Positions 1 to 64,000 of a stretch of DNA of 64,000 bases are shown in pieces (the stretch's first letter is position 1; every line of letters begins with the position of its first letter). The position numbers were made by a program, and so were the translations under genes. The notes under the pieces were generated by a model. That model searched no databases. It was not told the origin of the DNA and was given only the letters and a program-made list of their open reading frames with translations. Origin of the DNA: Ruminiclostridium sp. (GTDB lineage Bacteria; Bacillota; Clostridia; Oscillospirales; Oscillospiraceae); contig JAFSFC010000006.1 of the NCBI GenBank assembly GCA_017435425.1, positions 1 to 64,000 on the forward strand, read 5' to 3'.

Positions 1-1225
1 CCACGATGTCCTGGTCGCTGAGAGGGTGGTGAGGATCCTCGTTTCGGATCAATCGGGCGATCTTTGTTTTCAGCTCCTGTTCCGAATAGTTGCCTCCAGT
101 CCTGCGGGAGAAGAAGTAGGACGTGGGGAAGAGCCCCTGTCGGCACTGGATATACTTGTGGCCCAGGGTCCGGGTGACGGTAGAGGGGTGCACATCCAGT
201 TGGTCTGCCAGCTCCCGGCGAAGAAGGGGACCGGGAGCCTCGGTTTGTCCGGAGAAGAAATCCTCCTGGGCCTGCACCAGGGCGGTGAGGCAATTGGTCA
301 GGGTAGCCTGCCGACGCTGGACACACTGGAGGACCCACTGGGCCTGGGAAATCTTCTGCCGCAGGTACTCTGCGGCATCGTCCTCATGTCCGGTTTTGAC
401 CATCTGCAGATAGTCTGCACTGAGGGTAAATCGGGGCAGATCCCATTGGTTTACGAAGACCTGAAGTTGGCCGTCTACCTCGGCCACCCAGGCGTCCGGA
501 CGGACGTATTGGATAGGTTCAGTCGGGGTCAGGTCGGCGCCGGGGGTGGGATCCAGGGATTGAATGAGCTTGGCAGCCTTCCGGATCTGGGCCTCCGAGC
601 AGGACAGCTTAGTGGCCAGAGCCTTGTAATTCTCCTTAGCCAGGGCATCCAAGTGGGAGCAAAGTCGGACGGCTAAGGTGTGGTCGCCGGACATACGCTG
701 AAGCTGGAGGATCAGGCACTCGGACAGGCTTCGAGCGGCGATACCGGGCGGATCCAAAGATTGGAGGGTGGATACGGCCCGGTCCAGCAGGTCCGCAGGA
801 ATTCCGGCCCGAGTCAGATCATCCAGGTCCTGCTGGTCCAGCCGTCCGGATTCGTCCAGATTCTCCGCCAGGTACTGACACAGGGCCGGCAGGGGAGGAT
901 CCAGAGACAGCCGGGAGAGCTGGTCCCGGAGGAGCAGGGTCAGGGAATCGGTCTGGTCGGAAGCGATTCCCACGTCCGCAGGAGGCTCCCCGTCGTAAGA
1001 AGGGGAGGGGGTATCTGCAAGCCAGGGGATCCGGCTGGAGAATTCCTCCCAGGAGGGGCCATCCCCATGGCTCTCCTGATACTCCATGGCGGGGTTTTCC
1101 AGCGCCAGGTCATTCAGGTAGTCTGAGAGCTCCTGGGTGTTCATCTGCAGAATGCTCATGGATTGCAGCAGGGTAGGGGAGATCTTCAAGGTCTGGGCCA
1201 GGGAGAGCAACTGATCAAAGGACAT
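1..1225 (-). CDS. rpoN: RNA polymerase sigma-54 factor (3' end outside window)
   Basis: Reading the minus strand from the ATG at 1225, preceded by AAGGAGGTG, gives about 408 residues open to the window edge. The N-terminus (LAQTLKISPTLLQSMSILQM) is the glutamine/leucine-rich activator-interacting region I of RpoN, followed by an acidic stretch and the core-binding and helix-turn-helix regions (RRELADQLDVHPSTVTRTLG). The reading frame leaves the window just after HPLSDQDIV, where the RpoN box would follow, so the C-terminus is missing here. RpoN directs polymerase to -24/-12 promoters and needs an AAA+ activator. Its divergent neighbour is exactly such an activator, and a -24/-12 site lies at 3075. 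Confidence 0.93.
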   Translation of the reverse strand, partial: MSFDQLLSLAQTLKISPTLLQSMSILQMNTQELSDYLNDLALENPAMEYQESHGDGPSWEEFSSRIPWLADTPSPSYDGEPPADVGIASDQTDSLTLLLRDQLSRLSLDPPLPALCQYLAENLDESGRLDQQDLDDLTRAGIPADLLDRAVSTLQSLDPPGIAARSLSECLILQLQRMSGDHTLAVRLCSHLDALAKENYKALATKLSCSEAQIRKAAKLIQSLDPTPGADLTPTEPIQYVRPDAWVAEVDGQLQVFVNQWDLPRFTLSADYLQMVKTGHEDDAAEYLRQKISQAQWVLQCVQRRQATLTNCLTALVQAQEDFFSGQTEAPGPLLRRELADQLDVHPSTVTRTLGHKYIQCRQGLFPTSYFFSRRTGGNYSEQELKTKIARLIRNEDPHHPLSDQDIV

Positions 1226-1280
1226 GGGGTCACCTCCTTACGTTTTCTTTAGTATAGCATGGATTTCTCCGGATGGGAAG

Positions 1281-1309
1281 TTGACACTTTTCCAAAGTCT
1301 TGGTATGCT
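1281..1309 (+). promoter_or_regulatory. sigma-70 type promoter of the sigma-54 activator gene
   Basis: TTGACA at 1281-1286 and TATGCT at 1304-1309 are separated by 17 bases. The predicted transcript would begin near 1316, only about 11 bases before the ATG at 1327, so the leader is very short. The rpoN promoter must lie in the same roughly 100-base divergent region. Confidence 0.7.
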
Positions 1310-1326
1310 GACCTGGGGTGATAACC

Positions 1327-2829
1327 ATGAAACGAAACCGTGTTTACCTGCCGGAAGAACCTATTCTGGCTTTCGGCAGCGGAAAAATGGAGGCCCTCCA
1401 GCGGCTGACCGCCATTCTGGAGAGTTCCTTTGACGGTATTTTTATAACAGATCAAAATGCGGTGCCGCTGTGGTGCAACCGCTCCTATGAGGTGATCTCC
1501 GGCTTGACCGCCGATGATGTCATCGGGATCCCTATGGTAGACTTGGTGAAGCGAGGGATCATCTCCAAGTCCTCCACTCTGATGGCTCTGGACGAGGGGC
1601 AGGCTGTGACCCTGGAGCAGACCTTCACCACCGGTAAGCGGGCCATCGTCACCAGCACACCCATCTATGACAGCCGGGACGAAGTCTGTATGGTGGTCAC
1701 CAACGTGCGTGATGTCTCTGAACTCATTGCCCTCCAGGAGACCCTGGACACCCAGCGGGCCCTGTCCGCGCGGTATGAGCGGGAGATCGACCTGATCCGG
1801 GACCGCCTCATCAAGTCCTCCCAGATGATTGCCGAAGATCCGGCCACCCTGAACCTCCTGCGTATCGTCGGCCGTGCTGCCCAGATGGACACCGTGGTCC
1901 TCATCCAGGGCGAGACCGGTGCAGGCAAGGAGCGCATCGCCTCCTATATCCACCAGCAGTCCCCACGGGCCAAGAAGAACTTCGTTCGGGTCAACTGCGG
2001 CGCCATCCCGGAAAATCTGGCCGAGAGCGAGCTCTTCGGCTACGAGCGAGGGGCCTTCACCGGGGCCAACCGGGAGGGCAAGGCAGGCCTCTTTGAAGTG
2101 GCCGACCAGGGAACCATCTTCCTGGACGAGGTGGGTGAGCTCTCTCTGGCTATCCAGACCAAACTCCTCCGGGTCCTTCAGGAAAAGGAACTGACCAGAG
2201 TAGGCGGGAGCAAGCCGGTGAAGGTGGATGTCCGCGTGATCGCTGCCACCCACCGGGATCTCCAGAAATGTGTTCGGGAGGGGACCTTCCGGGAGGACCT
2301 GTTCTACCGGCTCAGTGTGTTCCCCGTGTATGTACCTCCCTTGCGGGAGCGCAAGCGGGATATCCCCAAGCTGGCGGAGAGTGTGATTCAGGAGCTCAAC
2401 CACAATTACGAGAATAAGAAGACCATCTCTGCCGGGGCTGAGGCCGTTCTGATGCAGTACGCCTGGCCTGGCAACGTCCGAGAACTACGGAATGTCATGG
2501 AGCGGGCCTTCATTATGAGTGAGGGGGAGGAGATCCAGGCTGAGGATCTGGCCATCATGGACAACGGCAACCTCCACACCCCCAAGACCATATCGCCCAC
2601 CTATGGCGTGGAGCCAGCCCCCATTGAACAGCCCGAACCGGAAGCCTTTGCACCGGTCCTGCCCCAGGAGGGGAGTCTGCAGGAGCAGGTAGAACGGTTT
2701 GAGGCGGACCTGATCGCCCAGGCTATGGAGCAGGAGGGAAGCATTCGGGGCGCTGCCCGTCGGCTGAAAATGGACCCTGCCACCCTTCTGCGGCGGAAGA
2801 ATAAATATGAGTCCAAAGGCCTGCTGTAA
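1327..2829 (+). CDS. PAS-domain sigma-54-dependent transcriptional activator
   Basis: This 500-residue protein is a bacterial enhancer-binding protein. A PAS domain (about residues 20-110, LESSFDGIFITDQNAVPLW) should sense a ligand. The AAA+ domain has Walker A GETGAGKE, the sigma-54 contact loop GAFTGA and Walker B TIFLDEVGEL. The C-terminus carries a Fis-type helix-turn-helix (GSIRGAARRLKMDPATLLRR). ATG 1327 is preferred because GGGGTG sits just upstream; a GTG at 1318 is in frame. A strong terminator follows, then a -24/-12 promoter and the GABA/4-hydroxybutyrate genes, so the likely role is activation of that operon in response to GABA or a pathway intermediate. The target and ligand are inferred. 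Confidence 0.92.
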   Translation: MKRNRVYLPEEPILAFGSGKMEALQRLTAILESSFDGIFITDQNAVPLWCNRSYEVISGLTADDVIGIPMVDLVKRGIISKSSTLMALDEGQAVTLEQTFTTGKRAIVTSTPIYDSRDEVCMVVTNVRDVSELIALQETLDTQRALSARYEREIDLIRDRLIKSSQMIAEDPATLNLLRIVGRAAQMDTVVLIQGETGAGKERIASYIHQQSPRAKKNFVRVNCGAIPENLAESELFGYERGAFTGANREGKAGLFEVADQGTIFLDEVGELSLAIQTKLLRVLQEKELTRVGGSKPVKVDVRVIAATHRDLQKCVREGTFREDLFYRLSVFPVYVPPLRERKRDIPKLAESVIQELNHNYENKKTISAGAEAVLMQYAWPGNVRELRNVMERAFIMSEGEEIQAEDLAIMDNGNLHTPKTISPTYGVEPAPIEQPEPEAFAPVLPQEGSLQEQVERFEADLIAQAMEQEGSIRGAARRLKMDPATLLRRKNKYESKGLL

Positions 2830-2845
2830 CAGGTGTTTCAAAAGC

Positions 2846-2899
2846 AAAACAGCGATTTCCCAAAGGTAAGTCTGCCAGGGAAATCGCTGTTTTATTTTT
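2846..2899 (+). terminator. Rho-independent terminator of the activator gene
   Basis: A perfect 16-base inverted repeat (2846-2861 with 2878-2893) is followed by TTTTATTTTT. It isolates the regulator gene from the operon downstream. Confidence 0.9.
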
Positions 2900-3074
2900 A
2901 AAACACGTTTCATTTTTGAATCGGGTGAATTGGGGAATTTGAGCCGAATTTGGTAGGTATTCCGCGAATATAGACCCGGAGTCCAAGAGATCATGGGAGT
3001 GAAATGCTTCATTTGGGCGTGAAAATGAGGAATTATGAAAAAGTTTTTCGAAAAACCATGTGATTTGTCGTAGT
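2900..3074. other. Upstream activating region of the abf promoter (candidate)
   Basis: This AT-rich stretch has no gene. It lies where enhancer sites for the sigma-54 activator would be expected. The clearest symmetry is the palindrome GTTTTTCGAAAAAC at 3043-3056, only 19 bases before the -24 element. AATTGGGGAATT and TGAAATGCTTCA further upstream are weaker candidates. None can be called a binding site from one sequence. Confidence 0.4.
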
Positions 3075-3090
3075 TGGCACATTAATTGCT
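3075..3090 (+). promoter_or_regulatory. sigma-54 (-24/-12) promoter of abfD
   Basis: TGGCAC at 3075-3080, five bases, then TTGCT at 3086-3090 match the RpoN consensus with the exact 12-base GG-to-GC spacing. It stands about 87 bases before the abfD start. rpoN and an enhancer-binding protein lie directly upstream, which supports it strongly. Confidence 0.9.
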
Positions 3091-3176
3091 TGTATATTAG
3101 GGCGAGAGACAAATAGCAAAACCCTTCCATGATAACCCCCTCTTATTGATTACAAACATTGAAAGGAAGTATCACT

Positions 3177-4637
3177 ATGGCATTAATGACTGGTAAGGAA
3201 TACATCGAGAGCCTGCGCAAGATGAATATGCGCGTCTATATGTTCGGCAAGAAGGTGGAGAACCCCGTGGATGACCCCATCCTGCGTCCCTCCGTCAACT
3301 CCGTTCGTATGACCTATGATCTGGCTACCAGCAACAACCCCGAGTATCTGGAGCTGATGACCGCTACCTCTCACCTGACTGGCGAGAAGGTCAACCGTTT
3401 TGCACACATCCATCAGTCCACCGACGACCTGATCAAGAAGGTCAAGATGCAGAGACTGCTGGGCCAGGTCACTGCAGCTTGCTTCCAGCGCTGCGTGGGC
3501 ATGGACGCATTCAACGCCGTCTACTCCACCACCTATGAGATCGACAAGAAGTACGGCACCGGCTACCACGAGAACTTCCGCAAGTTTGTGGCCATGTGCC
3601 AGACCAACGACTACACTGTGGACGGCGCTATGACCGACCCCAAGGGCGACCGCTCCCTGCCTCCTCACAAGCAGGCTGACCCCGATATGTTCCTGCGTGT
3701 TGTCGAGCAGCGCGAGGACGGCATCGTGGTCTGCGGTGCCAAGGCTCACCAGACCGGTATGTGCAACTCTCACCATGTTCTGGTCATGCCCACCCAGGCC
3801 ATGGGTGCAGACGACAAGGACTATGCGGTTTCCTTCTCCTGCCCCTGTGATGCAGAGGGCCTGTTCATGATCATCGGCCGTCAGAGCTGCGACACCCGCA
3901 AGCTGGAGGGCAGCGACATTGACGTGGGCAACTCCCAGTTCGGCGGTGTGGAATGTCTGGTGGTCTTCGACCATGTGTTCATCCCCAACGAGAACATCTA
4001 CATGAACGGCGAGTATGAGTTCGCTACCATGATGGTGGAGCGTTTCGCTGGTTATCACCGCCAGTCCTACGGCGGCTGCAAGGTGGGCGTGGGCGACGTC
4101 CTCATCGGTGCTGCTGCTGTCTGTGCCGACTACAACGGCGTTTCCAAGGCCTCCCACATCAAGGATAAGCTCATCGAGATGATCCACTTGAACGAGACCA
4201 TGTACTCCTGCGGCATTGCCTGCTCTGCAGAGGGCAAGAAGACCGAGTCCGGCAACTACCTGATCGACCTGCTGCTGGCCAACGTCTGCAAGCAGAACGT
4301 CACCCGCTTCCCCTACGAGATGGCTCGAATTGCAGAAGACCTGGCTGGCGGCGCTGTGGGCACCTGCCTGTCCGAGGCTGACCTGCGGGGCGAGTTCACC
4401 GGTCCCTGGGTGGAGAAGTACATGAAGAACGGCGTTGGCGTCTCCGCTGAGAACCGTATGCGTATGCTGCGCCTGATCGAGAACCTGTCCCTGGGTGCCG
4501 GTGCTGTTGGCTACCGTACCGAGTCCCTGCATGGCGCAGGTTCCCCCCAGGCCCAGCGCGTCATGATCGCCCGCCAGGGTGACATCGAGGGTAAGAAGGT
4601 CCTGGCCAAGCGCATTGCCCGTGTCAGAGAGGACTGA
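3177..4637 (+). CDS. abfD: 4-hydroxybutyryl-CoA dehydratase / vinylacetyl-CoA isomerase
   Basis: This 486-residue flavoprotein dehydrates 4-hydroxybutyryl-CoA to crotonyl-CoA using FAD and an unusual [4Fe-4S] cluster. The cluster ligands are visible: C102 and C106 (ACFQRC), then H294 and C301 (YHRQSYGGC), the same spacing as C99, C103, H292 and C299 of the Clostridium aminobutyricum enzyme (484 residues). ATG 3177 is preceded by GAAAGGAAG; an in-frame TTG at 3159 lacks a ribosome site. It is the first gene after the -24/-12 promoter, followed by a NifU-like gene and the CoA transferase. It joins GABA or succinate breakdown to butyrate synthesis. Confidence 0.96.
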   Translation: MALMTGKEYIESLRKMNMRVYMFGKKVENPVDDPILRPSVNSVRMTYDLATSNNPEYLELMTATSHLTGEKVNRFAHIHQSTDDLIKKVKMQRLLGQVTAACFQRCVGMDAFNAVYSTTYEIDKKYGTGYHENFRKFVAMCQTNDYTVDGAMTDPKGDRSLPPHKQADPDMFLRVVEQREDGIVVCGAKAHQTGMCNSHHVLVMPTQAMGADDKDYAVSFSCPCDAEGLFMIIGRQSCDTRKLEGSDIDVGNSQFGGVECLVVFDHVFIPNENIYMNGEYEFATMMVERFAGYHRQSYGGCKVGVGDVLIGAAAVCADYNGVSKASHIKDKLIEMIHLNETMYSCGIACSAEGKKTESGNYLIDLLLANVCKQNVTRFPYEMARIAEDLAGGAVGTCLSEADLRGEFTGPWVEKYMKNGVGVSAENRMRMLRLIENLSLGAGAVGYRTESLHGAGSPQAQRVMIARQGDIEGKKVLAKRIARVRED

Positions 4638-4704
4638 TCCCTCTTGCAGGTTCTTTGCTGACCTGTCATAATAAAAACAAACCAATCCATAGGAGGACCA
4701 AAGG

Positions 4705-5004
4705 ATGACCAACGAGAGACTGGAGAAGATGCTGGATGAACTGGTGCGCCCTGCTTTGGCTGCCCACGGCGGCGACGTGGAGCTGGTGGGCCTGGAGGAC
4801 GGCATCCTGCGGCTGCGGATGCTGGGCCAGTGTGCCGGGTGTCCTGCCGCAACCATGACCAACGAGACCATCATCGAAGGGCAGCTTCTGCCCCTGATCC
4901 CTGAACTGAAGCAGGTCGTCCTGGTCCATACGGTAGACGAATCCCTGCTGGACATGGCCCGTACCCTCATGAAGAGTGGGGCGGGCCGGTCCGGCATCAA
5001 CTAA
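4705..5004 (+). CDS. NifU-like Fe-S scaffold domain protein
   Basis: This 99-residue protein is a stand-alone NifU C-terminal domain: VRPALAAHGGDVELVGLEDG leads to the cluster-binding CxxC in GQCAGCPAA. Such proteins carry and donate Fe-S clusters. It sits between abfD and abfT with its own AGGAGG site, 13 bases before the next gene, so it is co-transcribed. The likely inference is that it supplies the [4Fe-4S] cluster of AbfD. The C-terminal 30 residues are unlike the usual NifU domain. Confidence 0.85.
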   Translation: MTNERLEKMLDELVRPALAAHGGDVELVGLEDGILRLRMLGQCAGCPAATMTNETIIEGQLLPLIPELKQVVLVHTVDESLLDMARTLMKSGAGRSGIN

Positions 5005-5017
5005 GGAGGTTATTCCT

Positions 5018-6316
5018 ATGAGCTGGAAGACCTGGTATCAGGAACATCTCTGCACTGCAGAAGAGGCTGTGCAGAAGATCAAATCCGGTGACCGTGTGGT
5101 CGTTGCACATGCCTGCGGCGAGCCCTCTGCTGTCCTGGACGCCATGGTGGCCAATGCTGCCCAGTACAAAAATGTGGAGATCGTCCACATGGTTGCCATG
5201 GGTAAGGCAGAATACTGCCAGCCCCAGTATGACAGCAACTTCCACCACAATGCATTCTTCCTGGGCGGCTCCACCCGAGCTGCCGCAGCGGAAGGCCGGG
5301 TAGACTTTACCCCCGTATACTTTTCCGAGATCCCCAGTGTGCTCCGGGAGGAACTACCTCCCAATGTGACCATGCTCCAGTGCTCTCCTCCCGATGAGCA
5401 CGGCTATGTGAGTCTGGGCGTCTCTGTGGACTACACCAAGGGTGCAGCAGAGGCATCCCAGCTGGTCATTGCCCAGGTGAACAAGAATATGCCCCGTACC
5501 CTGGGTGACAGCTTCCTCCATGTGACCCAGATCGGCTGTCTGGTGGAGATCGACGCTCCCATCATTGAGCTGGCACCCCCCAAGATCACCGACGTGGAGC
5601 GTGCCATCGGCGAAAACGTGGCAAAGCTCATCAAGGACGGCGACACCCTCCAGCTGGGCATCGGTGCTATCCCGGATGCAGTCCTTCTCTTCCTGAAGGA
5701 GAAGAACGACCTGGGCATCCACACCGAGATGTTCTCCGACGGTGTGGTGGAGCTGGTGGAGGCTGGTGTTATCACCAACAAGGCCAAGACCCTTCATAGG
5801 GGCCAGAGCGTGGCGACTTTCCTGATGGGTACCCGCCGTCTGTACGACTACGTGGATAACAATCCCGCCGTGGCCATGTATCCCGTGGACTATGTCAACG
5901 ACCCCTATGTCATCGCCAAGAACGACAACCTGGTGTCCATCAACTCCTGTGTCCAGATCGACATCATGGGACAGGTGGTGTCCACCTCTGCCGGTTTGCG
6001 GCAGATCTCCGGCGTAGGCGGACAGATCGACTTTGTCCGTGGTGCCAACATGTCCAAAGGCGGACGGGCCATCATGGCTATGCCCTCTACCACCGGCAAG
6101 GGCAAGATATCCAAAATCGTTCCCTTCCTGGACCAGGGCTCTGCGGTTACAACCTCCCGTAACGACGTGAATTACGTGGTCACCGAGTTCGGCGTGGCAC
6201 AGCTCCGGGGCAAGTCCCTGCGCAAGCGCGCCGAGGCACTGATTGAGATCGCACATCCCGACTTCCGTGACGAACTGCGGGCTGAGTTCCGCCGCCGGTA
6301 TCCCCGGGACTACTAA
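5018..6316 (+). CDS. abfT: 4-hydroxybutyrate CoA-transferase
   Basis: This 432-residue family I CoA-transferase moves CoA from acetyl-CoA or butyryl-CoA to 4-hydroxybutyrate. The first half carries HACGEPSAV, the second LQLGIGAIPDAVL and the active-site glutamate E237 (IHTEMFSDGVVEL), close to E238 in the C. aminobutyricum enzyme (438 residues). ATG 5018 follows TAAGGAGGT; an upstream in-frame start at 4976 would overlap the NifU-like gene. It supplies the substrate of AbfD. Confidence 0.94.
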   Translation: MSWKTWYQEHLCTAEEAVQKIKSGDRVVVAHACGEPSAVLDAMVANAAQYKNVEIVHMVAMGKAEYCQPQYDSNFHHNAFFLGGSTRAAAAEGRVDFTPVYFSEIPSVLREELPPNVTMLQCSPPDEHGYVSLGVSVDYTKGAAEASQLVIAQVNKNMPRTLGDSFLHVTQIGCLVEIDAPIIELAPPKITDVERAIGENVAKLIKDGDTLQLGIGAIPDAVLLFLKEKNDLGIHTEMFSDGVVELVEAGVITNKAKTLHRGQSVATFLMGTRRLYDYVDNNPAVAMYPVDYVNDPYVIAKNDNLVSINSCVQIDIMGQVVSTSAGLRQISGVGGQIDFVRGANMSKGGRAIMAMPSTTGKGKISKIVPFLDQGSAVTTSRNDVNYVVTEFGVAQLRGKSLRKRAEALIEIAHPDFRDELRAEFRRRYPRDY

Positions 6317-6339
6317 CGAAATATTCTGCGAGGTTTCAT

Positions 6340-6377
6340 GCAAAAAGGCAGGGCGGCAGCGTCCGCCCACTTTTTGC
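6340..6377 (+). terminator. Hairpin between abfT and the dehydrogenase gene
   Basis: GCAAAAAG...CTTTTTGC encloses GGGCGG (6351-6356), a six-base loop and CCGCCC (6363-6368). A T-rich stretch follows. It may be a partial terminator or mRNA stabiliser that lowers expression of the next gene, because the same strand continues with the pathway. Confidence 0.6.
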
Positions 6378-6434
6378 ACCCTTTTTTACCCATTTTTCAA
6401 CGATAAACAGAAAAAATGAAAGGATTGTTGCAAG

Positions 6435-7547
6435 ATGACGCAGTTTTCTGTCAAGCCTGCTATCCAGCTCTGCGACACCGTAAAGGAGTTTGCTGAGGCT
6501 GTTTCCCTGGGTCCCAAGGACTTGCTGTTTACCAACGACTTCCTGTATGACCCCTATTTTGCTCCTCTGGGTCTGAAGTGTCCCGTCCTCTTTCAGGAGA
6601 AATACGGTCTGGGCGAGCCCACCGATGAGATGGTGGAAGCCATCTATGCGGACATGCCCAAGGATGTGGAGCGTATCGTGGCCGTGGGCGGCGGTACCGT
6701 CCTGGACGTTGCCAAGATCCTGAGCCTGAAGCACGTAAGCCCCGTCCTGGACCTGTATGACGGTAAGGTTCCTGTGGAGAAGGGGAAGGAACTGGTCCTG
6801 GTGCCCACCACCTGCGGTACCGGCACCGAGGTCACCAATATCTCCATCCTGGCCCTCATCAGCCGCCGCACCAAGAAGGGCCTGGCCAACGACAGCATGT
6901 ATGCCGACCAGGCGGTGATGATCCCCGAACTGCTGAAAGGACTGCCCTTTAAGTTCTTCGCCACCAGCTCCATTGACGCTCTGATCCACGCCATCGAGTC
7001 CAGCCTGTCCCCCAAGGCCAATGGCATGACTAAGCTCTTTGGTCGGAAGGCCATCGAGATGATCCTGAAGGGTTACATGGTCATCCGGGACAAGGGGCCT
7101 GAGGCTCGCTTTGAACTGCTGGGGGACTTCCTGCTGGCATCCAACTATGCAGGCATTGCCTTCGGAAATGCAGGCTGCGCTGCCGTTCATGCCCTGGCCT
7201 ATCCTCTGGGAGCTGCCTACCATGTGCCCCATGGTGAGTCCAACTATGCAGTCTTCACTGGAGTCATGAATATGTATATGTCCATTCGCTCCGATGGGGC
7301 CATTGCTGAGCTGAACCAGTTCATGGCAGAGATCCTGGGTTGTGATGTGGCAAACATCTACGGCGCAATGGAAGACCTGCTGAACTGTCTGCTGCCCAAG
7401 AAGGCCTTGAAGGAGTACGGCATGACGGAGGAGGAGATCGAGACCTTTGCTGACTCCGTGGTGGAGAACCAGCAGAGACTGCTGGGCAACAACTTCGTGC
7501 CTCTGTCCCGGGACCAGATCCGTGATATCTACCGCGCAGTTTACTAA
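6435..7547 (+). CDS. 4-hydroxybutyrate dehydrogenase (iron-containing alcohol dehydrogenase)
   Basis: This 370-residue family III alcohol dehydrogenase reduces succinate semialdehyde to 4-hydroxybutyrate with NADH. It has the nucleotide motif VAVGGGTVLDVAKI, the TTCGTGTEVTNI loop and the metal-ligand histidines in HALAYPLGAAYHVPHGESN. Its length equals the Clostridium kluyveri 4hbD product (371). Position beside abfD, abfT and the GABA aminotransferase supports the substrate; without that context only the family could be named. AAAGGA stands before ATG 6435. Confidence 0.88.
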   Translation: MTQFSVKPAIQLCDTVKEFAEAVSLGPKDLLFTNDFLYDPYFAPLGLKCPVLFQEKYGLGEPTDEMVEAIYADMPKDVERIVAVGGGTVLDVAKILSLKHVSPVLDLYDGKVPVEKGKELVLVPTTCGTGTEVTNISILALISRRTKKGLANDSMYADQAVMIPELLKGLPFKFFATSSIDALIHAIESSLSPKANGMTKLFGRKAIEMILKGYMVIRDKGPEARFELLGDFLLASNYAGIAFGNAGCAAVHALAYPLGAAYHVPHGESNYAVFTGVMNMYMSIRSDGAIAELNQFMAEILGCDVANIYGAMEDLLNCLLPKKALKEYGMTEEEIETFADSVVENQQRLLGNNFVPLSRDQIRDIYRAVY

Positions 7548-7891
7548 CGCGCGTTCTCACCTCCTATTGACTGGCTAGGCCAGACTACTCTTTGCGGAGC
7601 GTTATGCCCTGCAGTAAACCTGCAGGGCATAACGTAAACCCTATTCAGTGATGTCGATCGTGTTGCTTCCAGGCGCGATCCGTCAACTTCCATATTTTTA
7701 CTGGTGCTCCCCAGTAAAATCTCCTTTCTCCTAGCTCCTGCTGTCCCTTGGGTGATGATTCCCGAGGGGCGGTGGGGCTTAGGAGTAAGTAAGTATACGT
7801 TTCCGATGCCCCAGAACCTTTTGTGATTTCTTGGCTTGGGCCATTCGGAATAGTAGTTTAAAGAAGAAATAAACGAAAGGAATTGACTGTT
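7548..7891. other. Intergenic region before gabT with a perfect inverted repeat
   Basis: These 344 bases hold no credible gene. The salient element is the 14-base perfect inverted repeat at 7601-7633. No consensus -24/-12 site is visible; TTGGCTTGGGCCATT near 7832 does not fit. I could not place the gabT promoter with confidence. Confidence 0.6.
7601..7633. repeat. Perfect 14-base inverted repeat with a 5-base loop
   Basis: GTTATGCCCTGCAG (7601-7614), TAAAC, CTGCAGGGCATAAC (7620-7633). There is no T-run on either side. It could be a dimeric regulator's operator or an RNA hairpin in the gabT leader. GTAAACC occurs in the loop and again directly after the right arm. Confidence 0.75.
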
Positions 7892-9244
7892 ATGCTGCGT
7901 ACTGCACTGCCCGAAATCGTGACCGGCTCCGTTCCCGGCCCTAAGGCAAAAGAAATCATCGACCGCCGCGATGCTGCCGTTCCCGGCGCGATCCGCTGCG
8001 CTTACCCCGTTGCCATCGCTTGCGGCGAAGGCGCAATGATCGAAGACGTTGACGGCAACCGTTTCTTGGACTGGATCGGCGGCGTCGGCGTTCTGAACAT
8101 TGGCTTCTCCCATCCTGAGATCGTGGAAGCTGTGAAGGCCCAGGCTGACAAATACTTCCATGGCATGTTCAACATCGTTACCCACGAGGGCTATGTGGCT
8201 CTGGCTGAGAAGCTGGCTCAGATCACTCCCGTCAAGGGCGAGAGCAAGAAGTGCTTCTTCGCAAACTCCGGTGCTGAGGCCGACGAGAATGCCGTGAAGG
8301 TCGCCCGTGCTTACACCGGCCGCCCCAACATCATCTGCTTCACCGGCGCATTCCATGGCCGCACCATGCTGACCATGACCATGACCGCTAAGAAGGCTTA
8401 CACTACCGGTATGGGCCCCCTGGTCAACGGCGTCTTCCGTGCTCAGTTCCCCAACCTGTACCACAGCAGCCTGTCTGAGGCTGAGACCATCCAGAACGCT
8501 CTGGACAGCGTGACCAACCTGTTCGAGGAAGCTTGCCCCGCCAACACCGTGGCAGCTATCGTCCTGGAGCCCCTGCAGGGTGAGGGCGGCTTTATTCCCG
8601 CTCCCATCGAGTTCGTCAAGGGCCTGCGCAAGATCTGTGACGAGCACGGCATCTGCCTGGTTGCAGACGAGGTTCAGAGTGGTTCCTGCCGTACCGGCAA
8701 AATGTTTGCATCCGAATACTGGGCAGAGGCTGGCTGCGCACCTGACATCATGACCACTGCTAAGTCCATTGCTGCTGGCATGCCCATCTCCTGCATCATC
8801 GCTCGATCCGAGATCATGGACGCTATCCCCGGCGGCACCGTCGGCGGCACCTTCTGCGGCAACCCCCTGGCTTGCGCTGCCGGCCTGAAGACCATTGAGA
8901 TCATGGAACGCGACAACCTGGCCGCCCGCTCTGCAGAGATCGGCGAGAAGGTCACCGCTCGCGTGAAGGAGTGGATGGACAAGTATCCCGTCATCGGCAA
9001 CGTCCGCGGCCTGGGTGCTATGATCGGTATCGAGTTCGTGAAGGACCCTGCAACCAAGGAACCTTACGGTGAGCTGGTTACCGCTATGGTTCAGGAGTGT
9101 GTCCAGCGCGGCTTGATGATCGAGCCCGCCGGCCGTTATGGTCAGGTGGTTCGCTTCCTGGCTCCCCTGGTCATCACCGATGAGCAGCTGGAGAAGGGCC
9201 TGGAGATTTTCGAAGAGGCCCTGCAGGCTTGCCTGAGCAAGTAA
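7892..9244 (+). CDS. gabT: 4-aminobutyrate aminotransferase (class III)
   Basis: This 450-residue class III PLP aminotransferase has the expected landmarks: ANSGAEADENAVKVAR, the FHGRTMLTMTMT region, LVADEVQSG before the PLP site and the Schiff-base lysine in TTAKSIAAGMP. The family transfers the amino group of GABA or related omega-amines to 2-oxoglutarate or pyruvate. Succinate semialdehyde is the substrate of the upstream dehydrogenase, so GABA is the logical substrate; ornithine or putrescine cannot be excluded from sequence alone. ATG 7892 follows GAAAGGA; a TTG at 7883 is also in frame. Confidence 0.9.
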   Translation: MLRTALPEIVTGSVPGPKAKEIIDRRDAAVPGAIRCAYPVAIACGEGAMIEDVDGNRFLDWIGGVGVLNIGFSHPEIVEAVKAQADKYFHGMFNIVTHEGYVALAEKLAQITPVKGESKKCFFANSGAEADENAVKVARAYTGRPNIICFTGAFHGRTMLTMTMTAKKAYTTGMGPLVNGVFRAQFPNLYHSSLSEAETIQNALDSVTNLFEEACPANTVAAIVLEPLQGEGGFIPAPIEFVKGLRKICDEHGICLVADEVQSGSCRTGKMFASEYWAEAGCAPDIMTTAKSIAAGMPISCIIARSEIMDAIPGGTVGGTFCGNPLACAAGLKTIEIMERDNLAARSAEIGEKVTARVKEWMDKYPVIGNVRGLGAMIGIEFVKDPATKEPYGELVTAMVQECVQRGLMIEPAGRYGQVVRFLAPLVITDEQLEKGLEIFEEALQACLSK

Positions 9245-9245
9245 G

Positions 9246-10394
9246 CCAAGCCCGAAGAGTGAGATCCATATTGCAGCGATCCTTTTCCCCATCCTGAAGG
9301 CAGGTGAGCCCCTGTATGTCCTGGCCGGATCCGGTGTCTATCTTGGACATATCATTGTGGGCGTCGTGATTGAGCTGTTCTTCTTCTTTATCAACTACAA
9401 GGGTGCAGACCTGGCTGCCGGCGTGCAGAAGGTCCTGTGCATCTTCCTGATCAGTGTTGTCGTTCTGTCAATGATCTGTGCTCTGTTCAAGTTTGACACC
9501 AACAACTGGATGCCCATCTACGAGAATGTGGGGGTCAGCAACCACGATACTATGTTCGGTGGTATGTTTGCCATTCTGGCAACGGCTCCCTTTTTCCTGT
9601 GCGGCTTTGAGACCATCCCCCAGGCCGTTGAGGAATCCGGTGGTTCCGCCAAGAAAGTCGGTTTCACTGTCATTCTGTCCATTGTTATGGCCTGTCTGTT
9701 CTACGCAGCACTCCTTATAACCATCGGTGGTGCATGGCCCTGGCAGGACTTCTACTTCAACACTGAATCTCCTGCATGCGCTAACGTCTTTCAGAGAATC
9801 TATGCTGATACCCCTGCCATGAGCGCTACTCTGTACTACCTGCTGTGCGCTGGCGCTCTGTGCGGTCTGCTGACGACCTGGAACAGCTTCATGATGGGTA
9901 CCGCCAACCTGATGATGCCGCAGGCTCGTTCCGATATTCTTCCCAGTGTGCTGTCCAAGCGCTCTCCCAAGACCGGCACCCCCGCCAACGCTCTGGTGGT
10001 CTGCCTGGTGGCGTCTGTTATCGGCCCCTTCCTGGGCCTGGGTCTGATCGATCCCCTGACTACCTTCAGCAGTGCGGCATACGTCCTGTCCTGGGGCATG
10101 GCAGCATACTGCCTCATCAAGTTGCGCAAGTCTGAACCCAACCTGCCCCGTCCCTATAAGATCCCCGGCGGTTTGCCCATGGCATACTTTGCCGCAGCAG
10201 CAATGACTATTCTGCTCGTTATGCTGTTTATCCCTGGGTCTCCCGCATACATCGGCGGCCTGGCAGTGAAGATGTTCATTGGTTGGTCCGTGATCGGCGT
10301 TCTGATGTATTTCATCACTGCACCCGCCAGAAATAAAAAGAGCAAGCAGGAGCGCTATGACGCTATGTTTGCCAGCGCAAAGAATAATGTTTAA
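9246..10394 (+). pseudogene. APC-family amino-acid permease lacking its N-terminal part
   Basis: The frame is open across 9243-10394. It encodes the later membrane segments of an amino acid/polyamine/organocation permease (INYKGADLAAGVQKV, FFLCGFETIPQAVEE, LPRPYKIPGG). Family members are about 450-500 residues with twelve segments; here recognisable homology begins about 20 bases after the gabT stop, so the first 120-150 residues are absent. The first conventional in-frame start is GTG 9357 with no ribosome site. It was probably a GABA or glutamate transporter. Either a deletion fused its remainder to gabT, or the assembly lost sequence here. Confidence 0.75.
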
Positions 10395-10597
10395 ATTTAA
10401 TCACTTTTTTCAGTGTTCCTACCTCGTTGCAGGCAACAGCTGATGATCCATGTAGAAACTCCTAGTTGTAGTTATCCTTTCTTGCAAGAGCGTGGGGCAC
10501 CAAAGGTGTCCTGCGCTTTTGCGCTATACACCATTGCCAGGATCGATGCGTTCCGATCAATGCGATTTTATAAGAAACCATGTTAGGAGGAGAAAAA
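10395..10597. other. Intergenic region with a structured leader
   Basis: No gene is seen. An imperfect hairpin at 10484-10522 pairs GCAAGAGCG with CGCTTTTGC and GGCACC with GGTGTC around AAA. It has no T-run. A near-direct repeat, GATCGATGCG (10541-10550) and GATCAATGCG (10555-10564), lies just before the tautomerase gene. Confidence 0.5.
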
Positions 10598-10831
10598 ATG
10601 CCGTATATTGCAATCAAAGCAAAACCCAAGGATGAGGCTACCAAAAAGGAACTGGTCCGCCGAATCAACCAGGCAGTCCTGGAGGTTTGGGGCTGCCCTC
10701 AAGAAGTTATCACCATCTCCATGGAGGAGGTTGCCCCTGACCTGTGGAAAGACACTGTGGTAAAGCACGAGATCGAGCCATATCCGGAGAAGATGATGAT
10801 CCGATATGGTGAAAAGCTCTATCAGGACTAA
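10598..10831 (+). CDS. 4-oxalocrotonate tautomerase family enzyme
   Basis: This 77-residue protein begins MPYIAIKAK. Removal of the initiator methionine exposes the catalytic N-terminal proline of the tautomerase superfamily, which decides the start at ATG 10598 (GGAGG upstream) against the longer in-frame start at 10580. The length fits the short family that assembles as a hexamer. It lies 14 bases before the thioesterase gene. The natural substrate is unknown. Confidence 0.85.
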   Translation: MPYIAIKAKPKDEATKKELVRRINQAVLEVWGCPQEVITISMEEVAPDLWKDTVVKHEIEPYPEKMMIRYGEKLYQD

Positions 10832-10845
10832 GTGGAGGACAGATT

Positions 10846-11256
10846 ATGAACGAATGGATGAATCGAGTTGAAGCAGGGATCCGGAAGCAAAGCTTCGCCC
10901 AGCTGCTGGGATTCCAAGTGGAGGATGCCGAGGAGGGCCGGGTGGTCATCTCCTGCCGGAAGCGGCCGGACCTGCTTCAGCAGACCGGTCTGCTCCATGG
11001 GGGTGTCACCGGAGCCCTCTGTGAGGCAGCCGCCGGCTATGCCGCCCTGACCGTCCTGCCCGAAGGACAGTCGGTCATCGGCGTAGAGTATAAGATCAAC
11101 CTTCTTCGAGCTATCACAGAGGAGAAGGCTGTTGCGGTGGCTAAGGTCCTAAAGCAGGGCCGACAGCTGGTGGTGGTGGAGGTTGAGGCCTTCAATGAAG
11201 GCAGCGATAAGATCGCCGCCAAAATGATTTTCACCGGGGTCCCAACCCAGGAATAA
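10846..11256 (+). CDS. PaaI-type hotdog thioesterase
   Basis: This 136-residue single hotdog-fold protein has the LLHGGVTGALCEAAAGYAA core of PaaI/YdiI acyl-CoA thioesterases. It would hydrolyse an acyl-CoA in the cytosol. A paralogue at 20681 shares most of its sequence, including VVISCxKRPDLLQQTG. It forms an operon with the tautomerase, and a terminator follows. The acyl group is not predictable. Confidence 0.85.
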   Translation: MNEWMNRVEAGIRKQSFAQLLGFQVEDAEEGRVVISCRKRPDLLQQTGLLHGGVTGALCEAAAGYAALTVLPEGQSVIGVEYKINLLRAITEEKAVAVAKVLKQGRQLVVVEVEAFNEGSDKIAAKMIFTGVPTQE

Positions 11257-11312
11257 ACAAAGAGCCCCCACCGCTTGGTGATAGGGGCCTGTGAGAGCGA
11301 ACATAGGTAAAG

Positions 11313-11345
11313 AAAGAGGAATGTGCAAATGCACATTCCTCTTTT
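11313..11345 (+). terminator. Rho-independent terminator after the thioesterase
   Basis: AAAGAGGAATGTGC, loop AAAT, GCACATTCCTCTTTT. A perfect stem whose 3' arm ends in T residues. Confidence 0.9.
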
Positions 11346-11463
11346 GTCGTGCGAAATGGCGTCATATGGTTTACCCTAGACCTGCGCGTCACTTGTCTGG
11401 ACCCGGTAGATCAGTTCTGTATGGTTTATCAAGACTTCTACAGAGCTCTCTTTTGATGATTTA

Positions 11464-11492
11464 TTGTAATTGACCCGGATATCAGGTATAAT
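11464..11492 (+). promoter_or_regulatory. sigma-70 type promoter
   Basis: TTGTAA at 11464-11469 and TATAAT at 11487-11492 are 17 bases apart and 33 bases upstream of the next start codon. The 120 bases before it show nothing else. Confidence 0.65.
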
Positions 11493-11524
11493 CTTTATAT
11501 ATAGATAAGAAATGGGGGATCACG

Positions 11525-12412
11525 ATGTTCCAACAGAGTGAACAGGGGCAGAAGGCCCTTGCCCAGCAGATGTCATTTGCAGCCGAGCTGCATACATCGG
11601 GCATCAAAGGTGAGGAACTGCTCAGCAGTCTGTACTGCGAGTTTCTTTCAGGTACCACCCGGCAGCAGGGGAATGCAACGGCCCAACATGTGCTGGAGCG
11701 GGTCCGGATGTTCGATGAGACCCGGGAAAGACTGCTGGGCATGGAGGGTAAGGCAGAAGAGGAAAAGCAGGCCCTTCTGGAGAAGGATATTCTGGATCTG
11801 TTGGATGGGTTTACCCTGCCCAGCCAGTGCAGGAAGCTCCACAGCCTGAACCAGGCCATGGATGCCCTGGCTGATATATGTCAAGGGATTTGTTCTCCGG
11901 AAGAAATGATGGAACAGATTCCCGCAGGATATAAGGGGAGGACCGGCGAGACGGGGCGAAATGAAGGTTTGCAGACCGTTGTGAAGAAGCTGCTGGATCC
12001 CCACCGGGCAGCCCGTGTGTTCAGTGGGCCAGGGAATTATATCTTTACTCCGAAGCAAGACTGGATGGAGGATGACCTTTATCGGGCAATTCTGACCATT
12101 TCTGTGTATACCATGTTGGCCAGTGGGACAAAAACCCCAGGAGGGTTGCCGGTTTCTATAGAGTACATTGCCTTGGAGGTGTGCTGTCTGGTTTCTGCCC
12201 AAACGGGCAAGAAGGAGACCCCCGAAGAGGCTCAGCGCAGACAAACCGTGGATACTGCTGCTGTGAAGTTTTTGCTGGCGGCAGAGTTTTTAGCCGGCGG
12301 CACAACTACGGTGATGCTGGCCGGGTCTGCGGTGGCCCTCTATGCAGTCTACTACCTGACCGCCCTGGCGGTGGACGAACAAGTTACCTCTGGGGCGGAC
12401 CACGGGGTATGA
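11525..12412 (+). CDS. Hypothetical protein with a C-terminal hydrophobic segment
   Basis: This 295-residue protein was not recognised. The first 130 residues are rich in Gln, Glu and Leu and probably helical (EEEKQALLEKDILDLLDGF). A hydrophobic stretch near residues 255-282 (TTTVMLAGSAVALYAVYYL) could be one membrane segment or a buried hairpin. No signal peptide or metal motif is visible. It has its own promoter and terminator, so it is monocistronic. A promoter at the usual distance and ordinary codon use argue that it is a real gene. Confidence 0.7.
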   Translation: MFQQSEQGQKALAQQMSFAAELHTSGIKGEELLSSLYCEFLSGTTRQQGNATAQHVLERVRMFDETRERLLGMEGKAEEEKQALLEKDILDLLDGFTLPSQCRKLHSLNQAMDALADICQGICSPEEMMEQIPAGYKGRTGETGRNEGLQTVVKKLLDPHRAARVFSGPGNYIFTPKQDWMEDDLYRAILTISVYTMLASGTKTPGGLPVSIEYIALEVCCLVSAQTGKKETPEEAQRRQTVDTAAVKFLLAAEFLAGGTTTVMLAGSAVALYAVYYLTALAVDEQVTSGADHGV

Positions 12413-12550
12413 TATCACAACGTTATAGGCCAAACTGAATCCTTCCGGTTGGAAGGGGGACGGCTTTGGGTTTTATCGGTCAGCCAACGGCCTTTGGCAG
12501 ACCAAGGTCGTCCTGGCGAGGTATCTGGAAAAGGAATGACAGACATGATA

Positions 12551-12599
12551 AAAACCGTCCCTGCGGACATCTGTTACAGATGCCGCAGCGGACGGTTTT
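12551..12599. terminator. Bidirectional terminator
   Basis: AAAACCGTCC-CTGCGG-CATCTG pairs with CAGATG-CCGCAG-GGACGGTTTT. It lies between the converging hypothetical gene and cyclase operon and serves both. Confidence 0.85.
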
Positions 12600-12625
12600 C
12601 TTAATGATTTGCGTATTCCTGTTTA

Positions 12626-13285
12626 TTATGCTTCGATCTGCATGGCCACAGCACGGACAGGGGAGCCGTCCACGCCCTTGATCTTCAGCGGGAAGGCAGC
12701 CACCCACAGGCCGTCGTCGAAATCGATCTTGTCCAGGTTTGCCCAGTTTTCGCCAATCATCAAACGCTTTTCCGAGAACAGATCATGGACAGGGAAGACG
12801 CCCTTGGTGCTGGAGTCAGCATTCATGGTGTCGATGCCGATGAACCGAACGCCCTGCTCCACCAGCCAGGTGGCCACCTTGCCGGAGACATAGGGGTGGG
12901 AATAGAACTCCTCCGTTCCCCGCTTCTGGTACCAGTTGGTATTGAAAAGCACGATGGTTCCGGGGCCGATTCGGTCCTTCACAGAAGTTAGATCCTCCAT
13001 GGTGATCTCTTCTTCCGCTTTCTTGTCGGTCACACGGACCACCACGGCAGGGCCGAAGAAGAAATCCAGCTCCATCTTGTCGATGGTGTCGCCTTCATTG
13101 CTGAAGTGATAAGGGGCATCTACATGGGTGCCGGTCTGAGTACCGGTATACACACCGGACAGATTGTAGCCATCCTTTTCCAGGGTATGGGTGCCATAGG
13201 TGATGTGGGGCTCGGGATCGCCGGGATAGATGGGAGACTCATCCGAGACTTCCCAGCTCAGATCGACATATTTCTTTACTTTCAT
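12626..13285 (-). CDS. Cyclase/kynurenine formamidase-like metal hydrolase
   Basis: This 219-residue protein belongs to the cyclase family (Pfam Cyclase), metal-dependent amide or lactone hydrolases. The signature reads QTGTHVDAPYHF; the usual first histidine of HxGTHxDxPxH is glutamine, which may change metal binding. It is the last gene of a minus-strand operon (aldehyde dehydrogenase, GPH symporter, cyclase), 21 bases after the symporter. A paralogue with the canonical motif lies at 16397. The substrate is unknown. Confidence 0.82.
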   Translation of the reverse strand: MKVKKYVDLSWEVSDESPIYPGDPEPHITYGTHTLEKDGYNLSGVYTGTQTGTHVDAPYHFSNEGDTIDKMELDFFFGPAVVVRVTDKKAEEEITMEDLTSVKDRIGPGTIVLFNTNWYQKRGTEEFYSHPYVSGKVATWLVEQGVRFIGIDTMNADSSTKGVFPVHDLFSEKRLMIGENWANLDKIDFDDGLWVAAFPLKIKGVDGSPVRAVAMQIEA

Positions 13286-13306
13286 AGGACTTTGCTCCTT
13301 CTATGC

Positions 13307-14707
13307 TCAGACGAGATCCTTAAAGTCGGCCATGTCGATGGTCTGGCCAGCTGCTCTGGCCTCGATGGCTTCGATGACGTCATCATGTCTCTTCTTGTTG
13401 ATGGGATATGCCTTGACGATGAAGCAGGTGAGCAGGTAGATGCCACCCACCAGGAAGGCGAAGATGTACTTATAGGCGTTGGGATCACCGGCGGCCATGT
13501 CGATGAGGATACCCAGCACCAGGGCGCCCAGAGCACCGCAGGCCTTCTGGACAAATGCGACCGCACCGAACACGATACCGTCATTTCTTCTGCCGTGGGG
13601 ATCGGCCAGCTGATCCACGTCAACGCAGTCAGGGATCATAGCCCAGGGGACCTGATAGACAGCTGCGTTGCCCAGACCCATCAGGAGCATGGTGACCACC
13701 AGAGCGGTCATGCTGTTGGAACCGGCCTTAATAAAGAAGCCGATGGCCACGATGAGGACCAGTGCCTCCAGACCAATGGCCACGACCCAGGACATCTTCT
13801 TGTCCAGCTTGATCATGAGCTTTTCCACCAGGTAGGCGCAGAAGACACTGGCGATACCAAAGACGAAGGTAGCCAGAGCAACCTGGTCGGAGGTCATGCC
13901 CATATACTCGGTATAGTAATAGACCTGGACGGAGTAGTTGATGGTGTTGGCAAAGATGGCAATGCCAAAAATCAGCATAACAACACGAGTGCCCTTGTTC
14001 TTGAACAGGTTGACCACGTTCTTGACGCTGTACTTCACCACTTCGTCGCTGTCGCTGCGGGGACGCTCATAGCCTTCGGTAGACTTATAAAGGATGACCA
14101 GCAGGATAAGGGTGGGGATCATGTAGCAGACCACGGTCATGGTCCAGCCGAAGTCAGGGTTGCTGAACTTGGTGCTCCAGAAGTCCACCAGGATCAGGCA
14201 GGCACTGACAGCAACGGTGGGCAGCAGGCCGAAGTAGTTCTTCCAGGTTGCCAGGGAGGCACGCTCGTCATAGTTATTGGTCATCTCGGAGCCCAGAGAG
14301 GAGGCAGAGATGTCCAGAACGGTCTGAGCCAGGTAGTACAGAATGATGACAGCAAAGAAGTAGATCTTGGTTGCGGTCTCACCCAGGCCAAAGTTGGTGA
14401 ACAGAAGGACAGAGATGACGATGAAGGGGAATGCGATCATCTTGATGAGGGGTCTTCTGCGTCCCTTGGGATTTTTCAGGTTGTCAGAGATGGAACCCAC
14501 GATGGGGTCGGTGATGGCATCCCACAGGGTGCCCAGGGAGATGAGGGCACCGGCAAAGGCGGCGGACAGACCCACGACTTCATTCATGAAGTAAAGGCCA
14601 TAGTAGCTGAACACAGTCCAGGTGATGAAGCTGCAGAAACCGGAAGTGCCGTAACCAAACTTAACTTTCAACGGGAGTTTTGCGTTGAGATCTCTTGTGG
14701 TTTGCAT
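13307..14707 (-). CDS. GPH-family sodium/proton sugar symporter
   Basis: This 466-residue transporter has about twelve membrane segments and the glycoside-pentoside-hexuronide signature WDAITDPIVGSISDN followed by the basic loop NPKGRRRPLIK. The family imports glycosides, pentosides or uronates with a cation. ATG 14707 follows GAGAAAGGA; the longer in-frame start at 14731 is not needed. It lies between the aldehyde dehydrogenase and cyclase genes, so the imported compound is probably their substrate's precursor. Confidence 0.88.
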   Translation of the reverse strand: MQTTRDLNAKLPLKVKFGYGTSGFCSFITWTVFSYYGLYFMNEVVGLSAAFAGALISLGTLWDAITDPIVGSISDNLKNPKGRRRPLIKMIAFPFIVISVLLFTNFGLGETATKIYFFAVIILYYLAQTVLDISASSLGSEMTNNYDERASLATWKNYFGLLPTVAVSACLILVDFWSTKFSNPDFGWTMTVVCYMIPTLILLVILYKSTEGYERPRSDSDEVVKYSVKNVVNLFKNKGTRVVMLIFGIAIFANTINYSVQVYYYTEYMGMTSDQVALATFVFGIASVFCAYLVEKLMIKLDKKMSWVVAIGLEALVLIVAIGFFIKAGSNSMTALVVTMLLMGLGNAAVYQVPWAMIPDCVDVDQLADPHGRRNDGIVFGAVAFVQKACGALGALVLGILIDMAAGDPNAYKYIFAFLVGGIYLLTCFIVKAYPINKKRHDDVIEAIEARAAGQTIDMADFKDLV

Positions 14708-14740
14708 AACAATAATCCTTTCTCTCTCCAAACGAAATGT

Positions 14741-16222
14741 TTAGTGCTCATACCAACCCAGAGGGCCTTCCTCCAGGGAGGTAACGATCTGCTTGATTTC
14801 CTGGTACTCTTCCAGGCCGTGAACACCAAGATCTCTGCCCAGGCCAGACATCTTGTAGCCCCCCCAGGGTGCTTCACAGTAAGCGGGCTGACTGCAGTTG
14901 ATCCAGCAGATGCCGGCACGGATCTCATCAATGACCCGCTTGGCACGGGTGCCGTTGGCGGTGAACACGGCGCCGCCCAGGCCAAAGTCGGTGTCGTTGG
15001 CCATGTCCACAGCTTCCTCTTCGGTGGAGAATTTAGAGACCACCAGCACCGGGCCAAAGACCTCTTCTCTCACAATGGTCATATCCTGGGTACAGTCAGC
15101 AAACACCGTGGGACGGATGAAGTAACCGTTGGCGCACTCCCCTTCGGTGTAAGGCTCACCGCCGCAGACCAGTCGTGCGCCCTCGCGCTTGGCAATATCA
15201 ATGTAGCGGAGGACCGTGTTGTACTGATGTTCAGAAACCAGTGCGCCCATATCGGGATTCTGGGTGGGGTCACCGATGGTGATGGCATTGGCTCGCTGGG
15301 CCAGCAGTTCCAGGAATTTATCGTAGATGGTATCCTGGACGATGGCGCGGGAGGTAGAGCAGCAGATCTCACCCTGGTTGAAGAAAACTCCCAGCATGAC
15401 CCATTCCACGGCACGTTCCAGATCAGTGTCCTCAAACAGAATGACGGGGGACTTGCCGCCCAGTTCCAGACCCAGACGCTTGACATTGACGGCTGCCTGA
15501 CGCATGATGCCCTGGCCGACGGGAGTGCTACCGGTGAAGGAGAGCATATCCACCTTTTTATGGGCTGCCAGCGCATCGCCAATCATGGCACCGGGGCCCA
15601 GAAGCAGATTGGCTGCGCCCTTGGGAACACCGCACTCGTGGATGATCTCAAAGAGTTTTACGCAGGTCAGAGGAGTGACGGTTGCGGGCTTCAGAATGAT
15701 GCTGTTGCCTGCAGCAAGGGCAGGTGCAACCTTCCAGCAAGCCATCAGGAGAGGGAAGTTCCAGGGGGAGATCAGGGCACAGACACCCACAGGCTCCGCC
15801 TGCTCATAGACATGGACCTTACCAAAGCCGTCATTGACGGGGATGATCCCGCCGCAGGGCTTGGTGATCAGACCTGCATAGTAACGGAAGACGTTGGCAG
15901 AATCGCTGACATCAAGCTCGGCCTCACGCAGAGGCTTGCCCTGATTGATGCAGCTGCAGAGGGCCAGTTCATCCAGACGTTCTTCGATCTTATCTGCAAT
16001 TTTGTAGAGAACAGCAGCTCGGTCTGCAGCAGAAGCATTGCGCCATTCACGGGTCTTGTAAAAAGAGGTGTTGGCAACTTGCACGGCCAGCTCCACATCT
16101 TCAAGACCGGAACAGGCAGCTTTTGCGATCACTTGCTTGTTGGCAGGATTGATCACATCCACTGTTTGCCCGGATGCCGCCGGAACCCATTCGCCATTGA
16201 TATAATTATTCACTTCCAGCAT
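14741..16222 (-). CDS. NAD(P)-dependent aldehyde dehydrogenase
   Basis: This 493-residue protein is a classical ALDH. It has the SPWNFPLLMACWKVAPALAAG segment, the glutamate in GLELGGKSPV and the nucleophile in FFNQGEICCSTSR. It is closest in style to betaine-aldehyde and 4-aminobutyraldehyde dehydrogenases, but that is only an impression. If the substrate were 4-aminobutyraldehyde it would feed GABA into region 1. ATG 16222 is preceded by AGAGAGGA; the longer upstream reading is rejected. It is the first gene after the promoter at 16272-16300. Confidence 0.9.
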   Translation of the reverse strand: MLEVNNYINGEWVPAASGQTVDVINPANKQVIAKAACSGLEDVELAVQVANTSFYKTREWRNASAADRAAVLYKIADKIEERLDELALCSCINQGKPLREAELDVSDSANVFRYYAGLITKPCGGIIPVNDGFGKVHVYEQAEPVGVCALISPWNFPLLMACWKVAPALAAGNSIILKPATVTPLTCVKLFEIIHECGVPKGAANLLLGPGAMIGDALAAHKKVDMLSFTGSTPVGQGIMRQAAVNVKRLGLELGGKSPVILFEDTDLERAVEWVMLGVFFNQGEICCSTSRAIVQDTIYDKFLELLAQRANAITIGDPTQNPDMGALVSEHQYNTVLRYIDIAKREGARLVCGGEPYTEGECANGYFIRPTVFADCTQDMTIVREEVFGPVLVVSKFSTEEEAVDMANDTDFGLGGAVFTANGTRAKRVIDEIRAGICWINCSQPAYCEAPWGGYKMSGLGRDLGVHGLEEYQEIKQIVTSLEEGPLGWYEH

Positions 16223-16271
16223 GGTATTTTCATCCTCTCTATGTGTGTATTTATTCATACCATTACATGAT

Positions 16272-16300
16272 AAAATAGCACTCTTATTGTACATTGTCAA
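16272..16300 (-). promoter_or_regulatory. Promoter of the ALDH-symporter-cyclase operon
   Basis: On the minus strand TTGACA (16300-16295) and TATTTT (16277-16272) are 17 bases apart. The divergent cyclase gene starts about 100 bases away on the other strand. Confidence 0.65.
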
Positions 16301-16396
16301 TGTTGACTGGATACCATTTCACTTTTAAAAGTATTTATCTGGTTCACACTCTATGTTATAATAAAATACAGAGAATTGAATGGGAGGCAGAGCAAA

Positions 16397-17032
16397 ATGA
16401 ATATTATCGACTTGACCCACGATATCCAAAATGGCATGATGATCTATCCGGGTGACCCAGAGATCGCCATCATTGAAGGTCTGACCCACGAGGCAGATTA
16501 TTGCCACGTGGATCAACTGCATCTCAACACCCACGTTGGGACTCATATCGATGCGCCTCTGCATTTTTTACCGGAAGGAAAGCCCATCTCTGCCTTCCCG
16601 GCGGATTCCTTCTTACGCCGTGGCATCGCCATTGATCTGAGACACAAGAAAGCAGGTGAACCCATCACAGCGGAAGATCTCAGCAGTTCCCGCCTGGAAC
16701 AAGGCTGTGCCGCCGTGTTGGTGACCGGGTGGTATCGCTTTTTCGGCAGAGAAGAGTATCTAAAGCATCCCTATCTTTCCAAGGATGGAGCAGAATACCT
16801 GGTGGAGCAGGGGGTATCCATTGTTGCCGTTGATTTTCTCAACGTAGATCAGACCTTTGGGGATGCTTGGGATGCCCACAATGTACTTCTTGGCAGCGAA
16901 ACACTCATTGTGGAAAACTTGAATAACACCTTTGCGCTGGAATTTGGTAAACCCTACCTGTTCAGCTTTTTGCCGTTGAAGATCCTTGGAACAGATGGCT
17001 CTCCCGTTCGTGCCGTTGCCATTGATGATTAA
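16397..17032 (+). CDS. Cyclase/kynurenine formamidase-like metal hydrolase
   Basis: This 211-residue protein has the full cyclase-family metal motif HVGTHIDAPLHF, and MIYPGDPE near the N-terminus as in its paralogue at 12626. ATG 16397 follows GGGAGG. It diverges from the aldehyde dehydrogenase operon, from which it is separated by a shared promoter region with TATAAT near 16355. The two cyclases bracketing one operon suggest two related ring-opening or deformylation steps, which is inference. Confidence 0.85.
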   Translation: MNIIDLTHDIQNGMMIYPGDPEIAIIEGLTHEADYCHVDQLHLNTHVGTHIDAPLHFLPEGKPISAFPADSFLRRGIAIDLRHKKAGEPITAEDLSSSRLEQGCAAVLVTGWYRFFGREEYLKHPYLSKDGAEYLVEQGVSIVAVDFLNVDQTFGDAWDAHNVLLGSETLIVENLNNTFALEFGKPYLFSFLPLKILGTDGSPVRAVAIDD

Positions 17033-17054
17033 AGTAAAGTGCGAAAGCAAAAAA

Positions 17055-17095
17055 AGAACCGGTCACTGCCATATGTACTGGCGAGGACCGGTTCT
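17055..17095. terminator. Bidirectional terminator
   Basis: AGAACCGGTC and GACCGGTTCT form the stem with an inner GCCA/TGGC pairing. It sits between the converging cyclase and cstA genes. Confidence 0.8.
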
Positions 17096-17102
17096 ATTAT
17101 CG

Positions 17103-18821
17103 TTATACAGAGGTCTTTTTCTTGTGCTGATTGAGCAGAGTGACGACACCTTCCACAGCAAGGATAATGGCCAGGATAATAAGCAGAACACCCACGATGA
17201 CCTGCACATAGGGGCCCCAGTCAGCGCCGCCGGCAGTGATCTGAGCCAGTTGGGTTTTGGTGTTAATACCCAGGGAGAAGATGGTTACGGCCAACATGAA
17301 GAACATGGGGATAACGCACATGAACTTGGTCTTTCCTGCGTTGCCCAGCCAGGTAGCTACAGCCAGTAGACCAAGGGCGGCCAGCAGCTGGTTGGCAGAG
17401 CCGAACAGCGCCCAGATCTTTTCATACCCGTTCATACCCAAGGCTATGCCAAGAACCACAGTGAAGAGGGTGGCCACATAGGGGTTGGCCAGGATCTTCT
17501 TATAGCCGATAACGGTATCAGGGGTCTCACCTTTGGTGGAATCAATCCAGAACTCCTGGAACATGAAGCGACCCAGACGAGTAGCAGTGTCCAAAGAAGT
17601 GAGACAGAAAGCCGAGTAGGTCAGGACCAGGAGGGTATATAAAATGTCATACAGGCCGCCATAGCTGGGATCGATCATACCCGCAATGCCACCGCCGAAG
17701 ATAGCAGTAGCTCCCACCAGTTCATGTTCGGTTCCCTTCAGGCCATATGCGTAAGCAATGGCGCACAGGGTTAGCACTGCCAGAACACATTCCAGCAGCA
17801 TGCCGCCATAGGCGATGGGTTTGGCATCTTTTTCCCGGTTCAGCTGTTTGGAAGTGGTACCGGAGGAGACCAGAGAGTGAAAGCCGGATATGGCACCGCA
17901 GGCAATGGTGGTGAACAGGACCGGGAAAACAGGGGTGGGATTGTTAGGAGTATTCATAACAGGCAGAGTGTCCATGGAGGGCTGTGCGATCACCACGGCC
18001 ACCACAGCTAGGGCTAACATGGCGTACAGCAGGAAGGAACTAAGATAATCTCGGGGCTGGAGCAGTATCCACACCGGTGTTACCGAAGCAACGATGATGT
18101 AAAAGCCTACGATGTACATCCAGGTGGTGCTGGTAAGGTAGATTGGGTGGAAGACCATACTGATGGCGATGATAGCCACAATGGCGGCAACACCAATAAC
18201 AGAAGCGATCCCCATAGGCATATTCCGGCGGTATACAAAGAAACCGAAAATCACGGCAAACACAATGAAGAGTAGGGACACCATGGCCACACGGGCATTG
18301 CTGGCAGAAGCAGCCTTGTCAATAACGCCGTTGGCATCCACTGTTGCAGCGAAGGTTCCTGCCACGATTGAAGCAAAAGCAGCCACCACCAGGATCAAAG
18401 TCAAATAGGCGAAGATGATAAACAACCGCTTGGCCCGGCGGGACATATTGGCAGAGATGATCTCACCGATGGATTTTCCGCCATGGCGAACTGAGGCAAT
18501 GAGGGAGCCGAAGTCATGGACACCGCCAAAGAAAATGCCGCCGATAATGATCCAAAGGACACAGGCCCCCCAGCCAAAACCGGCGGCACAGGCGCTGATT
18601 GGACCGGTGATGGGGCCAGCTCCGGCAATGGAAGAAAAGTGGTGGCCCATGAGAATGGGGGCCTTGGCAGGGACGTAGTCTACGCCGTCTGTCATGGTGT
18701 GAGCAGGTGTGGGAAGATCTCCTTCACCAACACCCCATTTTTTGCAAAGCCAGCGACCATAAAAAATGTAGCCAAAAATCAGCAGTGCAACACAAATCAT
18801 TAAAAGAACAAGACCGTTCAT
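17103..18821 (-). CDS. cstA: Carbon starvation protein A family transporter
   Basis: This 572-residue polytopic membrane protein is of the CstA/BtsT family, which imports peptides or pyruvate. Visible family landmarks are VPAKAPILMGHHFSSIAGAGPITGP near the N-terminus (split here only in description), SGTTSKQLNREKDAKPIAYG and many hydrophobic segments. ATG 18821 overlaps the stop of the upstream 179-residue gene by ATGA, so the two are translationally coupled. Substrate specificity between peptides and pyruvate cannot be told. Confidence 0.9.
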   Translation of the reverse strand: MNGLVLLMICVALLIFGYIFYGRWLCKKWGVGEGDLPTPAHTMTDGVDYVPAKAPILMGHHFSSIAGAGPITGPISACAAGFGWGACVLWIIIGGIFFGGVHDFGSLIASVRHGGKSIGEIISANMSRRAKRLFIIFAYLTLILVVAAFASIVAGTFAATVDANGVIDKAASASNARVAMVSLLFIVFAVIFGFFVYRRNMPMGIASVIGVAAIVAIIAISMVFHPIYLTSTTWMYIVGFYIIVASVTPVWILLQPRDYLSSFLLYAMLALAVVAVVIAQPSMDTLPVMNTPNNPTPVFPVLFTTIACGAISGFHSLVSSGTTSKQLNREKDAKPIAYGGMLLECVLAVLTLCAIAYAYGLKGTEHELVGATAIFGGGIAGMIDPSYGGLYDILYTLLVLTYSAFCLTSLDTATRLGRFMFQEFWIDSTKGETPDTVIGYKKILANPYVATLFTVVLGIALGMNGYEKIWALFGSANQLLAALGLLAVATWLGNAGKTKFMCVIPMFFMLAVTIFSLGINTKTQLAQITAGGADWGPYVQVIVGVLLIILAIILAVEGVVTLLNQHKKKTSV

Positions 18822-19357
18822 TTTCTTCTTACACCTCTCTTGGGGGGATTTAAACCAAAATTTTGCTCCAATAGTATTCTCGTTTCTCGCCCAGCGGAAT
18901 TGGAAATAACCTGATTGGAGGATAATTCTACTGCGGCTATATGATACTCCATCCAACCGTGAAATGCAAACCGGAAATATTTCCGTATTTTGGTTCGTTT
19001 TAAAAGTGTTTTAGCTTCTGGGTCAATGGTTTCCGCCATAATGACCAGGGTAACGAAGGAAGACATATGTTCCTTGTGGGGGCGGACTCTGGCCATACCC
19101 AGTTGAAGAGATTGATTGATATATCTATGAAGGGTGGAGGTGTCCAGGTGGTCCACAGTACAAAAGTAGACATAGTCATAGTTTTCCACTGCATTTAGTA
19201 CGTGTTTTTTACTAATGAGATAGTTTTCGTCCCGGAGAAAATATGTGGCGGTCGCTGGGAATACTCCGCCCCCATGGATGCCATCCCGGTCCAGATCATA
19301 ATGGTGGGAATAAATCGAAAACAGTTTTTCCAGGATATTTTTCTTAGAATCGTTCAT
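18818..19357 (-). CDS. Conserved small protein coupled to cstA
   Basis: This 179-residue soluble protein was not recognised. It has no signal peptide or membrane segment and is rich in histidine and tyrosine (FSIYSHHYDLDRDGIHGGG). Its stop overlaps the cstA start by four bases, so it is probably a partner or regulator of the transporter. A near-consensus promoter stands upstream. I would search it against families that neighbour cstA in Firmicutes. Confidence 0.72.
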   Translation of the reverse strand: MNDSKKNILEKLFSIYSHHYDLDRDGIHGGGVFPATATYFLRDENYLISKKHVLNAVENYDYVYFCTVDHLDTSTLHRYINQSLQLGMARVRPHKEHMSSFVTLVIMAETIDPEAKTLLKRTKIRKYFRFAFHGWMEYHIAAVELSSNQVISNSAGRETRILLEQNFGLNPPKRGVRRK

Positions 19358-19395
19358 AGTACCTCACAATCGAGAAAATCCTTCAAGATATATGA

Positions 19396-19424
19396 ATTAT
19401 ACAATAGATTCCGCTGTATGACAA
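19396..19424 (-). promoter_or_regulatory. Promoter of the cstA operon
   Basis: On the minus strand TTGTCA (19424-19419), 17 bases, then TATAAT (19401-19396). The site lies 39 bases before the ATG at 19357. Confidence 0.72.
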
Positions 19425-19570
19425 GAAAGAGTCCCGTAGGTTCCCAGCGAAAGAAAAACAAACCTGATCCTATTACTGTATTAGCCAGTAGCTGCCTTGA
19501 AAATAATAGCAACATATGATACATTACGCTTAGTAAAAACTTGCAGGCGAAAGGACGGAGGTTGTCCCGT

Positions 19571-20326
19571 ATGTATAATTTTTTTGTGGATGAAAATGCC
19601 CGCACAGGAAACTGTTTCAGAATTGATGGAAAGGATTACAACCACATCTGCAATGTACTGAGAATGCAGATTGGCTCCACCTTTCTTGTAAGCTGCGCAG
19701 GCACCAGCAGTCTGTGTCGACTGGATCGGGTCGAAGATGAGGCAGTGGTGGCAGAAATCATGGAGGAAAACTACCAGAGTACGGAGCTCCCTGTTCATTT
19801 TTATCTTTTCCAGGGGTTACCCAAAAAGGACAAGCTGGAACTGATCATTGAGAAGACTGTAGAACTTGGCGTGGCAGGCATTATTCCTGTGGAGATGAGT
19901 CGCTGTGTCATGAAGTTGGATGATAAAAAGAAAAAAACACGCATTGAGCGTTGGCAGGCCATTGCGGAGAGTGCTGCAAAACAGAGCAAACGGAATCTCA
20001 TCCCCGAAGTGTTTGATGTTATGACCTACAAGCAAGCCGTAGCAAAGGCTGCTGAAATGGACCTGTTCCTGGTCCCTTACGAGAATGAGCGTGGTATGGC
20101 TGAGACACGGGAAGCCCTGTCCCGCATCAAGCCCGGTATGTCGGTTGGCATTCTGATCGGCCCGGAGGGTGGCTTTGATCCAAAGGAAATTGACCTTGCC
20201 CGTGAGGCTGGGGCTGCCGTGATCTCCCTGGGAAAACGGATCCTCCGTGCAGAAACCGCTGCTTTTACTGCGGTTGGTCTTGGCATGCTTCATGTTGAGA
20301 TGAATCTCAGTCACGAGGAACAGTGA
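19571..20326 (+). CDS. rsmE: 16S rRNA m3U1498 methyltransferase
   Basis: This 251-residue SPOUT methyltransferase methylates U1498 of 16S rRNA. An N-terminal PUA-like domain precedes the knotted domain with IGPEGGF, LGKRILRAETAA and the VEMSRCVMKLD region. ATG 19571 follows GGACGGAGG. It begins a run of closely spaced genes (NIF3-like, thioesterase, macro). Confidence 0.93.
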   Translation: MYNFFVDENARTGNCFRIDGKDYNHICNVLRMQIGSTFLVSCAGTSSLCRLDRVEDEAVVAEIMEENYQSTELPVHFYLFQGLPKKDKLELIIEKTVELGVAGIIPVEMSRCVMKLDDKKKKTRIERWQAIAESAAKQSKRNLIPEVFDVMTYKQAVAKAAEMDLFLVPYENERGMAETREALSRIKPGMSVGILIGPEGGFDPKEIDLAREAGAAVISLGKRILRAETAAFTAVGLGMLHVEMNLSHEEQ

Positions 20327-20336
20327 AAGAAGTCAT

Positions 20337-20666
20337 ATGAATTTTACCTATTGTAAACTGGAGATTTTTATCCCAGAAACGCATTTAGAAGTCCTGCAGA
20401 AAGCTCTGTGGGAGGTGGATGCCGGGCACATCGGGAACTATGACTGCTGTTTGTCCTACAGCCGCGTGATTGGCTGTTGGCGACCTTTGGCAGGAACCAC
20501 ACCTTATCTGGGCACCCGGGGGGAGATCAGCTCGGAGCCAGAGATAAAGGTGGAGGTCACCTGTAAAACAGAAAACGTGGACCGCACCGTAGATGCGGTC
20601 AAAGCAGTTCATCCCTACGAAGAGCCGGTCATCAATGTGATCCCCCTGTACCGAACCAGTTTTTGA
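20337..20666 (+). CDS. NIF3/YqfO-like small domain protein
   Basis: This 109-residue protein has the LEIFIPETHLE start, the YSRVIGCWRPLAGTTPYLG middle and the HPYEEPVINVIPL end that mark the inserted CutA-like domain of NIF3/YqfO proteins, here on its own. Its molecular function is unknown. It follows rsmE by 10 bases and precedes the thioesterase by 14. Confidence 0.8.
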   Translation: MNFTYCKLEIFIPETHLEVLQKALWEVDAGHIGNYDCCLSYSRVIGCWRPLAGTTPYLGTRGEISSEPEIKVEVTCKTENVDRTVDAVKAVHPYEEPVINVIPLYRTSF

Positions 20667-20680
20667 AAGAGGAAGCCACT

Positions 20681-21091
20681 ATGAACGAGTTATTACATAA
20701 AATTGAGAATGAGATCCAAAGACAGAGCTACGCCATGTTATTGGGATTGCAGGTGAAGGAAGCCGAGGAGGGGAGAGTGGTCATCTCCTGCCAGAAGCGC
20801 CCAGACCTTCTCCAGCAAACCGGTATCCTCCATGGCGGCGTCATTGGCGGTCTGTGTGAGGCCACTGCGGGCTATGCCATTCAGACCATGATGCCCGAAG
20901 GGAAAGACCTGGTTGGTGTGGAGTACAAGATCAGCCTGATGCGTGCCCTTTCCGCAGACACCGTCATCGCTGTTGGTAAGGTTTTGAAAATGGGCAAGCA
21001 ACTGGCCGTAGCTGAAGCAGAAGTCTTTAACGCAGGCAGTGATAAAGTGGCTGCAAAGATTATTTTCACTGGAATGCTCATTGACAAATAA
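20681..21091 (+). CDS. PaaI-type hotdog thioesterase (second copy)
   Basis: This 136-residue paralogue of the protein at 10846 has the same length and the LHGGVIGGLCEATAGYA core. ATG 20681 follows AAAGAGGAAG. It would hydrolyse acyl-CoA thioesters. The divergence between the two copies suggests different acyl substrates or old duplication. Confidence 0.85.
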   Translation: MNELLHKIENEIQRQSYAMLLGLQVKEAEEGRVVISCQKRPDLLQQTGILHGGVIGGLCEATAGYAIQTMMPEGKDLVGVEYKISLMRALSADTVIAVGKVLKMGKQLAVAEAEVFNAGSDKVAAKIIFTGMLIDK

Positions 21092-21122
21092 TAAAAAGAG
21101 AAGATAGAAAAGACGGTAGCCT

Positions 21123-22199
21123 ATGCCATTTGAAATCGTACGAAATGACATCGTGAATATGAAGGTTGATGCCATCGTTAACACGGCAAACCCTGCGCCT
21201 ATCATTGGGTTTGGCTGCGATGCAGGCATTCATCATGGGGCTGGGCCGAAACTATTGAAGGCGCGGCAAAAAGTCGGTGCCATCGCTGTCGGGCAAGCCG
21301 CTATGACCAGAGGGTACGACCTGCATGCAGAGTATGTGATCCATGCGGTCGGTCCGGTCTGGCAGGGAGGTGCGCACAACGAGGAATCTTTGCTCCGGCA
21401 GTGCTATGACAATGCGTTGGAACTGGCGCGGAAAAAACGGTGCAAATCGATAGCCTTTCCATTGCTTTCTGCCGGAAACCACGGATTCCCCAAGGAATTG
21501 GCCATGCAGATCGCAATGAATGCATTCAGCAGCTTTTTGATGGAACATGAGATGCAGATCTATCTGGTGGTATTCAGCAAGGGTGCATTCACTCTGTCAG
21601 AAAAGCTGTTTCGATCTGTATCCAGTTACATCGATGAGAACTATATCTTTGAGAAAAACCTGGAAGAGTACGGAGTCACAGACAAGTGCAATGTTCGGGA
21701 ATCTGAGCTTGCTCAGATCCATCGGGAGCTGGAACGTCAAAAAGAGCTTCGGTATCAGCAGGCTCGCAGAGCGGATGAGGTCTGTGGTGCCCCTTCGGCA
21801 CCTATGGAAGTGCAGGAGAGGAAAACGCCCTTTGACCTGGAGCGTATGCTTCAGCAAAGGGACGCAGGGTTTTCTGAAACCCTGCTCCAACTGATAGATC
21901 AGACCGGAAAAAAAGATTCGGAGATTTACAAGAAGGCCAATATAGACCGAAAGCTGTTCTCAAAAATCCGAAAGAACAAGTATTACAAGCCCTCGAAGTC
22001 CACCGCCCTGGCTTTTGCCATTGCATTGGAGCTTGATTGGGAAGGAACTAAGGATCTGGTTGGTCGTGCCGGTTTTGCCCTTACCCATAGCAGTCAGTTT
22101 GATATTATTGTTGAATATTTTATCAAGCAAAAACTATACGATATCAATCAAATCAACGTGACCCTATTTGATTTTGATCAGCCTCTGCTGGGAGCCTGA
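21123..22199 (+). CDS. Macro-domain protein with C-terminal helical domain
   Basis: Residues 1-175 form a macro (ADP-ribose-binding) domain: NDIVNMKVDAIVNTANPAP, then GAGPKLL and FPLLSAGNHGFP. Such domains hydrolyse or read ADP-ribose marks. The last 110 residues (KKDSEIYKKANIDRKLFSKI, LAFAIALELDW) look like a helix-turn-helix-type module found in other Firmicutes macro proteins. A short linker joins them. It precedes a von Willebrand A protein by 80 bases. Role in stress, signalling or conflict is open. Confidence 0.85.
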   Translation: MPFEIVRNDIVNMKVDAIVNTANPAPIIGFGCDAGIHHGAGPKLLKARQKVGAIAVGQAAMTRGYDLHAEYVIHAVGPVWQGGAHNEESLLRQCYDNALELARKKRCKSIAFPLLSAGNHGFPKELAMQIAMNAFSSFLMEHEMQIYLVVFSKGAFTLSEKLFRSVSSYIDENYIFEKNLEEYGVTDKCNVRESELAQIHRELERQKELRYQQARRADEVCGAPSAPMEVQERKTPFDLERMLQQRDAGFSETLLQLIDQTGKKDSEIYKKANIDRKLFSKIRKNKYYKPSKSTALAFAIALELDWEGTKDLVGRAGFALTHSSQFDIIVEYFIKQKLYDINQINVTLFDFDQPLLGA

Positions 22200-22278
22200 A
22201 ATGTCGCCTGTCATGCGACCAAACCCTCCTTTTGATTTGATACACTCTGGGTGTCATCAAACAAAGGAGGGTTTTATT

Positions 22279-22947
22279 ATGACAGAACTGATTTTTATCC
22301 TGGACAGAAGCGGCTCCATGGCGGGCCTGGAGGCTGATACCATTGGAGGGTTCAACGCCATGCTCGAGAAGCAGAAAAAGAAACCCGGGGACACGCTGGC
22401 CTCCACCGTACTTTTCGACAGCGTCAGCCAGGTCATCCACGACCGGGTACCCTTGGAGAAGGTCCCGCCCATGACGGAAAAAGATTACTATGTACGGGGA
22501 TGCACTGCCCTGCTGGATGCCCTGGGCGGTGCCATCCATCACATTGGAAACGTACACAAGTACGCCCGCCGGGAGGATGTCCCGGAAAAGACTCTGGTGG
22601 TCATTACCACAGATGGAATGGAAAACGCAAGCCGCCGGTACGATTATGAACGGGTCAGCCAGATGATCGAAAAACAGCAGAAAAAGTACGGCTGGGAGTT
22701 CCTTTTCCTGGGGGCAAACATTGACGCCGCAAAAGAAGCAAAGCGGTTCGGTATCGCCCCTGAGCGTGCAGTGGATTATCACTGCGACAAAGCAGGAACC
22801 GCTCTGAACTATCAGGTTTTGAGTGATGTAGTCTGCTCGGTTCGTATGGGGGCAGACATCCGGGAGGATTGGAAGGCTCCTATCGCAGCAGATTTTGCGG
22901 CACGAAGTGGTAGACATCAAAAAACAAGCTGGTTTAAGCGAAAGTAA
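22279..22947 (+). CDS. von Willebrand factor A domain protein
   Basis: This 222-residue protein is a single vWA domain with a complete MIDAS: DRSGSM at the N-terminus, the threonine in GCTALLDA and ITTDGMEN. It has no signal peptide, so it acts in the cytosol. AAAGGAGG precedes ATG 22279. The C-terminus is basic. It lies next to a macro-domain gene, a pairing reminiscent of phage- or stress-response clusters, though no Ter protein is near. Confidence 0.85.
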   Translation: MTELIFILDRSGSMAGLEADTIGGFNAMLEKQKKKPGDTLASTVLFDSVSQVIHDRVPLEKVPPMTEKDYYVRGCTALLDALGGAIHHIGNVHKYARREDVPEKTLVVITTDGMENASRRYDYERVSQMIEKQQKKYGWEFLFLGANIDAAKEAKRFGIAPERAVDYHCDKAGTALNYQVLSDVVCSVRMGADIREDWKAPIAADFAARSGRHQKTSWFKRK

Positions 22948-22952
22948 TACCA

Positions 22953-22981
22953 TTGTTTCTCCCTGCAAACTCTGGTATAAT
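22953..22981 (+). promoter_or_regulatory. Promoter of the PNPOx-like gene
   Basis: TTGTTT at 22953-22958, 17 bases, TATAAT at 22976-22981, about 41 bases upstream of the ATG. Confidence 0.65.
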
Positions 22982-23021
22982 AATATTATACCTATGTCAA
23001 TGGATCAACGGAGGTAGTATT

Positions 23022-23414
23022 ATGAACAGAGTTTGTGATTTTATCAAATCTGCCGGTGTCTATTATCTGGCGACCGTAGAAGGAGATCAGCCCAGAGTCC
23101 GTCCCTTTGGTACCATCCATATTTTCGAAGGAAACCTCTACATCCAGACAGGAAGAATTAAGAATGTATCCAAGCAGCTTGCAGTCAACCCCAAAGCAGA
23201 GATTTGCGCCTTCAAAGACGGAGTATGGCTTCGTGTCTCCTGCGAGCTGGTAGAAGATGACCGCCTGGAGCCCAAGAAGTCCATGCTGGATGCTTATCCC
23301 AATCTTCGGGGGATGTATGATGAGAATGACGGAAATACCCAGGTCTTATACCTGAAGGACGCTGTGGTCACCTTCAGCTCCTTCACCGCAGAACCCGAAA
23401 CCTATACATTTTAA
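23022..23414 (+). CDS. Pyridoxamine 5'-phosphate oxidase-like flavoprotein
   Basis: This 130-residue split-barrel protein has VYYLATVEGDQPRVRPFG and YIQTGRIKNVSKQL, typical of small FMN- or F420-binding PNPOx-like proteins in anaerobes. It is too short for a true PdxH. The natural substrate is unknown. It is monocistronic, with a promoter upstream and a terminator at 23427. Confidence 0.85.
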   Translation: MNRVCDFIKSAGVYYLATVEGDQPRVRPFGTIHIFEGNLYIQTGRIKNVSKQLAVNPKAEICAFKDGVWLRVSCELVEDDRLEPKKSMLDAYPNLRGMYDENDGNTQVLYLKDAVVTFSSFTAEPETYTF

Positions 23415-23426
23415 GTAGTAATAGAG

Positions 23427-23454
23427 AACGCTGCCTGAAACAGGCAGCGTTTTT
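23427..23454 (+). terminator. Rho-independent terminator
   Basis: AACGCTGCCTG, loop AAA, CAGGCAGCGTTTTT. Confidence 0.92.
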
Positions 23455-23515
23455 CATTGCAGAATGTCGGAAGTCTTGTTAAGATAGAAACGGCAGAAAA
23501 GGAGGCGAGAAACCC

Positions 23516-23896
23516 ATGGACCAGGATATTCTGTTCTTTTTTCGCAACCATACAGATGCACTGCCCCTGTATCTCTCCTTGGAAGAGAAGATCATATCCG
23601 AGATCCCGGATGTCAAAACCAAGGTCTCCAAAAGTCAGATCGGTTTTCAAAACAAGCGTGGGTTTGCCTTTGTGTCCTTTCTGCCAGTACGGAAGGCAAA
23701 GGATCGTCCCAATCGCTATATCACAGTGTCCTTTGGTCTGGGATATCAAAAGGCATCTGCTAGAATCGACGCCTCAGTGGAACCCTACCCCAACCGTTGG
23801 ACCCACCATGTAATGGTTACTAGGATGGAGGAAATAGACGAGGAGCTGTTGAGCTGGATTCGGGAGGCGGCAGCCTTTTCCGCCGCAAAAAAATGA
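23516..23896 (+). CDS. DUF5655-like protein
   Basis: This 126-residue protein resembles the DUF5655 domain: FFRNHTDALPLYLSLEEKI, VSKSQIGFQNKRGFAFVSF and the SVEPYPNRWTHHVMV end. No catalytic motif is known to me. It precedes the SGNH hydrolase gene by 9 bases. Confidence 0.75.
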   Translation: MDQDILFFFRNHTDALPLYLSLEEKIISEIPDVKTKVSKSQIGFQNKRGFAFVSFLPVRKAKDRPNRYITVSFGLGYQKASARIDASVEPYPNRWTHHVMVTRMEEIDEELLSWIREAAAFSAAKK

Positions 23897-23905
23897 GGTG
23901 AGTCG

Positions 23906-24475
23906 ATGCGTATTATGTGTTTGGGAGATTCCAATACCTATGGATTCGATCCCAGATCCTACATTGGGGATCGTTATCCTCCAGAAGATCGCTGGGTGGA
24001 TATCCTTGCAAAGCTAACCGGTTGGGAGTTCATTAACGAGGGAGAGAACGGACGCAGCATACCACGATGGAAATTTGAACTTGAGATGCTCCAACGGACT
24101 ACCATTGATGACTCCGTGGATCTGCTGATCATCATGTTGGGAGGAAATGATCTGCTCCAGGGAGCGGATGCCAAGCTGACCACACAGCGTATGGAGGCAT
24201 TCCTTTCCTGGCTGCCTGTTCCCCTCAACAGAGTGCTTTTGGTTGCCCCGCCCCCCATGCAGCCTGGCGCATGGGGGTTCGAAGATCGACTTTTAAAAGA
24301 GTCGCAAAAATTGGCAGAAGAATATCAAATCATGGCCAATAAACTGGGGATTTGGTTTGCAGACAGTTCAAAATGGAAGATCCCTCTCACGTTTGACGGC
24401 GCGCATTTTACAGAAGAAGGCCATAGGGCCTTTGCCCGGGAGTTATATCGAATCGTTTTAAAAGAGACGGGATGA
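23906..24475 (+). CDS. SGNH/GDSL-family hydrolase
   Basis: This 189-residue protein has all four blocks of SGNH esterases: LGDSNTYGFD, the glycine in NEGENGR, MLGGNDLL and the catalytic pair in DGAHFTEEGH. No signal peptide is present, so it acts in the cytosol on an acyl ester. GAGGTG stands before ATG 23906. It probably forms an operon with the DUF5655-like gene. Confidence 0.9.
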   Translation: MRIMCLGDSNTYGFDPRSYIGDRYPPEDRWVDILAKLTGWEFINEGENGRSIPRWKFELEMLQRTTIDDSVDLLIIMLGGNDLLQGADAKLTTQRMEAFLSWLPVPLNRVLLVAPPPMQPGAWGFEDRLLKESQKLAEEYQIMANKLGIWFADSSKWKIPLTFDGAHFTEEGHRAFARELYRIVLKETG

Positions 24476-24551
24476 ACCGTCCTTTGCCCATATAGGAAAA
24501 ATACCCGAGCGGAGTTTGATATTTTTTCGTTTTTTGGGCATTGAAACGAAT

Positions 24552-24573
24552 GTGCCGGATATGGCACTTTTTC
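24552..24573 (+). terminator. Weak terminator or operator after the SGNH gene
   Basis: GTGCC, GGATAT, GGCAC followed by TTTTT. The stem is only five bases. It lies directly before the promoter of the transporter operon, so an operator is an alternative. Confidence 0.45.
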
Positions 24574-24584
24574 CCAATAAAGTG

Positions 24585-24613
24585 TTGAAAGATTTGACCA
24601 ATTATGGTACTAT
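24585..24613 (+). promoter_or_regulatory. Promoter of the dipeptide transporter operon
   Basis: TTGAAA at 24585-24590, 17 bases, TACTAT at 24608-24613. The leader to the first ATG is about 105 bases. Confidence 0.65.
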
Positions 24614-24724
24614 AGCTGTTATATCATAGAATCCTTTTGTGGACCCACGGCGCTTTTATGTGTTAAAGGTTTAGCGCAAAGAAACTATGGAAACGATTTT
24701 GCAGAACAGAAAGACTGTGAAAAC

Positions 24725-25723
24725 ATGAACGAATCTGAGATTATTCTTGAAATAAAAGACCTCTGCGTTGAGTTTCAGTCTGCGGAGGGCACCGTAAAAG
24801 CGGTCAACCGATTGGACTATACCCTTCACAAGGGCGAAAAGCTCGGTATTGTGGGTGAATCCGGCTCTGGCAAGAGTGTTTCTTCCCTTGGTATTATGCG
24901 CCTGATCCCCAACCCGCCGGGTAAAATCACCCAGGGAAGCATTTTATACAGAGGGAAGGATCTGGCACAGGCCAGCGAGAAGGAAATGCAGACCATCCGC
25001 GGCAATGAGATCTCCATGATCTTCCAGGAGCCCATGACGTCTCTGAATCCAATCATTCAGTGCGGCAAACAGATTGCTGAAAGCCTGCGTCTTCACCGTG
25101 GTCTGAATAAGAAAGAGGCCATGGAAGAAGCAATCCGGATGATGAAGGCTGTTGGTATTGCCAATGCCGAGATCCGGGCCCGGGAGTATCCCCATCAGAT
25201 GTCCGGCGGCATGCGTCAGCGTGTGATGATCGCCATGGCATTGGCCTGCCGCCCCCAGATCCTGATCGCTGACGAGCCCACTACGGCTCTGGATGTGACC
25301 ATCCAGGCGCAGATCCTGGATCTCATCCGCAAGCTCAATGAAGAGATGGGGGCATCGGTCCTGTTTATCACCCATGATTTGGGTGTGGTCAATGAACTTT
25401 GCGATACCGTCATTGTTATGTACGCCGGCCGTATTGTGGAACGGGCTTCTACCAAGGAACTCTTTGCAGAGCCCCTGCATCCTTACTCTGTGGGCCTGCT
25501 GAATGCCATCCCCAGAATCACCAAAGATCGAGCTCCCCTGAAAACCATTGAAGGCATGGTCCCCAACCCCACGGAACGTCTTGAGGGTTGCTCCTTCTGG
25601 CCCAGATGTCCCCATGCTACAGAGCAGTGCAAGCAGGCTGAGCCCCCGGTCTGTCAGATCGGAGAAGACCGGATGGTTCGCTGCTGGCTCTATGCCAAGG
25701 AAGACAAGGAGGTCAGCGAATGA
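24725..25723 (+). CDS. dppD: Dipeptide/oligopeptide ABC transporter ATP-binding protein
   Basis: This 332-residue ATPase has Walker A GESGSGKS, the ABC signature [15 protein letters not shown], Walker [13 protein letters not shown] and the C-terminal cysteine-rich extension ([20 protein letters not shown]) that in Dpp/Opp ATPases binds a [4Fe-4S] cluster. It energises import through the inner-membrane permeases downstream. Its stop overlaps the start of the partner ATPase by four bases. Confidence 0.93.
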
Positions 25724-26682
25724 CAGCAGAAACAAACAACGTGCTGATGAAGGCCGACCACGTCAAGGTATACTACAAGGGAAAAAACCGAAAGGCCGGT
25801 GTGGTCAAAGCGGTTGATGATGTGAGCTTTGAAATCATGAAAGGGGAGACCTTTGGCGTCGTCGGTGAATCCGGCTGCGGCAAGTCTACCCTGGGCCGTG
25901 CTTTGGTTCGACTGCTCAAGCCTACCGAGGGCGAGATCACCCTGGACGGCAAAGCCATCGCCGAGCTGAAGGGCGAAGAACTCAAGCAAATGCGCAAGGA
26001 TGCACAGATCATCTTCCAGGATCCTTCCGCCAGCCTGAATCCCCGCCGCACCATTAAGCAAATCCTGATGGAACCTTTTGAGATCCATGGCATGAAGGGA
26101 GATGTGGAGGCGCGCATCCAGGAGCTCATCCAGCTGGTTGGTCTGGACACCTATCACTTGAGCCGATATCCCCACGAACTTTCCGGCGGCCAGAAGCAGC
26201 GTGTGGGCATTGCCCGTGCTCTGGCCCTGGAGCCCAAGATCATCATCTGCGACGAAGCTGTGTCTGCTTTGGACGTGTCTGTCCAGGCGCAGGTGCTGAA
26301 CCTTCTCCAGGAACTGAAAGAGAAGCTGGGGCTGACTTACTTCTTCATCTCCCATAACCTGAACGTAGTCTATCAGGTCAGCGACCGTGTGGCCGTTATG
26401 TACTTAGGAAAGATCGTAGAGATCGCAGACTATGCTCAGCTTTACGAAAAACGCTATCACCCCTACACAGAGGCTCTTCTCTCTGCCATTCCCCAGGTCG
26501 GGGCCGAGGAAAAGAGCGAGCGCATTCGTCTGGAAGGCGAACTCCCCAGTCCTTCCAATCCGCCCAGCGGCTGCCGGTTCCATACCCGCTGCCCCAAGGT
26601 CTGTGAGCGGTGCATGAAAGAGGAACCGGTGTTCCGGGAGATCGAGGCAGGGCATTATGTTGCCTGCCACCTGTACGATTAA
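25720..26682 (+). CDS. dppF: Dipeptide/oligopeptide ABC transporter ATP-binding protein
   Basis: This 320-residue second ATPase has Walker A GESGCGKS, signature [15 protein letters not shown] and Walker [13 protein letters not shown], with alanine replacing the usual proline. The C-terminal [16 protein letters not shown] again fits the Opp/Dpp Fe-S extension. It pairs with the upstream ATPase as a heterodimer. Confidence 0.93.
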
Positions 26683-26739
26683 GTTTGGAGATCCTGCTCT
26701 GGAAAGGGCATCTCAATATACCTAAAGGAGGAAATTCCG

Positions 26740-28347
26740 ATGAAAAAGAGAATCTTAGCTCTGCTGCTGGCTGGCGTTATGGCTCTGGGCCTGTGTGCAT
26801 GCGGCGGCGGAGCAGACGAAGGCGGCGAAGCTTCTGCACCTGCAGAAGGCGGCAACGTGGTTGCAATTGCCATGGGTTCCGGCTTTGATACCATGGACCC
26901 CGGCTACTGCTATGAGAAGTATCCCGCTCTGGTCATCAATGCCTGCTACGAGACCCTGTTTAAGTTCTACTCCAACGACGGTGCTGCAGAGCCCTGTCTG
27001 GCAGATACTTACGAGTTCTCCGCAGACAACATGACTCTGACCATTACCCTGCGCGACTCCACCTTTGCAAGCGGCAACCCTGTCACTTCCGAGGACGTCA
27101 AGTTCAGCCTGGAGCGCGTGAAGAACCTGAAGGGCAACCCCTCCTTCATCACCGACACCATCGCAAGCATCGACACTCCCGATGAAAAGACTGTCGTTCT
27201 GAACCTGACCCAGCCTGACTCTGCGATCCTGTCCAAGCTGACCTACTCTGCTATGGCTATCCTGGATTCCAAGGTGGTCATCGAAAACGGCGGCACCTGC
27301 GCAGAGGATGCTTCCACTGCAGATACCGCTCAGTCTTACCTGGACACCACTTCTGCAGGCAGCGGCATGTATGTCATGACCAGCTACAAGCCTGACGAAG
27401 AGATCGTCATGGAAAAGAACCCCAACTACAGCGGCGAGGCTACCAATGTTGACAAGTATGTCATCAAGATCCAGCCCGACGCAAACACCCAGATGATGAC
27501 TCTGTCCGGCGGTGACATCGACATCGCTATGAACCTGACCAAGGACACCTTTGCTGAGGTCGAGGGTAAGGACGGCATTGTTACCGAAGCTGTTGCATCC
27601 AAGACCGTGTCCTTCATCATGATGAACATGGACGAACAGTACGGTGGCCCCGTTTCCGATCCTCTGGTCCAGCAGGCCATCCGTAAGGCTGTTGACTATG
27701 CCGGCATCCAGGCTATCTGCGGTGAAGGCACCACCACTCCCTACTCCCTGATCCAGACCGGCTTCATGGGCGCTAAGGGCGAGAGAAGCACCGATTACAC
27801 CAATGTGGAAGAGGCAAAGGCTCTGCTGGCCGAGGCTGGCTATGCTGACGGCTTCGAGATCGACCTGACCGTCTGCGACCTGGCTATGGAAGGCATCCTG
27901 CTGTCCGACCTGGCTCAGAAGGTGAAGGACGACCTGGCTCAGATCGGCATCACCGTGAACATCGTTCCCCAGCCCTGGGCTGCAGGTTACGGCGACGCTT
28001 ATCGCGATGGCACCCTGGGCTTCACCGTTATGTACTGGGGTATCGACTACAACGATCCCAACGTGCAGCTGGAGTTCATGCCCGGCGCATCCGTCGGCCT
28101 GAGAGCTGGCTGGACTGCTGAGATGGATCCCGACCTGGCTGCTCTGTACAACCAGGCTATGGAAGCCACCGACAACGACGCTCGTACTGCAGTTCTGGAG
28201 CAGATCCAGGACGGCATGTATGAGAACGGTCCCTTCGTTATGATTGCTCAGGCTCCTGTCTACCTGGGCTACAACGAGAGACTGACCGGTGTCGAGATCT
28301 CCGACCCCTACGTTGTTGACGTTACTCTCATCAACGTTGCTCAGTAA
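26740..28347 (+). CDS. dppA: Peptide ABC transporter substrate-binding lipoprotein
   Basis: This 535-residue protein has a lipoprotein signal (LLAGVMALGLCAC, lipidated at the first cysteine) followed by a Gly/Glu-rich linker and a family 5 solute-binding fold (DTMDPGYCYEKYPALV, SEDVKFSLERVKN). It captures dipeptides, oligopeptides or opine-like ligands outside the cell. A ribosome site AAAGGAGGAAA precedes ATG 26740. Two hairpins follow the gene and probably raise its expression over the permeases. Confidence 0.92.
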   Translation: MKKRILALLLAGVMALGLCACGGGADEGGEASAPAEGGNVVAIAMGSGFDTMDPGYCYEKYPALVINACYETLFKFYSNDGAAEPCLADTYEFSADNMTLTITLRDSTFASGNPVTSEDVKFSLERVKNLKGNPSFITDTIASIDTPDEKTVVLNLTQPDSAILSKLTYSAMAILDSKVVIENGGTCAEDASTADTAQSYLDTTSAGSGMYVMTSYKPDEEIVMEKNPNYSGEATNVDKYVIKIQPDANTQMMTLSGGDIDIAMNLTKDTFAEVEGKDGIVTEAVASKTVSFIMMNMDEQYGGPVSDPLVQQAIRKAVDYAGIQAICGEGTTTPYSLIQTGFMGAKGERSTDYTNVEEAKALLAEAGYADGFEIDLTVCDLAMEGILLSDLAQKVKDDLAQIGITVNIVPQPWAAGYGDAYRDGTLGFTVMYWGIDYNDPNVQLEFMPGASVGLRAGWTAEMDPDLAALYNQAMEATDNDARTAVLEQIQDGMYENGPFVMIAQAPVYLGYNERLTGVEISDPYVVDVTLINVAQ

Positions 28348-28354
28348 TTTTTCT

Positions 28355-28389
28355 GAACCCGAAGCAGGCACTTTGCCTGCTTCGGGTTC
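28355..28389 (+). other. Perfect 16-base hairpin after dppA
   Basis: GAACCCGAAGCAGGCA, loop CTT, TGCCTGCTTCGGGTTC. No T-run follows on this strand, so it is more likely an mRNA 3'-end stabiliser or partial terminator than a full stop. Confidence 0.7.
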
Positions 28390-28400
28390 GAAAACGAATG

Positions 28401-28442
28401 CTTCCGTGATGGCACATCCGGAAGGATGTGAAATGACGGAAG
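28401..28442 (+). other. Second hairpin in the dppA-dppB space
   Basis: CTTCCGT and ACGGAAG enclose CACATCC, a GGAA tetraloop and GGATGTG. It may shape expression of the permease genes. Confidence 0.55.
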
Positions 28443-28487
28443 ATTTCGTTCAATTTTCAAAGGCAAGAGAAAAAGAGGTGCACTTGA

Positions 28488-29507
28488 ATGGATATGCTTA
28501 AATTCATCGCCAAGCGGCTGCTCTATCTGGTGGTCATGCTTCTTGGTGTCGCGACCTTGGTGTTCATTCTTACTAAGATGATACCGGGTAATCCGGTCAC
28601 GGCTCATTTGAGCCAAAGAGCCCTGAATGACCCGGAGGTTGTGGCGGCTTTTACGGCAAAACACGGCTTAGACCAACCTTATATCGTTCAGTATTTTTAT
28701 CATATTCGCAACTTGCTTCAGTTGGATCTGGGCACATCCATTCGGACCAACGTTCCTGTTTTGGATGAGCTGATGCGTGCATTCCCGGCTACCATTGAGC
28801 TTGCCCTTTTTGCCATCGTCATGGCAGCTGTTTTTGGCATTTTCTTTGGTATCATCAGTGCTATTAAACGCAACAGCATCGTGGACCAGATCGTTCGAGC
28901 CATTTCGGTGACCGGCGTCAGTATTCCCAGCTTCTGGTTTGCTCTGCTGGTCATGTTCCTGCTGTACTATAAGTTGGGTTGGTTCCCCGGCCCCGGACGT
29001 CTGAGCATTGCATTTTCTGCACCTGCCCATGTGACGGGTATGTATGTGATTGACAGCCTCCTGGAGGGCAGCCTGGCCAAAGCTTGGGATGCTTTCATGC
29101 ACCTGGTTCTGCCCGGCTCTGTTCTGGCAGCCTTTACCATGGGTCTGATCACCCGTACTACCCGTTCCAACCTGCTGGACGTTATGTCCATGGACTATAT
29201 CCGCACTGCCCGAGCCAAGGGCCTGAGCCAGTCCAAGCTCATCACCCGTCACGCTCTTGGCAACGCACTGATCCCCGTCCTTACCGTCATCGGTCTGGGT
29301 CTGGGCAACCTGCTGGGCGGCATGGTTCTTGTTGAGACCATTTTTAACTGGCCGGGCGTGGGACAATTCGCCTATCAGTCGGTCATGTCCAACGACTATC
29401 CTGCCATTATCGGTGTGTCCCTGCTGGTTGCACTGAATTATATGGTGATCAACACCATCGTTGACATCCTCTACGGTGTCATCGACCCGAGAGTGAGGTG
29501 CAGCTGA
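28488..29507 (+). CDS. dppB: Dipeptide ABC transporter permease
   Basis: This 339-residue membrane protein has the N-terminal anchor and the EAA-type loop DYIRTARAKGLSQSKLITRHALGN (contact site for the ATPases; shown only by position near residue 235). GASTLVF and EASNPVTAHL-like segments fit DppB/OppB. GAGGTG stands before ATG 28488. Its stop overlaps the next start (TGATG). Confidence 0.92.
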   Translation: MDMLKFIAKRLLYLVVMLLGVATLVFILTKMIPGNPVTAHLSQRALNDPEVVAAFTAKHGLDQPYIVQYFYHIRNLLQLDLGTSIRTNVPVLDELMRAFPATIELALFAIVMAAVFGIFFGIISAIKRNSIVDQIVRAISVTGVSIPSFWFALLVMFLLYYKLGWFPGPGRLSIAFSAPAHVTGMYVIDSLLEGSLAKAWDAFMHLVLPGSVLAAFTMGLITRTTRSNLLDVMSMDYIRTARAKGLSQSKLITRHALGNALIPVLTVIGLGLGNLLGGMVLVETIFNWPGVGQFAYQSVMSNDYPAIIGVSLLVALNYMVINTIVDILYGVIDPRVRCS

Positions 29508-30343
29508 TGCTTCGTTCTTTGAAGAGATTATTTCGATCCAACTATCTGTTTACTCTGGGCGTGCTCATCTGTATCTTCTGGATCCTGATGGCCATTCTGG
29601 CCCCTGTGATCGCCCCCTATGACCCTATTGTTCAGGACCTGAGTGTCATGCTTCAGCCCCCCTCCAAAGACCATATCTTTGGTACGGACAACTTCGGCCG
29701 TGATATCTTCAGCCGTGTGATTTATGGCGGACGATACTCTCTGCTGGCCGGCTGTCTGACTGTTATCATTGCCGGTGCCATCGGCTCCCTGTATGGTGCC
29801 ATCGCCGGTTATGTTGGCGGCAAGATCGATAATGTCATGATGCGTTTCTCCGAGATGGTCCTGTCCTTCCCGTCCCTGATTCTGGCCATGCTCATCAACT
29901 CCGTCCTGGGTTCCAGTCTGTTTAACACCATGTTTGCTCTGGTCATCGTTGCCTGGCCCACCTATGCACGTCTGATGCGAAGCGTGGTCCTCAGTGTCAA
30001 GGAGAATGAGTACATTGCGGCAGCCGAGGCCTTGGGCGCATCCCGGATGCGGATCCTGATCAAAGAGATCATTCCCAACAGTATCAGTTCCGTCCTTATC
30101 ATGGCTACCACCGACCTGGGCAACCAGATCCTGATGTTCTCCACCCTGAGCTTCCTGGGCCTGGGCTCTGCACCTCCCACCCCGGAATGGGGCATGATGG
30201 TGTCCGAAGGCGTGGACTACTTTAATAAGTTCTGGGTCGCCGGCTTCCCCGGCCTCGCCATCTTTACCATGGCCATCGGCGCCAACTTCATCGGCGACGG
30301 TATGCGCGACCTGCTTGACCCCAAGCTGAGAAAACAGTTTTAA
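29507..30343 (+). CDS. dppC: Dipeptide ABC transporter permease
   Basis: This 278-residue second permease has the OppC N-terminal pattern (LAPVIAPYDPIVQDLSVML), FGTDNFGRDIFSRVIYG and the EAA loop EYIAAAEALGASRMRI. ATG 29507 overlaps the dppB stop, so the genes are translationally coupled; a longer start at 29498 is unnecessary. Confidence 0.92.
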   Translation: MLRSLKRLFRSNYLFTLGVLICIFWILMAILAPVIAPYDPIVQDLSVMLQPPSKDHIFGTDNFGRDIFSRVIYGGRYSLLAGCLTVIIAGAIGSLYGAIAGYVGGKIDNVMMRFSEMVLSFPSLILAMLINSVLGSSLFNTMFALVIVAWPTYARLMRSVVLSVKENEYIAAAEALGASRMRILIKEIIPNSISSVLIMATTDLGNQILMFSTLSFLGLGSAPPTPEWGMMVSEGVDYFNKFWVAGFPGLAIFTMAIGANFIGDGMRDLLDPKLRKQF

Positions 30344-30349
30344 GAAATG

Positions 30350-30384
30350 AAAAGAGGAGAGGTGCAATGCACTTCTCCTCTTTC
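30350..30384 (+). terminator. Hairpin after dppC
   Basis: AAAGAGGAGAGGTGC, loop AAT, GCACTTCTCCTCTTT. The 3' arm ends in T residues. It could end or attenuate the transporter transcript before the peptidase gene. Confidence 0.7.
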
Positions 30385-30409
30385 TGCAATTTGTTATATG
30401 GAGGAATGA

Positions 30410-31489
30410 ATGATGAAACAGAATCGAGTTGACCGTATCCTGGAGGCTTTGAATGCGCAAGGGGTCACCCAGATGCTCATCGTGGATCCCATGTCCATCT
30501 ACTACCTGACCGATGTTTATAATGATCCCCATGAGCGCTTCTTTGGTCTGCTCCTGCGGGCAGATGGCAAGCACGCCTTTTTCCTGAACAATCTGTTCTC
30601 CATCCCTCAGGATGTAGGAATCGAAAAGGTATGGTACTCTGATACCGACCCCGTCATGGAAATTGTCGCAGAATATGTCGATGCAACCAGTGTTCTAGGC
30701 GTTGATAAGGATATCAAGGCTCGCTTTTTGCTGCCCCTGATGGAAATGAAGGCCGCCGCAGGCTTTGTAAACACCTCTCTGGCAGTTGACACCACTCGTG
30801 GTGTGAAAGACCAGGAGGAGCAGAATAAAATGCGCGTGGCATCTGATATAAATGACCAGGCTATGGCTGTCTTCAAGACGCTCATCCATGAAGGCGTTAC
30901 CGAAAAGGAAGTGGCCGACCAGATGCTGAAGATTTATCAGGAGCTGGGCGCGGATGGTTTCTCCTTCGAGCCTCTGGTGGCCTTTGGCCCTAACGCCGCA
31001 GACCCTCACCATGGCCCGGACAACACCGTGCTGAAGGATGGCGATGTGATCCTCTTTGATGTGGGCTGCATCAAGGATGGTTACTGCTCCGACATGACCC
31101 GTTCTTTCTATTACCGAACCATTACCGATACCCATCGGGAGATTTATGAGACGGTTCGAGCAGCCAATGAGGCAGCCATTGCTAAGATCAAGCCCGGTGT
31201 TCCCCTGTGTGAGCTGGATCTCACCGCCCGCAATCTCATCACCGATCAGGGCTACGGCCCTCAGTTCAACCACCGTCTGGGTCACTTCATTGGTCTGAGC
31301 TGCCATGAGTTCGGTGATGTATCCAGTGTAAACACCCGGCTGGCCAAGCCCGGCATGATCTTCTCCATTGAACCTGGTATCTACCTGGCAGGAGATACCG
31401 GTGTTCGCATCGAAGATCTTGTCCTGGTAACCGAAGAGGGCTGCGAGGTCTTGAATCACTATCCTAAGACTCTGGAAATCATTGAGTGA
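30410..31489 (+). CDS. pepQ: M24 family Xaa-Pro dipeptidase/aminopeptidase
   Basis: This 359-residue protein has a creatinase N-terminal domain and the pita-bread metallopeptidase domain. Metal ligands are visible: the first aspartate in LFDVGCIKDGYCSDMTRSF, H in LGHFIGLSCHE and the glutamates in SIEPGIYL and VRIEDLVL. It cleaves Xaa-Pro or other dipeptides inside the cell. It follows the dipeptide transporter, so imported peptides are probably its substrate. Two adjacent ATG codons (30410, 30413) follow GGAGG. Confidence 0.9.
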   Translation: MMKQNRVDRILEALNAQGVTQMLIVDPMSIYYLTDVYNDPHERFFGLLLRADGKHAFFLNNLFSIPQDVGIEKVWYSDTDPVMEIVAEYVDATSVLGVDKDIKARFLLPLMEMKAAAGFVNTSLAVDTTRGVKDQEEQNKMRVASDINDQAMAVFKTLIHEGVTEKEVADQMLKIYQELGADGFSFEPLVAFGPNAADPHHGPDNTVLKDGDVILFDVGCIKDGYCSDMTRSFYYRTITDTHREIYETVRAANEAAIAKIKPGVPLCELDLTARNLITDQGYGPQFNHRLGHFIGLSCHEFGDVSSVNTRLAKPGMIFSIEPGIYLAGDTGVRIEDLVLVTEEGCEVLNHYPKTLEIIE

Positions 31490-31497
31490 GGTGTCCT

Positions 31498-32076
31498 ATG
31501 AATCCGAAAGCAACGTTACATATGGCAAACGGCAGCAAGATCGTCATTGAACTGCTGCCTGAGCATGCTCCCAATACCGTAAACAGTTTTATTTATGTGG
31601 CCTCCCAGGGCCTCATGGACAATCATGCCATCCAGCGCATTGTCCCCGGAAACTGGGTGGATGTAAGTTATACTGCCTTTGGCAAGAAAGAAGCTCAGTA
31701 CCTGATTCCCAATGAATTTCAGCTGAATCCTCATGTGATCCCGCTGGATTCCCATCCTGGTGTGGTGTGTATGGGTGGCTACGGGGAAGCTGGACTGGCC
31801 AGCTGTGAATTCTTCTTCCCCCTGCGTGATTGTCCCGATCACAAGGGAATCTACCCGGTCTTTGGCAGAGTTCTGGAAGGCATGGAAGCGATTTGGCGAC
31901 TGGAAAAGGTGGAGACCATTCCTGTGGATTTTCCCATCGAGGGAGTCGAGGTCAATGAACCTGTAGAACCTCAGATCATTGAAAAGGTGGAACTGGAACT
32001 CTATGGGAAGGACTATCCTGAGCCGGTAAGGGTGGAGAACCCTGAGCTGCCTGTTTGTTGGCAAACAGAGCTCTGA
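31498..32076 (+). CDS. Cyclophilin-type peptidyl-prolyl isomerase
   Basis: This 192-residue cytosolic protein has the cyclophilin fold: IELLPEHAPNTVNSFIYVA, IQRIVPGNWV and PVFGRVLEGMEAIWRLEKV. Some active-site residues differ from typical cyclophilins (the FH of QRI.H is absent), so activity may be weak. It follows the Xaa-Pro peptidase gene by 8 bases, a sensible pairing since both act at proline bonds. Confidence 0.85.
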   Translation: MNPKATLHMANGSKIVIELLPEHAPNTVNSFIYVASQGLMDNHAIQRIVPGNWVDVSYTAFGKKEAQYLIPNEFQLNPHVIPLDSHPGVVCMGGYGEAGLASCEFFFPLRDCPDHKGIYPVFGRVLEGMEAIWRLEKVETIPVDFPIEGVEVNEPVEPQIIEKVELELYGKDYPEPVRVENPELPVCWQTEL

Positions 32077-32108
32077 TCCCTCATTTTTCACGCAGCAGCA
32101 ATCGAACC

Positions 32109-32630
32109 ATGGAACATACACTGAAAAATGATTTGGCAGACATGATACGGCAATTTAGCTTGCCTCGATATGAGCAGCTGCCAAATGTGGGTCTCTATTT
32201 AGAGCAAACAAGTAAATATATCAATCAATGTCTCCAGCCCCTGGGTTTTCCTGAAACCACTGGGTCCATGATTCGGAATTATGTAAAAATGGGCCTGGTT
32301 CATAATCCGATTCAAAAGCAATACTATTCCGAGCACATTGCACATCTGATTGTCATAACGATTCTGAAGCATGTTGTTCCTCTGGAACATATTAATAAGA
32401 TGTTTTTTATGCAGAGAAAAGTATACTCTGATCTTACTGCATATGACTACTTTTGTATGGAGTTGGAAAACGTGCTATATTACCGTTTTGGTTTGAAAGA
32501 TGGGTTAGAGGAAATTGGTGTAACCGAATCTGCTGAAAAGGATATCCTGCGCAGCGCTATCGTTGCGGTTTCTCATATGGTATATCTCAATGCCTGTTTT
32601 CAACATCTTCCCCCGGAATTATTTCAATAA
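32109..32630 (+). CDS. DUF1836 family protein
   Basis: This 173-residue protein matches DUF1836, a Firmicutes family with a MerR-like N-terminal helix-turn-helix (TGSMIRNYVKMGLVHNPIQK). It is likely a DNA-binding regulator with unknown targets. The start is uncertain: ATG 32109 has a weak ribosome site, and an in-frame TTG lies at 32055. The gene is more AT-rich than its neighbours. Confidence 0.78.
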   Translation: MEHTLKNDLADMIRQFSLPRYEQLPNVGLYLEQTSKYINQCLQPLGFPETTGSMIRNYVKMGLVHNPIQKQYYSEHIAHLIVITILKHVVPLEHINKMFFMQRKVYSDLTAYDYFCMELENVLYYRFGLKDGLEEIGVTESAEKDILRSAIVAVSHMVYLNACFQHLPPELFQ

Positions 32631-32631
32631 A

Positions 32632-32669
32632 AAATGCCCTCTCAAGTTTTGATACTTGAGAGGGCATTT
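32632..32669. terminator. Bidirectional terminator ending the eut locus
   Basis: AAATGCCCTCTCAAG, loop TTTTGATA, CTTGAGAGGGCATTT. It serves the DUF1836 gene and the converging eutP. Confidence 0.9.
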
Positions 32670-32675
32670 CAACGT

Positions 32676-33113
32676 TTAATGGTTGTCGTCCTGCAGAAAG
32701 GCAATGAGCTCTGGAATACCCTCACCCGTGAAGGAACTCACGGTAAAAATAGGATCAGCCCCAGAAAGCTCCAGGAGTTCTTTGCCTAATTTGATCTGCG
32801 CATCCGTCGCAATATCTGCCTTTGTGATAACACCGGCAGTAGGGATCGGGAAGGAGGAGGATTGCCCAGGAGAGAACATAAATCTATCCTGGGTTGGGTC
32901 CAGCACAAAGAGGACCATGTCAGCCTCCACCGAAGTGGTGATCAACGCCCGAAGAAAGGAACGATGCTCCAGGTACTCACCGGGTGTGTCAATGGTCTGG
33001 TGGATGACCTCCAAAGCCTGGGTCTTCTTATAACTCAACTCCAGGCCGTTCAGACACTGGCAAAGGGTAGTCTTGCCACAGGCGACTGTGCCAACAAGAA
33101 TGACTTTTTTCAT
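32676..33113 (-). CDS. eutP: EutP/PduV-family P-loop protein
   Basis: This 145-residue protein has a P-loop [20 protein letters not shown] and ITKADIA, the GTPase-like motifs of EutP/PduV. EutP has been linked to acetate kinase activity, and PduV to compartment placement. Its start overlaps the eutS stop by ATGA. It is the last gene of the locus. Confidence 0.9.
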
Positions 33114-33469
33114 GTGCGAGTAATCACAGTAGGGGAGAACTGCAGAAGATCACGCAGGGTTTCCAGCACTTCTTTCACGCCGGTTTCCACACTTGCCACA
33201 TCGCCGCCAATGACAAGAGAGCCATTGAAACGGTCCACAAATATGATGGACACGTCAGCGGCCTTAGTGGCAATATCAGCGCCGATGATGGCAGCTTCAC
33301 TGGGGGTGATGGTCATGATGCCAATAGCCCCCAGATGTTCACCGATCACGCCCAGTTTCTTATAAATATCCTGGTTGGGATTGGCAATAATATGGGCCAG
33401 AGTGACCTGCTTACCAGGTACGAACTCCTGAATGATTCTTTGCTTCTCGCCGTTGAAAATTTCTGCCAT
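33110..33469 (-). CDS. eutS: Microcompartment shell protein EutS
   Basis: This 119-residue protein is the circularly permuted single-BMC-domain type: [18 protein letters not shown] leads to [21 protein letters not shown]. It forms hexameric shell tiles that may bend between facets. GAAAGGAAT stands before the ATG. Confidence 0.92.
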
Positions 33470-33497
33470 AGCGGATTCCTTTCAGGAAGCCAAAGTA

Positions 33498-34046
33498 TTA
33501 CATCAGGCTGTCCAGCAGACCAGGATGGGGGCTGGGGATAACCACGGAAGAGACCAGCATACCTTCTGCGGCAGGGGTGTTGATACCTGCGTCGATGGAA
33601 GCCTTCACGGCTGCCACCTCACCGGTAAGGATGACGAAGGACTTGCCGCCGATGCCGGTGCCCAGACGCACGTCGATCAGGTCCACATCAGCAGCCTTCA
33701 CGGCAGCATCGGCGCTGTACACAGAAGCAGTAACAGAGAAGAACTCCATGACGCCCACAGCGTTCATGTGGTCGGGTGCGCTGGTCATGTTGATGGCCTT
33801 GATGACCTGGGGATGGACACGGGGGATCACGCAATGATCCACCACGTGATGACCGCCCAGCTCACAGCCGGCGTCAATAGAGGCCTGAACGGCAGCCACT
33901 TCGCCGGTAAAGAGCAGGTAATACTTGCCGGGGCAGCCGGAACGGGAGAAGACCAGATCAACTGCTGCGGTCTTCAGCACGATATCTGCCACTTCGACGC
34001 CCTTGGCGATGCTGTTTAATTCAAGAAAACCAATCGTTTCCATCAT
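33498..34046 (-). CDS. pduT: Tandem-BMC shell protein of the PduT type
   Basis: This 182-residue protein has two BMC domains and forms a pseudohexameric trimer. C38 in RSGCPGKYYLL aligns in position and context with Cys38 of Citrobacter PduT (TICPGKF), which holds a [4Fe-4S] cluster at the central pore. The next gene upstream encodes its electron partner PduS. Two adjacent ATG codons begin the frame, so numbering may shift by one. Confidence 0.9.
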   Translation of the reverse strand: MMETIGFLELNSIAKGVEVADIVLKTAAVDLVFSRSGCPGKYYLLFTGEVAAVQASIDAGCELGGHHVVDHCVIPRVHPQVIKAINMTSAPDHMNAVGVMEFFSVTASVYSADAAVKAADVDLIDVRLGTGIGGKSFVILTGEVAAVKASIDAGINTPAAEGMLVSSVVIPSPHPGLLDSLM

Positions 34047-34057
34047 AAGTCAGTACC

Positions 34058-35401
34058 TCAATCTTTCACAATCACGATTCGGTTGCCCACGGATTCCACC
34101 CGGCCACTGATGCTGGCGTGGATAAGAGCGCCCATAGCGCCTTCCGGGGTCTCGGCGATAAGATCGCCGACATTCACATGGTCGCCTTCCTTTACCACAG
34201 GGACAGAGGGCGCACCAATGTGCATGCTCACGGGGATCTCAACGCGGTTGGGATCCCCCACACGAAGCTCACGGATCTCGTAGTCGTAGTACTTGTGTAC
34301 GCCGGCACGAGCTGCAGTCTTCTCGGAGGGAGCCAGTCGGGCTTCGCGGATGGGATGTGCCTCCCAGTGGTCGGTATCAGCCTGATAGCGGATGCCGGCC
34401 TTGCCCAGCTCACCCTTGAGCATGGTGTTGATCTTCCGGGGGAAGAGGCCCATGGGGCAGGCGTAGACCTCGCAGATACCGCAGGCACAGCACAGAGCTG
34501 CATTGCGGATGGCAGGGGTCTGCATCAGCTCTTCCAGAGAAGCGCCGGAAGCCATGGCACGCATAATGCGGTGGGGCTCAATGGGATGGCCCAGCATATG
34601 ACGGGGGCACAGCTGGGTGCAGGCGGTGCACTGGATGCAGGCAGAGCGGGCACGGCTGATCATACGAGCCATGTCCACATCATTGGTGCGGGCGTGATAG
34701 CCCTCGGCAGGCAGCACCAGGATGCCGGAGGTGGTCTTGGTGACCACAGCGGTCTCAGCCTCCTCCTGGGTCATGGACTTGCCCATCATGGGGCCGCCGC
34801 TGACCACAAAGTAGGAGCCGTAGTTGGTGCCCCCAGCCATCTCAAAGCATTCCCGGTAGCTGGTGCCCAGGGGGACATACAGCACGGTGGGGTTGCGGAC
34901 CTCGCCGGTGACGGTGAGGAACTTGTGGGTGAAGGGGACATTGTCCATTGCCTCGGAGATGGCGTAAATGGTGGCCACATTGTTGACCACGCAACCCACC
35001 ATACCGGGGATACCGGCAGGGGGGACCACACGACCGGTGACTTCGTAGACGATGGTCTGCTCGTCGCCGGCGGGGTAGAAGCTCTCCAGCTCATGGATGG
35101 AGATGTTGGCACCAGCCTGGGCGATTGCCTGCCGGAGGGCAGCGATCTCGTCCTGATAGTGGTGCTTGACAGCGATGACCACATTCTTGATCTCCAGTTC
35201 AGACTGGAGTACGGTCAGGGCTCGCACCATGTCGGGTGCCTTGTTCAGCATGATGTATCGGTCGGTACGGAGCAGGGGTTCACATTCTGCGCCGTTGATG
35301 ATGAGATACTCAATGCCGGGATTCAGTTTTTTATGGGTGGGGAAACCTGCACCGCCGCAGCCGACGATACCGGCATCCCTGATTTGATCAACGATACCCA
35401 T
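34058..35401 (-). CDS. pduS: RnfC-like flavo-Fe-S protein (PduS type)
   Basis: This 447-residue protein has the GCGGAGFPTHKK dinucleotide motif, an SLBB-like segment, two [4Fe-4S] motifs (CIQCTACTQLCP and CCACGICEVYACP) and a C-terminal lipoyl-like tail. PduS reduces cobalamin for the adenosyltransferase and passes electrons through the PduT pore. ATG 35401 follows AAAGGAAG; the GTG at 35410 would be too close to it. Confidence 0.9.
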   Translation of the reverse strand: MGIVDQIRDAGIVGCGGAGFPTHKKLNPGIEYLIINGAECEPLLRTDRYIMLNKAPDMVRALTVLQSELEIKNVVIAVKHHYQDEIAALRQAIAQAGANISIHELESFYPAGDEQTIVYEVTGRVVPPAGIPGMVGCVVNNVATIYAISEAMDNVPFTHKFLTVTGEVRNPTVLYVPLGTSYRECFEMAGGTNYGSYFVVSGGPMMGKSMTQEEAETAVVTKTTSGILVLPAEGYHARTNDVDMARMISRARSACIQCTACTQLCPRHMLGHPIEPHRIMRAMASGASLEELMQTPAIRNAALCCACGICEVYACPMGLFPRKINTMLKGELGKAGIRYQADTDHWEAHPIREARLAPSEKTAARAGVHKYYDYEIRELRVGDPNRVEIPVSMHIGAPSVPVVKEGDHVNVGDLIAETPEGAMGALIHASISGRVESVGNRIVIVKD

Positions 35402-35448
35402 GGATTTCACTTCCTTTGGGGGTTATACAAGTTATCAAGAATATAGTA

Positions 35449-35724
35449 TTACTGTGCAGTCGGATCGATTTCCAGACTGTCAATGATACCGACGATGGCC
35501 ATATCGGTGGGAACCTGACCATCCATTCGTTCTCTGAAGATGCTCCGGGCGGTACTGCCGGAGACCACCAGCACCTGTTCACCAATGCCGGCACCCACCA
35601 CGTCAGCCGCCACATGGGTCTGCCGTTCGGTGCCCTCTTCCTGGACCACCATCAGCTTCAGGCCTTCCAGTCTGGGCTCCTTTTTGGTAGCCCAGACATG
35701 GCCGATGACTTTACAAATAATCAA
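35449..35724 (-). CDS. eutN: Microcompartment vertex protein EutN
   Basis: This 91-residue protein is of the EutN/CcmL family: CKVIGHVWATKKEPRLEG, then GAGIGEQVLVVSGSTAR. Pentamers cap the shell's vertices. It lies 13 bases after the flavoprotein-like gene. Confidence 0.93.
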   Translation of the reverse strand: MIICKVIGHVWATKKEPRLEGLKLMVVQEEGTERQTHVAADVVGAGIGEQVLVVSGSTARSIFRERMDGQVPTDMAIVGIIDSLEIDPTAQ

Positions 35725-35737
35725 TGCAAAGCCCTCC

Positions 35738-36430
35738 TCAACGGTCCTGGATCACATCCACACGGGCCTGGGCGAACATATCCCGGGCCAGGGGGGTGAT
35801 GATGGCATTGGCAGCCAGATGGACAGGGCCACCTGCCTTGATGAGCTCAGCAGCCTCCACCTCAGAGATCAGGCGGCTTGCATTGGGTATGCCGCTGCCC
35901 TTAGGAACCACAATGGCAGGAGCCTTAAACTTGGGAGGCTTGGCCTCGGGAACAGGCTGCTGCTTGGGACGGATGCCGGCCATCTTGATGCCGAAAACCT
36001 GCAGGGTCCGAGCATAGCTCTCCAGGAGGTTATACAGAGCAGTGCTACCCTTGCCGGCCATCTTCCGGAAGGAGAGAGCGCTCTCCAGCATATAGGTGTC
36101 GATGCCGTTGAGCAGGGCAGTGATGACAGCGTCAGTAACATCATCGCTCACCCGTGCCATGGCAATGTCAGCCAGCTGGGTGGTGGTGAGATCGGTAATG
36201 ATTACACGGTCATAGCGCAGGATGTTCTTATGTGCGCAGTAATCTGCCAGGCCGAAGGCCACAGAATCCTGACACAGATCCTCGGGGAGGGTCACATTTT
36301 CGGGACCCACCACCAGGATCTTGGACATTCCCTCATACTGAGGGTCCTGAGCGGAAGAACCTTGATTCATAGCAGCCATGACCTGCTGGGTCACAAGACC
36401 CACAATGTATTCCAGATCAGCTTGGTTCAT
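35738..36430 (-). CDS. Eut-locus flavoprotein-like protein with encapsulation-type N-terminus
   Basis: This 230-residue protein was recognised only as the 'flavoprotein' often found beside pduL and eutN in Firmicutes eut loci. The N-terminal helix LEYIVGLVTQQVMAAM looks like an encapsulation peptide. SKILVVGPENVTL and YDRVIITDLTTTQLADIA form a Rossmann-like core similar to flavin-dependent decarboxylases. A Pro-rich linker precedes the tail. It probably works inside the shell; its reaction is unknown. Confidence 0.7.
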   Translation of the reverse strand: MNQADLEYIVGLVTQQVMAAMNQGSSAQDPQYEGMSKILVVGPENVTLPEDLCQDSVAFGLADYCAHKNILRYDRVIITDLTTTQLADIAMARVSDDVTDAVITALLNGIDTYMLESALSFRKMAGKGSTALYNLLESYARTLQVFGIKMAGIRPKQQPVPEAKPPKFKAPAIVVPKGSGIPNASRLISEVEAAELIKAGGPVHLAANAIITPLARDMFAQARVDVIQDR

Positions 36431-36434
36431 AGAA

Positions 36435-37118
36435 TCACCTATTCTTGATCAGGTGGCCAACGATATGACCGCCGTTAACGTTGGCAGCGTTGGCCTCATC
36501 ATAGTCAATGTGAACAGCCAGGACGTAGTCCTCACGAACACGGATGATAACATCGTTCAGGGTGACCTTGCGGTCGGTACCCATGCTGATGCTCACATGC
36601 TCACCGTCCACCACGCCGTATGCCTCTGCATCGGCAGCAGTCATGTGAACGTGTGCCTTGGCAACGATAACAGAGCCCTTTGCACTGACCACGCCCTTGG
36701 GGCCAACGATCAGAACGTCAGCAGCACCTTCCAGGTCGCCGGAGAGGCGGATGGGGGCCTTCACACCCAGGATACGGGCATCACTGAAGGACAGCTCCAC
36801 CTGGTTCTTGCTGCGCAGAGGACCCAGGATGCCAACGCTGGCAATCTGGCCGCGCTCGGTGACCAGCTTAACGCGCTCTTCAGACAGATACTGGCCGGTC
36901 TGGCTCAGGTCACGCTTCTTGGTGAGCTTGTAGTCCTTACCGAAGAGAATGTCCAGGGACTCACGGTCCAGATGGACATGACGGGCAGAGATCTCAATGG
37001 GGATCTCCATACCTTCGTCACTGCAAACAGGAGCGGCAGCCTTGTTCTTGCCAAGGCCGGACTGTGCCACTACGTTTGCTACGATATCGTAAATATCTTT
37101 TTCAGAAAAATAATTCAT
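36435..37118 (-). CDS. pduL: PduL-type phosphotransacylase
   Basis: This 227-residue protein converts acetyl-CoA and phosphate to acetyl phosphate and recycles CoA inside the shell. It has the metal-binding HVHL in PIEISARHVHLD and AHVHMTAADA. The N-terminal EKDIYDIVANVVAQ is an encapsulation-peptide-like helix. ATG 37118 is preferred over the upstream in-frame extension to 37202, which would overlap eutT. It fills the EutD role. Confidence 0.93.
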   Translation of the reverse strand: MNYFSEKDIYDIVANVVAQSGLGKNKAAAPVCSDEGMEIPIEISARHVHLDRESLDILFGKDYKLTKKRDLSQTGQYLSEERVKLVTERGQIASVGILGPLRSKNQVELSFSDARILGVKAPIRLSGDLEGAADVLIVGPKGVVSAKGSVIVAKAHVHMTAADAEAYGVVDGEHVSISMGTDRKVTLNDVIIRVREDYVLAVHIDYDEANAANVNGGHIVGHLIKNR

Positions 37119-37171
37119 GGGCGATTTACCTCTGTCACATGGTATCTGCCCCATTTGTAACGAGCAGATAC

Positions 37172-37939
37172 TTATTTGTAATAGCCGGACAGTTTGCGGC
37201 AAAGAATGATGTAGACGCAGCTGGACATACGGTTGAGCCCCTCGATGATATCCACACGGGTGAAGGTACCGCCCTGGCAGAATGCCTTGGCGGCAGCCAG
37301 CTCCACTTCACGCACCTGGGTGCGCAGGGAGTTCAGGGCGATGCACAGCTTGCCCATCCGGTAGTTGGGGATGGGATGGCTGATGCCGAAAACCTTCTTC
37401 ACGTGGTGGGAGTTGTATCGGATCTGCTGGCTGTCCATGTCCATGATATTCATGGCAGGCAGAGGCTCGTCTTTCACCTCAGCAGCCAGGATCTGGTGGG
37501 CGTATTCCAGGATCTCCTCCAGGTCACTCAGGACCTTGGGTTCCTCGCACTCCTCAGCAATCAACTGGACTTCCAGGATGCGGGCCATGAGGCTGTCCAG
37601 TTTCCCACGGAACTCGATCTGGGGATGGATCTTGGGCACCAGGAGATTGCCCCGTAAATGGGTCATCTCTTCCGGTTTCTGATCCAACTCCTGGCCGGTG
37701 GCAGCGTTGCGGTACCGAGCCTTCCCGTTTTGGGTGGGAATGGGAGTCATTGTCATGGAAGACACGGCGGACTCTGTTGTCTCGCCGCCCATGGTATAGC
37801 ATAACTGGATGTTGTGCTCCTTAAGAAAGTCCTTGGCGGAGGGGGTCAGGATCGCTCCTTCTTCTACATAATAAGTAGAAGAGCGATCACGGGACCAGCG
37901 GGCGCGCAGTTCTACATCGGTCAGTAGATATTTTTTCAT
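37172..37939 (-). CDS. eutT: Cobalamin adenosyltransferase EutT
   Basis: This 255-residue protein makes adenosylcobalamin for EutBC. The Firmicutes form is recognised by WSRDRSSTYYVEEGAILTP and LDSLMARILEVQLIAEE. The HX11CCXXC metal motif of Salmonella EutT was not seen. PduS encoded downstream could supply Co(I). A short GC hairpin (37971-37985) lies before it. Confidence 0.88.
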   Translation of the reverse strand: MKKYLLTDVELRARWSRDRSSTYYVEEGAILTPSAKDFLKEHNIQLCYTMGGETTESAVSSMTMTPIPTQNGKARYRNAATGQELDQKPEEMTHLRGNLLVPKIHPQIEFRGKLDSLMARILEVQLIAEECEEPKVLSDLEEILEYAHQILAAEVKDEPLPAMNIMDMDSQQIRYNSHHVKKVFGISHPIPNYRMGKLCIALNSLRTQVREVELAAAKAFCQGGTFTRVDIIEGLNRMSSCVYIILCRKLSGYYK

Positions 37940-37970
37940 TGCATTACCCGCCTGTCATATTGAGAGGGGC

Positions 37971-37985
37971 GGCCGCAGGGCGGCC
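37971..37985 (-). other. Short GC-rich hairpin before eutT
   Basis: GGCCGC, three bases, GCGGCC in the eutM-eutT space. No T-run follows. It may affect mRNA processing. Confidence 0.4.
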
Positions 37986-38022
37986 ACCCTTCGGATTGGT
38001 CAAAAACTGGGGCAGGGGAGGA

Positions 38023-38313
38023 TTACTCCTCGGTGTTGCCCAGGACAGGCAGGATGTACTCGACCTCGCCGTGGGGGCGGGGGATGACGTGAACGGAGAT
38101 CAGCTCGCCAACACGGGAAGCTGCTGCTGCGCCAGCGTCGGTAGCAGCCTTAACAGCGCCAACGTCGCCGCGGACCATAACGGTGACCAGACCGCCGCCA
38201 ACGTGGACCTTGCCGATCAGGTGGACGTTTGCTGCCTTGACCATTGCGTCGGCTGCTTCGATGGAGCCAACCAGACCCTTGGTTTCGATCATGCCTAATG
38301 CCTGCTGATTCAT
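38023..38313 (-). CDS. eutM: Microcompartment hexamer shell protein EutM (second copy)
   Basis: This 96-residue BMC-H protein has [20 protein letters not shown] and the [15 protein letters not shown] end. Its core is identical in protein sequence to the copy at 39939-40235. ATG 38313 follows GGAGGT; a longer reading frame to 38328 is not needed. It lies just after eutE. Confidence 0.94.
38038..38303 (-). repeat. Long direct repeat, copy 2 (eutM)
   Basis: This segment is about 95% identical by eye to 39958-40223. The two copies face the same way and flank eutE, so recombination between them could delete or duplicate eutE. Confidence 0.85.
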
Positions 38314-38367
38314 GTTATTTACCTCCAAATGTTTTGGTTAAATGTTGTGTGGATAAAGGTAGTGGGA

Positions 38368-39891
38368 TTATCTGTTGAAGTGAGCCAGAACTGCTCTGGT
38401 GATTGCTTCGATGTCAGACTTGCTCAGAGAGGTCATTGCCTTCTCGCCGCATGCTGCGGAGACGGAGTCGGGATAACGGGGAGCGGGAGCCTGGCAGCAG
38501 GGGGTCTCGGGAGCGGGATAGTTGCCGCGGACCTCATCCAGTTCCTTCAGGCCGAAGGCAACACGGCGGATGTCGATTAGGTTCATGGGACCCACGTTAT
38601 CAGCGGTAGCACTGCCGCCCACTGCGCCGCAGCCCAGAGTCAGAGCGGGCTGGATGCCGGTGGATGCGCCCACGCCGCCCAGGGTACCGGGGGTGTTGAC
38701 CAGCAGACGGGAGACGGGCTTCTTCAGAGCAAACTCACGGATGACGCTCATATCCTCGGAGTGGATGGTCATGGTGTGGCCAGCGCCCTCGTTGTACAGG
38801 ATCTTCATGCTCAGCTCGCAGGCCTCTTCCCAGTTCTCAGCAGTGTAGAAGGCCAGGATGGGGCACAGCTTCTCGCGGGAGTAGGGGTTGTCCTTGCCCA
38901 CGGTAGTCTGGAAGGAGAGCAGGACACGGGTGCCCTCGGGGATAGTGATGCCAGCCATGTCAGCGATGACCTTAGCGGACTTGCCGACGATCTTGGGGTT
39001 CATGGTGCCGTTGGCACGCATGATGAAGCGGCCGACCTTTTCGCTCTCTTCGGCGGACATGAAGTAGCCGCCCTGCTTCTTGACTTCGGAGATGACCTGC
39101 TCCTTGATGCAGCGCTCGGTGACGATGGACTGCTCGGAAGCGCAGATGGTGCCGTTGTCAAAGGTCTTGGAGTCCATGATGTGCTTGACTGCCATCTGGA
39201 TATCAGCAGACTTCTCGATGAAGGAGGGGCCATTGCCGGGGCCGACGCCCAGAGCGGGGTTGCCGGAGCTGTATGCTGCCTTGACCATTGCCTCGCCGCC
39301 GGTGGCCAGGATGATGCCCACATTGGGGTTCTTCAGCAGAGCATCGGTACCCTGGGGAGAGGGGATGGAAACGCACTGGATCAGACCAGCGGGAGCGCCT
39401 GCAGCGATGGCTGCCTGGTTCATGATCTTGAAGGTCTCCAGAATGCAGTTCTTTGCATTGGGATGGGGGCTCAGGATGATGGCGTTGCCTGCCTTCAGGG
39501 AGATCAGGGTCTTGTACATTGCGGTGGAAGTGGGGTTGGTGGAGGGGATCAGTGCTGCCACAACGCCCTTGGGCACGCCGATCTCCCAGACCTTTCTCAC
39601 GGGATCCTCATTCAGGATGCCGATGGTCTTCATATCTTTAATGAAGTTGTAGGTCAGAGTGGAACCCAGCACGTTCTTCAGGACCTTGTCCTGCCAGATG
39701 CCGAAGCCGGTCTCTTCCACAGCCATCTTAGCCAGGGGCTCCAGGTGAGCCTCGCAAGCCACGGTGATGGCGTGGACGATCTTGTCCACCTGTGCCTGAT
39801 TGAAGTTAGCATACTCCTTCTGAGCATCCTTTGCCTTCTGAACCAGGTTTCTTACTTCCTGGATCGAGCGTAAATCTTTATCAAATTCCAT
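38368..39891 (-). CDS. eutE: CoA-acylating acetaldehyde dehydrogenase EutE
   Basis: This 507-residue enzyme oxidises acetaldehyde to acetyl-CoA with NAD. Landmarks are IPSTNPTSTAMYKTLISLK, GVGPGNGPSFIE and the catalytic cysteine in FDNGTICASEQSIV. It begins MEFDKDLRSIQEVRNL and so lacks the N-terminal encapsulation peptide of E. coli EutE. Instead the C-terminus ends in SKSDIEAITRAVLAHFNR, an encapsulation-like helix after a Pro/Cys-rich linker. It lies between two eutM copies. Confidence 0.94.
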   Translation of the reverse strand: MEFDKDLRSIQEVRNLVQKAKDAQKEYANFNQAQVDKIVHAITVACEAHLEPLAKMAVEETGFGIWQDKVLKNVLGSTLTYNFIKDMKTIGILNEDPVRKVWEIGVPKGVVAALIPSTNPTSTAMYKTLISLKAGNAIILSPHPNAKNCILETFKIMNQAAIAAGAPAGLIQCVSIPSPQGTDALLKNPNVGIILATGGEAMVKAAYSSGNPALGVGPGNGPSFIEKSADIQMAVKHIMDSKTFDNGTICASEQSIVTERCIKEQVISEVKKQGGYFMSAEESEKVGRFIMRANGTMNPKIVGKSAKVIADMAGITIPEGTRVLLSFQTTVGKDNPYSREKLCPILAFYTAENWEEACELSMKILYNEGAGHTMTIHSEDMSVIREFALKKPVSRLLVNTPGTLGGVGASTGIQPALTLGCGAVGGSATADNVGPMNLIDIRRVAFGLKELDEVRGNYPAPETPCCQAPAPRYPDSVSAACGEKAMTSLSKSDIEAITRAVLAHFNR

Positions 39892-39938
39892 GGTCGTACC
39901 TCCTGGGGTGTTAGGTTAAGTTTGGTTGCAGAAAGAAA

Positions 39939-40235
39939 TTACTCTTCAGCGGTGCCACCCAGGACAGGCAGGATGTACTCAACCTCGCCATGGGGACGGG
40001 GAATGACGTGGACGGAGATCAGCTCACCAACACGGGAAGCTGCTGCTGCGCCAGCGTCGGTAGCAGCCTTGACAGCGCCGACGTCGCCGCGGACCATAAC
40101 GGTGACCAGACCGCCGCCAACGTGGACCTTACCGATCAGGTGAACGTTTGCTGCCTTGACCATTGCGTCGGCTGCTTCGATGGAACCGACCAGACCCTTG
40201 GTTTCGATCATACCTAATGCCTGCATGCTATTCAT
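39939..40235 (-). CDS. eutM: Microcompartment hexamer shell protein EutM (first copy)
   Basis: This 98-residue BMC-H protein is the major facet tile. It has [17 protein letters not shown] and [17 protein letters not shown]. The copy at 38023 differs only at the ends. Its ATG follows GGAGGT. Confidence 0.94.
39958..40223 (-). repeat. Long direct repeat, copy 1 (eutM)
   Basis: Counterpart of 38038-38303. Most differences are third-position changes, so the protein core is conserved while the DNA has drifted slightly. Confidence 0.85.
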
Positions 40236-40317
40236 AATAATACCTCCATTGATTCACTGAATGGTTTTACTTAACAAGTTTAATATTTTACTCCATATCC
40301 ATGGAGAGGGTTTACCA

Positions 40318-40971
40318 TTAATAGGTGGTGGGTGCGTCTGCGATCTCGCAGATGGTCTCTGCAAAGGCCTCGCAGGCTGCCCGGCAGGCTGCCTGGTCTC
40401 CTACCAGGAGACCGCCTGCAAAGTTGGTTTCAGAGGGAGGACCATAGAAGGTCTTCAGCTCCACATCTGCTGCCTTCAAAGCAGCATCCATGCCCACCAT
40501 GGCTTCCAGCGGGGGAGCGATCAGGTAGGCCATGGCAGTGCCCTCGGGAACCTCTGCCATCTTGGACAGGTAGGTGCCGGTCCGGGAGATGGTGTGGGCA
40601 AAGTAGACAATGGAATCGTCGTCGTTTGCACTGTAGAAGCTGGCCTCGTTCTCACAGTAGTCGATGGCAGCTTCCAGACCGCTTCGGATCTCGGCGGGGT
40701 TTTCTGCGGACAGGATGCCGATGAATTCACCGGCCAGTGCGGTGCTGGCATTGCCTGCACCGGCGTACATGCTCCGGGCATAGACCACGGTGACCATGGC
40801 CTTCTTGGTGGCCTCATCCAGGGCAGCGTAGGAGACATCGTCACAGTCAGAGGTAAAGATACCTAAGCTGCGGTGACCTTCCGGTACCTCCAGACGAGTC
40901 AGGAGCATGGGGTCAGCATTGGGGATGATCCGTACGCTGAGGATGGTGGTGCCCATTCTTTTTCCGCGCAT
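40318..40971 (-). CDS. eutL: Tandem-BMC shell protein EutL
   Basis: This 217-residue protein has LSVRIIPNADPMLL at the start and two BMC repeats (ALDEATKKAMVTVVYARSMY; MVGMDAALKAADVELKTF). EutL trimers form gated pores. GGAGG lies 8 bases before ATG 40971. It lies 16 bases after eutC. Confidence 0.93.
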   Translation of the reverse strand: MRGKRMGTTILSVRIIPNADPMLLTRLEVPEGHRSLGIFTSDCDDVSYAALDEATKKAMVTVVYARSMYAGAGNASTALAGEFIGILSAENPAEIRSGLEAAIDYCENEASFYSANDDDSIVYFAHTISRTGTYLSKMAEVPEGTAMAYLIAPPLEAMVGMDAALKAADVELKTFYGPPSETNFAGGLLVGDQAACRAACEAFAETICEIADAPTTY

Positions 40972-40987
40972 AGGGTTCTCCTCCTTT

Positions 40988-41869
40988 TTACTTCACCAGA
41001 TCAACGCCGCTGGCCTTCTGCTCCAGGATCTTGGCAATGACCTCAGCCACATAGGCGCCTGCCTCAACAGCGGCGGTGCCGTTCTTGTGGATGTTGGAGA
41101 CCACAGTGCGCTTAGACTCGGGCATACCAACATAGGCGTTGTAAGAGATATATGCACTCATACTCTCTGCGGTAGCCAGGCCGGGACGCTCGCCGATCAG
41201 GGTGCAGACCACCTTGGCGCCCAGGGTCTCTGCCACGTGCTCCTGAGAGCCAACACGGCCGAACCGCAGATAGAAGGGGGTGCCCACCTTCAGGCCCATG
41301 CGAGTCAGAGACTCGGTGATAACGGGCAGGATCTTGTTCAGGTTTGCCTCAATGGCAGTGGAGCTCAGACCGTCGGCAGCGTAGATCTGCACGTCGGGGT
41401 TGGCCACACACTTTTCACGCAGAGTCTGCACAGCCTCGGGGCTCAGCTGACGGCCCAGATCAGGACGAGTGACATAGGTGTTCTTGTCCTCACACATGGT
41501 CTGAACGGTGAAGAGACCTGCTTCTTCCAGAACCTTGGGGTTAACGTCAGCAAAAACAGCGTCACGGGCCTGGGCATGGTCTGCACGGAGGGCCAGCATA
41601 GTCTGGGTCTTCAGACGGGAGCCGGCACGGCCCACGCCGATACGGGCAGTGGTGCGCTTCATCATCCGCAGGAGAGCTTCGGGGTCCTCGGGGTTATCGA
41701 TCAGAGGAACAGCCTTGCACTCAGGGGAGGTGATGTCTTCCCATTCTTTGGCAGGAGCGGGGACAGCAGAGGAGGCAGAACCGGGCAGACGGACACTGCC
41801 GGTGGTTTCCAGCTGCTTCACGATTTCGGTTACGATGGCAGCGATCAGTTCAGGATTCACTTGGTTCAT
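40988..41869 (-). CDS. eutC: Ethanolamine ammonia-lyase small subunit
   Basis: This 293-residue subunit binds adenosylcobalamin with EutB. MKRTTARIGVGRAGSRLKTQ and VCTLIGERPGLATAESMSAY are conserved. The first 20 residues (NPELIAAIVTEIVKQLE) form an encapsulation-peptide-like helix. GAGGAGG precedes the ATG, 13 bases after eutB. Confidence 0.95.
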   Translation of the reverse strand: MNQVNPELIAAIVTEIVKQLETTGSVRLPGSASSAVPAPAKEWEDITSPECKAVPLIDNPEDPEALLRMMKRTTARIGVGRAGSRLKTQTMLALRADHAQARDAVFADVNPKVLEEAGLFTVQTMCEDKNTYVTRPDLGRQLSPEAVQTLREKCVANPDVQIYAADGLSSTAIEANLNKILPVITESLTRMGLKVGTPFYLRFGRVGSQEHVAETLGAKVVCTLIGERPGLATAESMSAYISYNAYVGMPESKRTVVSNIHKNGTAAVEAGAYVAEVIAKILEQKASGVDLVK

Positions 41870-41882
41870 CTCTATGGCCTCC

Positions 41883-43247
41883 TCACTTCATGAAAATGGT
41901 GGGGTCGCCGGCACGACGGGTCAGGCGGCCGTTTTCCATGATGCCCATCTTTTCCAGCCACAGCTCAAACTCACGGATGGGACGCAGACCCAGGATCTCG
42001 CGGATAGCTGCGGTGTCGTGGTAAGCGTTGGTCTGGTAGTTGAGCATGATGTCGTCACTGGAGGGAACACCCAGAATGTAGTTGATGCCGCAGCTTGCCA
42101 GCAGCAGAGCCAGGTTTTCAATATCGTTCTGGTCGGCCATCATGTGGTTGGTATAGCAGCAGTCGCAGCCCATGGGGATGCCGCTGAGCTTACCCATGAA
42201 GTGATCCTCCAGACCGGCACGGATGACCTGACGGCTGTCGTACAGGTACTCAGGGCCGATGAAGCCAACCACGGTGTTGACCATGAAGGGATTGAACTCA
42301 CGGGCGAAGGCATAGCAGCGGGACTCCATGGTGACCTGGTCAGCGCCATAGTGAGCATCAGAGGACAGCTCACTGCCCTGGCCGGTCTCGAAGTACAGGA
42401 CGTTGGGACCCTTGGCGGTGCCCTTCTCACGCATGAGAGCCTGTGCTTCCCGGACGGTTGCTGCGGAGAAGCCAAAGGCGGAGTTGCCCTTCTGGCTTCC
42501 TGCAATAGACTGGAAGATCATGTCGCAGGGAGCGCCCTTCTTGACGGCTTCGATCTGGGTGGTGATGTGACCCAGGACACAGATCTGAGTGGGGATCTCG
42601 AACTTGCGCTTGACTTCGTCAAACCGCTTCAGGACCTCACCCAGGGTGGCAGGTGCGTCGGTGACGGGGTTCAGACCCAGCAGCACGTCGCCGCAGCCAT
42701 AGCTCAGACCCTCGAACAGAGAGGCAGTGATACCTTCCACACTGTCGGTGGGATGGTTGGGCTGCAGACGGGTGGACAGGGTACCGCGACGACCCACTGT
42801 GGTGTTGCAGGTTGCTTCGATGCGGACTTTGTTGGCCGCATAGACCAGATCCAGGTTGCTCATCAGCTTACATACGCCGGCAACCACCTCTGCAGTCAGA
42901 CCCTTGCTCAGACGCTTCAGGTCTTCCTCAGAGGACTCATGGCTGAGGATGTACTCACGAAGATCGGCCATGGTCCAGTTGGCGATCTCGTTGTAAACCT
43001 GGCTGTCCAGGGAATCCTGGTTCATCCGGGTCACTTCGTCATCCTCGTAGGGAACCACCGGGTTTTCCCGCAGATCACGGACCAGCAGGTGGCTGAGCAC
43101 CTCTTTGGCGGCGATCCGCTCCAGGTCGGAGGTGGCAGCGATACCGGCCAGGGTATCGCCGGACTTGTTTTCATTTGCTTTGGCCAGCACATCTTTCACA
43201 TCTCGGAACGAGAAGTGTTTGCCAGCCAGAACAGTTGACAGCTTCAT
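41883..43247 (-). CDS. eutB: Ethanolamine ammonia-lyase large subunit
   Basis: This 454-residue catalytic subunit splits ethanolamine to acetaldehyde and ammonia by B12 radical chemistry. It has LGLNPVTDAPATLGEVL, VLYFETGQGSELSSDAHYGAD-type and GIPMGCDCCYTNHM segments in the expected order, and the usual length. It follows eutA by 36 bases. Confidence 0.96.
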   Translation of the reverse strand: MKLSTVLAGKHFSFRDVKDVLAKANENKSGDTLAGIAATSDLERIAAKEVLSHLLVRDLRENPVVPYEDDEVTRMNQDSLDSQVYNEIANWTMADLREYILSHESSEEDLKRLSKGLTAEVVAGVCKLMSNLDLVYAANKVRIEATCNTTVGRRGTLSTRLQPNHPTDSVEGITASLFEGLSYGCGDVLLGLNPVTDAPATLGEVLKRFDEVKRKFEIPTQICVLGHITTQIEAVKKGAPCDMIFQSIAGSQKGNSAFGFSAATVREAQALMREKGTAKGPNVLYFETGQGSELSSDAHYGADQVTMESRCYAFAREFNPFMVNTVVGFIGPEYLYDSRQVIRAGLEDHFMGKLSGIPMGCDCCYTNHMMADQNDIENLALLLASCGINYILGVPSSDDIMLNYQTNAYHDTAAIREILGLRPIREFELWLEKMGIMENGRLTRRAGDPTIFMK

Positions 43248-43283
43248 TCGCTACACTCCTAACAATTTATAACTAACTATTAG

Positions 43284-44714
43284 TTAACCAAATAATAGGG
43301 TCTTAACCACAACGGGAATTACCAGACCACCCATCACCGGGCGGCCCAGATCGATGTAGTCTCCCTGCTCAACTTTGATCCCGTCGATGCAGGCGACCTT
43401 TCTGCGGCCCTGCAACTCTTCCTCCAGCAGGATGCCAAGGGCCTTGGCAATGTCCTGCTCCAGCACCACCAGCACGGGAGCGCCGGCAGGAAGTCCCTGG
43501 TCCATGCCTTTGGCCAGGCAGCGGGCCAGTGCTTTCAGCTGGGGATAGCTGGGATCTCCCTCCCCTGGGAGGGCCAGGATCAGGATATCCGAACTGCTCT
43601 GCTCCAGGAACCAGCGGATCTTATCGGCAAGAAAACCGTGATCGCCGGCAAAGCAGCGGTCCTGCTCCGGAAGATCCAGTTTCAACGCCGGCACACTCTT
43701 CATGGGGAAGAGCTCGTTGGCATAGGTGATGGTGCTGCCGGAGATGCTGGTGGTATAGGTTCCGGCGCCCACCACAGTGGCCCGAATGGTTTCCACACCC
43801 TGGATGGAGGGGATGGAGGCCATCAGCAAGCCTTTTGCAATGGAACGGCCCAGAAGGATACCAATATCGCCATAAGGAACAGGATCGGCCGAATCACTGG
43901 TAATACAGTCAGCCACACCGCCGGAGAAGCAGATGCGGTCGATCTTCAGACCTTCCAACGCAAGCCAGGAGCTTTCCGGCGTCTGGATCTTCCACAGAAG
44001 AGGTTCCTGGGGTTTCAGGAACATGGCCTGGGCCAGCAAGTCTGCCATTTTGTCGGTAATGCGTGTCAGGTCCTCCAGGGTCGTTCTGGAACCAGGGGTC
44101 AGAATGACCCCCACAGCATCTGCCACCAGCTGGGCGGCAGGGCTGACCCGTTCCACAGTCAGGTCGGATTTCAAGCGAATCAGACGTCCACCGATATCCA
44201 GACAGCCTTTGCTGATGGTATCACCGTTGTCAAAGAGGACAATGTTGGTGGTTCCTCCGCCGATATCAAGATTCACTGCCCGGCAATTGTTGTCCAGACT
44301 GTACTGGAACGCACCGCTTCCCTTACCTGCAATGATGGATTCCAGATCAGGTCCCGCGGTAGAGACTACAAACTCTCCGGCAAAGCCGCTGAGTTTATCC
44401 AGCACAGCGGCAGCATTTTCCTTTCGGGCAGACTCGCCGGTGATGATAACAGCGCCGGTGTCCACATCGGCAGGGGAGAAGCCGGCCAGACGGAACTCCT
44501 CTGCCACAATATCCCGGATGGCATCACCGTCAATAAGGACGGGCGTTACCAACGGAGTGATATGTACTGTGCTTTTGTAGATGACCTCTTTATCCACAAT
44601 GGAGATCCGGGGGACGGTGAAGTACCCGGTGGTGTTTTCCATGGTGATCCGGCTAAAGACCAGCTGGGTTGTGGATGTGCCGATGTCAATACCGACACTT
44701 AAAATATCGGGCAT
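43284..44714 (-). CDS. eutA: Ethanolamine ammonia-lyase reactivating factor
   Basis: This 476-residue ASKHA-fold ATPase releases damaged cobalamin from EutBC. The phosphate-1 motif GIDIGTSTTQLVFS and the second LDIGGGTTNIVLF are visible. GGGGGGAG precedes its ATG. A two-hairpin leader lies between it and eutW. Confidence 0.94.
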   Translation of the reverse strand: MPDILSVGIDIGTSTTQLVFSRITMENTTGYFTVPRISIVDKEVIYKSTVHITPLVTPVLIDGDAIRDIVAEEFRLAGFSPADVDTGAVIITGESARKENAAAVLDKLSGFAGEFVVSTAGPDLESIIAGKGSGAFQYSLDNNCRAVNLDIGGGTTNIVLFDNGDTISKGCLDIGGRLIRLKSDLTVERVSPAAQLVADAVGVILTPGSRTTLEDLTRITDKMADLLAQAMFLKPQEPLLWKIQTPESSWLALEGLKIDRICFSGGVADCITSDSADPVPYGDIGILLGRSIAKGLLMASIPSIQGVETIRATVVGAGTYTTSISGSTITYANELFPMKSVPALKLDLPEQDRCFAGDHGFLADKIRWFLEQSSSDILILALPGEGDPSYPQLKALARCLAKGMDQGLPAGAPVLVVLEQDIAKALGILLEEELQGRRKVACIDGIKVEQGDYIDLGRPVMGGLVIPVVVKTLLFG

Positions 44715-44741
44715 TTTCTCCCCCCTTTCTGAAAAAAGACA

Positions 44742-44808
44742 AAAAAAGCCAAGGCGTGTCTCGCAACGCCCTAGCTTTTTTGCTCATAAACCGCACTCTG
44801 TTGTGCAG
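44742..44808 (-). promoter_or_regulatory. Tandem-hairpin leader of eutA, second hairpin a terminator (candidate EutV target)
   Basis: On the transcript, CTGCAC with loop AACAGA and GTGCGG forms the first hairpin. The second is a 16-pair stem (44781-44766 with 44757-44742, some wobble pairs) with an eight-base loop and a T-run, a Rho-independent terminator. In other Firmicutes, EutV binds paired hairpins that overlap such terminators. The loops here do not clearly show the described A1/G4 pattern, so EutV binding is a proposal. Confidence 0.65.
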
Positions 44809-44813
44809 ATGGA

Positions 44814-45887
44814 TTATTCCGTTTTAAAATCGAAAGATATCCGGGTGCCGTTGGAACTGGAGTACACCGTCATATGACCGCGAAGTCGGTCGCGGACGGT
44901 AGCCTCTACGATGTTTAGTCCAAGGCTGCCTGTCCGGGGCGCAGCAATATCAAAGCCGCTGCCATTGTCTGCCACGGTCACAGTGTGGAACAGACTGCCG
45001 GCCAGGAAGGACACCTGAATACTGCCAGAGTCTCTGTCTTCAAAGGCGTGTTCTAACGCATTGGTGATCAGCTCGTTGACCACCAGAGAGACCGAACTGG
45101 CAGTATCGGGAGACAGCATCACAGAAGAACCATCGATCTGGATGGTGATGGACTTGCCAACAGGAACAAAAGACTGCAGGTTTTTTCGCAGCTGCTCCAG
45201 CAAGGTCATGCTGTCGATCTGGTGAAAACCATCCCGATTCTGTGTTAATATATCATGGATCGCAGCAATTGACAAGACTCGACTGACATTTTCCTGCAAA
45301 ATTTTCTTGGTAAAGTCATTTCCGCACCGACGCGCCTGGATGTTCAGGATGCTGGCCACCAGCTGAAGATTGTTCTTCACACGATGGTGGACTTCACGGA
45401 GGGTCGTGGTATCAGCACTGGTCTGACTGGAGCGAAGGGTACTGTCCTCTTTCTCGTAGGTACGGGCCAGACTTTGGTACTTCTTTTCCTGGAGGACATC
45501 ATCGCTGATATCCAGTTCCCGGATCAGCAGGGCAATACACCGCTGGTCAGAATTAAAAATGGGGACAACATCCTGACGCACGGTGTGGTTTTCCTGGGTG
45601 ATGGCCTTGATATCCCGAACAGGGGAGAGGCTCCTCCATGCGTGAAAGACTGCGGGCTCCTTCATGGGCAGGATAAGGACGCCCACAACGCTTTTTTCAT
45701 ATGCACTTCCCGATGTGGGTTGCGCCTGGGCCACGACAACGATCTCACCGTCTGTGGTGGGACAGTCGATGAATACATCAGCCCCTGTTAACTCGGCCAT
45801 CAGAGGAAGCTGCTTACTGACCTCCTCCAGCTGTTGAATGTCAGCAGGGGAGAGGGTGGTCTGCTCCTGACAGATTTTTCTGAGCAT
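44814..45887 (-). CDS. eutW: Ethanolamine-sensing histidine kinase EutW
   Basis: This 357-residue soluble kinase has an N-terminal sensor region (residues 1-150), the phosphoacceptor in REVHHRVKNNLQLVASILN (HisKA_2 type) and an ATPase domain with VVNELITNALEHAF and VADNGSGFD. It phosphorylates EutV. It lies 3 bases after eutV. No membrane segment is seen, so it senses ethanolamine inside the cell. Confidence 0.92.
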   Translation of the reverse strand: MLRKICQEQTTLSPADIQQLEEVSKQLPLMAELTGADVFIDCPTTDGEIVVVAQAQPTSGSAYEKSVVGVLILPMKEPAVFHAWRSLSPVRDIKAITQENHTVRQDVVPIFNSDQRCIALLIRELDISDDVLQEKKYQSLARTYEKEDSTLRSSQTSADTTTLREVHHRVKNNLQLVASILNIQARRCGNDFTKKILQENVSRVLSIAAIHDILTQNRDGFHQIDSMTLLEQLRKNLQSFVPVGKSITIQIDGSSVMLSPDTASSVSLVVNELITNALEHAFEDRDSGSIQVSFLAGSLFHTVTVADNGSGFDIAAPRTGSLGLNIVEATVRDRLRGHMTVYSSSNGTRISFDFKTE

Positions 45888-45890
45888 ATG

Positions 45891-46619
45891 TCAGCCCTCC
45901 CTTCCAAAAAGGCTTTTTAACTCCTTGGCGGCCTGTTCCAAAGAGCATTTGTGGCTCTTTGCAAAGGTGGTGATATAGTGATAGGCCCGGGAATCGGTCA
46001 TGTTCTTTCGGTCCATCAGGATCTTTTTCACCGCAGCGATGTCGTCGTTCTGGGAGGCCTGCTGCAGGATCCGTTCTGCCAGGGCGGCAATGGAGAGTCG
46101 CTTATCCATTGCGGTCTTGCGCATCTGCCGATAGGCTTCCGTCTCCGAGCAGCCCTGGGTTTTTGCCAGATATTGCTGCGCCTTCATGATTTGACGGTTC
46201 TCACGGATCCTCCGCTCTGCGTCGGCAGCCTGCATGCGGACTTCCTTCAGCCGCTGGCTCTGGGCATAGGCCACCTCGATGGTGGGCAGCAAAGATTTCT
46301 GTTCAATCGGCTTGACCAGGTAGCCGGTTACACCGGCAGTACTGGCTCGCTCAATGACATCCCGATCACTGAAAGCGGTAAGCAGGATGACACATTCTGC
46401 CAGATCTTCTTCCAGGATGGTTTCCGAAGCAGTCAATCCGTCAAAGATGGGCATTTTTACGTCCATCAGGACCACATCGGGATGGAGGGACCGGCAAAGT
46501 TCGATGGCATCGAACCCATCAGCGGCCTCGCCGACCACGGAAAAACCAAGTTCCTGAAGCATGTCAGACAGGTCCATTCGGGTGATTGGCTCGTCGTCAA
46601 CGATGATCACTTTTTTCAA
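45891..46619 (-). CDS. eutV: Antiterminator response regulator EutV with two ANTAR-like segments
   Basis: This 242-residue protein has a receiver domain (residues 4-120) with phosphoacceptor D53 (LMDVKMP), T81 and K103. A coiled segment leads to an ANTAR RNA-binding domain (about 136-184). Unusually, residues 191-238 repeat the pattern: EAYRQMRKTAMDKRLSIAAL aligns without gaps with RAYHYITTFAKSHKCSLEQA. EutV proteins I recall are about 190 residues with one ANTAR. The start is TTG 46619 after GGGAGGG. Confidence 0.9.
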   Translation of the reverse strand: MKKVIIVDDEPITRMDLSDMLQELGFSVVGEAADGFDAIELCRSLHPDVVLMDVKMPIFDGLTASETILEEDLAECVILLTAFSDRDVIERASTAGVTGYLVKPIEQKSLLPTIEVAYAQSQRLKEVRMQAADAERRIRENRQIMKAQQYLAKTQGCSETEAYRQMRKTAMDKRLSIAALAERILQQASQNDDIAAVKKILMDRKNMTDSRAYHYITTFAKSHKCSLEQAAKELKSLFGREG

Positions 46620-46658
46620 TCTGTTGCCCTCCCACTAAAAATATTGCGCAAACAAAAA

Positions 46659-46687
46659 TTGACAAAACCGAAGTTTTGCGATATGTT
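46659..46687 (+). promoter_or_regulatory. Promoter of the CdaR-like gene, overlapping the eutV promoter
   Basis: On the plus strand TTGACA (46659-46664), 17 bases, TATGTT (46682-46687). On the minus strand TTGTCA overlaps the same bases (46665-46660) with TATTTT 16 bases on. The leader before the plus-strand gene is about 125 bases and holds a CGAGT...ACTCG hairpin within AAATGC...GCATTT. Confidence 0.65.
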
Positions 46688-46818
46688 AGAAATGAATTAG
46701 CTGTAATTCAGCCTGACAGAATGCTGAAAATGCACAGTCTCTCGAGTTAAAAATACCATACTCGTGGGCATTTCGCAATCATTTTTTAGGCGACACTCTT
46801 TTTCAGGAGGCGACTGCG

Positions 46819-48027
46819 ATGGAAGGCAAGCGTGATAATCATCATATCTTCACAAGACGGGTCCTGGACAAGGAGCTGTGTGATAAACTGGTCCAGTCTG
46901 CCAGTTTGACCATCGGCTGCAATGTGCTCATCACCGATGAGACCAGCCACGTCCTGTCCAGTAATGATCCCAGCCGAGAGGGCACTCTTCACGAGGCATC
47001 CATTGAGGTCATTCGGACCAAGCAGAAGGCCTATCATAACAGTGCCGCAGCTATGCGGTTAGCAGGTACCATGCCCGGTATGACGATCCCTCTCTTTATG
47101 GGGAATGATGTCATTGGCACCATCGGCATCACCGGTTCTCCCCAGGAAATCTCCCGCTATGCAGCGCTGATCCAGCAGTTTGCCCAGATCTTCATGAGTT
47201 TTCAGAGCCAGCAGCAGACCTCTGCCCAACTGGACTACCGAAAGCAGACTCTGATCCGTGAGATCGTAACCTTTGAAAAGCGGATCCGTAATCCCGAGGA
47301 TGTCCATGCCCTGGCCTATGAGGTTGGAGTAGACCTGAACATTCCCCGTGTCGCCATTCTGGTCAAAAATGGACAGGATACAGAAAATACCATCACCGAG
47401 GAAGAAAAGAGCCTGGCCTCTGAACATGTGAAGGATATCATCACAAAGTATTTCTCTGATACCCAGGATTTCATTTGTCCGCAAAATGATTCTGAATATG
47501 CTGTACTTGCCTGTCTGCCGGATGGCATTCAGGACAGCAGCATGGAACAGGTCATCAATACTTGTCAGGAGATGGAACAGGAGCTGCTTCAGGCCGGCCA
47601 TGGCGTACTCATCGGAATAGGTTCCATGGCCACTTCTCTGGAAGGGCTGCGCCTGTCCTACGAAAATGCTGCCTTTGTCCTTCGTATCCTTCAGGCCAAG
47701 ATCCGGGAAGCGACCTGTCTGTCCATTGCAGACTTGATGCTGGAGAAATTAGCTGCTAATTTACCCGAGGATGTGTGCGAAGAGGCAGCAAATACCCTCT
47801 TCCGAACGATCCTTCAGGCACCGAACTATGACGAGATCATTACCATCATCGAATGCTGGTGCCGCCTGAGATTCCAGTTTACAAAGACAGCAGAGGCCCT
47901 TCACATCCATAAGAGCACCCTAGTCTATCGATTCCGCAGGATCCAGGAACTCTATGGCCTTGACCTGTATGATTTTGACCGAGTGGTTGCCCTATACCTT
48001 CTGGATATTCGCCGAAAGCTGAAGTGA
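46819..48027 (+). CDS. CdaR/PucR-type sugar-diacid-sensing regulator
   Basis: This 402-residue protein has an N-terminal diacid-recognition domain (about 10-140: VQSASLTIGCNVLITDETSHV, GTIGITGSPQEISRYAALI), a middle domain, and a C-terminal PucR helix-turn-helix (TKTAEALHIHKSTLVYRFRR). The family activates catabolic genes on binding small acids. A 20-base perfect terminator follows, then the dehydrogenase/TRAP operon in the same direction, so that operon is its likely target. Confidence 0.9.
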   Translation: MEGKRDNHHIFTRRVLDKELCDKLVQSASLTIGCNVLITDETSHVLSSNDPSREGTLHEASIEVIRTKQKAYHNSAAAMRLAGTMPGMTIPLFMGNDVIGTIGITGSPQEISRYAALIQQFAQIFMSFQSQQQTSAQLDYRKQTLIREIVTFEKRIRNPEDVHALAYEVGVDLNIPRVAILVKNGQDTENTITEEEKSLASEHVKDIITKYFSDTQDFICPQNDSEYAVLACLPDGIQDSSMEQVINTCQEMEQELLQAGHGVLIGIGSMATSLEGLRLSYENAAFVLRILQAKIREATCLSIADLMLEKLAANLPEDVCEEAANTLFRTILQAPNYDEIITIIECWCRLRFQFTKTAEALHIHKSTLVYRFRRIQELYGLDLYDFDRVVALYLLDIRRKLK

Positions 48028-48127
48028 GCAAAGCAACGCAGGATTGAACAATATTTTCCTTTTTGTGTTGGAAAGTAGTTTCATTGGAATTTTTCGAAAA
48101 CGATATAAGAAAAGCTAATTTAATTAA

Positions 48128-48175
48128 CAAATTGAAAGGCGAATCCCAAGTATTAGGGATTCGCCTTTCAATTTG
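48128..48175 (+). terminator. Terminator of the CdaR-like gene
   Basis: A perfect 20-base inverted repeat around AAGTATTA. The pairing of AAATTGAAAGGC with GCCTTTCAATTT gives terminator-like ends on both strands. Confidence 0.9.
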
Positions 48176-48188
48176 ACAAACACGTCTA

Positions 48189-48200
48189 TTTCGTACGAAA
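48189..48200. repeat. 12-base palindrome, candidate operator
   Basis: TTTCGTACGAAA is perfectly symmetrical and lies between the regulator's terminator and the operon promoter region. Confidence 0.5.
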
Positions 48201-48267
48201 CGTAGTAGAAAAGCAGTAGTGCGACAAGAAAATTCCGACGTTTTAAGGATGACAGAAACGAAGAAAA

Positions 48268-48299
48268 ATGATACCATCAGGTTGAGAATAGGGTATCAT
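48268..48299. repeat. Inverted repeat overlapping the operon promoter
   Basis: ATGATACC, 16 bases, GGTATCAT. The right arm overlaps a second symmetry, TATCA-TGATT-TGATA (48294-48308). This is a plausible site for the CdaR-like regulator. Confidence 0.5.
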
Positions 48300-48423
48300 G
48301 ATTTGATAGAATTGTGAATTGTGCGCAGCACAGTATGACATGTTCAATGGATACTGACCCCGTTCCCTGACAATGGTAAATGCCATTGTTCAAAATATAA
48401 GCAAAAGAAAGGATCTGAAGATT

Positions 48424-49530
48424 ATGACTCCCAAGAAGATCGCAGTCCTGGGCGGCGGCAACGGCGCTCACACCATGGCAGCAGAGCTGACCCTGAAGGG
48501 CCACACTGTCAACATGTACGAAATGCCCCAGTTCAAGAACAACATGCAGAAGGTTTTTGAGACCGAGACCATCAAGCTGCAGGGCAACATCCCCGAGCTG
48601 CAGGGCGCAGTGAAGCTGAACATGGTCACCGACGACATCGCTAAGGCTGTCGAGGGCTGCCACTACATCTGCATCGTCGCTCCCGCATTCGCTCACCTGG
48701 GCTATGCTAAGCTGCTGAAGGGTCACGTCCACAAGGACCAGATCATCGTTACCTATCCCGGCGCATTCTCCGCTCTGGTTCTGAAGAACGTCATCGGTGA
48801 AGAGGACTGCCCCATCTTCGCTGACGCCAACAACCTGCCTTACGACGCACGTCTGACCGCTCCCGGCTCCGACACCGTCAACGTCTTCGGCCGCAACCCC
48901 ATCAACATCGCATTCATGCCTGCTGAAAAGGGCCCCGAGCTGATCGACGAAATGCGCGAAGACCTGTTCCCCTTCGAGCGTATCTACACCGACGTTCTGG
49001 AGTGCGGTCTGGCTATCGTTAACCCCGACTGGCACGCAGGCCCCGTCCTGTTCAACATCTCCCGCATCGAGTCTCCTCAGGTCAGCTTCTACCTGTACGA
49101 GCACGGCTGGACTCCCTCCGCTTGCCGCCTGAACATCGCTATGGACAAGGAGCGTAAGGCTCTGGGCAACGTTCTGGGCTACAACCTGCGTCCCATGGAG
49201 GACTTCGCAGGCCGTCCCGACGACTACGAGTGGACCTGGCAGGACCTGTACAAGGAAGGCCACGGCTCCATCGGCCTGACCCCCATCTGCGGCCCCAACG
49301 ACATCAACTCCCGTTACCTGACCGAGGACATCCCCTACGGCCTGGTGCCCTGGGCAGCCATCGCTGAGGTCGTCGGCGTTGACATGCCTCTGACCAACGG
49401 CTTCATTGACATCATCAATGTTGTCCACGAGAAGGACTGGCGTGCACTGGGCTGCGGCCTGGACGAGCTGGGCATCGAAGGCATGGACAAGGATACCCTG
49501 CTGGCATACGTGCGTACCGGCAAGAAGTAA
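48424..49530 (+). CDS. Octopine/nopaline dehydrogenase family NAD(P) oxidoreductase
   Basis: This 368-residue enzyme has an N-terminal Rossmann domain (KIAVLGGGNGAHTMAAEL) and an opine-dehydrogenase helical domain with the conserved histidine in NPDWHAGPVLFN. The family reversibly links an amino acid and a 2-oxo acid, or oxidises related acids. ATG 48424 is chosen over upstream in-frame starts, since the Rossmann motif begins at residue 5. It is the first gene before a TRAP transporter and a B12 mutase, so it probably acts on the imported carboxylate. The substrate is unknown. Confidence 0.85.
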   Translation: MTPKKIAVLGGGNGAHTMAAELTLKGHTVNMYEMPQFKNNMQKVFETETIKLQGNIPELQGAVKLNMVTDDIAKAVEGCHYICIVAPAFAHLGYAKLLKGHVHKDQIIVTYPGAFSALVLKNVIGEEDCPIFADANNLPYDARLTAPGSDTVNVFGRNPINIAFMPAEKGPELIDEMREDLFPFERIYTDVLECGLAIVNPDWHAGPVLFNISRIESPQVSFYLYEHGWTPSACRLNIAMDKERKALGNVLGYNLRPMEDFAGRPDDYEWTWQDLYKEGHGSIGLTPICGPNDINSRYLTEDIPYGLVPWAAIAEVVGVDMPLTNGFIDIINVVHEKDWRALGCGLDELGIEGMDKDTLLAYVRTGKK

Positions 49531-49593
49531 TTTTTGTCGAAATTAATAAATCCGGGAGACGCAACCGGAAAAACAACAAGGAGGAACACAAAA

Positions 49594-50679
49594 ATGAAGA
49601 AAGCACTGAGTCTCATCCTGGCTCTGGCAATGTCTGCTTCCCTGCTGGCTGGCTGCGGCGGCGGCGGCGATGACACTGCTGAGGCCGAAGGCGGCGCTGA
49701 AGGCGAAGTCTACACCCTGCGCATCGCAACCCACTACAACCAGGAGCACCTGGGCTATCAGGCACTGCAGCGCATCGAGGAGAAGCTGGAGACCGAGTCT
49801 GAGGGCCGTCTGGACGTCACTCTGTACCCCTCTTCCCAGCTGGGCGACTACACCCTGACCTTCCAGGAGCTGGGTGAAGGCACCGTTGACATCGCTCTGA
49901 TTCCCATCCCCTCTGAGTATGACCCCCGCCTGGAGATGAACTTCATCCCCTACCTGTTCAACGGCTATGACGGCCTGCAGGCAGGCTTCGGCGAAGGCTC
50001 CTACTTCTTTGAGAAGTACACCGAGATCATGGGCGACCTGAACATCAAGCTGCTGGGCATGTATGTTGAGGGCATGATCGGCTTCGGCTTCGTTCCCGAA
50101 CCCGTCGGCTACAACGACGTCACCGTCGACAAGGGTCTGATGGTCCGTGCTCCCGCTATCGAGGTCTACAACCTGGTCACCGAGGACATGGGCTACTCCG
50201 CAACCACCATTGCTTATGCTGACCTGTACACCGCAATGCAGACCGGCGTTTGCGACGGCTGGATCGGCGGCACTCCTCAGCTGAACTACTCCGACTTCCG
50301 CGACGTTATCAAGTACTATGTCCCCTACAACGTGTTCGCTGAGAACATCGGCTTCCTGATGAGCCAGGATGTCTTCAACGGCATGCCCGAGGACCTGCAG
50401 ACCCTGATCACCACCACCTTCACCGAAGAGTCCGTCAACTCCTTCACCACCGCTAAGACCGGTGACGAGGAAGCTATGCAGAAGATGGCCGACTACGGCA
50501 TCACCATTCTGGAGCTGACCGACGAAGAGATGCAGGCTTACATCGACCACGTCATCGCTACCACTTGGCCCAAGCTGACCAAGAACATCGGCGAGGACAT
50601 CCTGAACGGTCTGATCGAGGCTAACACCGGTGCTGACGCTGGTGAGGCTGCTGAGACCGAAGAAGCTGCTGAGGCTTAA
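49594..50679 (+). CDS. dctP: TRAP transporter substrate-binding lipoprotein (DctP)
   Basis: This 361-residue protein has a lipoprotein signal (ALAMSASLLAGC), a Gly/Glu linker and the DctP fold (RIATHYNQEHLGYQAL, LPSSQLGDYTL-like, AYADLYTAMQTGVCDGWIGG). It captures a carboxylate outside the cell. AAGGAGGAA precedes ATG 49594. The conserved arginine expected to bind carboxylate may be in LMVRAPAIE. The C-terminal tail is very acidic. Confidence 0.93.
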   Translation: MKKALSLILALAMSASLLAGCGGGGDDTAEAEGGAEGEVYTLRIATHYNQEHLGYQALQRIEEKLETESEGRLDVTLYPSSQLGDYTLTFQELGEGTVDIALIPIPSEYDPRLEMNFIPYLFNGYDGLQAGFGEGSYFFEKYTEIMGDLNIKLLGMYVEGMIGFGFVPEPVGYNDVTVDKGLMVRAPAIEVYNLVTEDMGYSATTIAYADLYTAMQTGVCDGWIGGTPQLNYSDFRDVIKYYVPYNVFAENIGFLMSQDVFNGMPEDLQTLITTTFTEESVNSFTTAKTGDEEAMQKMADYGITILELTDEEMQAYIDHVIATTWPKLTKNIGEDILNGLIEANTGADAGEAAETEEAAEA

Positions 50680-50746
50680 TCGGTAATCAGTACTGCTGCT
50701 CTGTTTGATTGATACCAGCCAGTTTCGTATTGATTAAACATTAATC

Positions 50747-50780
50747 GAGCCGGGGTACCCCGTGGTGCCCCGGCTCTTTT
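50747..50780 (+). terminator. Attenuator between dctP and dctQ
   Basis: GAGCCGGGG, a 12-base loop, CCCCGGCTC and TTTT. It likely gives more binding protein than permease, as is common in TRAP operons. Confidence 0.85.
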
Positions 50781-50832
50781 CCAAACATCACAATTCCATA
50801 TTACTGCATTAGAAACAAGGGAGAGTAATTCA

Positions 50833-51486
50833 ATGTCTAAATCCTTTGACCTGACGCAGTCCCTGGCATGGAAGGGCCTTTCTGAAGTCATCCGTTGGCT
50901 GATGATCGCATGCAGCGTTATCTCCACTGGCTGCATGGTCTATTCCGTGGTTCTGCGTTATGTTTTCAAGGGCAACTTCTACGGTTCCGACGAAGTTATC
51001 ATGCTCTTCGCCTTCTGGCTGTACTTCATGGGTGCTGTCTATGGCTCCTTCGAGAATAGCCACATCAAGGCCGACCTGCTGAACGTTTACATCAAGAATA
51101 TGCGCAAGAAGGATGCTGTTGCTCTGCTGGGCCAGCTCCTGACCATCGTGGTCAACACCATCGTTCTGGTTTGGGCTATTCGTTACTTCGGTGCTGAGAT
51201 CGCAAAGGGCGGTCTGTCCACTGCACTGAAGATTCCTCTGGTCATTCCCAAGTCCGCAGTCTTCTTCGGCTTCCTGCTGATGGAGTTCTATCATGTGGTC
51301 TACTTTATCAAGAACACCCTGACCTTTGTCCGCAAGGGTTATTTCTCTGAGCCTCAGGACGGCGACTACGTCACCGATGCACTGAAGGCCAAGTTCCCCG
51401 AGTGCTCCGCACCCACCAAGGCCGAGGTTATGGCCGCAAAGGCTGCAGAGGCAGCTGAGATTGCAGAAGAGGAGGCTGGCGAATAA
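50833..51486 (+). CDS. dctQ: TRAP transporter small permease (DctQ)
   Basis: This 217-residue protein has four membrane segments. SVVLRYVFKGNFYGSDEVIMLFAFW is the family hallmark around residues 45-70. A long alanine/glutamate-rich cytoplasmic tail ends it. Its stop overlaps the dctM start by ATGGA-type contact at 51486. Confidence 0.9.
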   Translation: MSKSFDLTQSLAWKGLSEVIRWLMIACSVISTGCMVYSVVLRYVFKGNFYGSDEVIMLFAFWLYFMGAVYGSFENSHIKADLLNVYIKNMRKKDAVALLGQLLTIVVNTIVLVWAIRYFGAEIAKGGLSTALKIPLVIPKSAVFFGFLLMEFYHVVYFIKNTLTFVRKGYFSEPQDGDYVTDALKAKFPECSAPTKAEVMAAKAAEAAEIAEEEAGE

Positions 51487-52793
51487 TGGATATCGAAGTC
51501 ATCATTAGTATTGTTATTCTGGTCGTTGGCCTGATCCTTGGTATGCCCATCCCCTTCGCTTTCGGCGGTTCCTTCCTGTGGCTGACCTACACCATGGACT
51601 TTAACCCCAACACCCTGCTGGCATCCGGTTACACCCAGATCAACTCCGTCGTTCTGCTGGCTATCCCCCTGTTCGTCCTGGCCGGTAAGATCATGGAGAA
51701 GGGCAACATCGGCGACGCCTTGATCGGATTGGTCGAGCGATTTGTTGGTAAAGCCAAGAGCGGCCTGGGCGCTGTCTCTGTTATCGTTTCCGCTGTGTTC
51801 GGTTCCATCTCCGGTTCCGCATCCGCAACCCTGTCCTGCATCGGCTCCCTGATGTACCCCCGTATGCTGAAGGCCGGCTATCCCACTGGCTATACCGCTG
51901 CTCTGCTGGCAGCTGCCTGCCCTCTGGGCCTGCTGATCCCTCCCAGCTCTGCACAGATCCTGTATGCATGGTCTTCCGGTACTTCCGTTCTGGCCTGCTT
52001 CACCGCTACCGTCGTTCCCGGTATCATCCTGGTCATCTTCCTGTGCATTGTGAATGCTGTCATGTGCCGCAAGATGGACATCCGTCAGCCCGAGAAGGAA
52101 GAGGGCTCTTGGGTGGCTAACACCGGTAAGGCTGTGATCCACGCTGTCCCCGCACTGATCATGCCCATCATCATCCTGGGTGGTATCTACGGTGGTATCA
52201 TGACCGCTACCGAAGCAGCTGCTATCTCCGTTGCTTATGCTATCCCCGTTGGCTTCCTGGTCTACAAGGGCCTGAAGGGTAAGACCTTCATTCAGGCACT
52301 GACCGAGTCTGCCTCCACCACCGGCGTTATCATGGTTATGTTCTTCATGGTTATGATCTTCTCCAAGCTGCTGACCATGCTGAACGTTCCCACTCAGATC
52401 GCAGAGACTCTGCTGAGCATCACCGACAACCGCATCATTATTCTGCTGATGATCAACCTGTTCATGGTTATTATCGGCATGATCATGGACGATACCTCCG
52501 GTATCCTGCTGTGCACCCCCATCCTGCTGCCCATCGTCACCAGCATTGGCGTGCATCCCGTCCACTTCGCAGCAATCCTGGGCGTGAACCTGGGTATGGG
52601 TAACATCACTCCTCCCACCGCTCCCATGCTGTACCTGTCCGGCCGTGTTGTCGGCGCAAAGATCAACACCATGCTCAAGCCCATCATGATTTTCATCATC
52701 TTCGCATGGATCCCCACTCTGCTGTTGACCACCTACGTCCCCGCAGTTGCAACCACCCTGCCCGGCATCCTGATGCCTCAGCTGTTTGCTTAA
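51486..52793 (+). CDS. dctM: TRAP transporter large permease (DctM)
   Basis: This 435-residue protein has about twelve membrane segments. Family landmarks are ALIGLVERFVGKAKSGLG, GSISGSASATLSCIG and IDDTSGILLCTPILLP-type segments. It forms the sodium-driven channel of the TRAP system. It overlaps dctQ by one base and a terminator follows. Confidence 0.93.
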   Translation: MDIEVIISIVILVVGLILGMPIPFAFGGSFLWLTYTMDFNPNTLLASGYTQINSVVLLAIPLFVLAGKIMEKGNIGDALIGLVERFVGKAKSGLGAVSVIVSAVFGSISGSASATLSCIGSLMYPRMLKAGYPTGYTAALLAAACPLGLLIPPSSAQILYAWSSGTSVLACFTATVVPGIILVIFLCIVNAVMCRKMDIRQPEKEEGSWVANTGKAVIHAVPALIMPIIILGGIYGGIMTATEAAAISVAYAIPVGFLVYKGLKGKTFIQALTESASTTGVIMVMFFMVMIFSKLLTMLNVPTQIAETLLSITDNRIIILLMINLFMVIIGMIMDDTSGILLCTPILLPIVTSIGVHPVHFAAILGVNLGMGNITPPTAPMLYLSGRVVGAKINTMLKPIMIFIIFAWIPTLLLTTYVPAVATTLPGILMPQLFA

Positions 52794-52805
52794 TGATCGT
52801 ATGAA

Positions 52806-52839
52806 AAAGAGACCGATTGCTTGTCAATCGGTCTCTTTT
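52806..52839 (+). terminator. Terminator of the TRAP operon
   Basis: AAAGAGACCGATTG, loop CTTGT, CAATCGGTCTCTTTT. Its loop and 3' arm overlap the next promoter. Confidence 0.92.
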
Positions 52840-52849
52840 ATTGTATGAT
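52821..52849 (+). promoter_or_regulatory. Promoter of the mutase operon inside the terminator
   Basis: TTGTCA at 52821-52826, 17 bases, TATGAT at 52844-52849. The -35 hexamer starts in the terminator loop. The ATG is 25 bases downstream. Confidence 0.7.
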
Positions 52850-52873
52850 AGGGCAGAAGGGAAGTGAACCCAT

Positions 52874-54631
52874 ATGAATATTATCATGAACAAGCGGTTT
52901 GAATATAAAGATCTTCCTGATATGCGGGAGATCCACAATCAAATTGAAAAAATTGCAGCGCAGACCACCATTGGTGAAACGCTGTTTTTCCGGCACCATG
53001 GTGTCAAATCCGAGGCGGAGTTCAAGCGCAAAGCAATGAAGGAGGGATTCATCTCCAAGCATTCCCACATTGGCTGGAACTCCTGGGATGAGACGGCCAG
53101 GAATGTGGAGTATATTTACCGGGAACTGGAGCGCCGGGGGAGCTATATCACCCGTATGGGTTTTATCTTTGATTGGGTCATGGGTGTACCGGAGGAATAC
53201 CGTTCCAAACTCCAGCCGGGGACAGGATTGATTTTTAAGACCCCGGAAGAGTGGAAGGCCATTGGTCAGATCGCACCCATACAGCCCCATATGAGCGACC
53301 ATATGATCGGCTGTCCCAATGCTCTGGAAAACGCCCGGCTGGCTCTGGAGGCCGGTGTGACCTCCCTGGGCAATGTCTCTCATTATTTTACCTATGAGTA
53401 CCCAGGTATTGAGATGGAGCGGGAACGCACCGTGAACTCCCTGCTGGCCTTTGGCCTGATGGGTAAGTTCGATGGCACCATTGTCCACTCCAACCTGGAT
53501 GATGGCTACGGGAACCAGTTCCACGATCTGGCCAACCTGACAGGCTGGACCATGATCGAGCGTTACCTGGTGGAGGAGCTCCTAGGCGCTTCCATGACCT
53601 TCTCCTACGGCAACCTGTTCAGCGATCCCATTTCCCGCATCGTGTTTAACATGGTGTGTGATGCCACCAATGTGAAAAACACCCCCGGAACTATGACCTT
53701 TGGCAACACCATCGACTATGGCCTGGACTTCTCCAAGAACTATGGTGCTCTGTCCAGCTTCTCCCTGGCAGATGCCATCTGCCAGCGGCATAAGCCCACC
53801 GGCCATGCCGTAGCCTCCGTGCCGGTCTCCGAGGCCTGCCGTATTCCCACGGCGGACGAGATCATTGACGGCCACCTGTGCGTGGACATGATGATAGAAA
53901 AGGCAACCCTGTACGAGCCCTATGTGAACTGGACCGCTGTGGAGGCAGAGCGTGATATCCTGCTGGCCTGTGGCCGTGTGTTCTTTGAGCGGGTGATGAA
54001 CGGGCTGGATGACCTGGGGGTGGATCTGACCCATCCCGGCGAGATCTTTGCTGCATTGAAGGCCATCGGCCCGGAACAGCTGGAGACCAACTTTGGTGTG
54101 GGCAAAAAAGAAAAAACCGCCCTTCGAGGGCGGGAGCCGGTGCGTCCCACGGATATCATCAAAACCCTCCAGACTAAGCAGAAGAAGATGTTCTTGTCTG
54201 CCGGTAAGGTAGAAGGAGAGCTTGCCGGCAAAATCGCTCTGGTGGCTTCTACGGATATCCACGACTATGGCAAGGAATTGGTGAAGTCCCTGTGCAACAA
54301 AGCCGGTGCCGAGGTGTTTGATCTGGGCACCTATGTGACTGTAGAGGAGATCATTGAGAATCTTCTGGAAACTGAGAGCAAAGTGGTCATTGTCAGCACC
54401 TACAATGGCATTGCACTTAGCTTTGCCAAAGATCTGATGGCTGCCCTGAAAGAAAACGACATGGAGGATGTGGTCCTCATTATGGGTGGTCTTCTGAATG
54501 AAAATCTGGACGGAAGTCAGCTGGCTGTGGATGTAACTGAGGAACTGAAAGCCCTCGGAGTCAACTGCGACAATCAGATGGAGACCATCGTTCCTACCAT
54601 CAAAAAAATCTACGAGGGGACATATCAATAA
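52874..54631 (+). CDS. Single-chain B12-dependent carbon-skeleton mutase (candidate)
   Basis: This 585-residue protein ends in a B12-binding domain (about 453-580) with the base-off/His-on motif DxHxxG (DIHDYG, H463), then VSTYNG and MGGLLN. Residues 1-440 probably form the catalytic TIM barrel (FDGTIVHSNLDDGYGNQF, FSYGNLFSDPISR). The layout, one chain with a C-terminal B12 domain, resembles 2-methyleneglutarate mutase (614 residues) more than the two-subunit glutamate mutase. The next gene, overlapping by one base, encodes a GlmL/MutL protein. The substrate is unknown. A corrinoid methyltransferase is less likely. Confidence 0.8.
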   Translation: MNIIMNKRFEYKDLPDMREIHNQIEKIAAQTTIGETLFFRHHGVKSEAEFKRKAMKEGFISKHSHIGWNSWDETARNVEYIYRELERRGSYITRMGFIFDWVMGVPEEYRSKLQPGTGLIFKTPEEWKAIGQIAPIQPHMSDHMIGCPNALENARLALEAGVTSLGNVSHYFTYEYPGIEMERERTVNSLLAFGLMGKFDGTIVHSNLDDGYGNQFHDLANLTGWTMIERYLVEELLGASMTFSYGNLFSDPISRIVFNMVCDATNVKNTPGTMTFGNTIDYGLDFSKNYGALSSFSLADAICQRHKPTGHAVASVPVSEACRIPTADEIIDGHLCVDMMIEKATLYEPYVNWTAVEAERDILLACGRVFFERVMNGLDDLGVDLTHPGEIFAALKAIGPEQLETNFGVGKKEKTALRGREPVRPTDIIKTLQTKQKKMFLSAGKVEGELAGKIALVASTDIHDYGKELVKSLCNKAGAEVFDLGTYVTVEEIIENLLETESKVVIVSTYNGIALSFAKDLMAALKENDMEDVVLIMGGLLNENLDGSQLAVDVTEELKALGVNCDNQMETIVPTIKKIYEGTYQ

Positions 54632-56025
54632 TGAGCAGCTCTCGCTATGTGGTCCTGACGGATTTTGGCAGCACTTACACAAAAGTCGTGGTAGTTGACC
54701 TGGAGGAACGGCGAATGGTGATGACCAACCGATTTCCCTCCACAGTTTCTTACGATGCCCGCATCGGTCTGCAGCAATGTTTTGATGCCGCCAGGGCTGT
54801 GATCGGAGAGGAATGTTTTCAGAAATCATTAAAGCTTTCCTCTTCCAGTGCTGCCGGAGGTCTCCGAATGGGCGTGGTTGGTCTTTCAGAAACCCTCAGT
54901 GCCCAGGCAGGAAAAAGTGCCGCCTTCGGAGCCGGAGCTAAGATCCTCTGTACCTGTTCCGGACGTTTAAAGACAGAGGATATCACTCAACTTGAATCAC
55001 TTCCCTTGGAGATCCTCCTTTTCTGCGGCGGGTATGAAAACAGCGGTACCAAAGCTCTTTTACATAATGCCAAGATGCTCGCAGAAAGCAGCCTCCACGT
55101 TCCCATCATATATGCCGGCAATTCTGCTGCCGCAATTCATGTACGCCGTCTGTTGACGCAGGGAAAGAAAGAATGCTATATTGCCAGAAATATCATTCCA
55201 AATGTTGGCCAGATTGATAAGACCCAGGTAGAAGAAATCATTCGGGAGGTATTCCTCCATCGTATTATCAACATGAAAGGCCTGGACAAGGTAACCGGTC
55301 TTCTGGACCGCATGGTCATGCCAACTCCAGCGGCAGTCCTTTCCGGCGGGGAACTTCTTTCCCGCGGAACCCATTCCCAGCCTGGACTGGGAGATCTTAT
55401 GATCGTAGATGTAGGGGGCGCCACCACAGATATTCACTCCTACGCAGAGCAAATGCCCTATGACGGAGCTAAACTGGTGGGGGTTCCGGAACCCTATGTC
55501 AAACGAACGGTAGAGGGAGATCTGGGCATGCGAGAGTCCTCCAATTCTCTTTGCGAGGAAATTGGAATCCATCGCATGATGGCCGAAACGGCTCTGCCTC
55601 AGGAAAAGATACAAGAAGTCATCTCCCATTGGATCACCCAAAATCGGGATCTGGCGTGTGATGAATCTCAGGAAAGGGTGGATAAAGCATTGACGGCAGG
55701 CGCCGTGCGGATCAGCGCCCGCCGCCATGCGGGACGGATCCAGCATATCTCTTCGGCAGGTGTAAAATCCATCCAACATGGAAAAAACCTGACCTCTGTC
55801 AGAACCATCATCGGCACCGGAGGGCCTTTAGTATTCAGTAAAAACGGCGGAACCGCATTGCGGCAGATTCTGCGGGACCGCAATCAAGAACCCGATATCC
55901 TTTTACCGGAGGATGCTCACTTCTATCTGGATGGTGATTACGTTTTCTTCGCCGGTGGTCTCCTCCGGGAGGTTGACGAAGATGCAGCCCTATCCATCAT
56001 GAAAAACAGTCTGAAACAAATATAA
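54631..56025 (+). CDS. glmL: GlmL/MutL-type mutase partner (ASKHA ATPase)
   Basis: This 464-residue protein has the ASKHA phosphate motif TDFGSTYTKVVVVD, the SSAAGGLRMGVVGL segment, YAGNSAA and LMIVDVGGATTDIHSY. GlmL proteins accompany B12-dependent mutases and probably reactivate or repair them. Its ATG overlaps the mutase stop, so the two are translationally coupled. This pairing is the best evidence for the neighbour's type. Confidence 0.9.
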   Translation: MSSSRYVVLTDFGSTYTKVVVVDLEERRMVMTNRFPSTVSYDARIGLQQCFDAARAVIGEECFQKSLKLSSSSAAGGLRMGVVGLSETLSAQAGKSAAFGAGAKILCTCSGRLKTEDITQLESLPLEILLFCGGYENSGTKALLHNAKMLAESSLHVPIIYAGNSAAAIHVRRLLTQGKKECYIARNIIPNVGQIDKTQVEEIIREVFLHRIINMKGLDKVTGLLDRMVMPTPAAVLSGGELLSRGTHSQPGLGDLMIVDVGGATTDIHSYAEQMPYDGAKLVGVPEPYVKRTVEGDLGMRESSNSLCEEIGIHRMMAETALPQEKIQEVISHWITQNRDLACDESQERVDKALTAGAVRISARRHAGRIQHISSAGVKSIQHGKNLTSVRTIIGTGGPLVFSKNGGTALRQILRDRNQEPDILLPEDAHFYLDGDYVFFAGGLLREVDEDAALSIMKNSLKQI

Positions 56026-56026
56026 C

Positions 56027-56060
56027 AAAAGCCCATCTGCATAACAGCAGATGGGCTTTT
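56027..56060. terminator. Bidirectional terminator
   Basis: AAAAGCCCATCTGC, loop ATAACA, GCAGATGGGCTTTT, between converging genes. Confidence 0.92.
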
Positions 56061-56063
56061 CCT

Positions 56064-56924
56064 TCAAGGCTTGCAGCTGCCGCAGGGCTTATAACCCTGG
56101 GCAATGAGATCTTCCCGGTTACCAAAAAACTCCATACGGTTGTCATCACTGAGTTTTTCGGCACTGCCGCAGGTGGCCTCGTGGAACTTCTCCGAACTGA
56201 GATTCACCACATACATGGTAGTACTTTCAGAAGATGCAGGGGCGTTTTCACCATCCAGCCAACTCTCACCGGTGGCGTAGTCGATGGCCACGCCGGGCTG
56301 GACATTATAGCAGAAGACGTTAAAGCAGATCCCGTCTCCTTCGTCCTCTACGGACCAGGCCTCCATGAGGACACCTTGCGCCACCAGGTCCTCTCCGTCA
56401 AAAACAGGGGTGACCCGATAGAGAACGTGGTTTTCTGTCTCCTGGACGTAGTCGGCTACCATATTTTCAAAGGGCAGCATACCGTCCACATTCAGGTAAC
56501 GGGTACCGGTGATCAGGTTTTCGGCAGTGGCATTCTCACCGGTAAGCTGGAAGCCAATGAGATGGCAGCGGTTATAGAGATACTTACCGTCCACGCAGTC
56601 ATACTTGGCAGTCTGCCAGCCAGAAGGCTTCACATGGCCGATGCTGCCCCGTTCCTCTGTGGGCATGATTTCCAGCCCCACACAGGCCGATACCACGCCA
56701 CAGCGGTTCAGGTAATCAAGCTCACTGTACTCCTCATAGGCCGTTGTGGTAAAGTCACTTTCTTCAAAAAATGGGACATTTCCGTTGATGACTACATAAG
56801 GGTCCCCAGAGTAAGCAGGGATGGCATCCAGGGAAACCACAGGTTCACTGCTGGCAGAACAACCGGAAAGGAGAACGCAAACACTAAGCAACAGGGGAGC
56901 CAGCAGGCGGGAAAAGGGTTTCAT
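56064..56924 (-). CDS. Secreted lipoprotein DNA/RNA non-specific endonuclease with zinc-motif tail
   Basis: This 286-residue protein has a lipoprotein signal (LLLSVCVLLSGC). The nuclease core is GKYLYNRCHLIGFQLTGENA, related to EndA-type nucleases whose motif is normally DRGH; here the position reads NRCH. The last 40 residues (HEATCGSAEKLSDDN, then GYKPCGSCKP) resemble the Ada-type zinc-binding tail. It may digest extracellular nucleic acid. Its start overlaps the upstream gene by ATGA. Confidence 0.85.
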   Translation of the reverse strand: MKPFSRLLAPLLLSVCVLLSGCSASSEPVVSLDAIPAYSGDPYVVINGNVPFFEESDFTTTAYEEYSELDYLNRCGVVSACVGLEIMPTEERGSIGHVKPSGWQTAKYDCVDGKYLYNRCHLIGFQLTGENATAENLITGTRYLNVDGMLPFENMVADYVQETENHVLYRVTPVFDGEDLVAQGVLMEAWSVEDEGDGICFNVFCYNVQPGVAIDYATGESWLDGENAPASSESTTMYVVNLSSEKFHEATCGSAEKLSDDNRMEFFGNREDLIAQGYKPCGSCKP

Positions 56925-57328
56925 AGGGCATATACCTCCTCGGTGATGGTTTCATGGGAAGATCCGGGAAAATCTGCAATCGCCTGCAACATAAACTGGG
57001 TCATGTCCAGCGAGAAATGGTGATCTGCAGGATACTCCCGGTTCCAGTGATACAGGATGATTCCCGTAATTTTGTCCTGGTACGGAGTCAGGTCTGCATT
57101 CTCCACAAAGCAGAAGTCGTTGGGACCTGCCAGAGCCAGGAAATCCTCTGACACAGCAACATGGGAGGGGAGACCTTCCTTGAACTGCTTGGCAGAATAC
57201 CCGTTCATCCATAGCTTAGCCCCTTTGGTCCGTTCCAGGATACGGGCCCGCAGGATGCGATCCTGACTCTGACGGCGCTGATTAAACAGCATCCCGTATT
57301 TTTTATCCACGCAGACGATGACGACCAT
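56921..57328 (-). CDS. Conserved 135-residue protein of unknown function
   Basis: This protein starts MVVIVCVDKKYGMLFNQRRQ and has DRILRARILERTKGAKLWMN. I recall such proteins being labelled 'ribonuclease Z' in Firmicutes genomes, but no metallo-beta-lactamase motif (HxHxDH) is present, so that label is doubtful. It is translationally coupled to the nuclease lipoprotein. Confidence 0.75.
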   Translation of the reverse strand: MVVIVCVDKKYGMLFNQRRQSQDRILRARILERTKGAKLWMNGYSAKQFKEGLPSHVAVSEDFLALAGPNDFCFVENADLTPYQDKITGIILYHWNREYPADHHFSLDMTQFMLQAIADFPGSSHETITEEVYAL

Positions 57329-57421
57329 GTCCCCCCAACCTTTCCTCGTTTCATACCAGATATTGTAGCTTTTGTCAGATTTCTTGTCAAGAGATGGGGA
57401 AATGAATCAAAAGAAGAGTGT

Positions 57422-57466
57422 ACCGTGATATGGTCACGGTGAATATAACGCTTCGCAGGGTATACT
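57422..57466 (+). promoter_or_regulatory. trxB promoter region with inverted repeat
   Basis: ACCGTGA (57422-57428), five bases, TCACGGT (57434-57440), then TATACT at 57461-57466. No good -35 hexamer precedes the -10; the repeat occupies that place, suggesting an activator or repressor site. Confidence 0.55.
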
Positions 57467-57506
57467 CTAAACAACAAAAAGATCCTGCTGCAAGGGAGGA
57501 ATAAAA

Positions 57507-58427
57507 ATGAAGCATATCTATGATATTATCATCATCGGGGGAGGCCCCGCTGGTTATACTTCCGCACTGTATGGTGCAAGAGCCGGCCTGGACACATTGC
57601 TCCTGGAAAAGCTGGCTCCTGGTGGTCAGATGTCTATGACCTTCCAAATCGACAACTATCCCGGATTCGACGAAGGGGTCAACGGCTTTATCCTGGGAGA
57701 TAAAATGAAAAAGGGAGCTGAACGGTTTGGTGCACAAACCAAACTGGCAGAGGTCCAGTCCGTTCAGCTGGAAGGCGAGATCAAAGAAGTCGTGACGAAA
57801 AACGAGACCTTCTATGGCCGCACTGTCATCCTGGCCACCGGTGCTGCAACCAAGGAGCTGGGGCTTCCCGGCGAGAAAGAACTGGTGGGCCGAGGTGTGA
57901 GCTATTGCGCAGCTTGCGATGGTATGTTCTATCGTGGCAAGACCGTGGTCATCGTAGGCGGCGGCAACACCGCTGCAGCCGATGCTATCCAGCTTTCCCG
58001 CCTGTGCGAAAAGGTCATTCTGGTCCACCGGAGAGATACCCTTCGGGCTACCCGGGTTTATCACAAGCCCCTCATGGAGGCCGAAAATGTGGAGATCCTC
58101 TGGAACAGCCAGGTAACCGAACTCCTCCAGGAAGGAAGGCTCACCGGTGTTCGAATCCGAAACAATCTCACCGGTGTGGAGCTGGCCGTTCCCTGTGATG
58201 GCATCTTCGTGAGCATCGGTCGTCAGCCTGCTACCGAGCTGGTTAAAGGCCATGTAAATTTGGATCCTGCTGGATATATCGCAGCAGGGGAGGACACCAA
58301 GACCAATCTTCCCGGTGTCTTTGCCGTAGGTGATGTGCGGACCAAATCCCTGCGACAGGTGGTTACCGCTGTCTCTGACGGTGCGGTGGCTGCCCATCAC
58401 GCAGATGAATACTTGACAGCAGAATAA
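57507..58427 (+). CDS. trxB: Thioredoxin reductase family flavoprotein
   Basis: This 306-residue enzyme has the FAD motif IIGGGPAGYTSALYGARAG, the redox pair in SYCAACDGMFY, the NADPH motif VIVGGGNTAAADAIQL and the FAVGDVRTK end. It keeps thioredoxin or a similar protein reduced. AAGGGAGG precedes ATG 57507. The redox motif is CAAC rather than CATC/CAVC. Confidence 0.92.
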   Translation: MKHIYDIIIIGGGPAGYTSALYGARAGLDTLLLEKLAPGGQMSMTFQIDNYPGFDEGVNGFILGDKMKKGAERFGAQTKLAEVQSVQLEGEIKEVVTKNETFYGRTVILATGAATKELGLPGEKELVGRGVSYCAACDGMFYRGKTVVIVGGGNTAAADAIQLSRLCEKVILVHRRDTLRATRVYHKPLMEAENVEILWNSQVTELLQEGRLTGVRIRNNLTGVELAVPCDGIFVSIGRQPATELVKGHVNLDPAGYIAAGEDTKTNLPGVFAVGDVRTKSLRQVVTAVSDGAVAAHHADEYLTAE

Positions 58428-58469
58428 AAAATAGCCTGCATGGAATCTACTCCATGCAGGCTATTTTTT
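58426..58469. terminator. Bidirectional terminator
   Basis: A 19-base stem (AATAGCCTGCATGGA with TCCATGCAGGCTATT) around ATCTAC, flanked by A and T runs. Confidence 0.93.
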
Positions 58470-60381
58470 ATATATGTTTTTGATTCTTCCGTCGGATCCG
58501 ACGGCGAACCGTCCGAATCACGAGCACCACCAGGAGGATCAGAACCAGAAAAACACCAAGCACAGCCAGCGTAATTGGGCCTGGGTGTTTTACCAGGTCA
58601 ATGGGATTCATACTATCATCCACAATCTTGCGCCCCTGAGGACCGCTGTACTCCTCGGGGATGGTATCCAGGCTGTCCAGGTAAGAGGCCAGAGCATACC
58701 ACTCTTTGATCTCATTGCCGTTTTTATCGTGGAGGATGTGGGCTTCCAGATCCGTGATCTCATTGCCCTGGGCATCTCTGGGCGTAATGCTCAGGATGCC
58801 AAAGGACTTATCGGTCACAGCCCCCAACATCTGTCCACAGTACAGACCGGTGACCACCCGGTAGAGCTTGTCATCTTCAATGGGAATAGTAGTCCCATCC
58901 TCCAGCACCTGAGCACAGTCAGTCACCTTATCAAATAACATCCGATTAGGATTAAAGGTAAAGGTCATACCGTTAAAATACAGTTGTGCGGCAGGCATCA
59001 GAGCAGTGACCGAAGCATCCACCTCAAAGGCATTCTTCAAGTCCTTGCCGGTAAGCCAGACAGACACCAGAGGATAACCGGGAACCCCATCAGCGCCAAT
59101 CCCCAAAGAGGAGACATTGAACACATCCGATACCGTGATCTCACCCGTGGCCAAGGATTCCCGGATGACACCGTTGGCGGTCAGTGCAAAGTCTATCGGA
59201 ACATAGCTGTCACCCTCTGCCTCCTTTACCGCCCAGCGATAGGAATCCGCAATGAGATTGCCCAAGGAAGATTCCCGATGATACTCTGTCAGGTCGCCTA
59301 TGCTGTCAAATTCATAGGGGTTCAAAGCCAGGACCTGGTCATAGGTCCAACCGCCGAACTGAGACAGATAGTTTTCTTCCACCAACTTTTTGTATTCTTC
59401 CACATGAACGGTCATAGCTTCCGATTCTGTCACGCTGTCATCAACAGGAATCAGCTGGTAATCGGTCAAGGAGAGTTCTTCCCCCTGCAGAGACATAGTC
59501 AAAACACCCAGATTCTTGCTGTATTCCCCGCAGGAAACAATATAGGTGTCATTCACCAGGATGGGTTCCTCCAGCGTGGTGTGGGTATGGGCGGAAATGA
59601 TCACGTCAATCCCCTCCACATTGGAAGCCAACTGCTCATCTTCGGATTTCTCCGGGTCCTCATCCGTTCCGCTGTGAGAGAGGCAGACCACCACACGGGG
59701 CTCCGGCACGTGTTCCTCGATCCAGTCCACCGTATCCTGGGCGGCAGCGGCAGGATCCTCCAGGATCATGCCGGACATGGGAGCGCATTTATCGGAATCG
59801 AAGCCCATGATCCCAAACACAGCATAGTTGATGCCGCCCCGCTGGATAACAGTATAGTCCTGTACCCCATACGCCTCAAAGGCATCCCAGACAGCAGCAG
59901 AGATTTCGTCATAGCCTTGTTCGCCCTCTCTGGGGGGCATATAGTTGACCTCCACAATGGACGGGACGGGTTCCCCGCTGGCCACAGCAGCGTTCAGCAT
60001 ATTGGCCAGCCCAGAAGCGCGATAGTCATACTCGTGATTTCCGAAGGTGGTCACATCATAGCCCAGAGCCCCCATACTGCGCAGTTCGGCAGCTTCTGTA
60101 GCAAATACTGTCTGAAAGAGAGTGCCCATAGAAAAGTCGCCGCCGTCCACCAGAATGGCATCGGGATGCAGGAGCTTCTGCTGATCGATGACGGTTTTCA
60201 ACCGGGCGTATCCTCCATACGAATTACCCTTCTCATCCTTGGCAGGAAGCAGATGGGAATGAAGGTCGTGAGTAAAAAGAATGGTGATTTCCTGGCTGTT
60301 GCCGGAAGGCGCTGCATAAGCAGAGGGCATAAGTCCTATCAAAAGCTGAAGGATCAGAAGAACTCCCAAAATACGTTTCAT
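58468..60381 (-). CDS. Membrane-anchored 5'-nucleotidase/metallophosphoesterase
   Basis: This 637-residue protein has a signal peptide ending AYAAPSG, a calcineurin-like domain (LFTHDLHSHLLP, VDGGDFSMG, FGNHEYDYR, ISAHTHTTLEE) and a 5'-nucleotidase C-terminal domain. One membrane helix and a basic tail (VIRTVRRRIRRKNQKH) anchor it to the outer face. It releases phosphate from nucleotides or cyclic nucleotides. ATG 60381 is preferred over the upstream in-frame ATG at 60402. Confidence 0.92.
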   Translation of the reverse strand: MKRILGVLLILQLLIGLMPSAYAAPSGNSQEITILFTHDLHSHLLPAKDEKGNSYGGYARLKTVIDQQKLLHPDAILVDGGDFSMGTLFQTVFATEAAELRSMGALGYDVTTFGNHEYDYRASGLANMLNAAVASGEPVPSIVEVNYMPPREGEQGYDEISAAVWDAFEAYGVQDYTVIQRGGINYAVFGIMGFDSDKCAPMSGMILEDPAAAAQDTVDWIEEHVPEPRVVVCLSHSGTDEDPEKSEDEQLASNVEGIDVIISAHTHTTLEEPILVNDTYIVSCGEYSKNLGVLTMSLQGEELSLTDYQLIPVDDSVTESEAMTVHVEEYKKLVEENYLSQFGGWTYDQVLALNPYEFDSIGDLTEYHRESSLGNLIADSYRWAVKEAEGDSYVPIDFALTANGVIRESLATGEITVSDVFNVSSLGIGADGVPGYPLVSVWLTGKDLKNAFEVDASVTALMPAAQLYFNGMTFTFNPNRMLFDKVTDCAQVLEDGTTIPIEDDKLYRVVTGLYCGQMLGAVTDKSFGILSITPRDAQGNEITDLEAHILHDKNGNEIKEWYALASYLDSLDTIPEEYSGPQGRKIVDDSMNPIDLVKHPGPITLAVLGVFLVLILLVVLVIRTVRRRIRRKNQKHI

Positions 60382-60413
60382 AGGGAAACACATCCTTTGC
60401 AAGGATCATAAAA

Positions 60414-60440
60414 CAGCGGCTCTGTCAAACAGAGCCGCTG
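60414..60440 (-). terminator. Terminator of the ABC-F gene
   Basis: CAGCGGCTCTGT and ACAGAGCCGCTG pair around three bases. On the minus strand TTTTA follows. Confidence 0.85.
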
Positions 60441-60451
60441 AATGCTTGTAT

Positions 60452-62053
60452 TTAAGCTCTGGCGGCTGCCTGATACTCCAGATACTCGTCGTAGGTCATC
60501 TTACGGTCAATGAGCTTGCCATCTTCGGTAAAGTCGAAGACACGGTTGCAGACAGTCTGGATCATCTGGTGGTCATGGGAGGCCAGCAGAACGTTACACT
60601 TGACAGCTTCCAGACCGTTGTTCAGAGCGGCGATGGATTCCAGATCCAGGTGGTTGGTGGGCTGATCCAGCATCAGAACGTTGGCACCGGACAGCATCAT
60701 ACGGGAGAGCATGCAGCGGACCTTCTCGCCACCGGAGATGACCTTCACGGGCTTGTAGACTTCGTCACCGGAGAAAAGCATACGGCCCAGGAAACCACGC
60801 AGATACTGCTCCTGAGGATCGGGAGAGAACTGACGCAGCCACTCCACCAGGTTGTCGTCGTTGTCCTGGAAGTAGGGGGTGTTGTCCTTGGGGAAGTAAG
60901 AGAAGGTTGCGGTCTGCCCCCACTTGATGGTGCCTTCATCGGGCTCCATCTCACCGGCCAGGATCTTCAGCAGGGCAGTGTGGGCGTTCTCATTATCACC
61001 GATAAAGGCAACCTTGTCACCGTGCTCCAGGATGAAGGAAACCTTGTCCAGGACCTTCACACCATCGATGGTCTTGGAGACATTGGTGACGAAAAGGATG
61101 TCCTTACCAACCTCGCGGTCGGGATGGAAGGCAACCCAGGGATAACGGCGGGAGGATGCAGGCATTTCCTCGATGCTCAGCTTGTCCAGCAGCTTGCGGC
61201 GGGCAGTGGCCTGCTTGGACTTGGACTTGTTGGCAGAGAAACGGGAGATAAAGTCCTGCAGTTCCTTGATCTTCTCAGAGTTGCGCTTATTCTGCTGACG
61301 GATCAGCTGCTGGACCAGCTGGGAGGACTCGTACCAGAAGTCGTAGTTGCCCACGTACATCTTGATCTTGCCATAGTCAATATCAACGATATGGGTGCAG
61401 ACAGTGTTCAGGAAGTGACGGTCATGGCTGACCACGATGACAGTGCCCTCAAAATCCAGCAGGAAGTCTTCCAGCCAGTTGGTGGCATCGATATCCAGGT
61501 TGTTGGTAGGCTCGTCCATCATCAGGATATCGGGGTTGCCGAAAAGAGCCTGGGCCAGCAGGACCTTGACCTTCAGACGGGCGTCCAGGGTGGCCATATC
61601 GTTATAATGGAGATCCACATCGATACCCAGACCCTGGAGGATCCGGCTGGCATCGCTTTCTGCTTCCCAGCCGCCCAGTTCAGCAAACTCAGTCTCCAGC
61701 TCACAGGCCAGCAGACCATCCTCGTCAGACATTTCTTCCTTAGCGTAGATGGCATCCTTCTGCTTGCCAATGTCATACAGATGCTTGTTGCCCATGATGA
61801 CAGTGTCCATGACGTTGTATGCGTCGTAAGCATTCTGATCCTGTTTCAGAACGGACATACGGGTCTTAGGCAGAATAGAGACTTCGCCGCTGGTGGAATC
61901 CAGATCGCCGGAGAGGATCTTCAGGAAGGTGGACTTACCGGCGCCGTTTGCACCGATGATGCCGTAGCAGTTGCCCTTGGTGAACTGCAGGTCCACGTTG
62001 GAGAACAGGGGCTGGCCGCTATACTGGAGGCTCAGGTTGGAAACAGTGATCAT
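60452..62053 (-). CDS. ABC-F family ATPase (YkpA/YbiT-like)
   Basis: This 533-residue soluble protein has two ATPase domains. The first has Walker A GANGAGKST (34-42) and Walker B ILMMDEPTNNLDI, but LDARLKVKVLLAQAL where the ABC signature should be. The second has a degenerate Walker A (GDNENAHTAL, no lysine) but an intact signature ISGGEKVRCML and VLMLDQPTNHLDL. One composite ATP site should work and the other not. ABC-F proteins act on the ribosome. The upstream region holds a stem (62110-62146). Confidence 0.9.
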   Translation of the reverse strand: MITVSNLSLQYSGQPLFSNVDLQFTKGNCYGIIGANGAGKSTFLKILSGDLDSTSGEVSILPKTRMSVLKQDQNAYDAYNVMDTVIMGNKHLYDIGKQKDAIYAKEEMSDEDGLLACELETEFAELGGWEAESDASRILQGLGIDVDLHYNDMATLDARLKVKVLLAQALFGNPDILMMDEPTNNLDIDATNWLEDFLLDFEGTVIVVSHDRHFLNTVCTHIVDIDYGKIKMYVGNYDFWYESSQLVQQLIRQQNKRNSEKIKELQDFISRFSANKSKSKQATARRKLLDKLSIEEMPASSRRYPWVAFHPDREVGKDILFVTNVSKTIDGVKVLDKVSFILEHGDKVAFIGDNENAHTALLKILAGEMEPDEGTIKWGQTATFSYFPKDNTPYFQDNDDNLVEWLRQFSPDPQEQYLRGFLGRMLFSGDEVYKPVKVISGGEKVRCMLSRMMLSGANVLMLDQPTNHLDLESIAALNNGLEAVKCNVLLASHDHQMIQTVCNRVFDFTEDGKLIDRKMTYDEYLEYQAAARA

Positions 62054-62338
62054 TTGTGAACTCCTTACATATCAAAAATAGCAAACTAATTATATACCAT
62101 GATTCTGGAATAAGAGATAGCCGCACAAGCGCAAACTATCCCTTATATCATACTAAATAGTACCATGAGTCAAACAATAAGTCAATGTTTTCAACAGAAA
62201 TCAAAGGGGTACACAGGGGGCATTCTGTTGTGTTTTTTTCCGAAGCTGCTCTGGAAAATTGGACACATAAGAAGTGGAAATTATCACTGTAGTATGCTAA
62301 AATATAATTGAATTTTTCTCCCGAGGAGGTCGGATACA
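62054..62338. other. Divergent intergenic region, ABC-F / ddh
   Basis: No gene is seen. ATAAGAGATAG (62110-62120) and CTATCCCTTAT (62136-62146) could form a leader hairpin for the ABC-F transcript. AGTCAA at 62168 may be its -35 element. The ddh promoter is at 62281. Confidence 0.5.
62281..62308 (+). promoter_or_regulatory. ddh promoter
   Basis: TTATCA at 62281-62286, 16 bases, TATAAT at 62303-62308. GAGGAGG lies before the ATG at 62339. Confidence 0.6.
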
Positions 62339-63325
62339 ATGAGCATTCGAATTGGTATTATGGGCTACGGCAATCTGGGCCGGGGCATTGAGTGTGCCAT
62401 CAAACAGAATGAGGATATGGAATTAACGGCGGTTTTTACTCGTCGAGCACCGGAGTCTGTTTCTATTCTGACTGAGGGTGTCAAAGTGTATCCAGCCGAC
62501 CAGATCCTGGACCACAAGGATGAGGTCGACGTTCTCATTCTGTGTGGCGGAAGTGCCACAGACCTGCCTGTCCAGACACCGGAATATGCCAAGCACTTCC
62601 ACGTGGTGGACAGCTTTGACACCCACGCCAAGATTCCCCAGCACTTTGCTGCAGTGGATGCCAGCGCACAGGAGGGTGGTAAGGTGGCAGTCATTTCCTG
62701 CGGCTGGGACCCCGGTATGTTCTCTCTGAACCGACTGTATGCCGGCGCTATCCTTCCTATGGGACAGGATTATACCTTCTGGGGCAAGGGTGTCAGCCAG
62801 GGCCACTCTGATGCCATCCGACGGGTGGAAGGCGTAGTGGATGCCAAGCAGTACACCATCCCTGTGGACGAAGCCCTGACGGCCGTCCGCAGCGGCAGCA
62901 ACCCCGCACTCACCACCCGTCAGAAGCACCTGCGTGAGTGCTTTGTTGTGGCTGCAGAAGGTGCTGATAAAACCAAAATCGAACACGAAATCAAAACCAT
63001 GCCCAACTACTTCGCCGACTATGACACTATCGTCCACTTCATCTCCAAGGAAGAACTGGACCGTGACCACAGCGGCATTCCTCACGGCGGTTTTGTCATT
63101 CGCTCCGGCAAGACCGGCTGGGAAGGGGAGAACACCCATATCATTGAATACAGCCTGAAGCTGGACTCCAACCCCGAGTTCACTGCCAGCGTCATCGCCG
63201 CCTATGCCCGTGCGGCTTACCGCATGGGCCAGGAGGGAGCCAAGGGCTGCAAGACTGTCTTTGACATTCCCCCCGCATATCTTTCCGCCATGTCCGGCGA
63301 AGAGCTGCGAGCCCATCTTCTGTAA
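62339..63325 (+). CDS. ddh: meso-Diaminopimelate dehydrogenase
   Basis: This 328-residue NADP enzyme makes meso-diaminopimelate in one step for lysine and peptidoglycan. It has IGIMGYGNLGRGIECAI, VISCGWDPGMFSLNRLY, TFWGKGVSQGHSDAIRR and HGGFVIRSGKTG, all typical of Ddh. It is monocistronic. Confidence 0.95.
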   Translation: MSIRIGIMGYGNLGRGIECAIKQNEDMELTAVFTRRAPESVSILTEGVKVYPADQILDHKDEVDVLILCGGSATDLPVQTPEYAKHFHVVDSFDTHAKIPQHFAAVDASAQEGGKVAVISCGWDPGMFSLNRLYAGAILPMGQDYTFWGKGVSQGHSDAIRRVEGVVDAKQYTIPVDEALTAVRSGSNPALTTRQKHLRECFVVAAEGADKTKIEHEIKTMPNYFADYDTIVHFISKEELDRDHSGIPHGGFVIRSGKTGWEGENTHIIEYSLKLDSNPEFTASVIAAYARAAYRMGQEGAKGCKTVFDIPPAYLSAMSGEELRAHLL

Positions 63326-63338
63326 TGCAAGATATAGT

Positions 63339-63370
63339 AAAAGCCGATTGCCCGAGGGCAATCGGCTTTT
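63339..63370. terminator. Bidirectional terminator
   Basis: AAAAGCCGATTGCC and GGCAATCGGCTTTT around CGAG, between converging genes. Confidence 0.92.
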
Positions 63371-63382
63371 CTCTGTATGGAA

Positions 63383-64000
63383 TCAGAATGCAACTTTCAT
63401 AAAGAGAGCAACACAGCACAGGATAAGAGCGCAGGGCACATACAGGTAGCGGCCTGCATAGTACCAGAGCTTTCCATGGGGCTTTTCAGTGCTCTTGTTG
63501 ATTTCATTCATAAGATCATCCTTCTTCATGATCCAGAACCAAGACACAGCACCCAGAGTTGCACCGATGGGAATGATGTAAATGGAGACGATATCCATCC
63601 AGGGACCCCAGTTAAAAATGGGCTCCATGCTCAGGCCAAAGCCCAGACAGATCACACACAGCAGGGCCAGAACAACCTTACGGTTCAGCTTGGGGAACTT
63701 GTTCTGCAGGGATTCACCCACAGCCTCGAACATATTCTGCAAAGAACTGACACCTGCGAAAACCATAGCAGTGTACAGAATAATGGCAAAAAGCTGACCC
63801 AGAGGAATATCCTGCAGGATACGAGGGAGCGTGACGAACAGCAGGGAAGGACCAGCGCCTACATCCAGACCATAGGCGAAGCAGGCAGGGATGATGACCA
63901 GGGCAGCAACCATAGCAGCGATGGTATCAAAAATGGCAGTGCGAGTGGCCACATGGACCACGTCCTGCTCATCACCCAGATAGGCACCGTAGACGATCAT
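63383..64000 (-). CDS. NSS-family sodium-dependent symporter (5' end outside window)
   Basis: At least 205 residues of the C-terminal half are present. They contain several membrane segments, IPACFAYGLDVGAGPSLLFV and FAGVSSLQNMFEAVGES, which match the neurotransmitter:sodium symporter family used by bacteria to import amino acids. The ATG at the window edge is probably internal, since the preceding half of the fold is missing. Confidence 0.85.
   Translation of the reverse strand: MIVYGAYLGDEQDVVHVATRTAIFDTIAAMVAALVIIPACFAYGLDVGAGPSLLFVTLPRILQDIPLGQLFAIILYTAMVFAGVSSLQNMFEAVGESLQNKFPKLNRKVVLALLCVICLGFGLSMEPIFNWGPWMDIVSIYIIPIGATLGAVSWFWIMKKDDLMNEINKSTEKPHGKLWYYAGRYLYVPCALILCCVALFMKVAF

Follow-up and report, generated by a model that had tools for sequence, protein, structure and literature searches.

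The interval at 46819-56025 of the window (the whole 64,000-nucleotide stretch of DNA from the gut bacterium Ruminiclostridium sp. that was analyzed) likely carries two neighboring, separately transcribed modules: cdaR with odh-dctPQM, and a mutase-glmL pair whose B12 enzyme would represent a family not yet described. The presence and pairing of these genes, the hairpins between them, the predicted fold and motifs of the mutase, and its distribution in the sampled genomes were established computationally. Pfam, NCBIfam, and PDB sequence searches all miss this mutase family, although the fold predicted for it and its trigger residue are those of a working mutase. The family is also accompanied by a co-evolving putative reactivase, and its homologs extend from gut Clostridia to rhizobial plasmids. 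To our knowledge, very few carbon-skeleton mutase reactions that depend on B12 have been described. Assigning a substrate to this enzyme could extend the list of B12 reactions and bring to light a route by which anaerobes ferment amino acids, and the genes that recur around it provide a short list of candidate substrates open to testing.

Genes and predicted transcription units of the interval

All genes of the interval lie on the + strand (Table 1). This arrangement and each of the family assignments had been proposed in an earlier note made from the sequence without database searches, and both were borne out by the ORF positions and by Pfam. The TRAP transporter set is complete, as Pfam detects DctP, DctQ, and DctM together, and the N-terminus of DctP reads as that of a lipoprotein. 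The odh product (ODH) combines its PF02317 match with an N-terminal Rossmann domain, which places it in the opine dehydrogenase family. Among solved structures, it is closest to N-(1-D-carboxylethyl)-L-norvaline dehydrogenase (1bg6), with an alignment of 350 residues (E 4e-39) that takes in the His and Asp regions. An Rfam search gave no match near the locus.

Table 1 Coordinates of genes, hairpins, and motifs in the interval, ordered along the window
Feature	Position	Strand	Evidence or remark
cdaR, CdaR-type transcriptional regulator, 402 aa	46819..48027	+	Pfam Diacid_rec + GGDEF_2 + HTH_30
Terminator-like 20-bp hairpin, cdaR/odh gap	48128..48175	+	-33.9 kcal/mol, z -11
odh, octopine/nopaline-dehydrogenase-family oxidoreductase	48424..49530 (likely start 48424; ORF from 48373)	+	Octopine_DH PF02317, E 2e-39
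dctP, TRAP solute-binding lipoprotein	49594..50679 (likely start 49594; ORF from 49534)	+	DctP PF03480, E 4e-39
Internal hairpin, dctP/dctQ gap	50747..50776	+	-29.1 kcal/mol, z -6.9; present in L036 too
dctQ, TRAP small permease	50833..51486	+	DctQ PF04290, E 3e-18
dctM, TRAP large permease	51486..52793	+	DctM PF06808, E 1e-87
Predicted rho-independent terminator, dctM/mutase gap	52803-52840 (hairpin); 52805..52839 (terminator)	+	15-bp stem + T-run; -21.4 kcal/mol, z -7
Promoter-like TTGTCA-17-TATGAT upstream of the mutase	52821..52849	+	10/12 consensus positions; consensus match only
Predicted single-chain adenosylcobalamin-dependent mutase, 585 aa	52874..54631	+	Modeled barrel ~residues 1-420, B12 domain ~450-585
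Glu320 codon	53831..53833	+	By motif, counterpart of GlmE Glu330 and OAM Glu338 (E-x4-P)
DIHDYG base-off/His-on motif (Asp461, His463, Gly466)	54254..54271	+	In STDIHDYGKE
glmL, GlmL/MutL-family (ASKHA) partner of the mutase	54631..56025	+	MutL PF13941, E 1e-132
Hairpin 3' of glmL	56027..56060	+	14-pair stem, -24.2 kcal/mol; scan lists terminator-like site on - strand

The interval is not one operon, because strong hairpins separate cdaR, odh-dctPQM, and mutase-glmL. From its sequence, it looks like at least three transcription units, cdaR being a separate one because its own hairpin follows it. Two related Ruminiclostridium MAGs (L036 and L037) share the hairpin that the window has between dctM and the mutase gene, T-run included. 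The promoter-like site lies within and behind this hairpin and has a similar spacing in L036 and L037. The earlier note assigned the mutase pair a promoter of its own, a view now supported by a conserved hairpin and by an overlapping site that is a consensus match only; in vivo, the pair would then be transcribed separately. The dctP/dctQ hairpin may allow more binding protein than permease to be made.

In the first module, the ligand-sensing CdaR, the TRAP importer, and the NAD-linked ODH would import and oxidize a single compound bearing a carboxylate, perhaps an opine or a different N-substituted amino acid. Transporter-ODH sets with no adjacent mutase were found on Cytobacillus and Paenarthrobacter plasmids and in a Bacilliculturomica operon. 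In Cytobacillus firmus, a regulator with a sugar-diacid domain, a sodium:solute symporter, and an ODH (35% identical) lie in a row; in Paenarthrobacter, a GntR regulator, an AbgT-type transporter, and an ODH are found together. The Bacilliculturomica genes form a single run of ODH, an AbfD-like gene, a four-subunit POR, and DctPQM, downstream of genes resembling those of the arginine deiminase pathway. ODH homologs differ from 1bg6 in being found with TRAP, SSS, or AbgT transporters. From the family, a reasonable guess is that the ODH-TRAP set takes up an N-substituted amino acid, which would then be cleaved in an NAD-linked step, with an opine as a possible substrate. In open-licence papers, we found no relevant report of these gene combinations or of an ODH with a TRAP transporter.

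The predicted mutase and its GlmL partner

Pfam recognizes the B12-binding domain alone in the mutase (residues 455-540), and NCBIfam likewise detects only the C-terminal B12 domain; the 430-residue catalytic domain has no match in Pfam, in NCBIfam, or, by profile search, in the PDB. A first AlphaFold2 model built from 7 sequences (pLDDT 50.7) was set aside. A second model, built from 12 more diverse homologs, had a pLDDT of 81.9 and, with this 12-sequence input, was weak at residues 319-322 (Glu320 among these) and 417-435. Using VIA-align, the closest fold to this model was glutamate mutase E (1cb7_B; Z 27.8, rmsd 3.6 A, 376 residues, 13% identity), followed by lysine 5,6-aminomutase (Z 25.7), ornithine 4,5-aminomutase (Z 22), and the CoA mutases (Z 15-19). 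The features of the adenosylcobalamin mutase superfamily are present in this protein, namely, a predicted barrel, a base-off DxHxxG domain (which lacks its Gly in the distant homolog L053), and a trigger Glu. The DIHDYG motif, the predicted barrel, and the MutL match of its neighbor together back the earlier reading of a single-chain B12 mutase with a GlmL partner.

GlmE Glu330 and OAM Glu338 are known to act on the adenosyl ribose (PMC3958899, PMC4413051). OAM Glu338 is part of an E-x4-P motif, as read from the mutagenesis primers of PMC4413051, and GlmE Glu330 is also within E-x4-P in our alignment. The equivalent E320-x4-P325 of the mutase is invariant among the aligned homologs. In the aminomutases, the lysine that binds PLP is located at position +11 from the cobalt-ligand His (OAM His618/Lys629, LAM His133/Lys144; PMC3958899, PMC4413051). 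This position is occupied by Cys, Leu, or Phe in 12/12 mutase homologs, and the absence of the PLP lysine makes the protein look like a PLP-independent mutase.

We infer cofactor use, mechanism, and reactivation from the protein families and the sequence. The DxHxxG domain would bind adenosylcobalamin base-off, with His463 as the ligand, and Glu320 of the barrel would engage the adenosyl ribose and trigger Co-C homolysis. The adenosyl radical would then abstract a hydrogen from the substrate, which would rearrange without PLP, and GlmL would swap out the damaged cofactor of the mutase.

The window GlmL scored 455.7 bits on the NCBIfam GlmL equivalog NF040745, below the cut-off of 475, as did the other members of its clade (439-473 bits). 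In the GlmL tree, the window protein and seven others form one clade (support 100/100), which is apart from the GlmL of glutamate mutases (32-41% identity) and from the MutL linked to 2-methyleneglutarate mutase (MgM; 28-32%). For the Bacillota members common to both, the mutase and GlmL trees agree in their main order, which is what a pair evolving together should show.

To obtain a reference for MgM, the family of genome G988 was searched for PrpF genes, two of which gave nicotinate-type clusters (L077 and L078). These contain enamidase-like, PrpF, and MutL genes together with a 615-aa B12 protein that is, by its neighbors, a putative MgM and that also carries E-x4-P. We consider it very unlikely that the window mutase is a diverged glutamate mutase or MgM acting on the same substrate. 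With glutamate mutase (GlmES + GlmL), it shares a TIM barrel, a DxHxxG B12 domain, the E-x4-P trigger Glu, and a MutL/GlmL-family partner, and GlmE is its closest fold; however, the window protein is a single chain, whereas GlmES has separate S and E subunits, and the structural identity is the 13% given above. Profile comparison with GlmE gave a weak colinear match (probability 21%, E 0.001), in which GlmE Arg66 faces His65. The mutase had no PF06368 match even at E up to 5, nor was one found anywhere in the window genome. A methylaspartase-like ORF follows true glmE loci, but no methylaspartase gene was next door in the mutase loci examined. MgM also resembles the window protein in being a single chain of ~600 aa with a C-terminal B12 domain and a MutL partner in its cluster. 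The window protein and the putative MgM showed no BLASTP relation (best E 0.18) and an N-terminal profile probability of 0.95%, against 92% for a whole-length profile match that includes the B12 domain. The PrpF/Mii, enamidase, and nicotinate-pathway genes present in L077 and L078 were not seen beside mutase-GlmL in any of the fetched loci. Both identities were dropped on the sequence, neighbor, and GlmL-clade evidence. A PLP-plus-B12 aminomutase of the lysine 5,6 or ornithine 4,5 type is more improbable still: such enzymes provide the second-best folds (Z 22-26) and share the trigger Glu motif, the single-chain barrel-B12 order is that of OraE, and the neighbors are amino-acid-type, but this identity was dropped because the His+11 lysine is absent from all 12 homologs.

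An acyl-CoA mutase (MCM, ICM, HCM) identity was dropped as well, as the matches were confined to the B12 domain and under the cut-offs. The best reading of mutase-GlmL is an undescribed branch or family of B12 mutases. The earlier note had expected the mutase to fall in no characterized clade, a view that stands given the missing PF06368 match, the missing relation to MgM, and the separate GlmL clade. Our search of open-licence papers returned nothing relevant on the mutase in Eubacterium limosum.

Distribution of mutase-GlmL and its linkage to ODH and TRAP genes

The distribution of the mutase rests mainly on sampled genomes. Full-length homologs were found in 2 genomes besides the window's own among the 299 of a phylum sample, while an order sample of 295 genomes gave 1 fragment and a class sample of 391 genomes gave 3 further homologs. 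The family of G988 contributed 4 genomes, all of one genus, and a contig scan with short patterns yielded at least 6 mutase loci, at least 4 of which were named additions.

Mutase-GlmL adjoins TRAP genes solely in the window, L036, and L037, whose mutases are 96-97% identical; the contigs of L036 and L037 end before the ODH position could be read. In a tblastn search of the seven window genes against the fetched loci, neither ODH nor TRAP genes were detected beside mutase-GlmL outside these three. Neighborhoods of the pair free of ODH and TRAP genes were seen in Bacilliculturomica, where a gene for a YkvI-like membrane protein lies 3' of the pair, in a Clostridia MAG, in a Desulfitobacteriaceae MAG, where an aminotransferase fragment precedes the pair, in a probable Eubacterium genus, and in G737. 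In G083, a tryptophanase-family lyase gene is located 3' of the pair.

The earlier note had proposed one linked pathway, in which the TRAP transporter would import an opine or branched carboxylate, ODH would oxidize it, and the mutase would rearrange the product. This now seems improbable: since mutase-GlmL recurs in other Bacillota without ODH/TRAP, the proposal largely fails the test that the note itself had set, at least outside the window's close relatives. The modules do adjoin on one strand, and L036 and L037 retain the TRAP-mutase neighborhood, so that the two may be functionally linked in these close relatives. In addition, the Bacilliculturomica ODH-TRAP operon contains POR and AbfD-like genes paralogous to those found with the mutase elsewhere, an indirect metabolic link. 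However, a conserved terminator and a separate promoter-like site precede the mutase gene, and either module is found without the other next door in several other lineages.

Recurring neighbors and the candidate substrate class

Under the preferred reading of two separate modules, the substrate of the mutase is best approached through its recurring neighbors. In two complete genomes (G737 and G988), the pair lies in a common cluster with genes for an aminotransferase, a four-subunit 2-oxoacid:ferredoxin oxidoreductase, a DUF362 protein, an IclR regulator, a glycyl radical enzyme with its activase, and a relative of 4-hydroxybutyryl-CoA dehydratase/vinylacetyl-CoA isomerase (1u8v, E 3e-172). 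Such an AbfD-like paralog accompanies the mutase in G737, G988, and G995. The window genome encodes an AbfD (3174-4628), the enzyme of 4-hydroxybutyrate/GABA fermentation, that is 57% identical to the mutase-associated paralog and has CoA-transferase- and dehydrogenase-like genes as neighbors. Bacilliculturomica carries relatives of four of the G737/G988 cluster genes elsewhere in its genome (54-80% identity), and four genomes (Bacilliculturomica, G737, G988, and G750) encode SNF- or YkvI-like transporters close to the mutase or to the cluster. More distant mutase homologs (34-37% identity) are encoded by rhizobial plasmids, where a P5C-reductase-like gene and amino-acid-type ABC transporter genes are nearby in 4/4 loci examined. 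The window genome has nothing closely related to the glycyl radical enzyme or the POR that accompany the mutase elsewhere (best 35% and ~41%, respectively), and the downstream route may therefore differ there from that elsewhere.

The shared theme of these neighbors is amino-acid catabolism via a 2-oxoacid to an acyl-CoA, and the AbfD relative hints at crotonyl-CoA as the target in anaerobes. A small amino or imino acid is the most likely substrate of the mutase, because the homologs sit with amino-acid-type transporters, an aminotransferase, a 2-oxoacid:ferredoxin oxidoreductase, and P5C-reductase-like genes; the family probably takes part in amino-acid fermentation. For the same reason, namely, the amino-acid type of the recurring neighbors, the branched dicarboxylate suggested in the earlier note is not favored. 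Our fuller proposal, to which we give slightly less than an even chance, is that of a PLP-independent adenosylcobalamin mutase family catalyzing a rearrangement not yet described. Its reaction would belong to an amino-acid fermentation yet to be described, which in Eubacterium-like and other Clostridia would combine the mutase with a glycyl radical enzyme, a 2-oxoacid:ferredoxin oxidoreductase, and an enzyme of the vinylacetyl/4-hydroxybutyryl-CoA type and lead to crotonyl-CoA. Three further routes (valine-norvaline, pipecolate-3-methylproline, and allylglycine) were weighed on paper, and we claim none of them.

A narrower form of this explanation, with a cyclic imino acid, proline-like or otherwise, or the ring-opened form of such a compound as the mutase substrate, is rather unlikely. 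The window, G083, and G737 have no P5C-reductase-like gene next to the pair, and the glycyl radical enzyme scores 673 against a HypD equivalog cut-off of 1100. On the other side, P5C-reductase-like genes are found near the Bacilliculturomica POR cluster as well as in the four rhizobial plasmid loci, and the second-best PDB match of the partner glycyl radical enzyme is HplG, which we take to be a hydroxyproline enzyme. A Phyllobacterium copy of the mutase gene also lies beside genes resembling a hydroxyproline catabolic set.

Mutase homologues and their neighbours

Two paralogous loci of one sampled genome (L033 and L034 in G280) each encode a homologue, at 26-28%, of the 585-residue predicted B12 mutase, along with a MerR-type regulator, an aldehyde dehydrogenase and an EamA transporter; no GlmL was found in either locus. 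Full-length homologues annotated as hypothetical or cobalamin-dependent proteins are also encoded on rhizobial plasmids (L095-L098), where they are adjoined by P5C-reductase-like genes and GlmL is likewise absent beside them. The homologue of L053, in which the glycine of the DxHxxG motif is substituted, lies next to an SNF-type transporter gene. In L047, aldehyde dehydrogenase and xylose-isomerase-like genes precede a fragment of the family that is perhaps a decayed copy.

The diverged GlmE-family gene of L083 scores 421 bits, versus 740-780 for typical members, and its product carries substitutions at GlmE positions 171, 177 and 330. The locus also has a separate GlmL gene for it and a gene resembling malate/lactate dehydrogenase, but none for methylaspartase; the GlmE-family gene possibly encodes another uncharacterised mutase.

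ODH-TRAP run in Bacilliculturomica

The run in L066 (G995) comprises genes for an octopine/nopaline-dehydrogenase-family enzyme, an AbfD-like protein, a four-subunit 2-oxoacid:ferredoxin oxidoreductase and a TRAP transporter. Since arginine-deiminase-pathway-like genes adjoin it, the context suggests an arginine opine as one possible substrate.

Other gene sets in the window

The first gene row probably converts 4-hydroxybutyrate to crotonyl-CoA. The ethanolamine-utilisation set, named by eye, also holds a regulator/histidine-kinase pair.

Coordinates of the gene sets and mutase-family genes
Feature	Location	Strand	Content
Gene row	window 1318-7547		regulator, 4-hydroxybutyryl-CoA dehydratase, CoA-transferase-like, iron-alcohol-dehydrogenase-like
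Ethanolamine-utilisation genes	window 34058-46619	-	EutB- and EutA-like ORFs included
Diverged GlmE-family gene	L083, G647:C55:90751-92064		
Mutase homologue	L053 (G750), 8862-10628		DVHEHA
Mutase-family N-terminal fragment	L047 (G527), 4880-5320		146 aa
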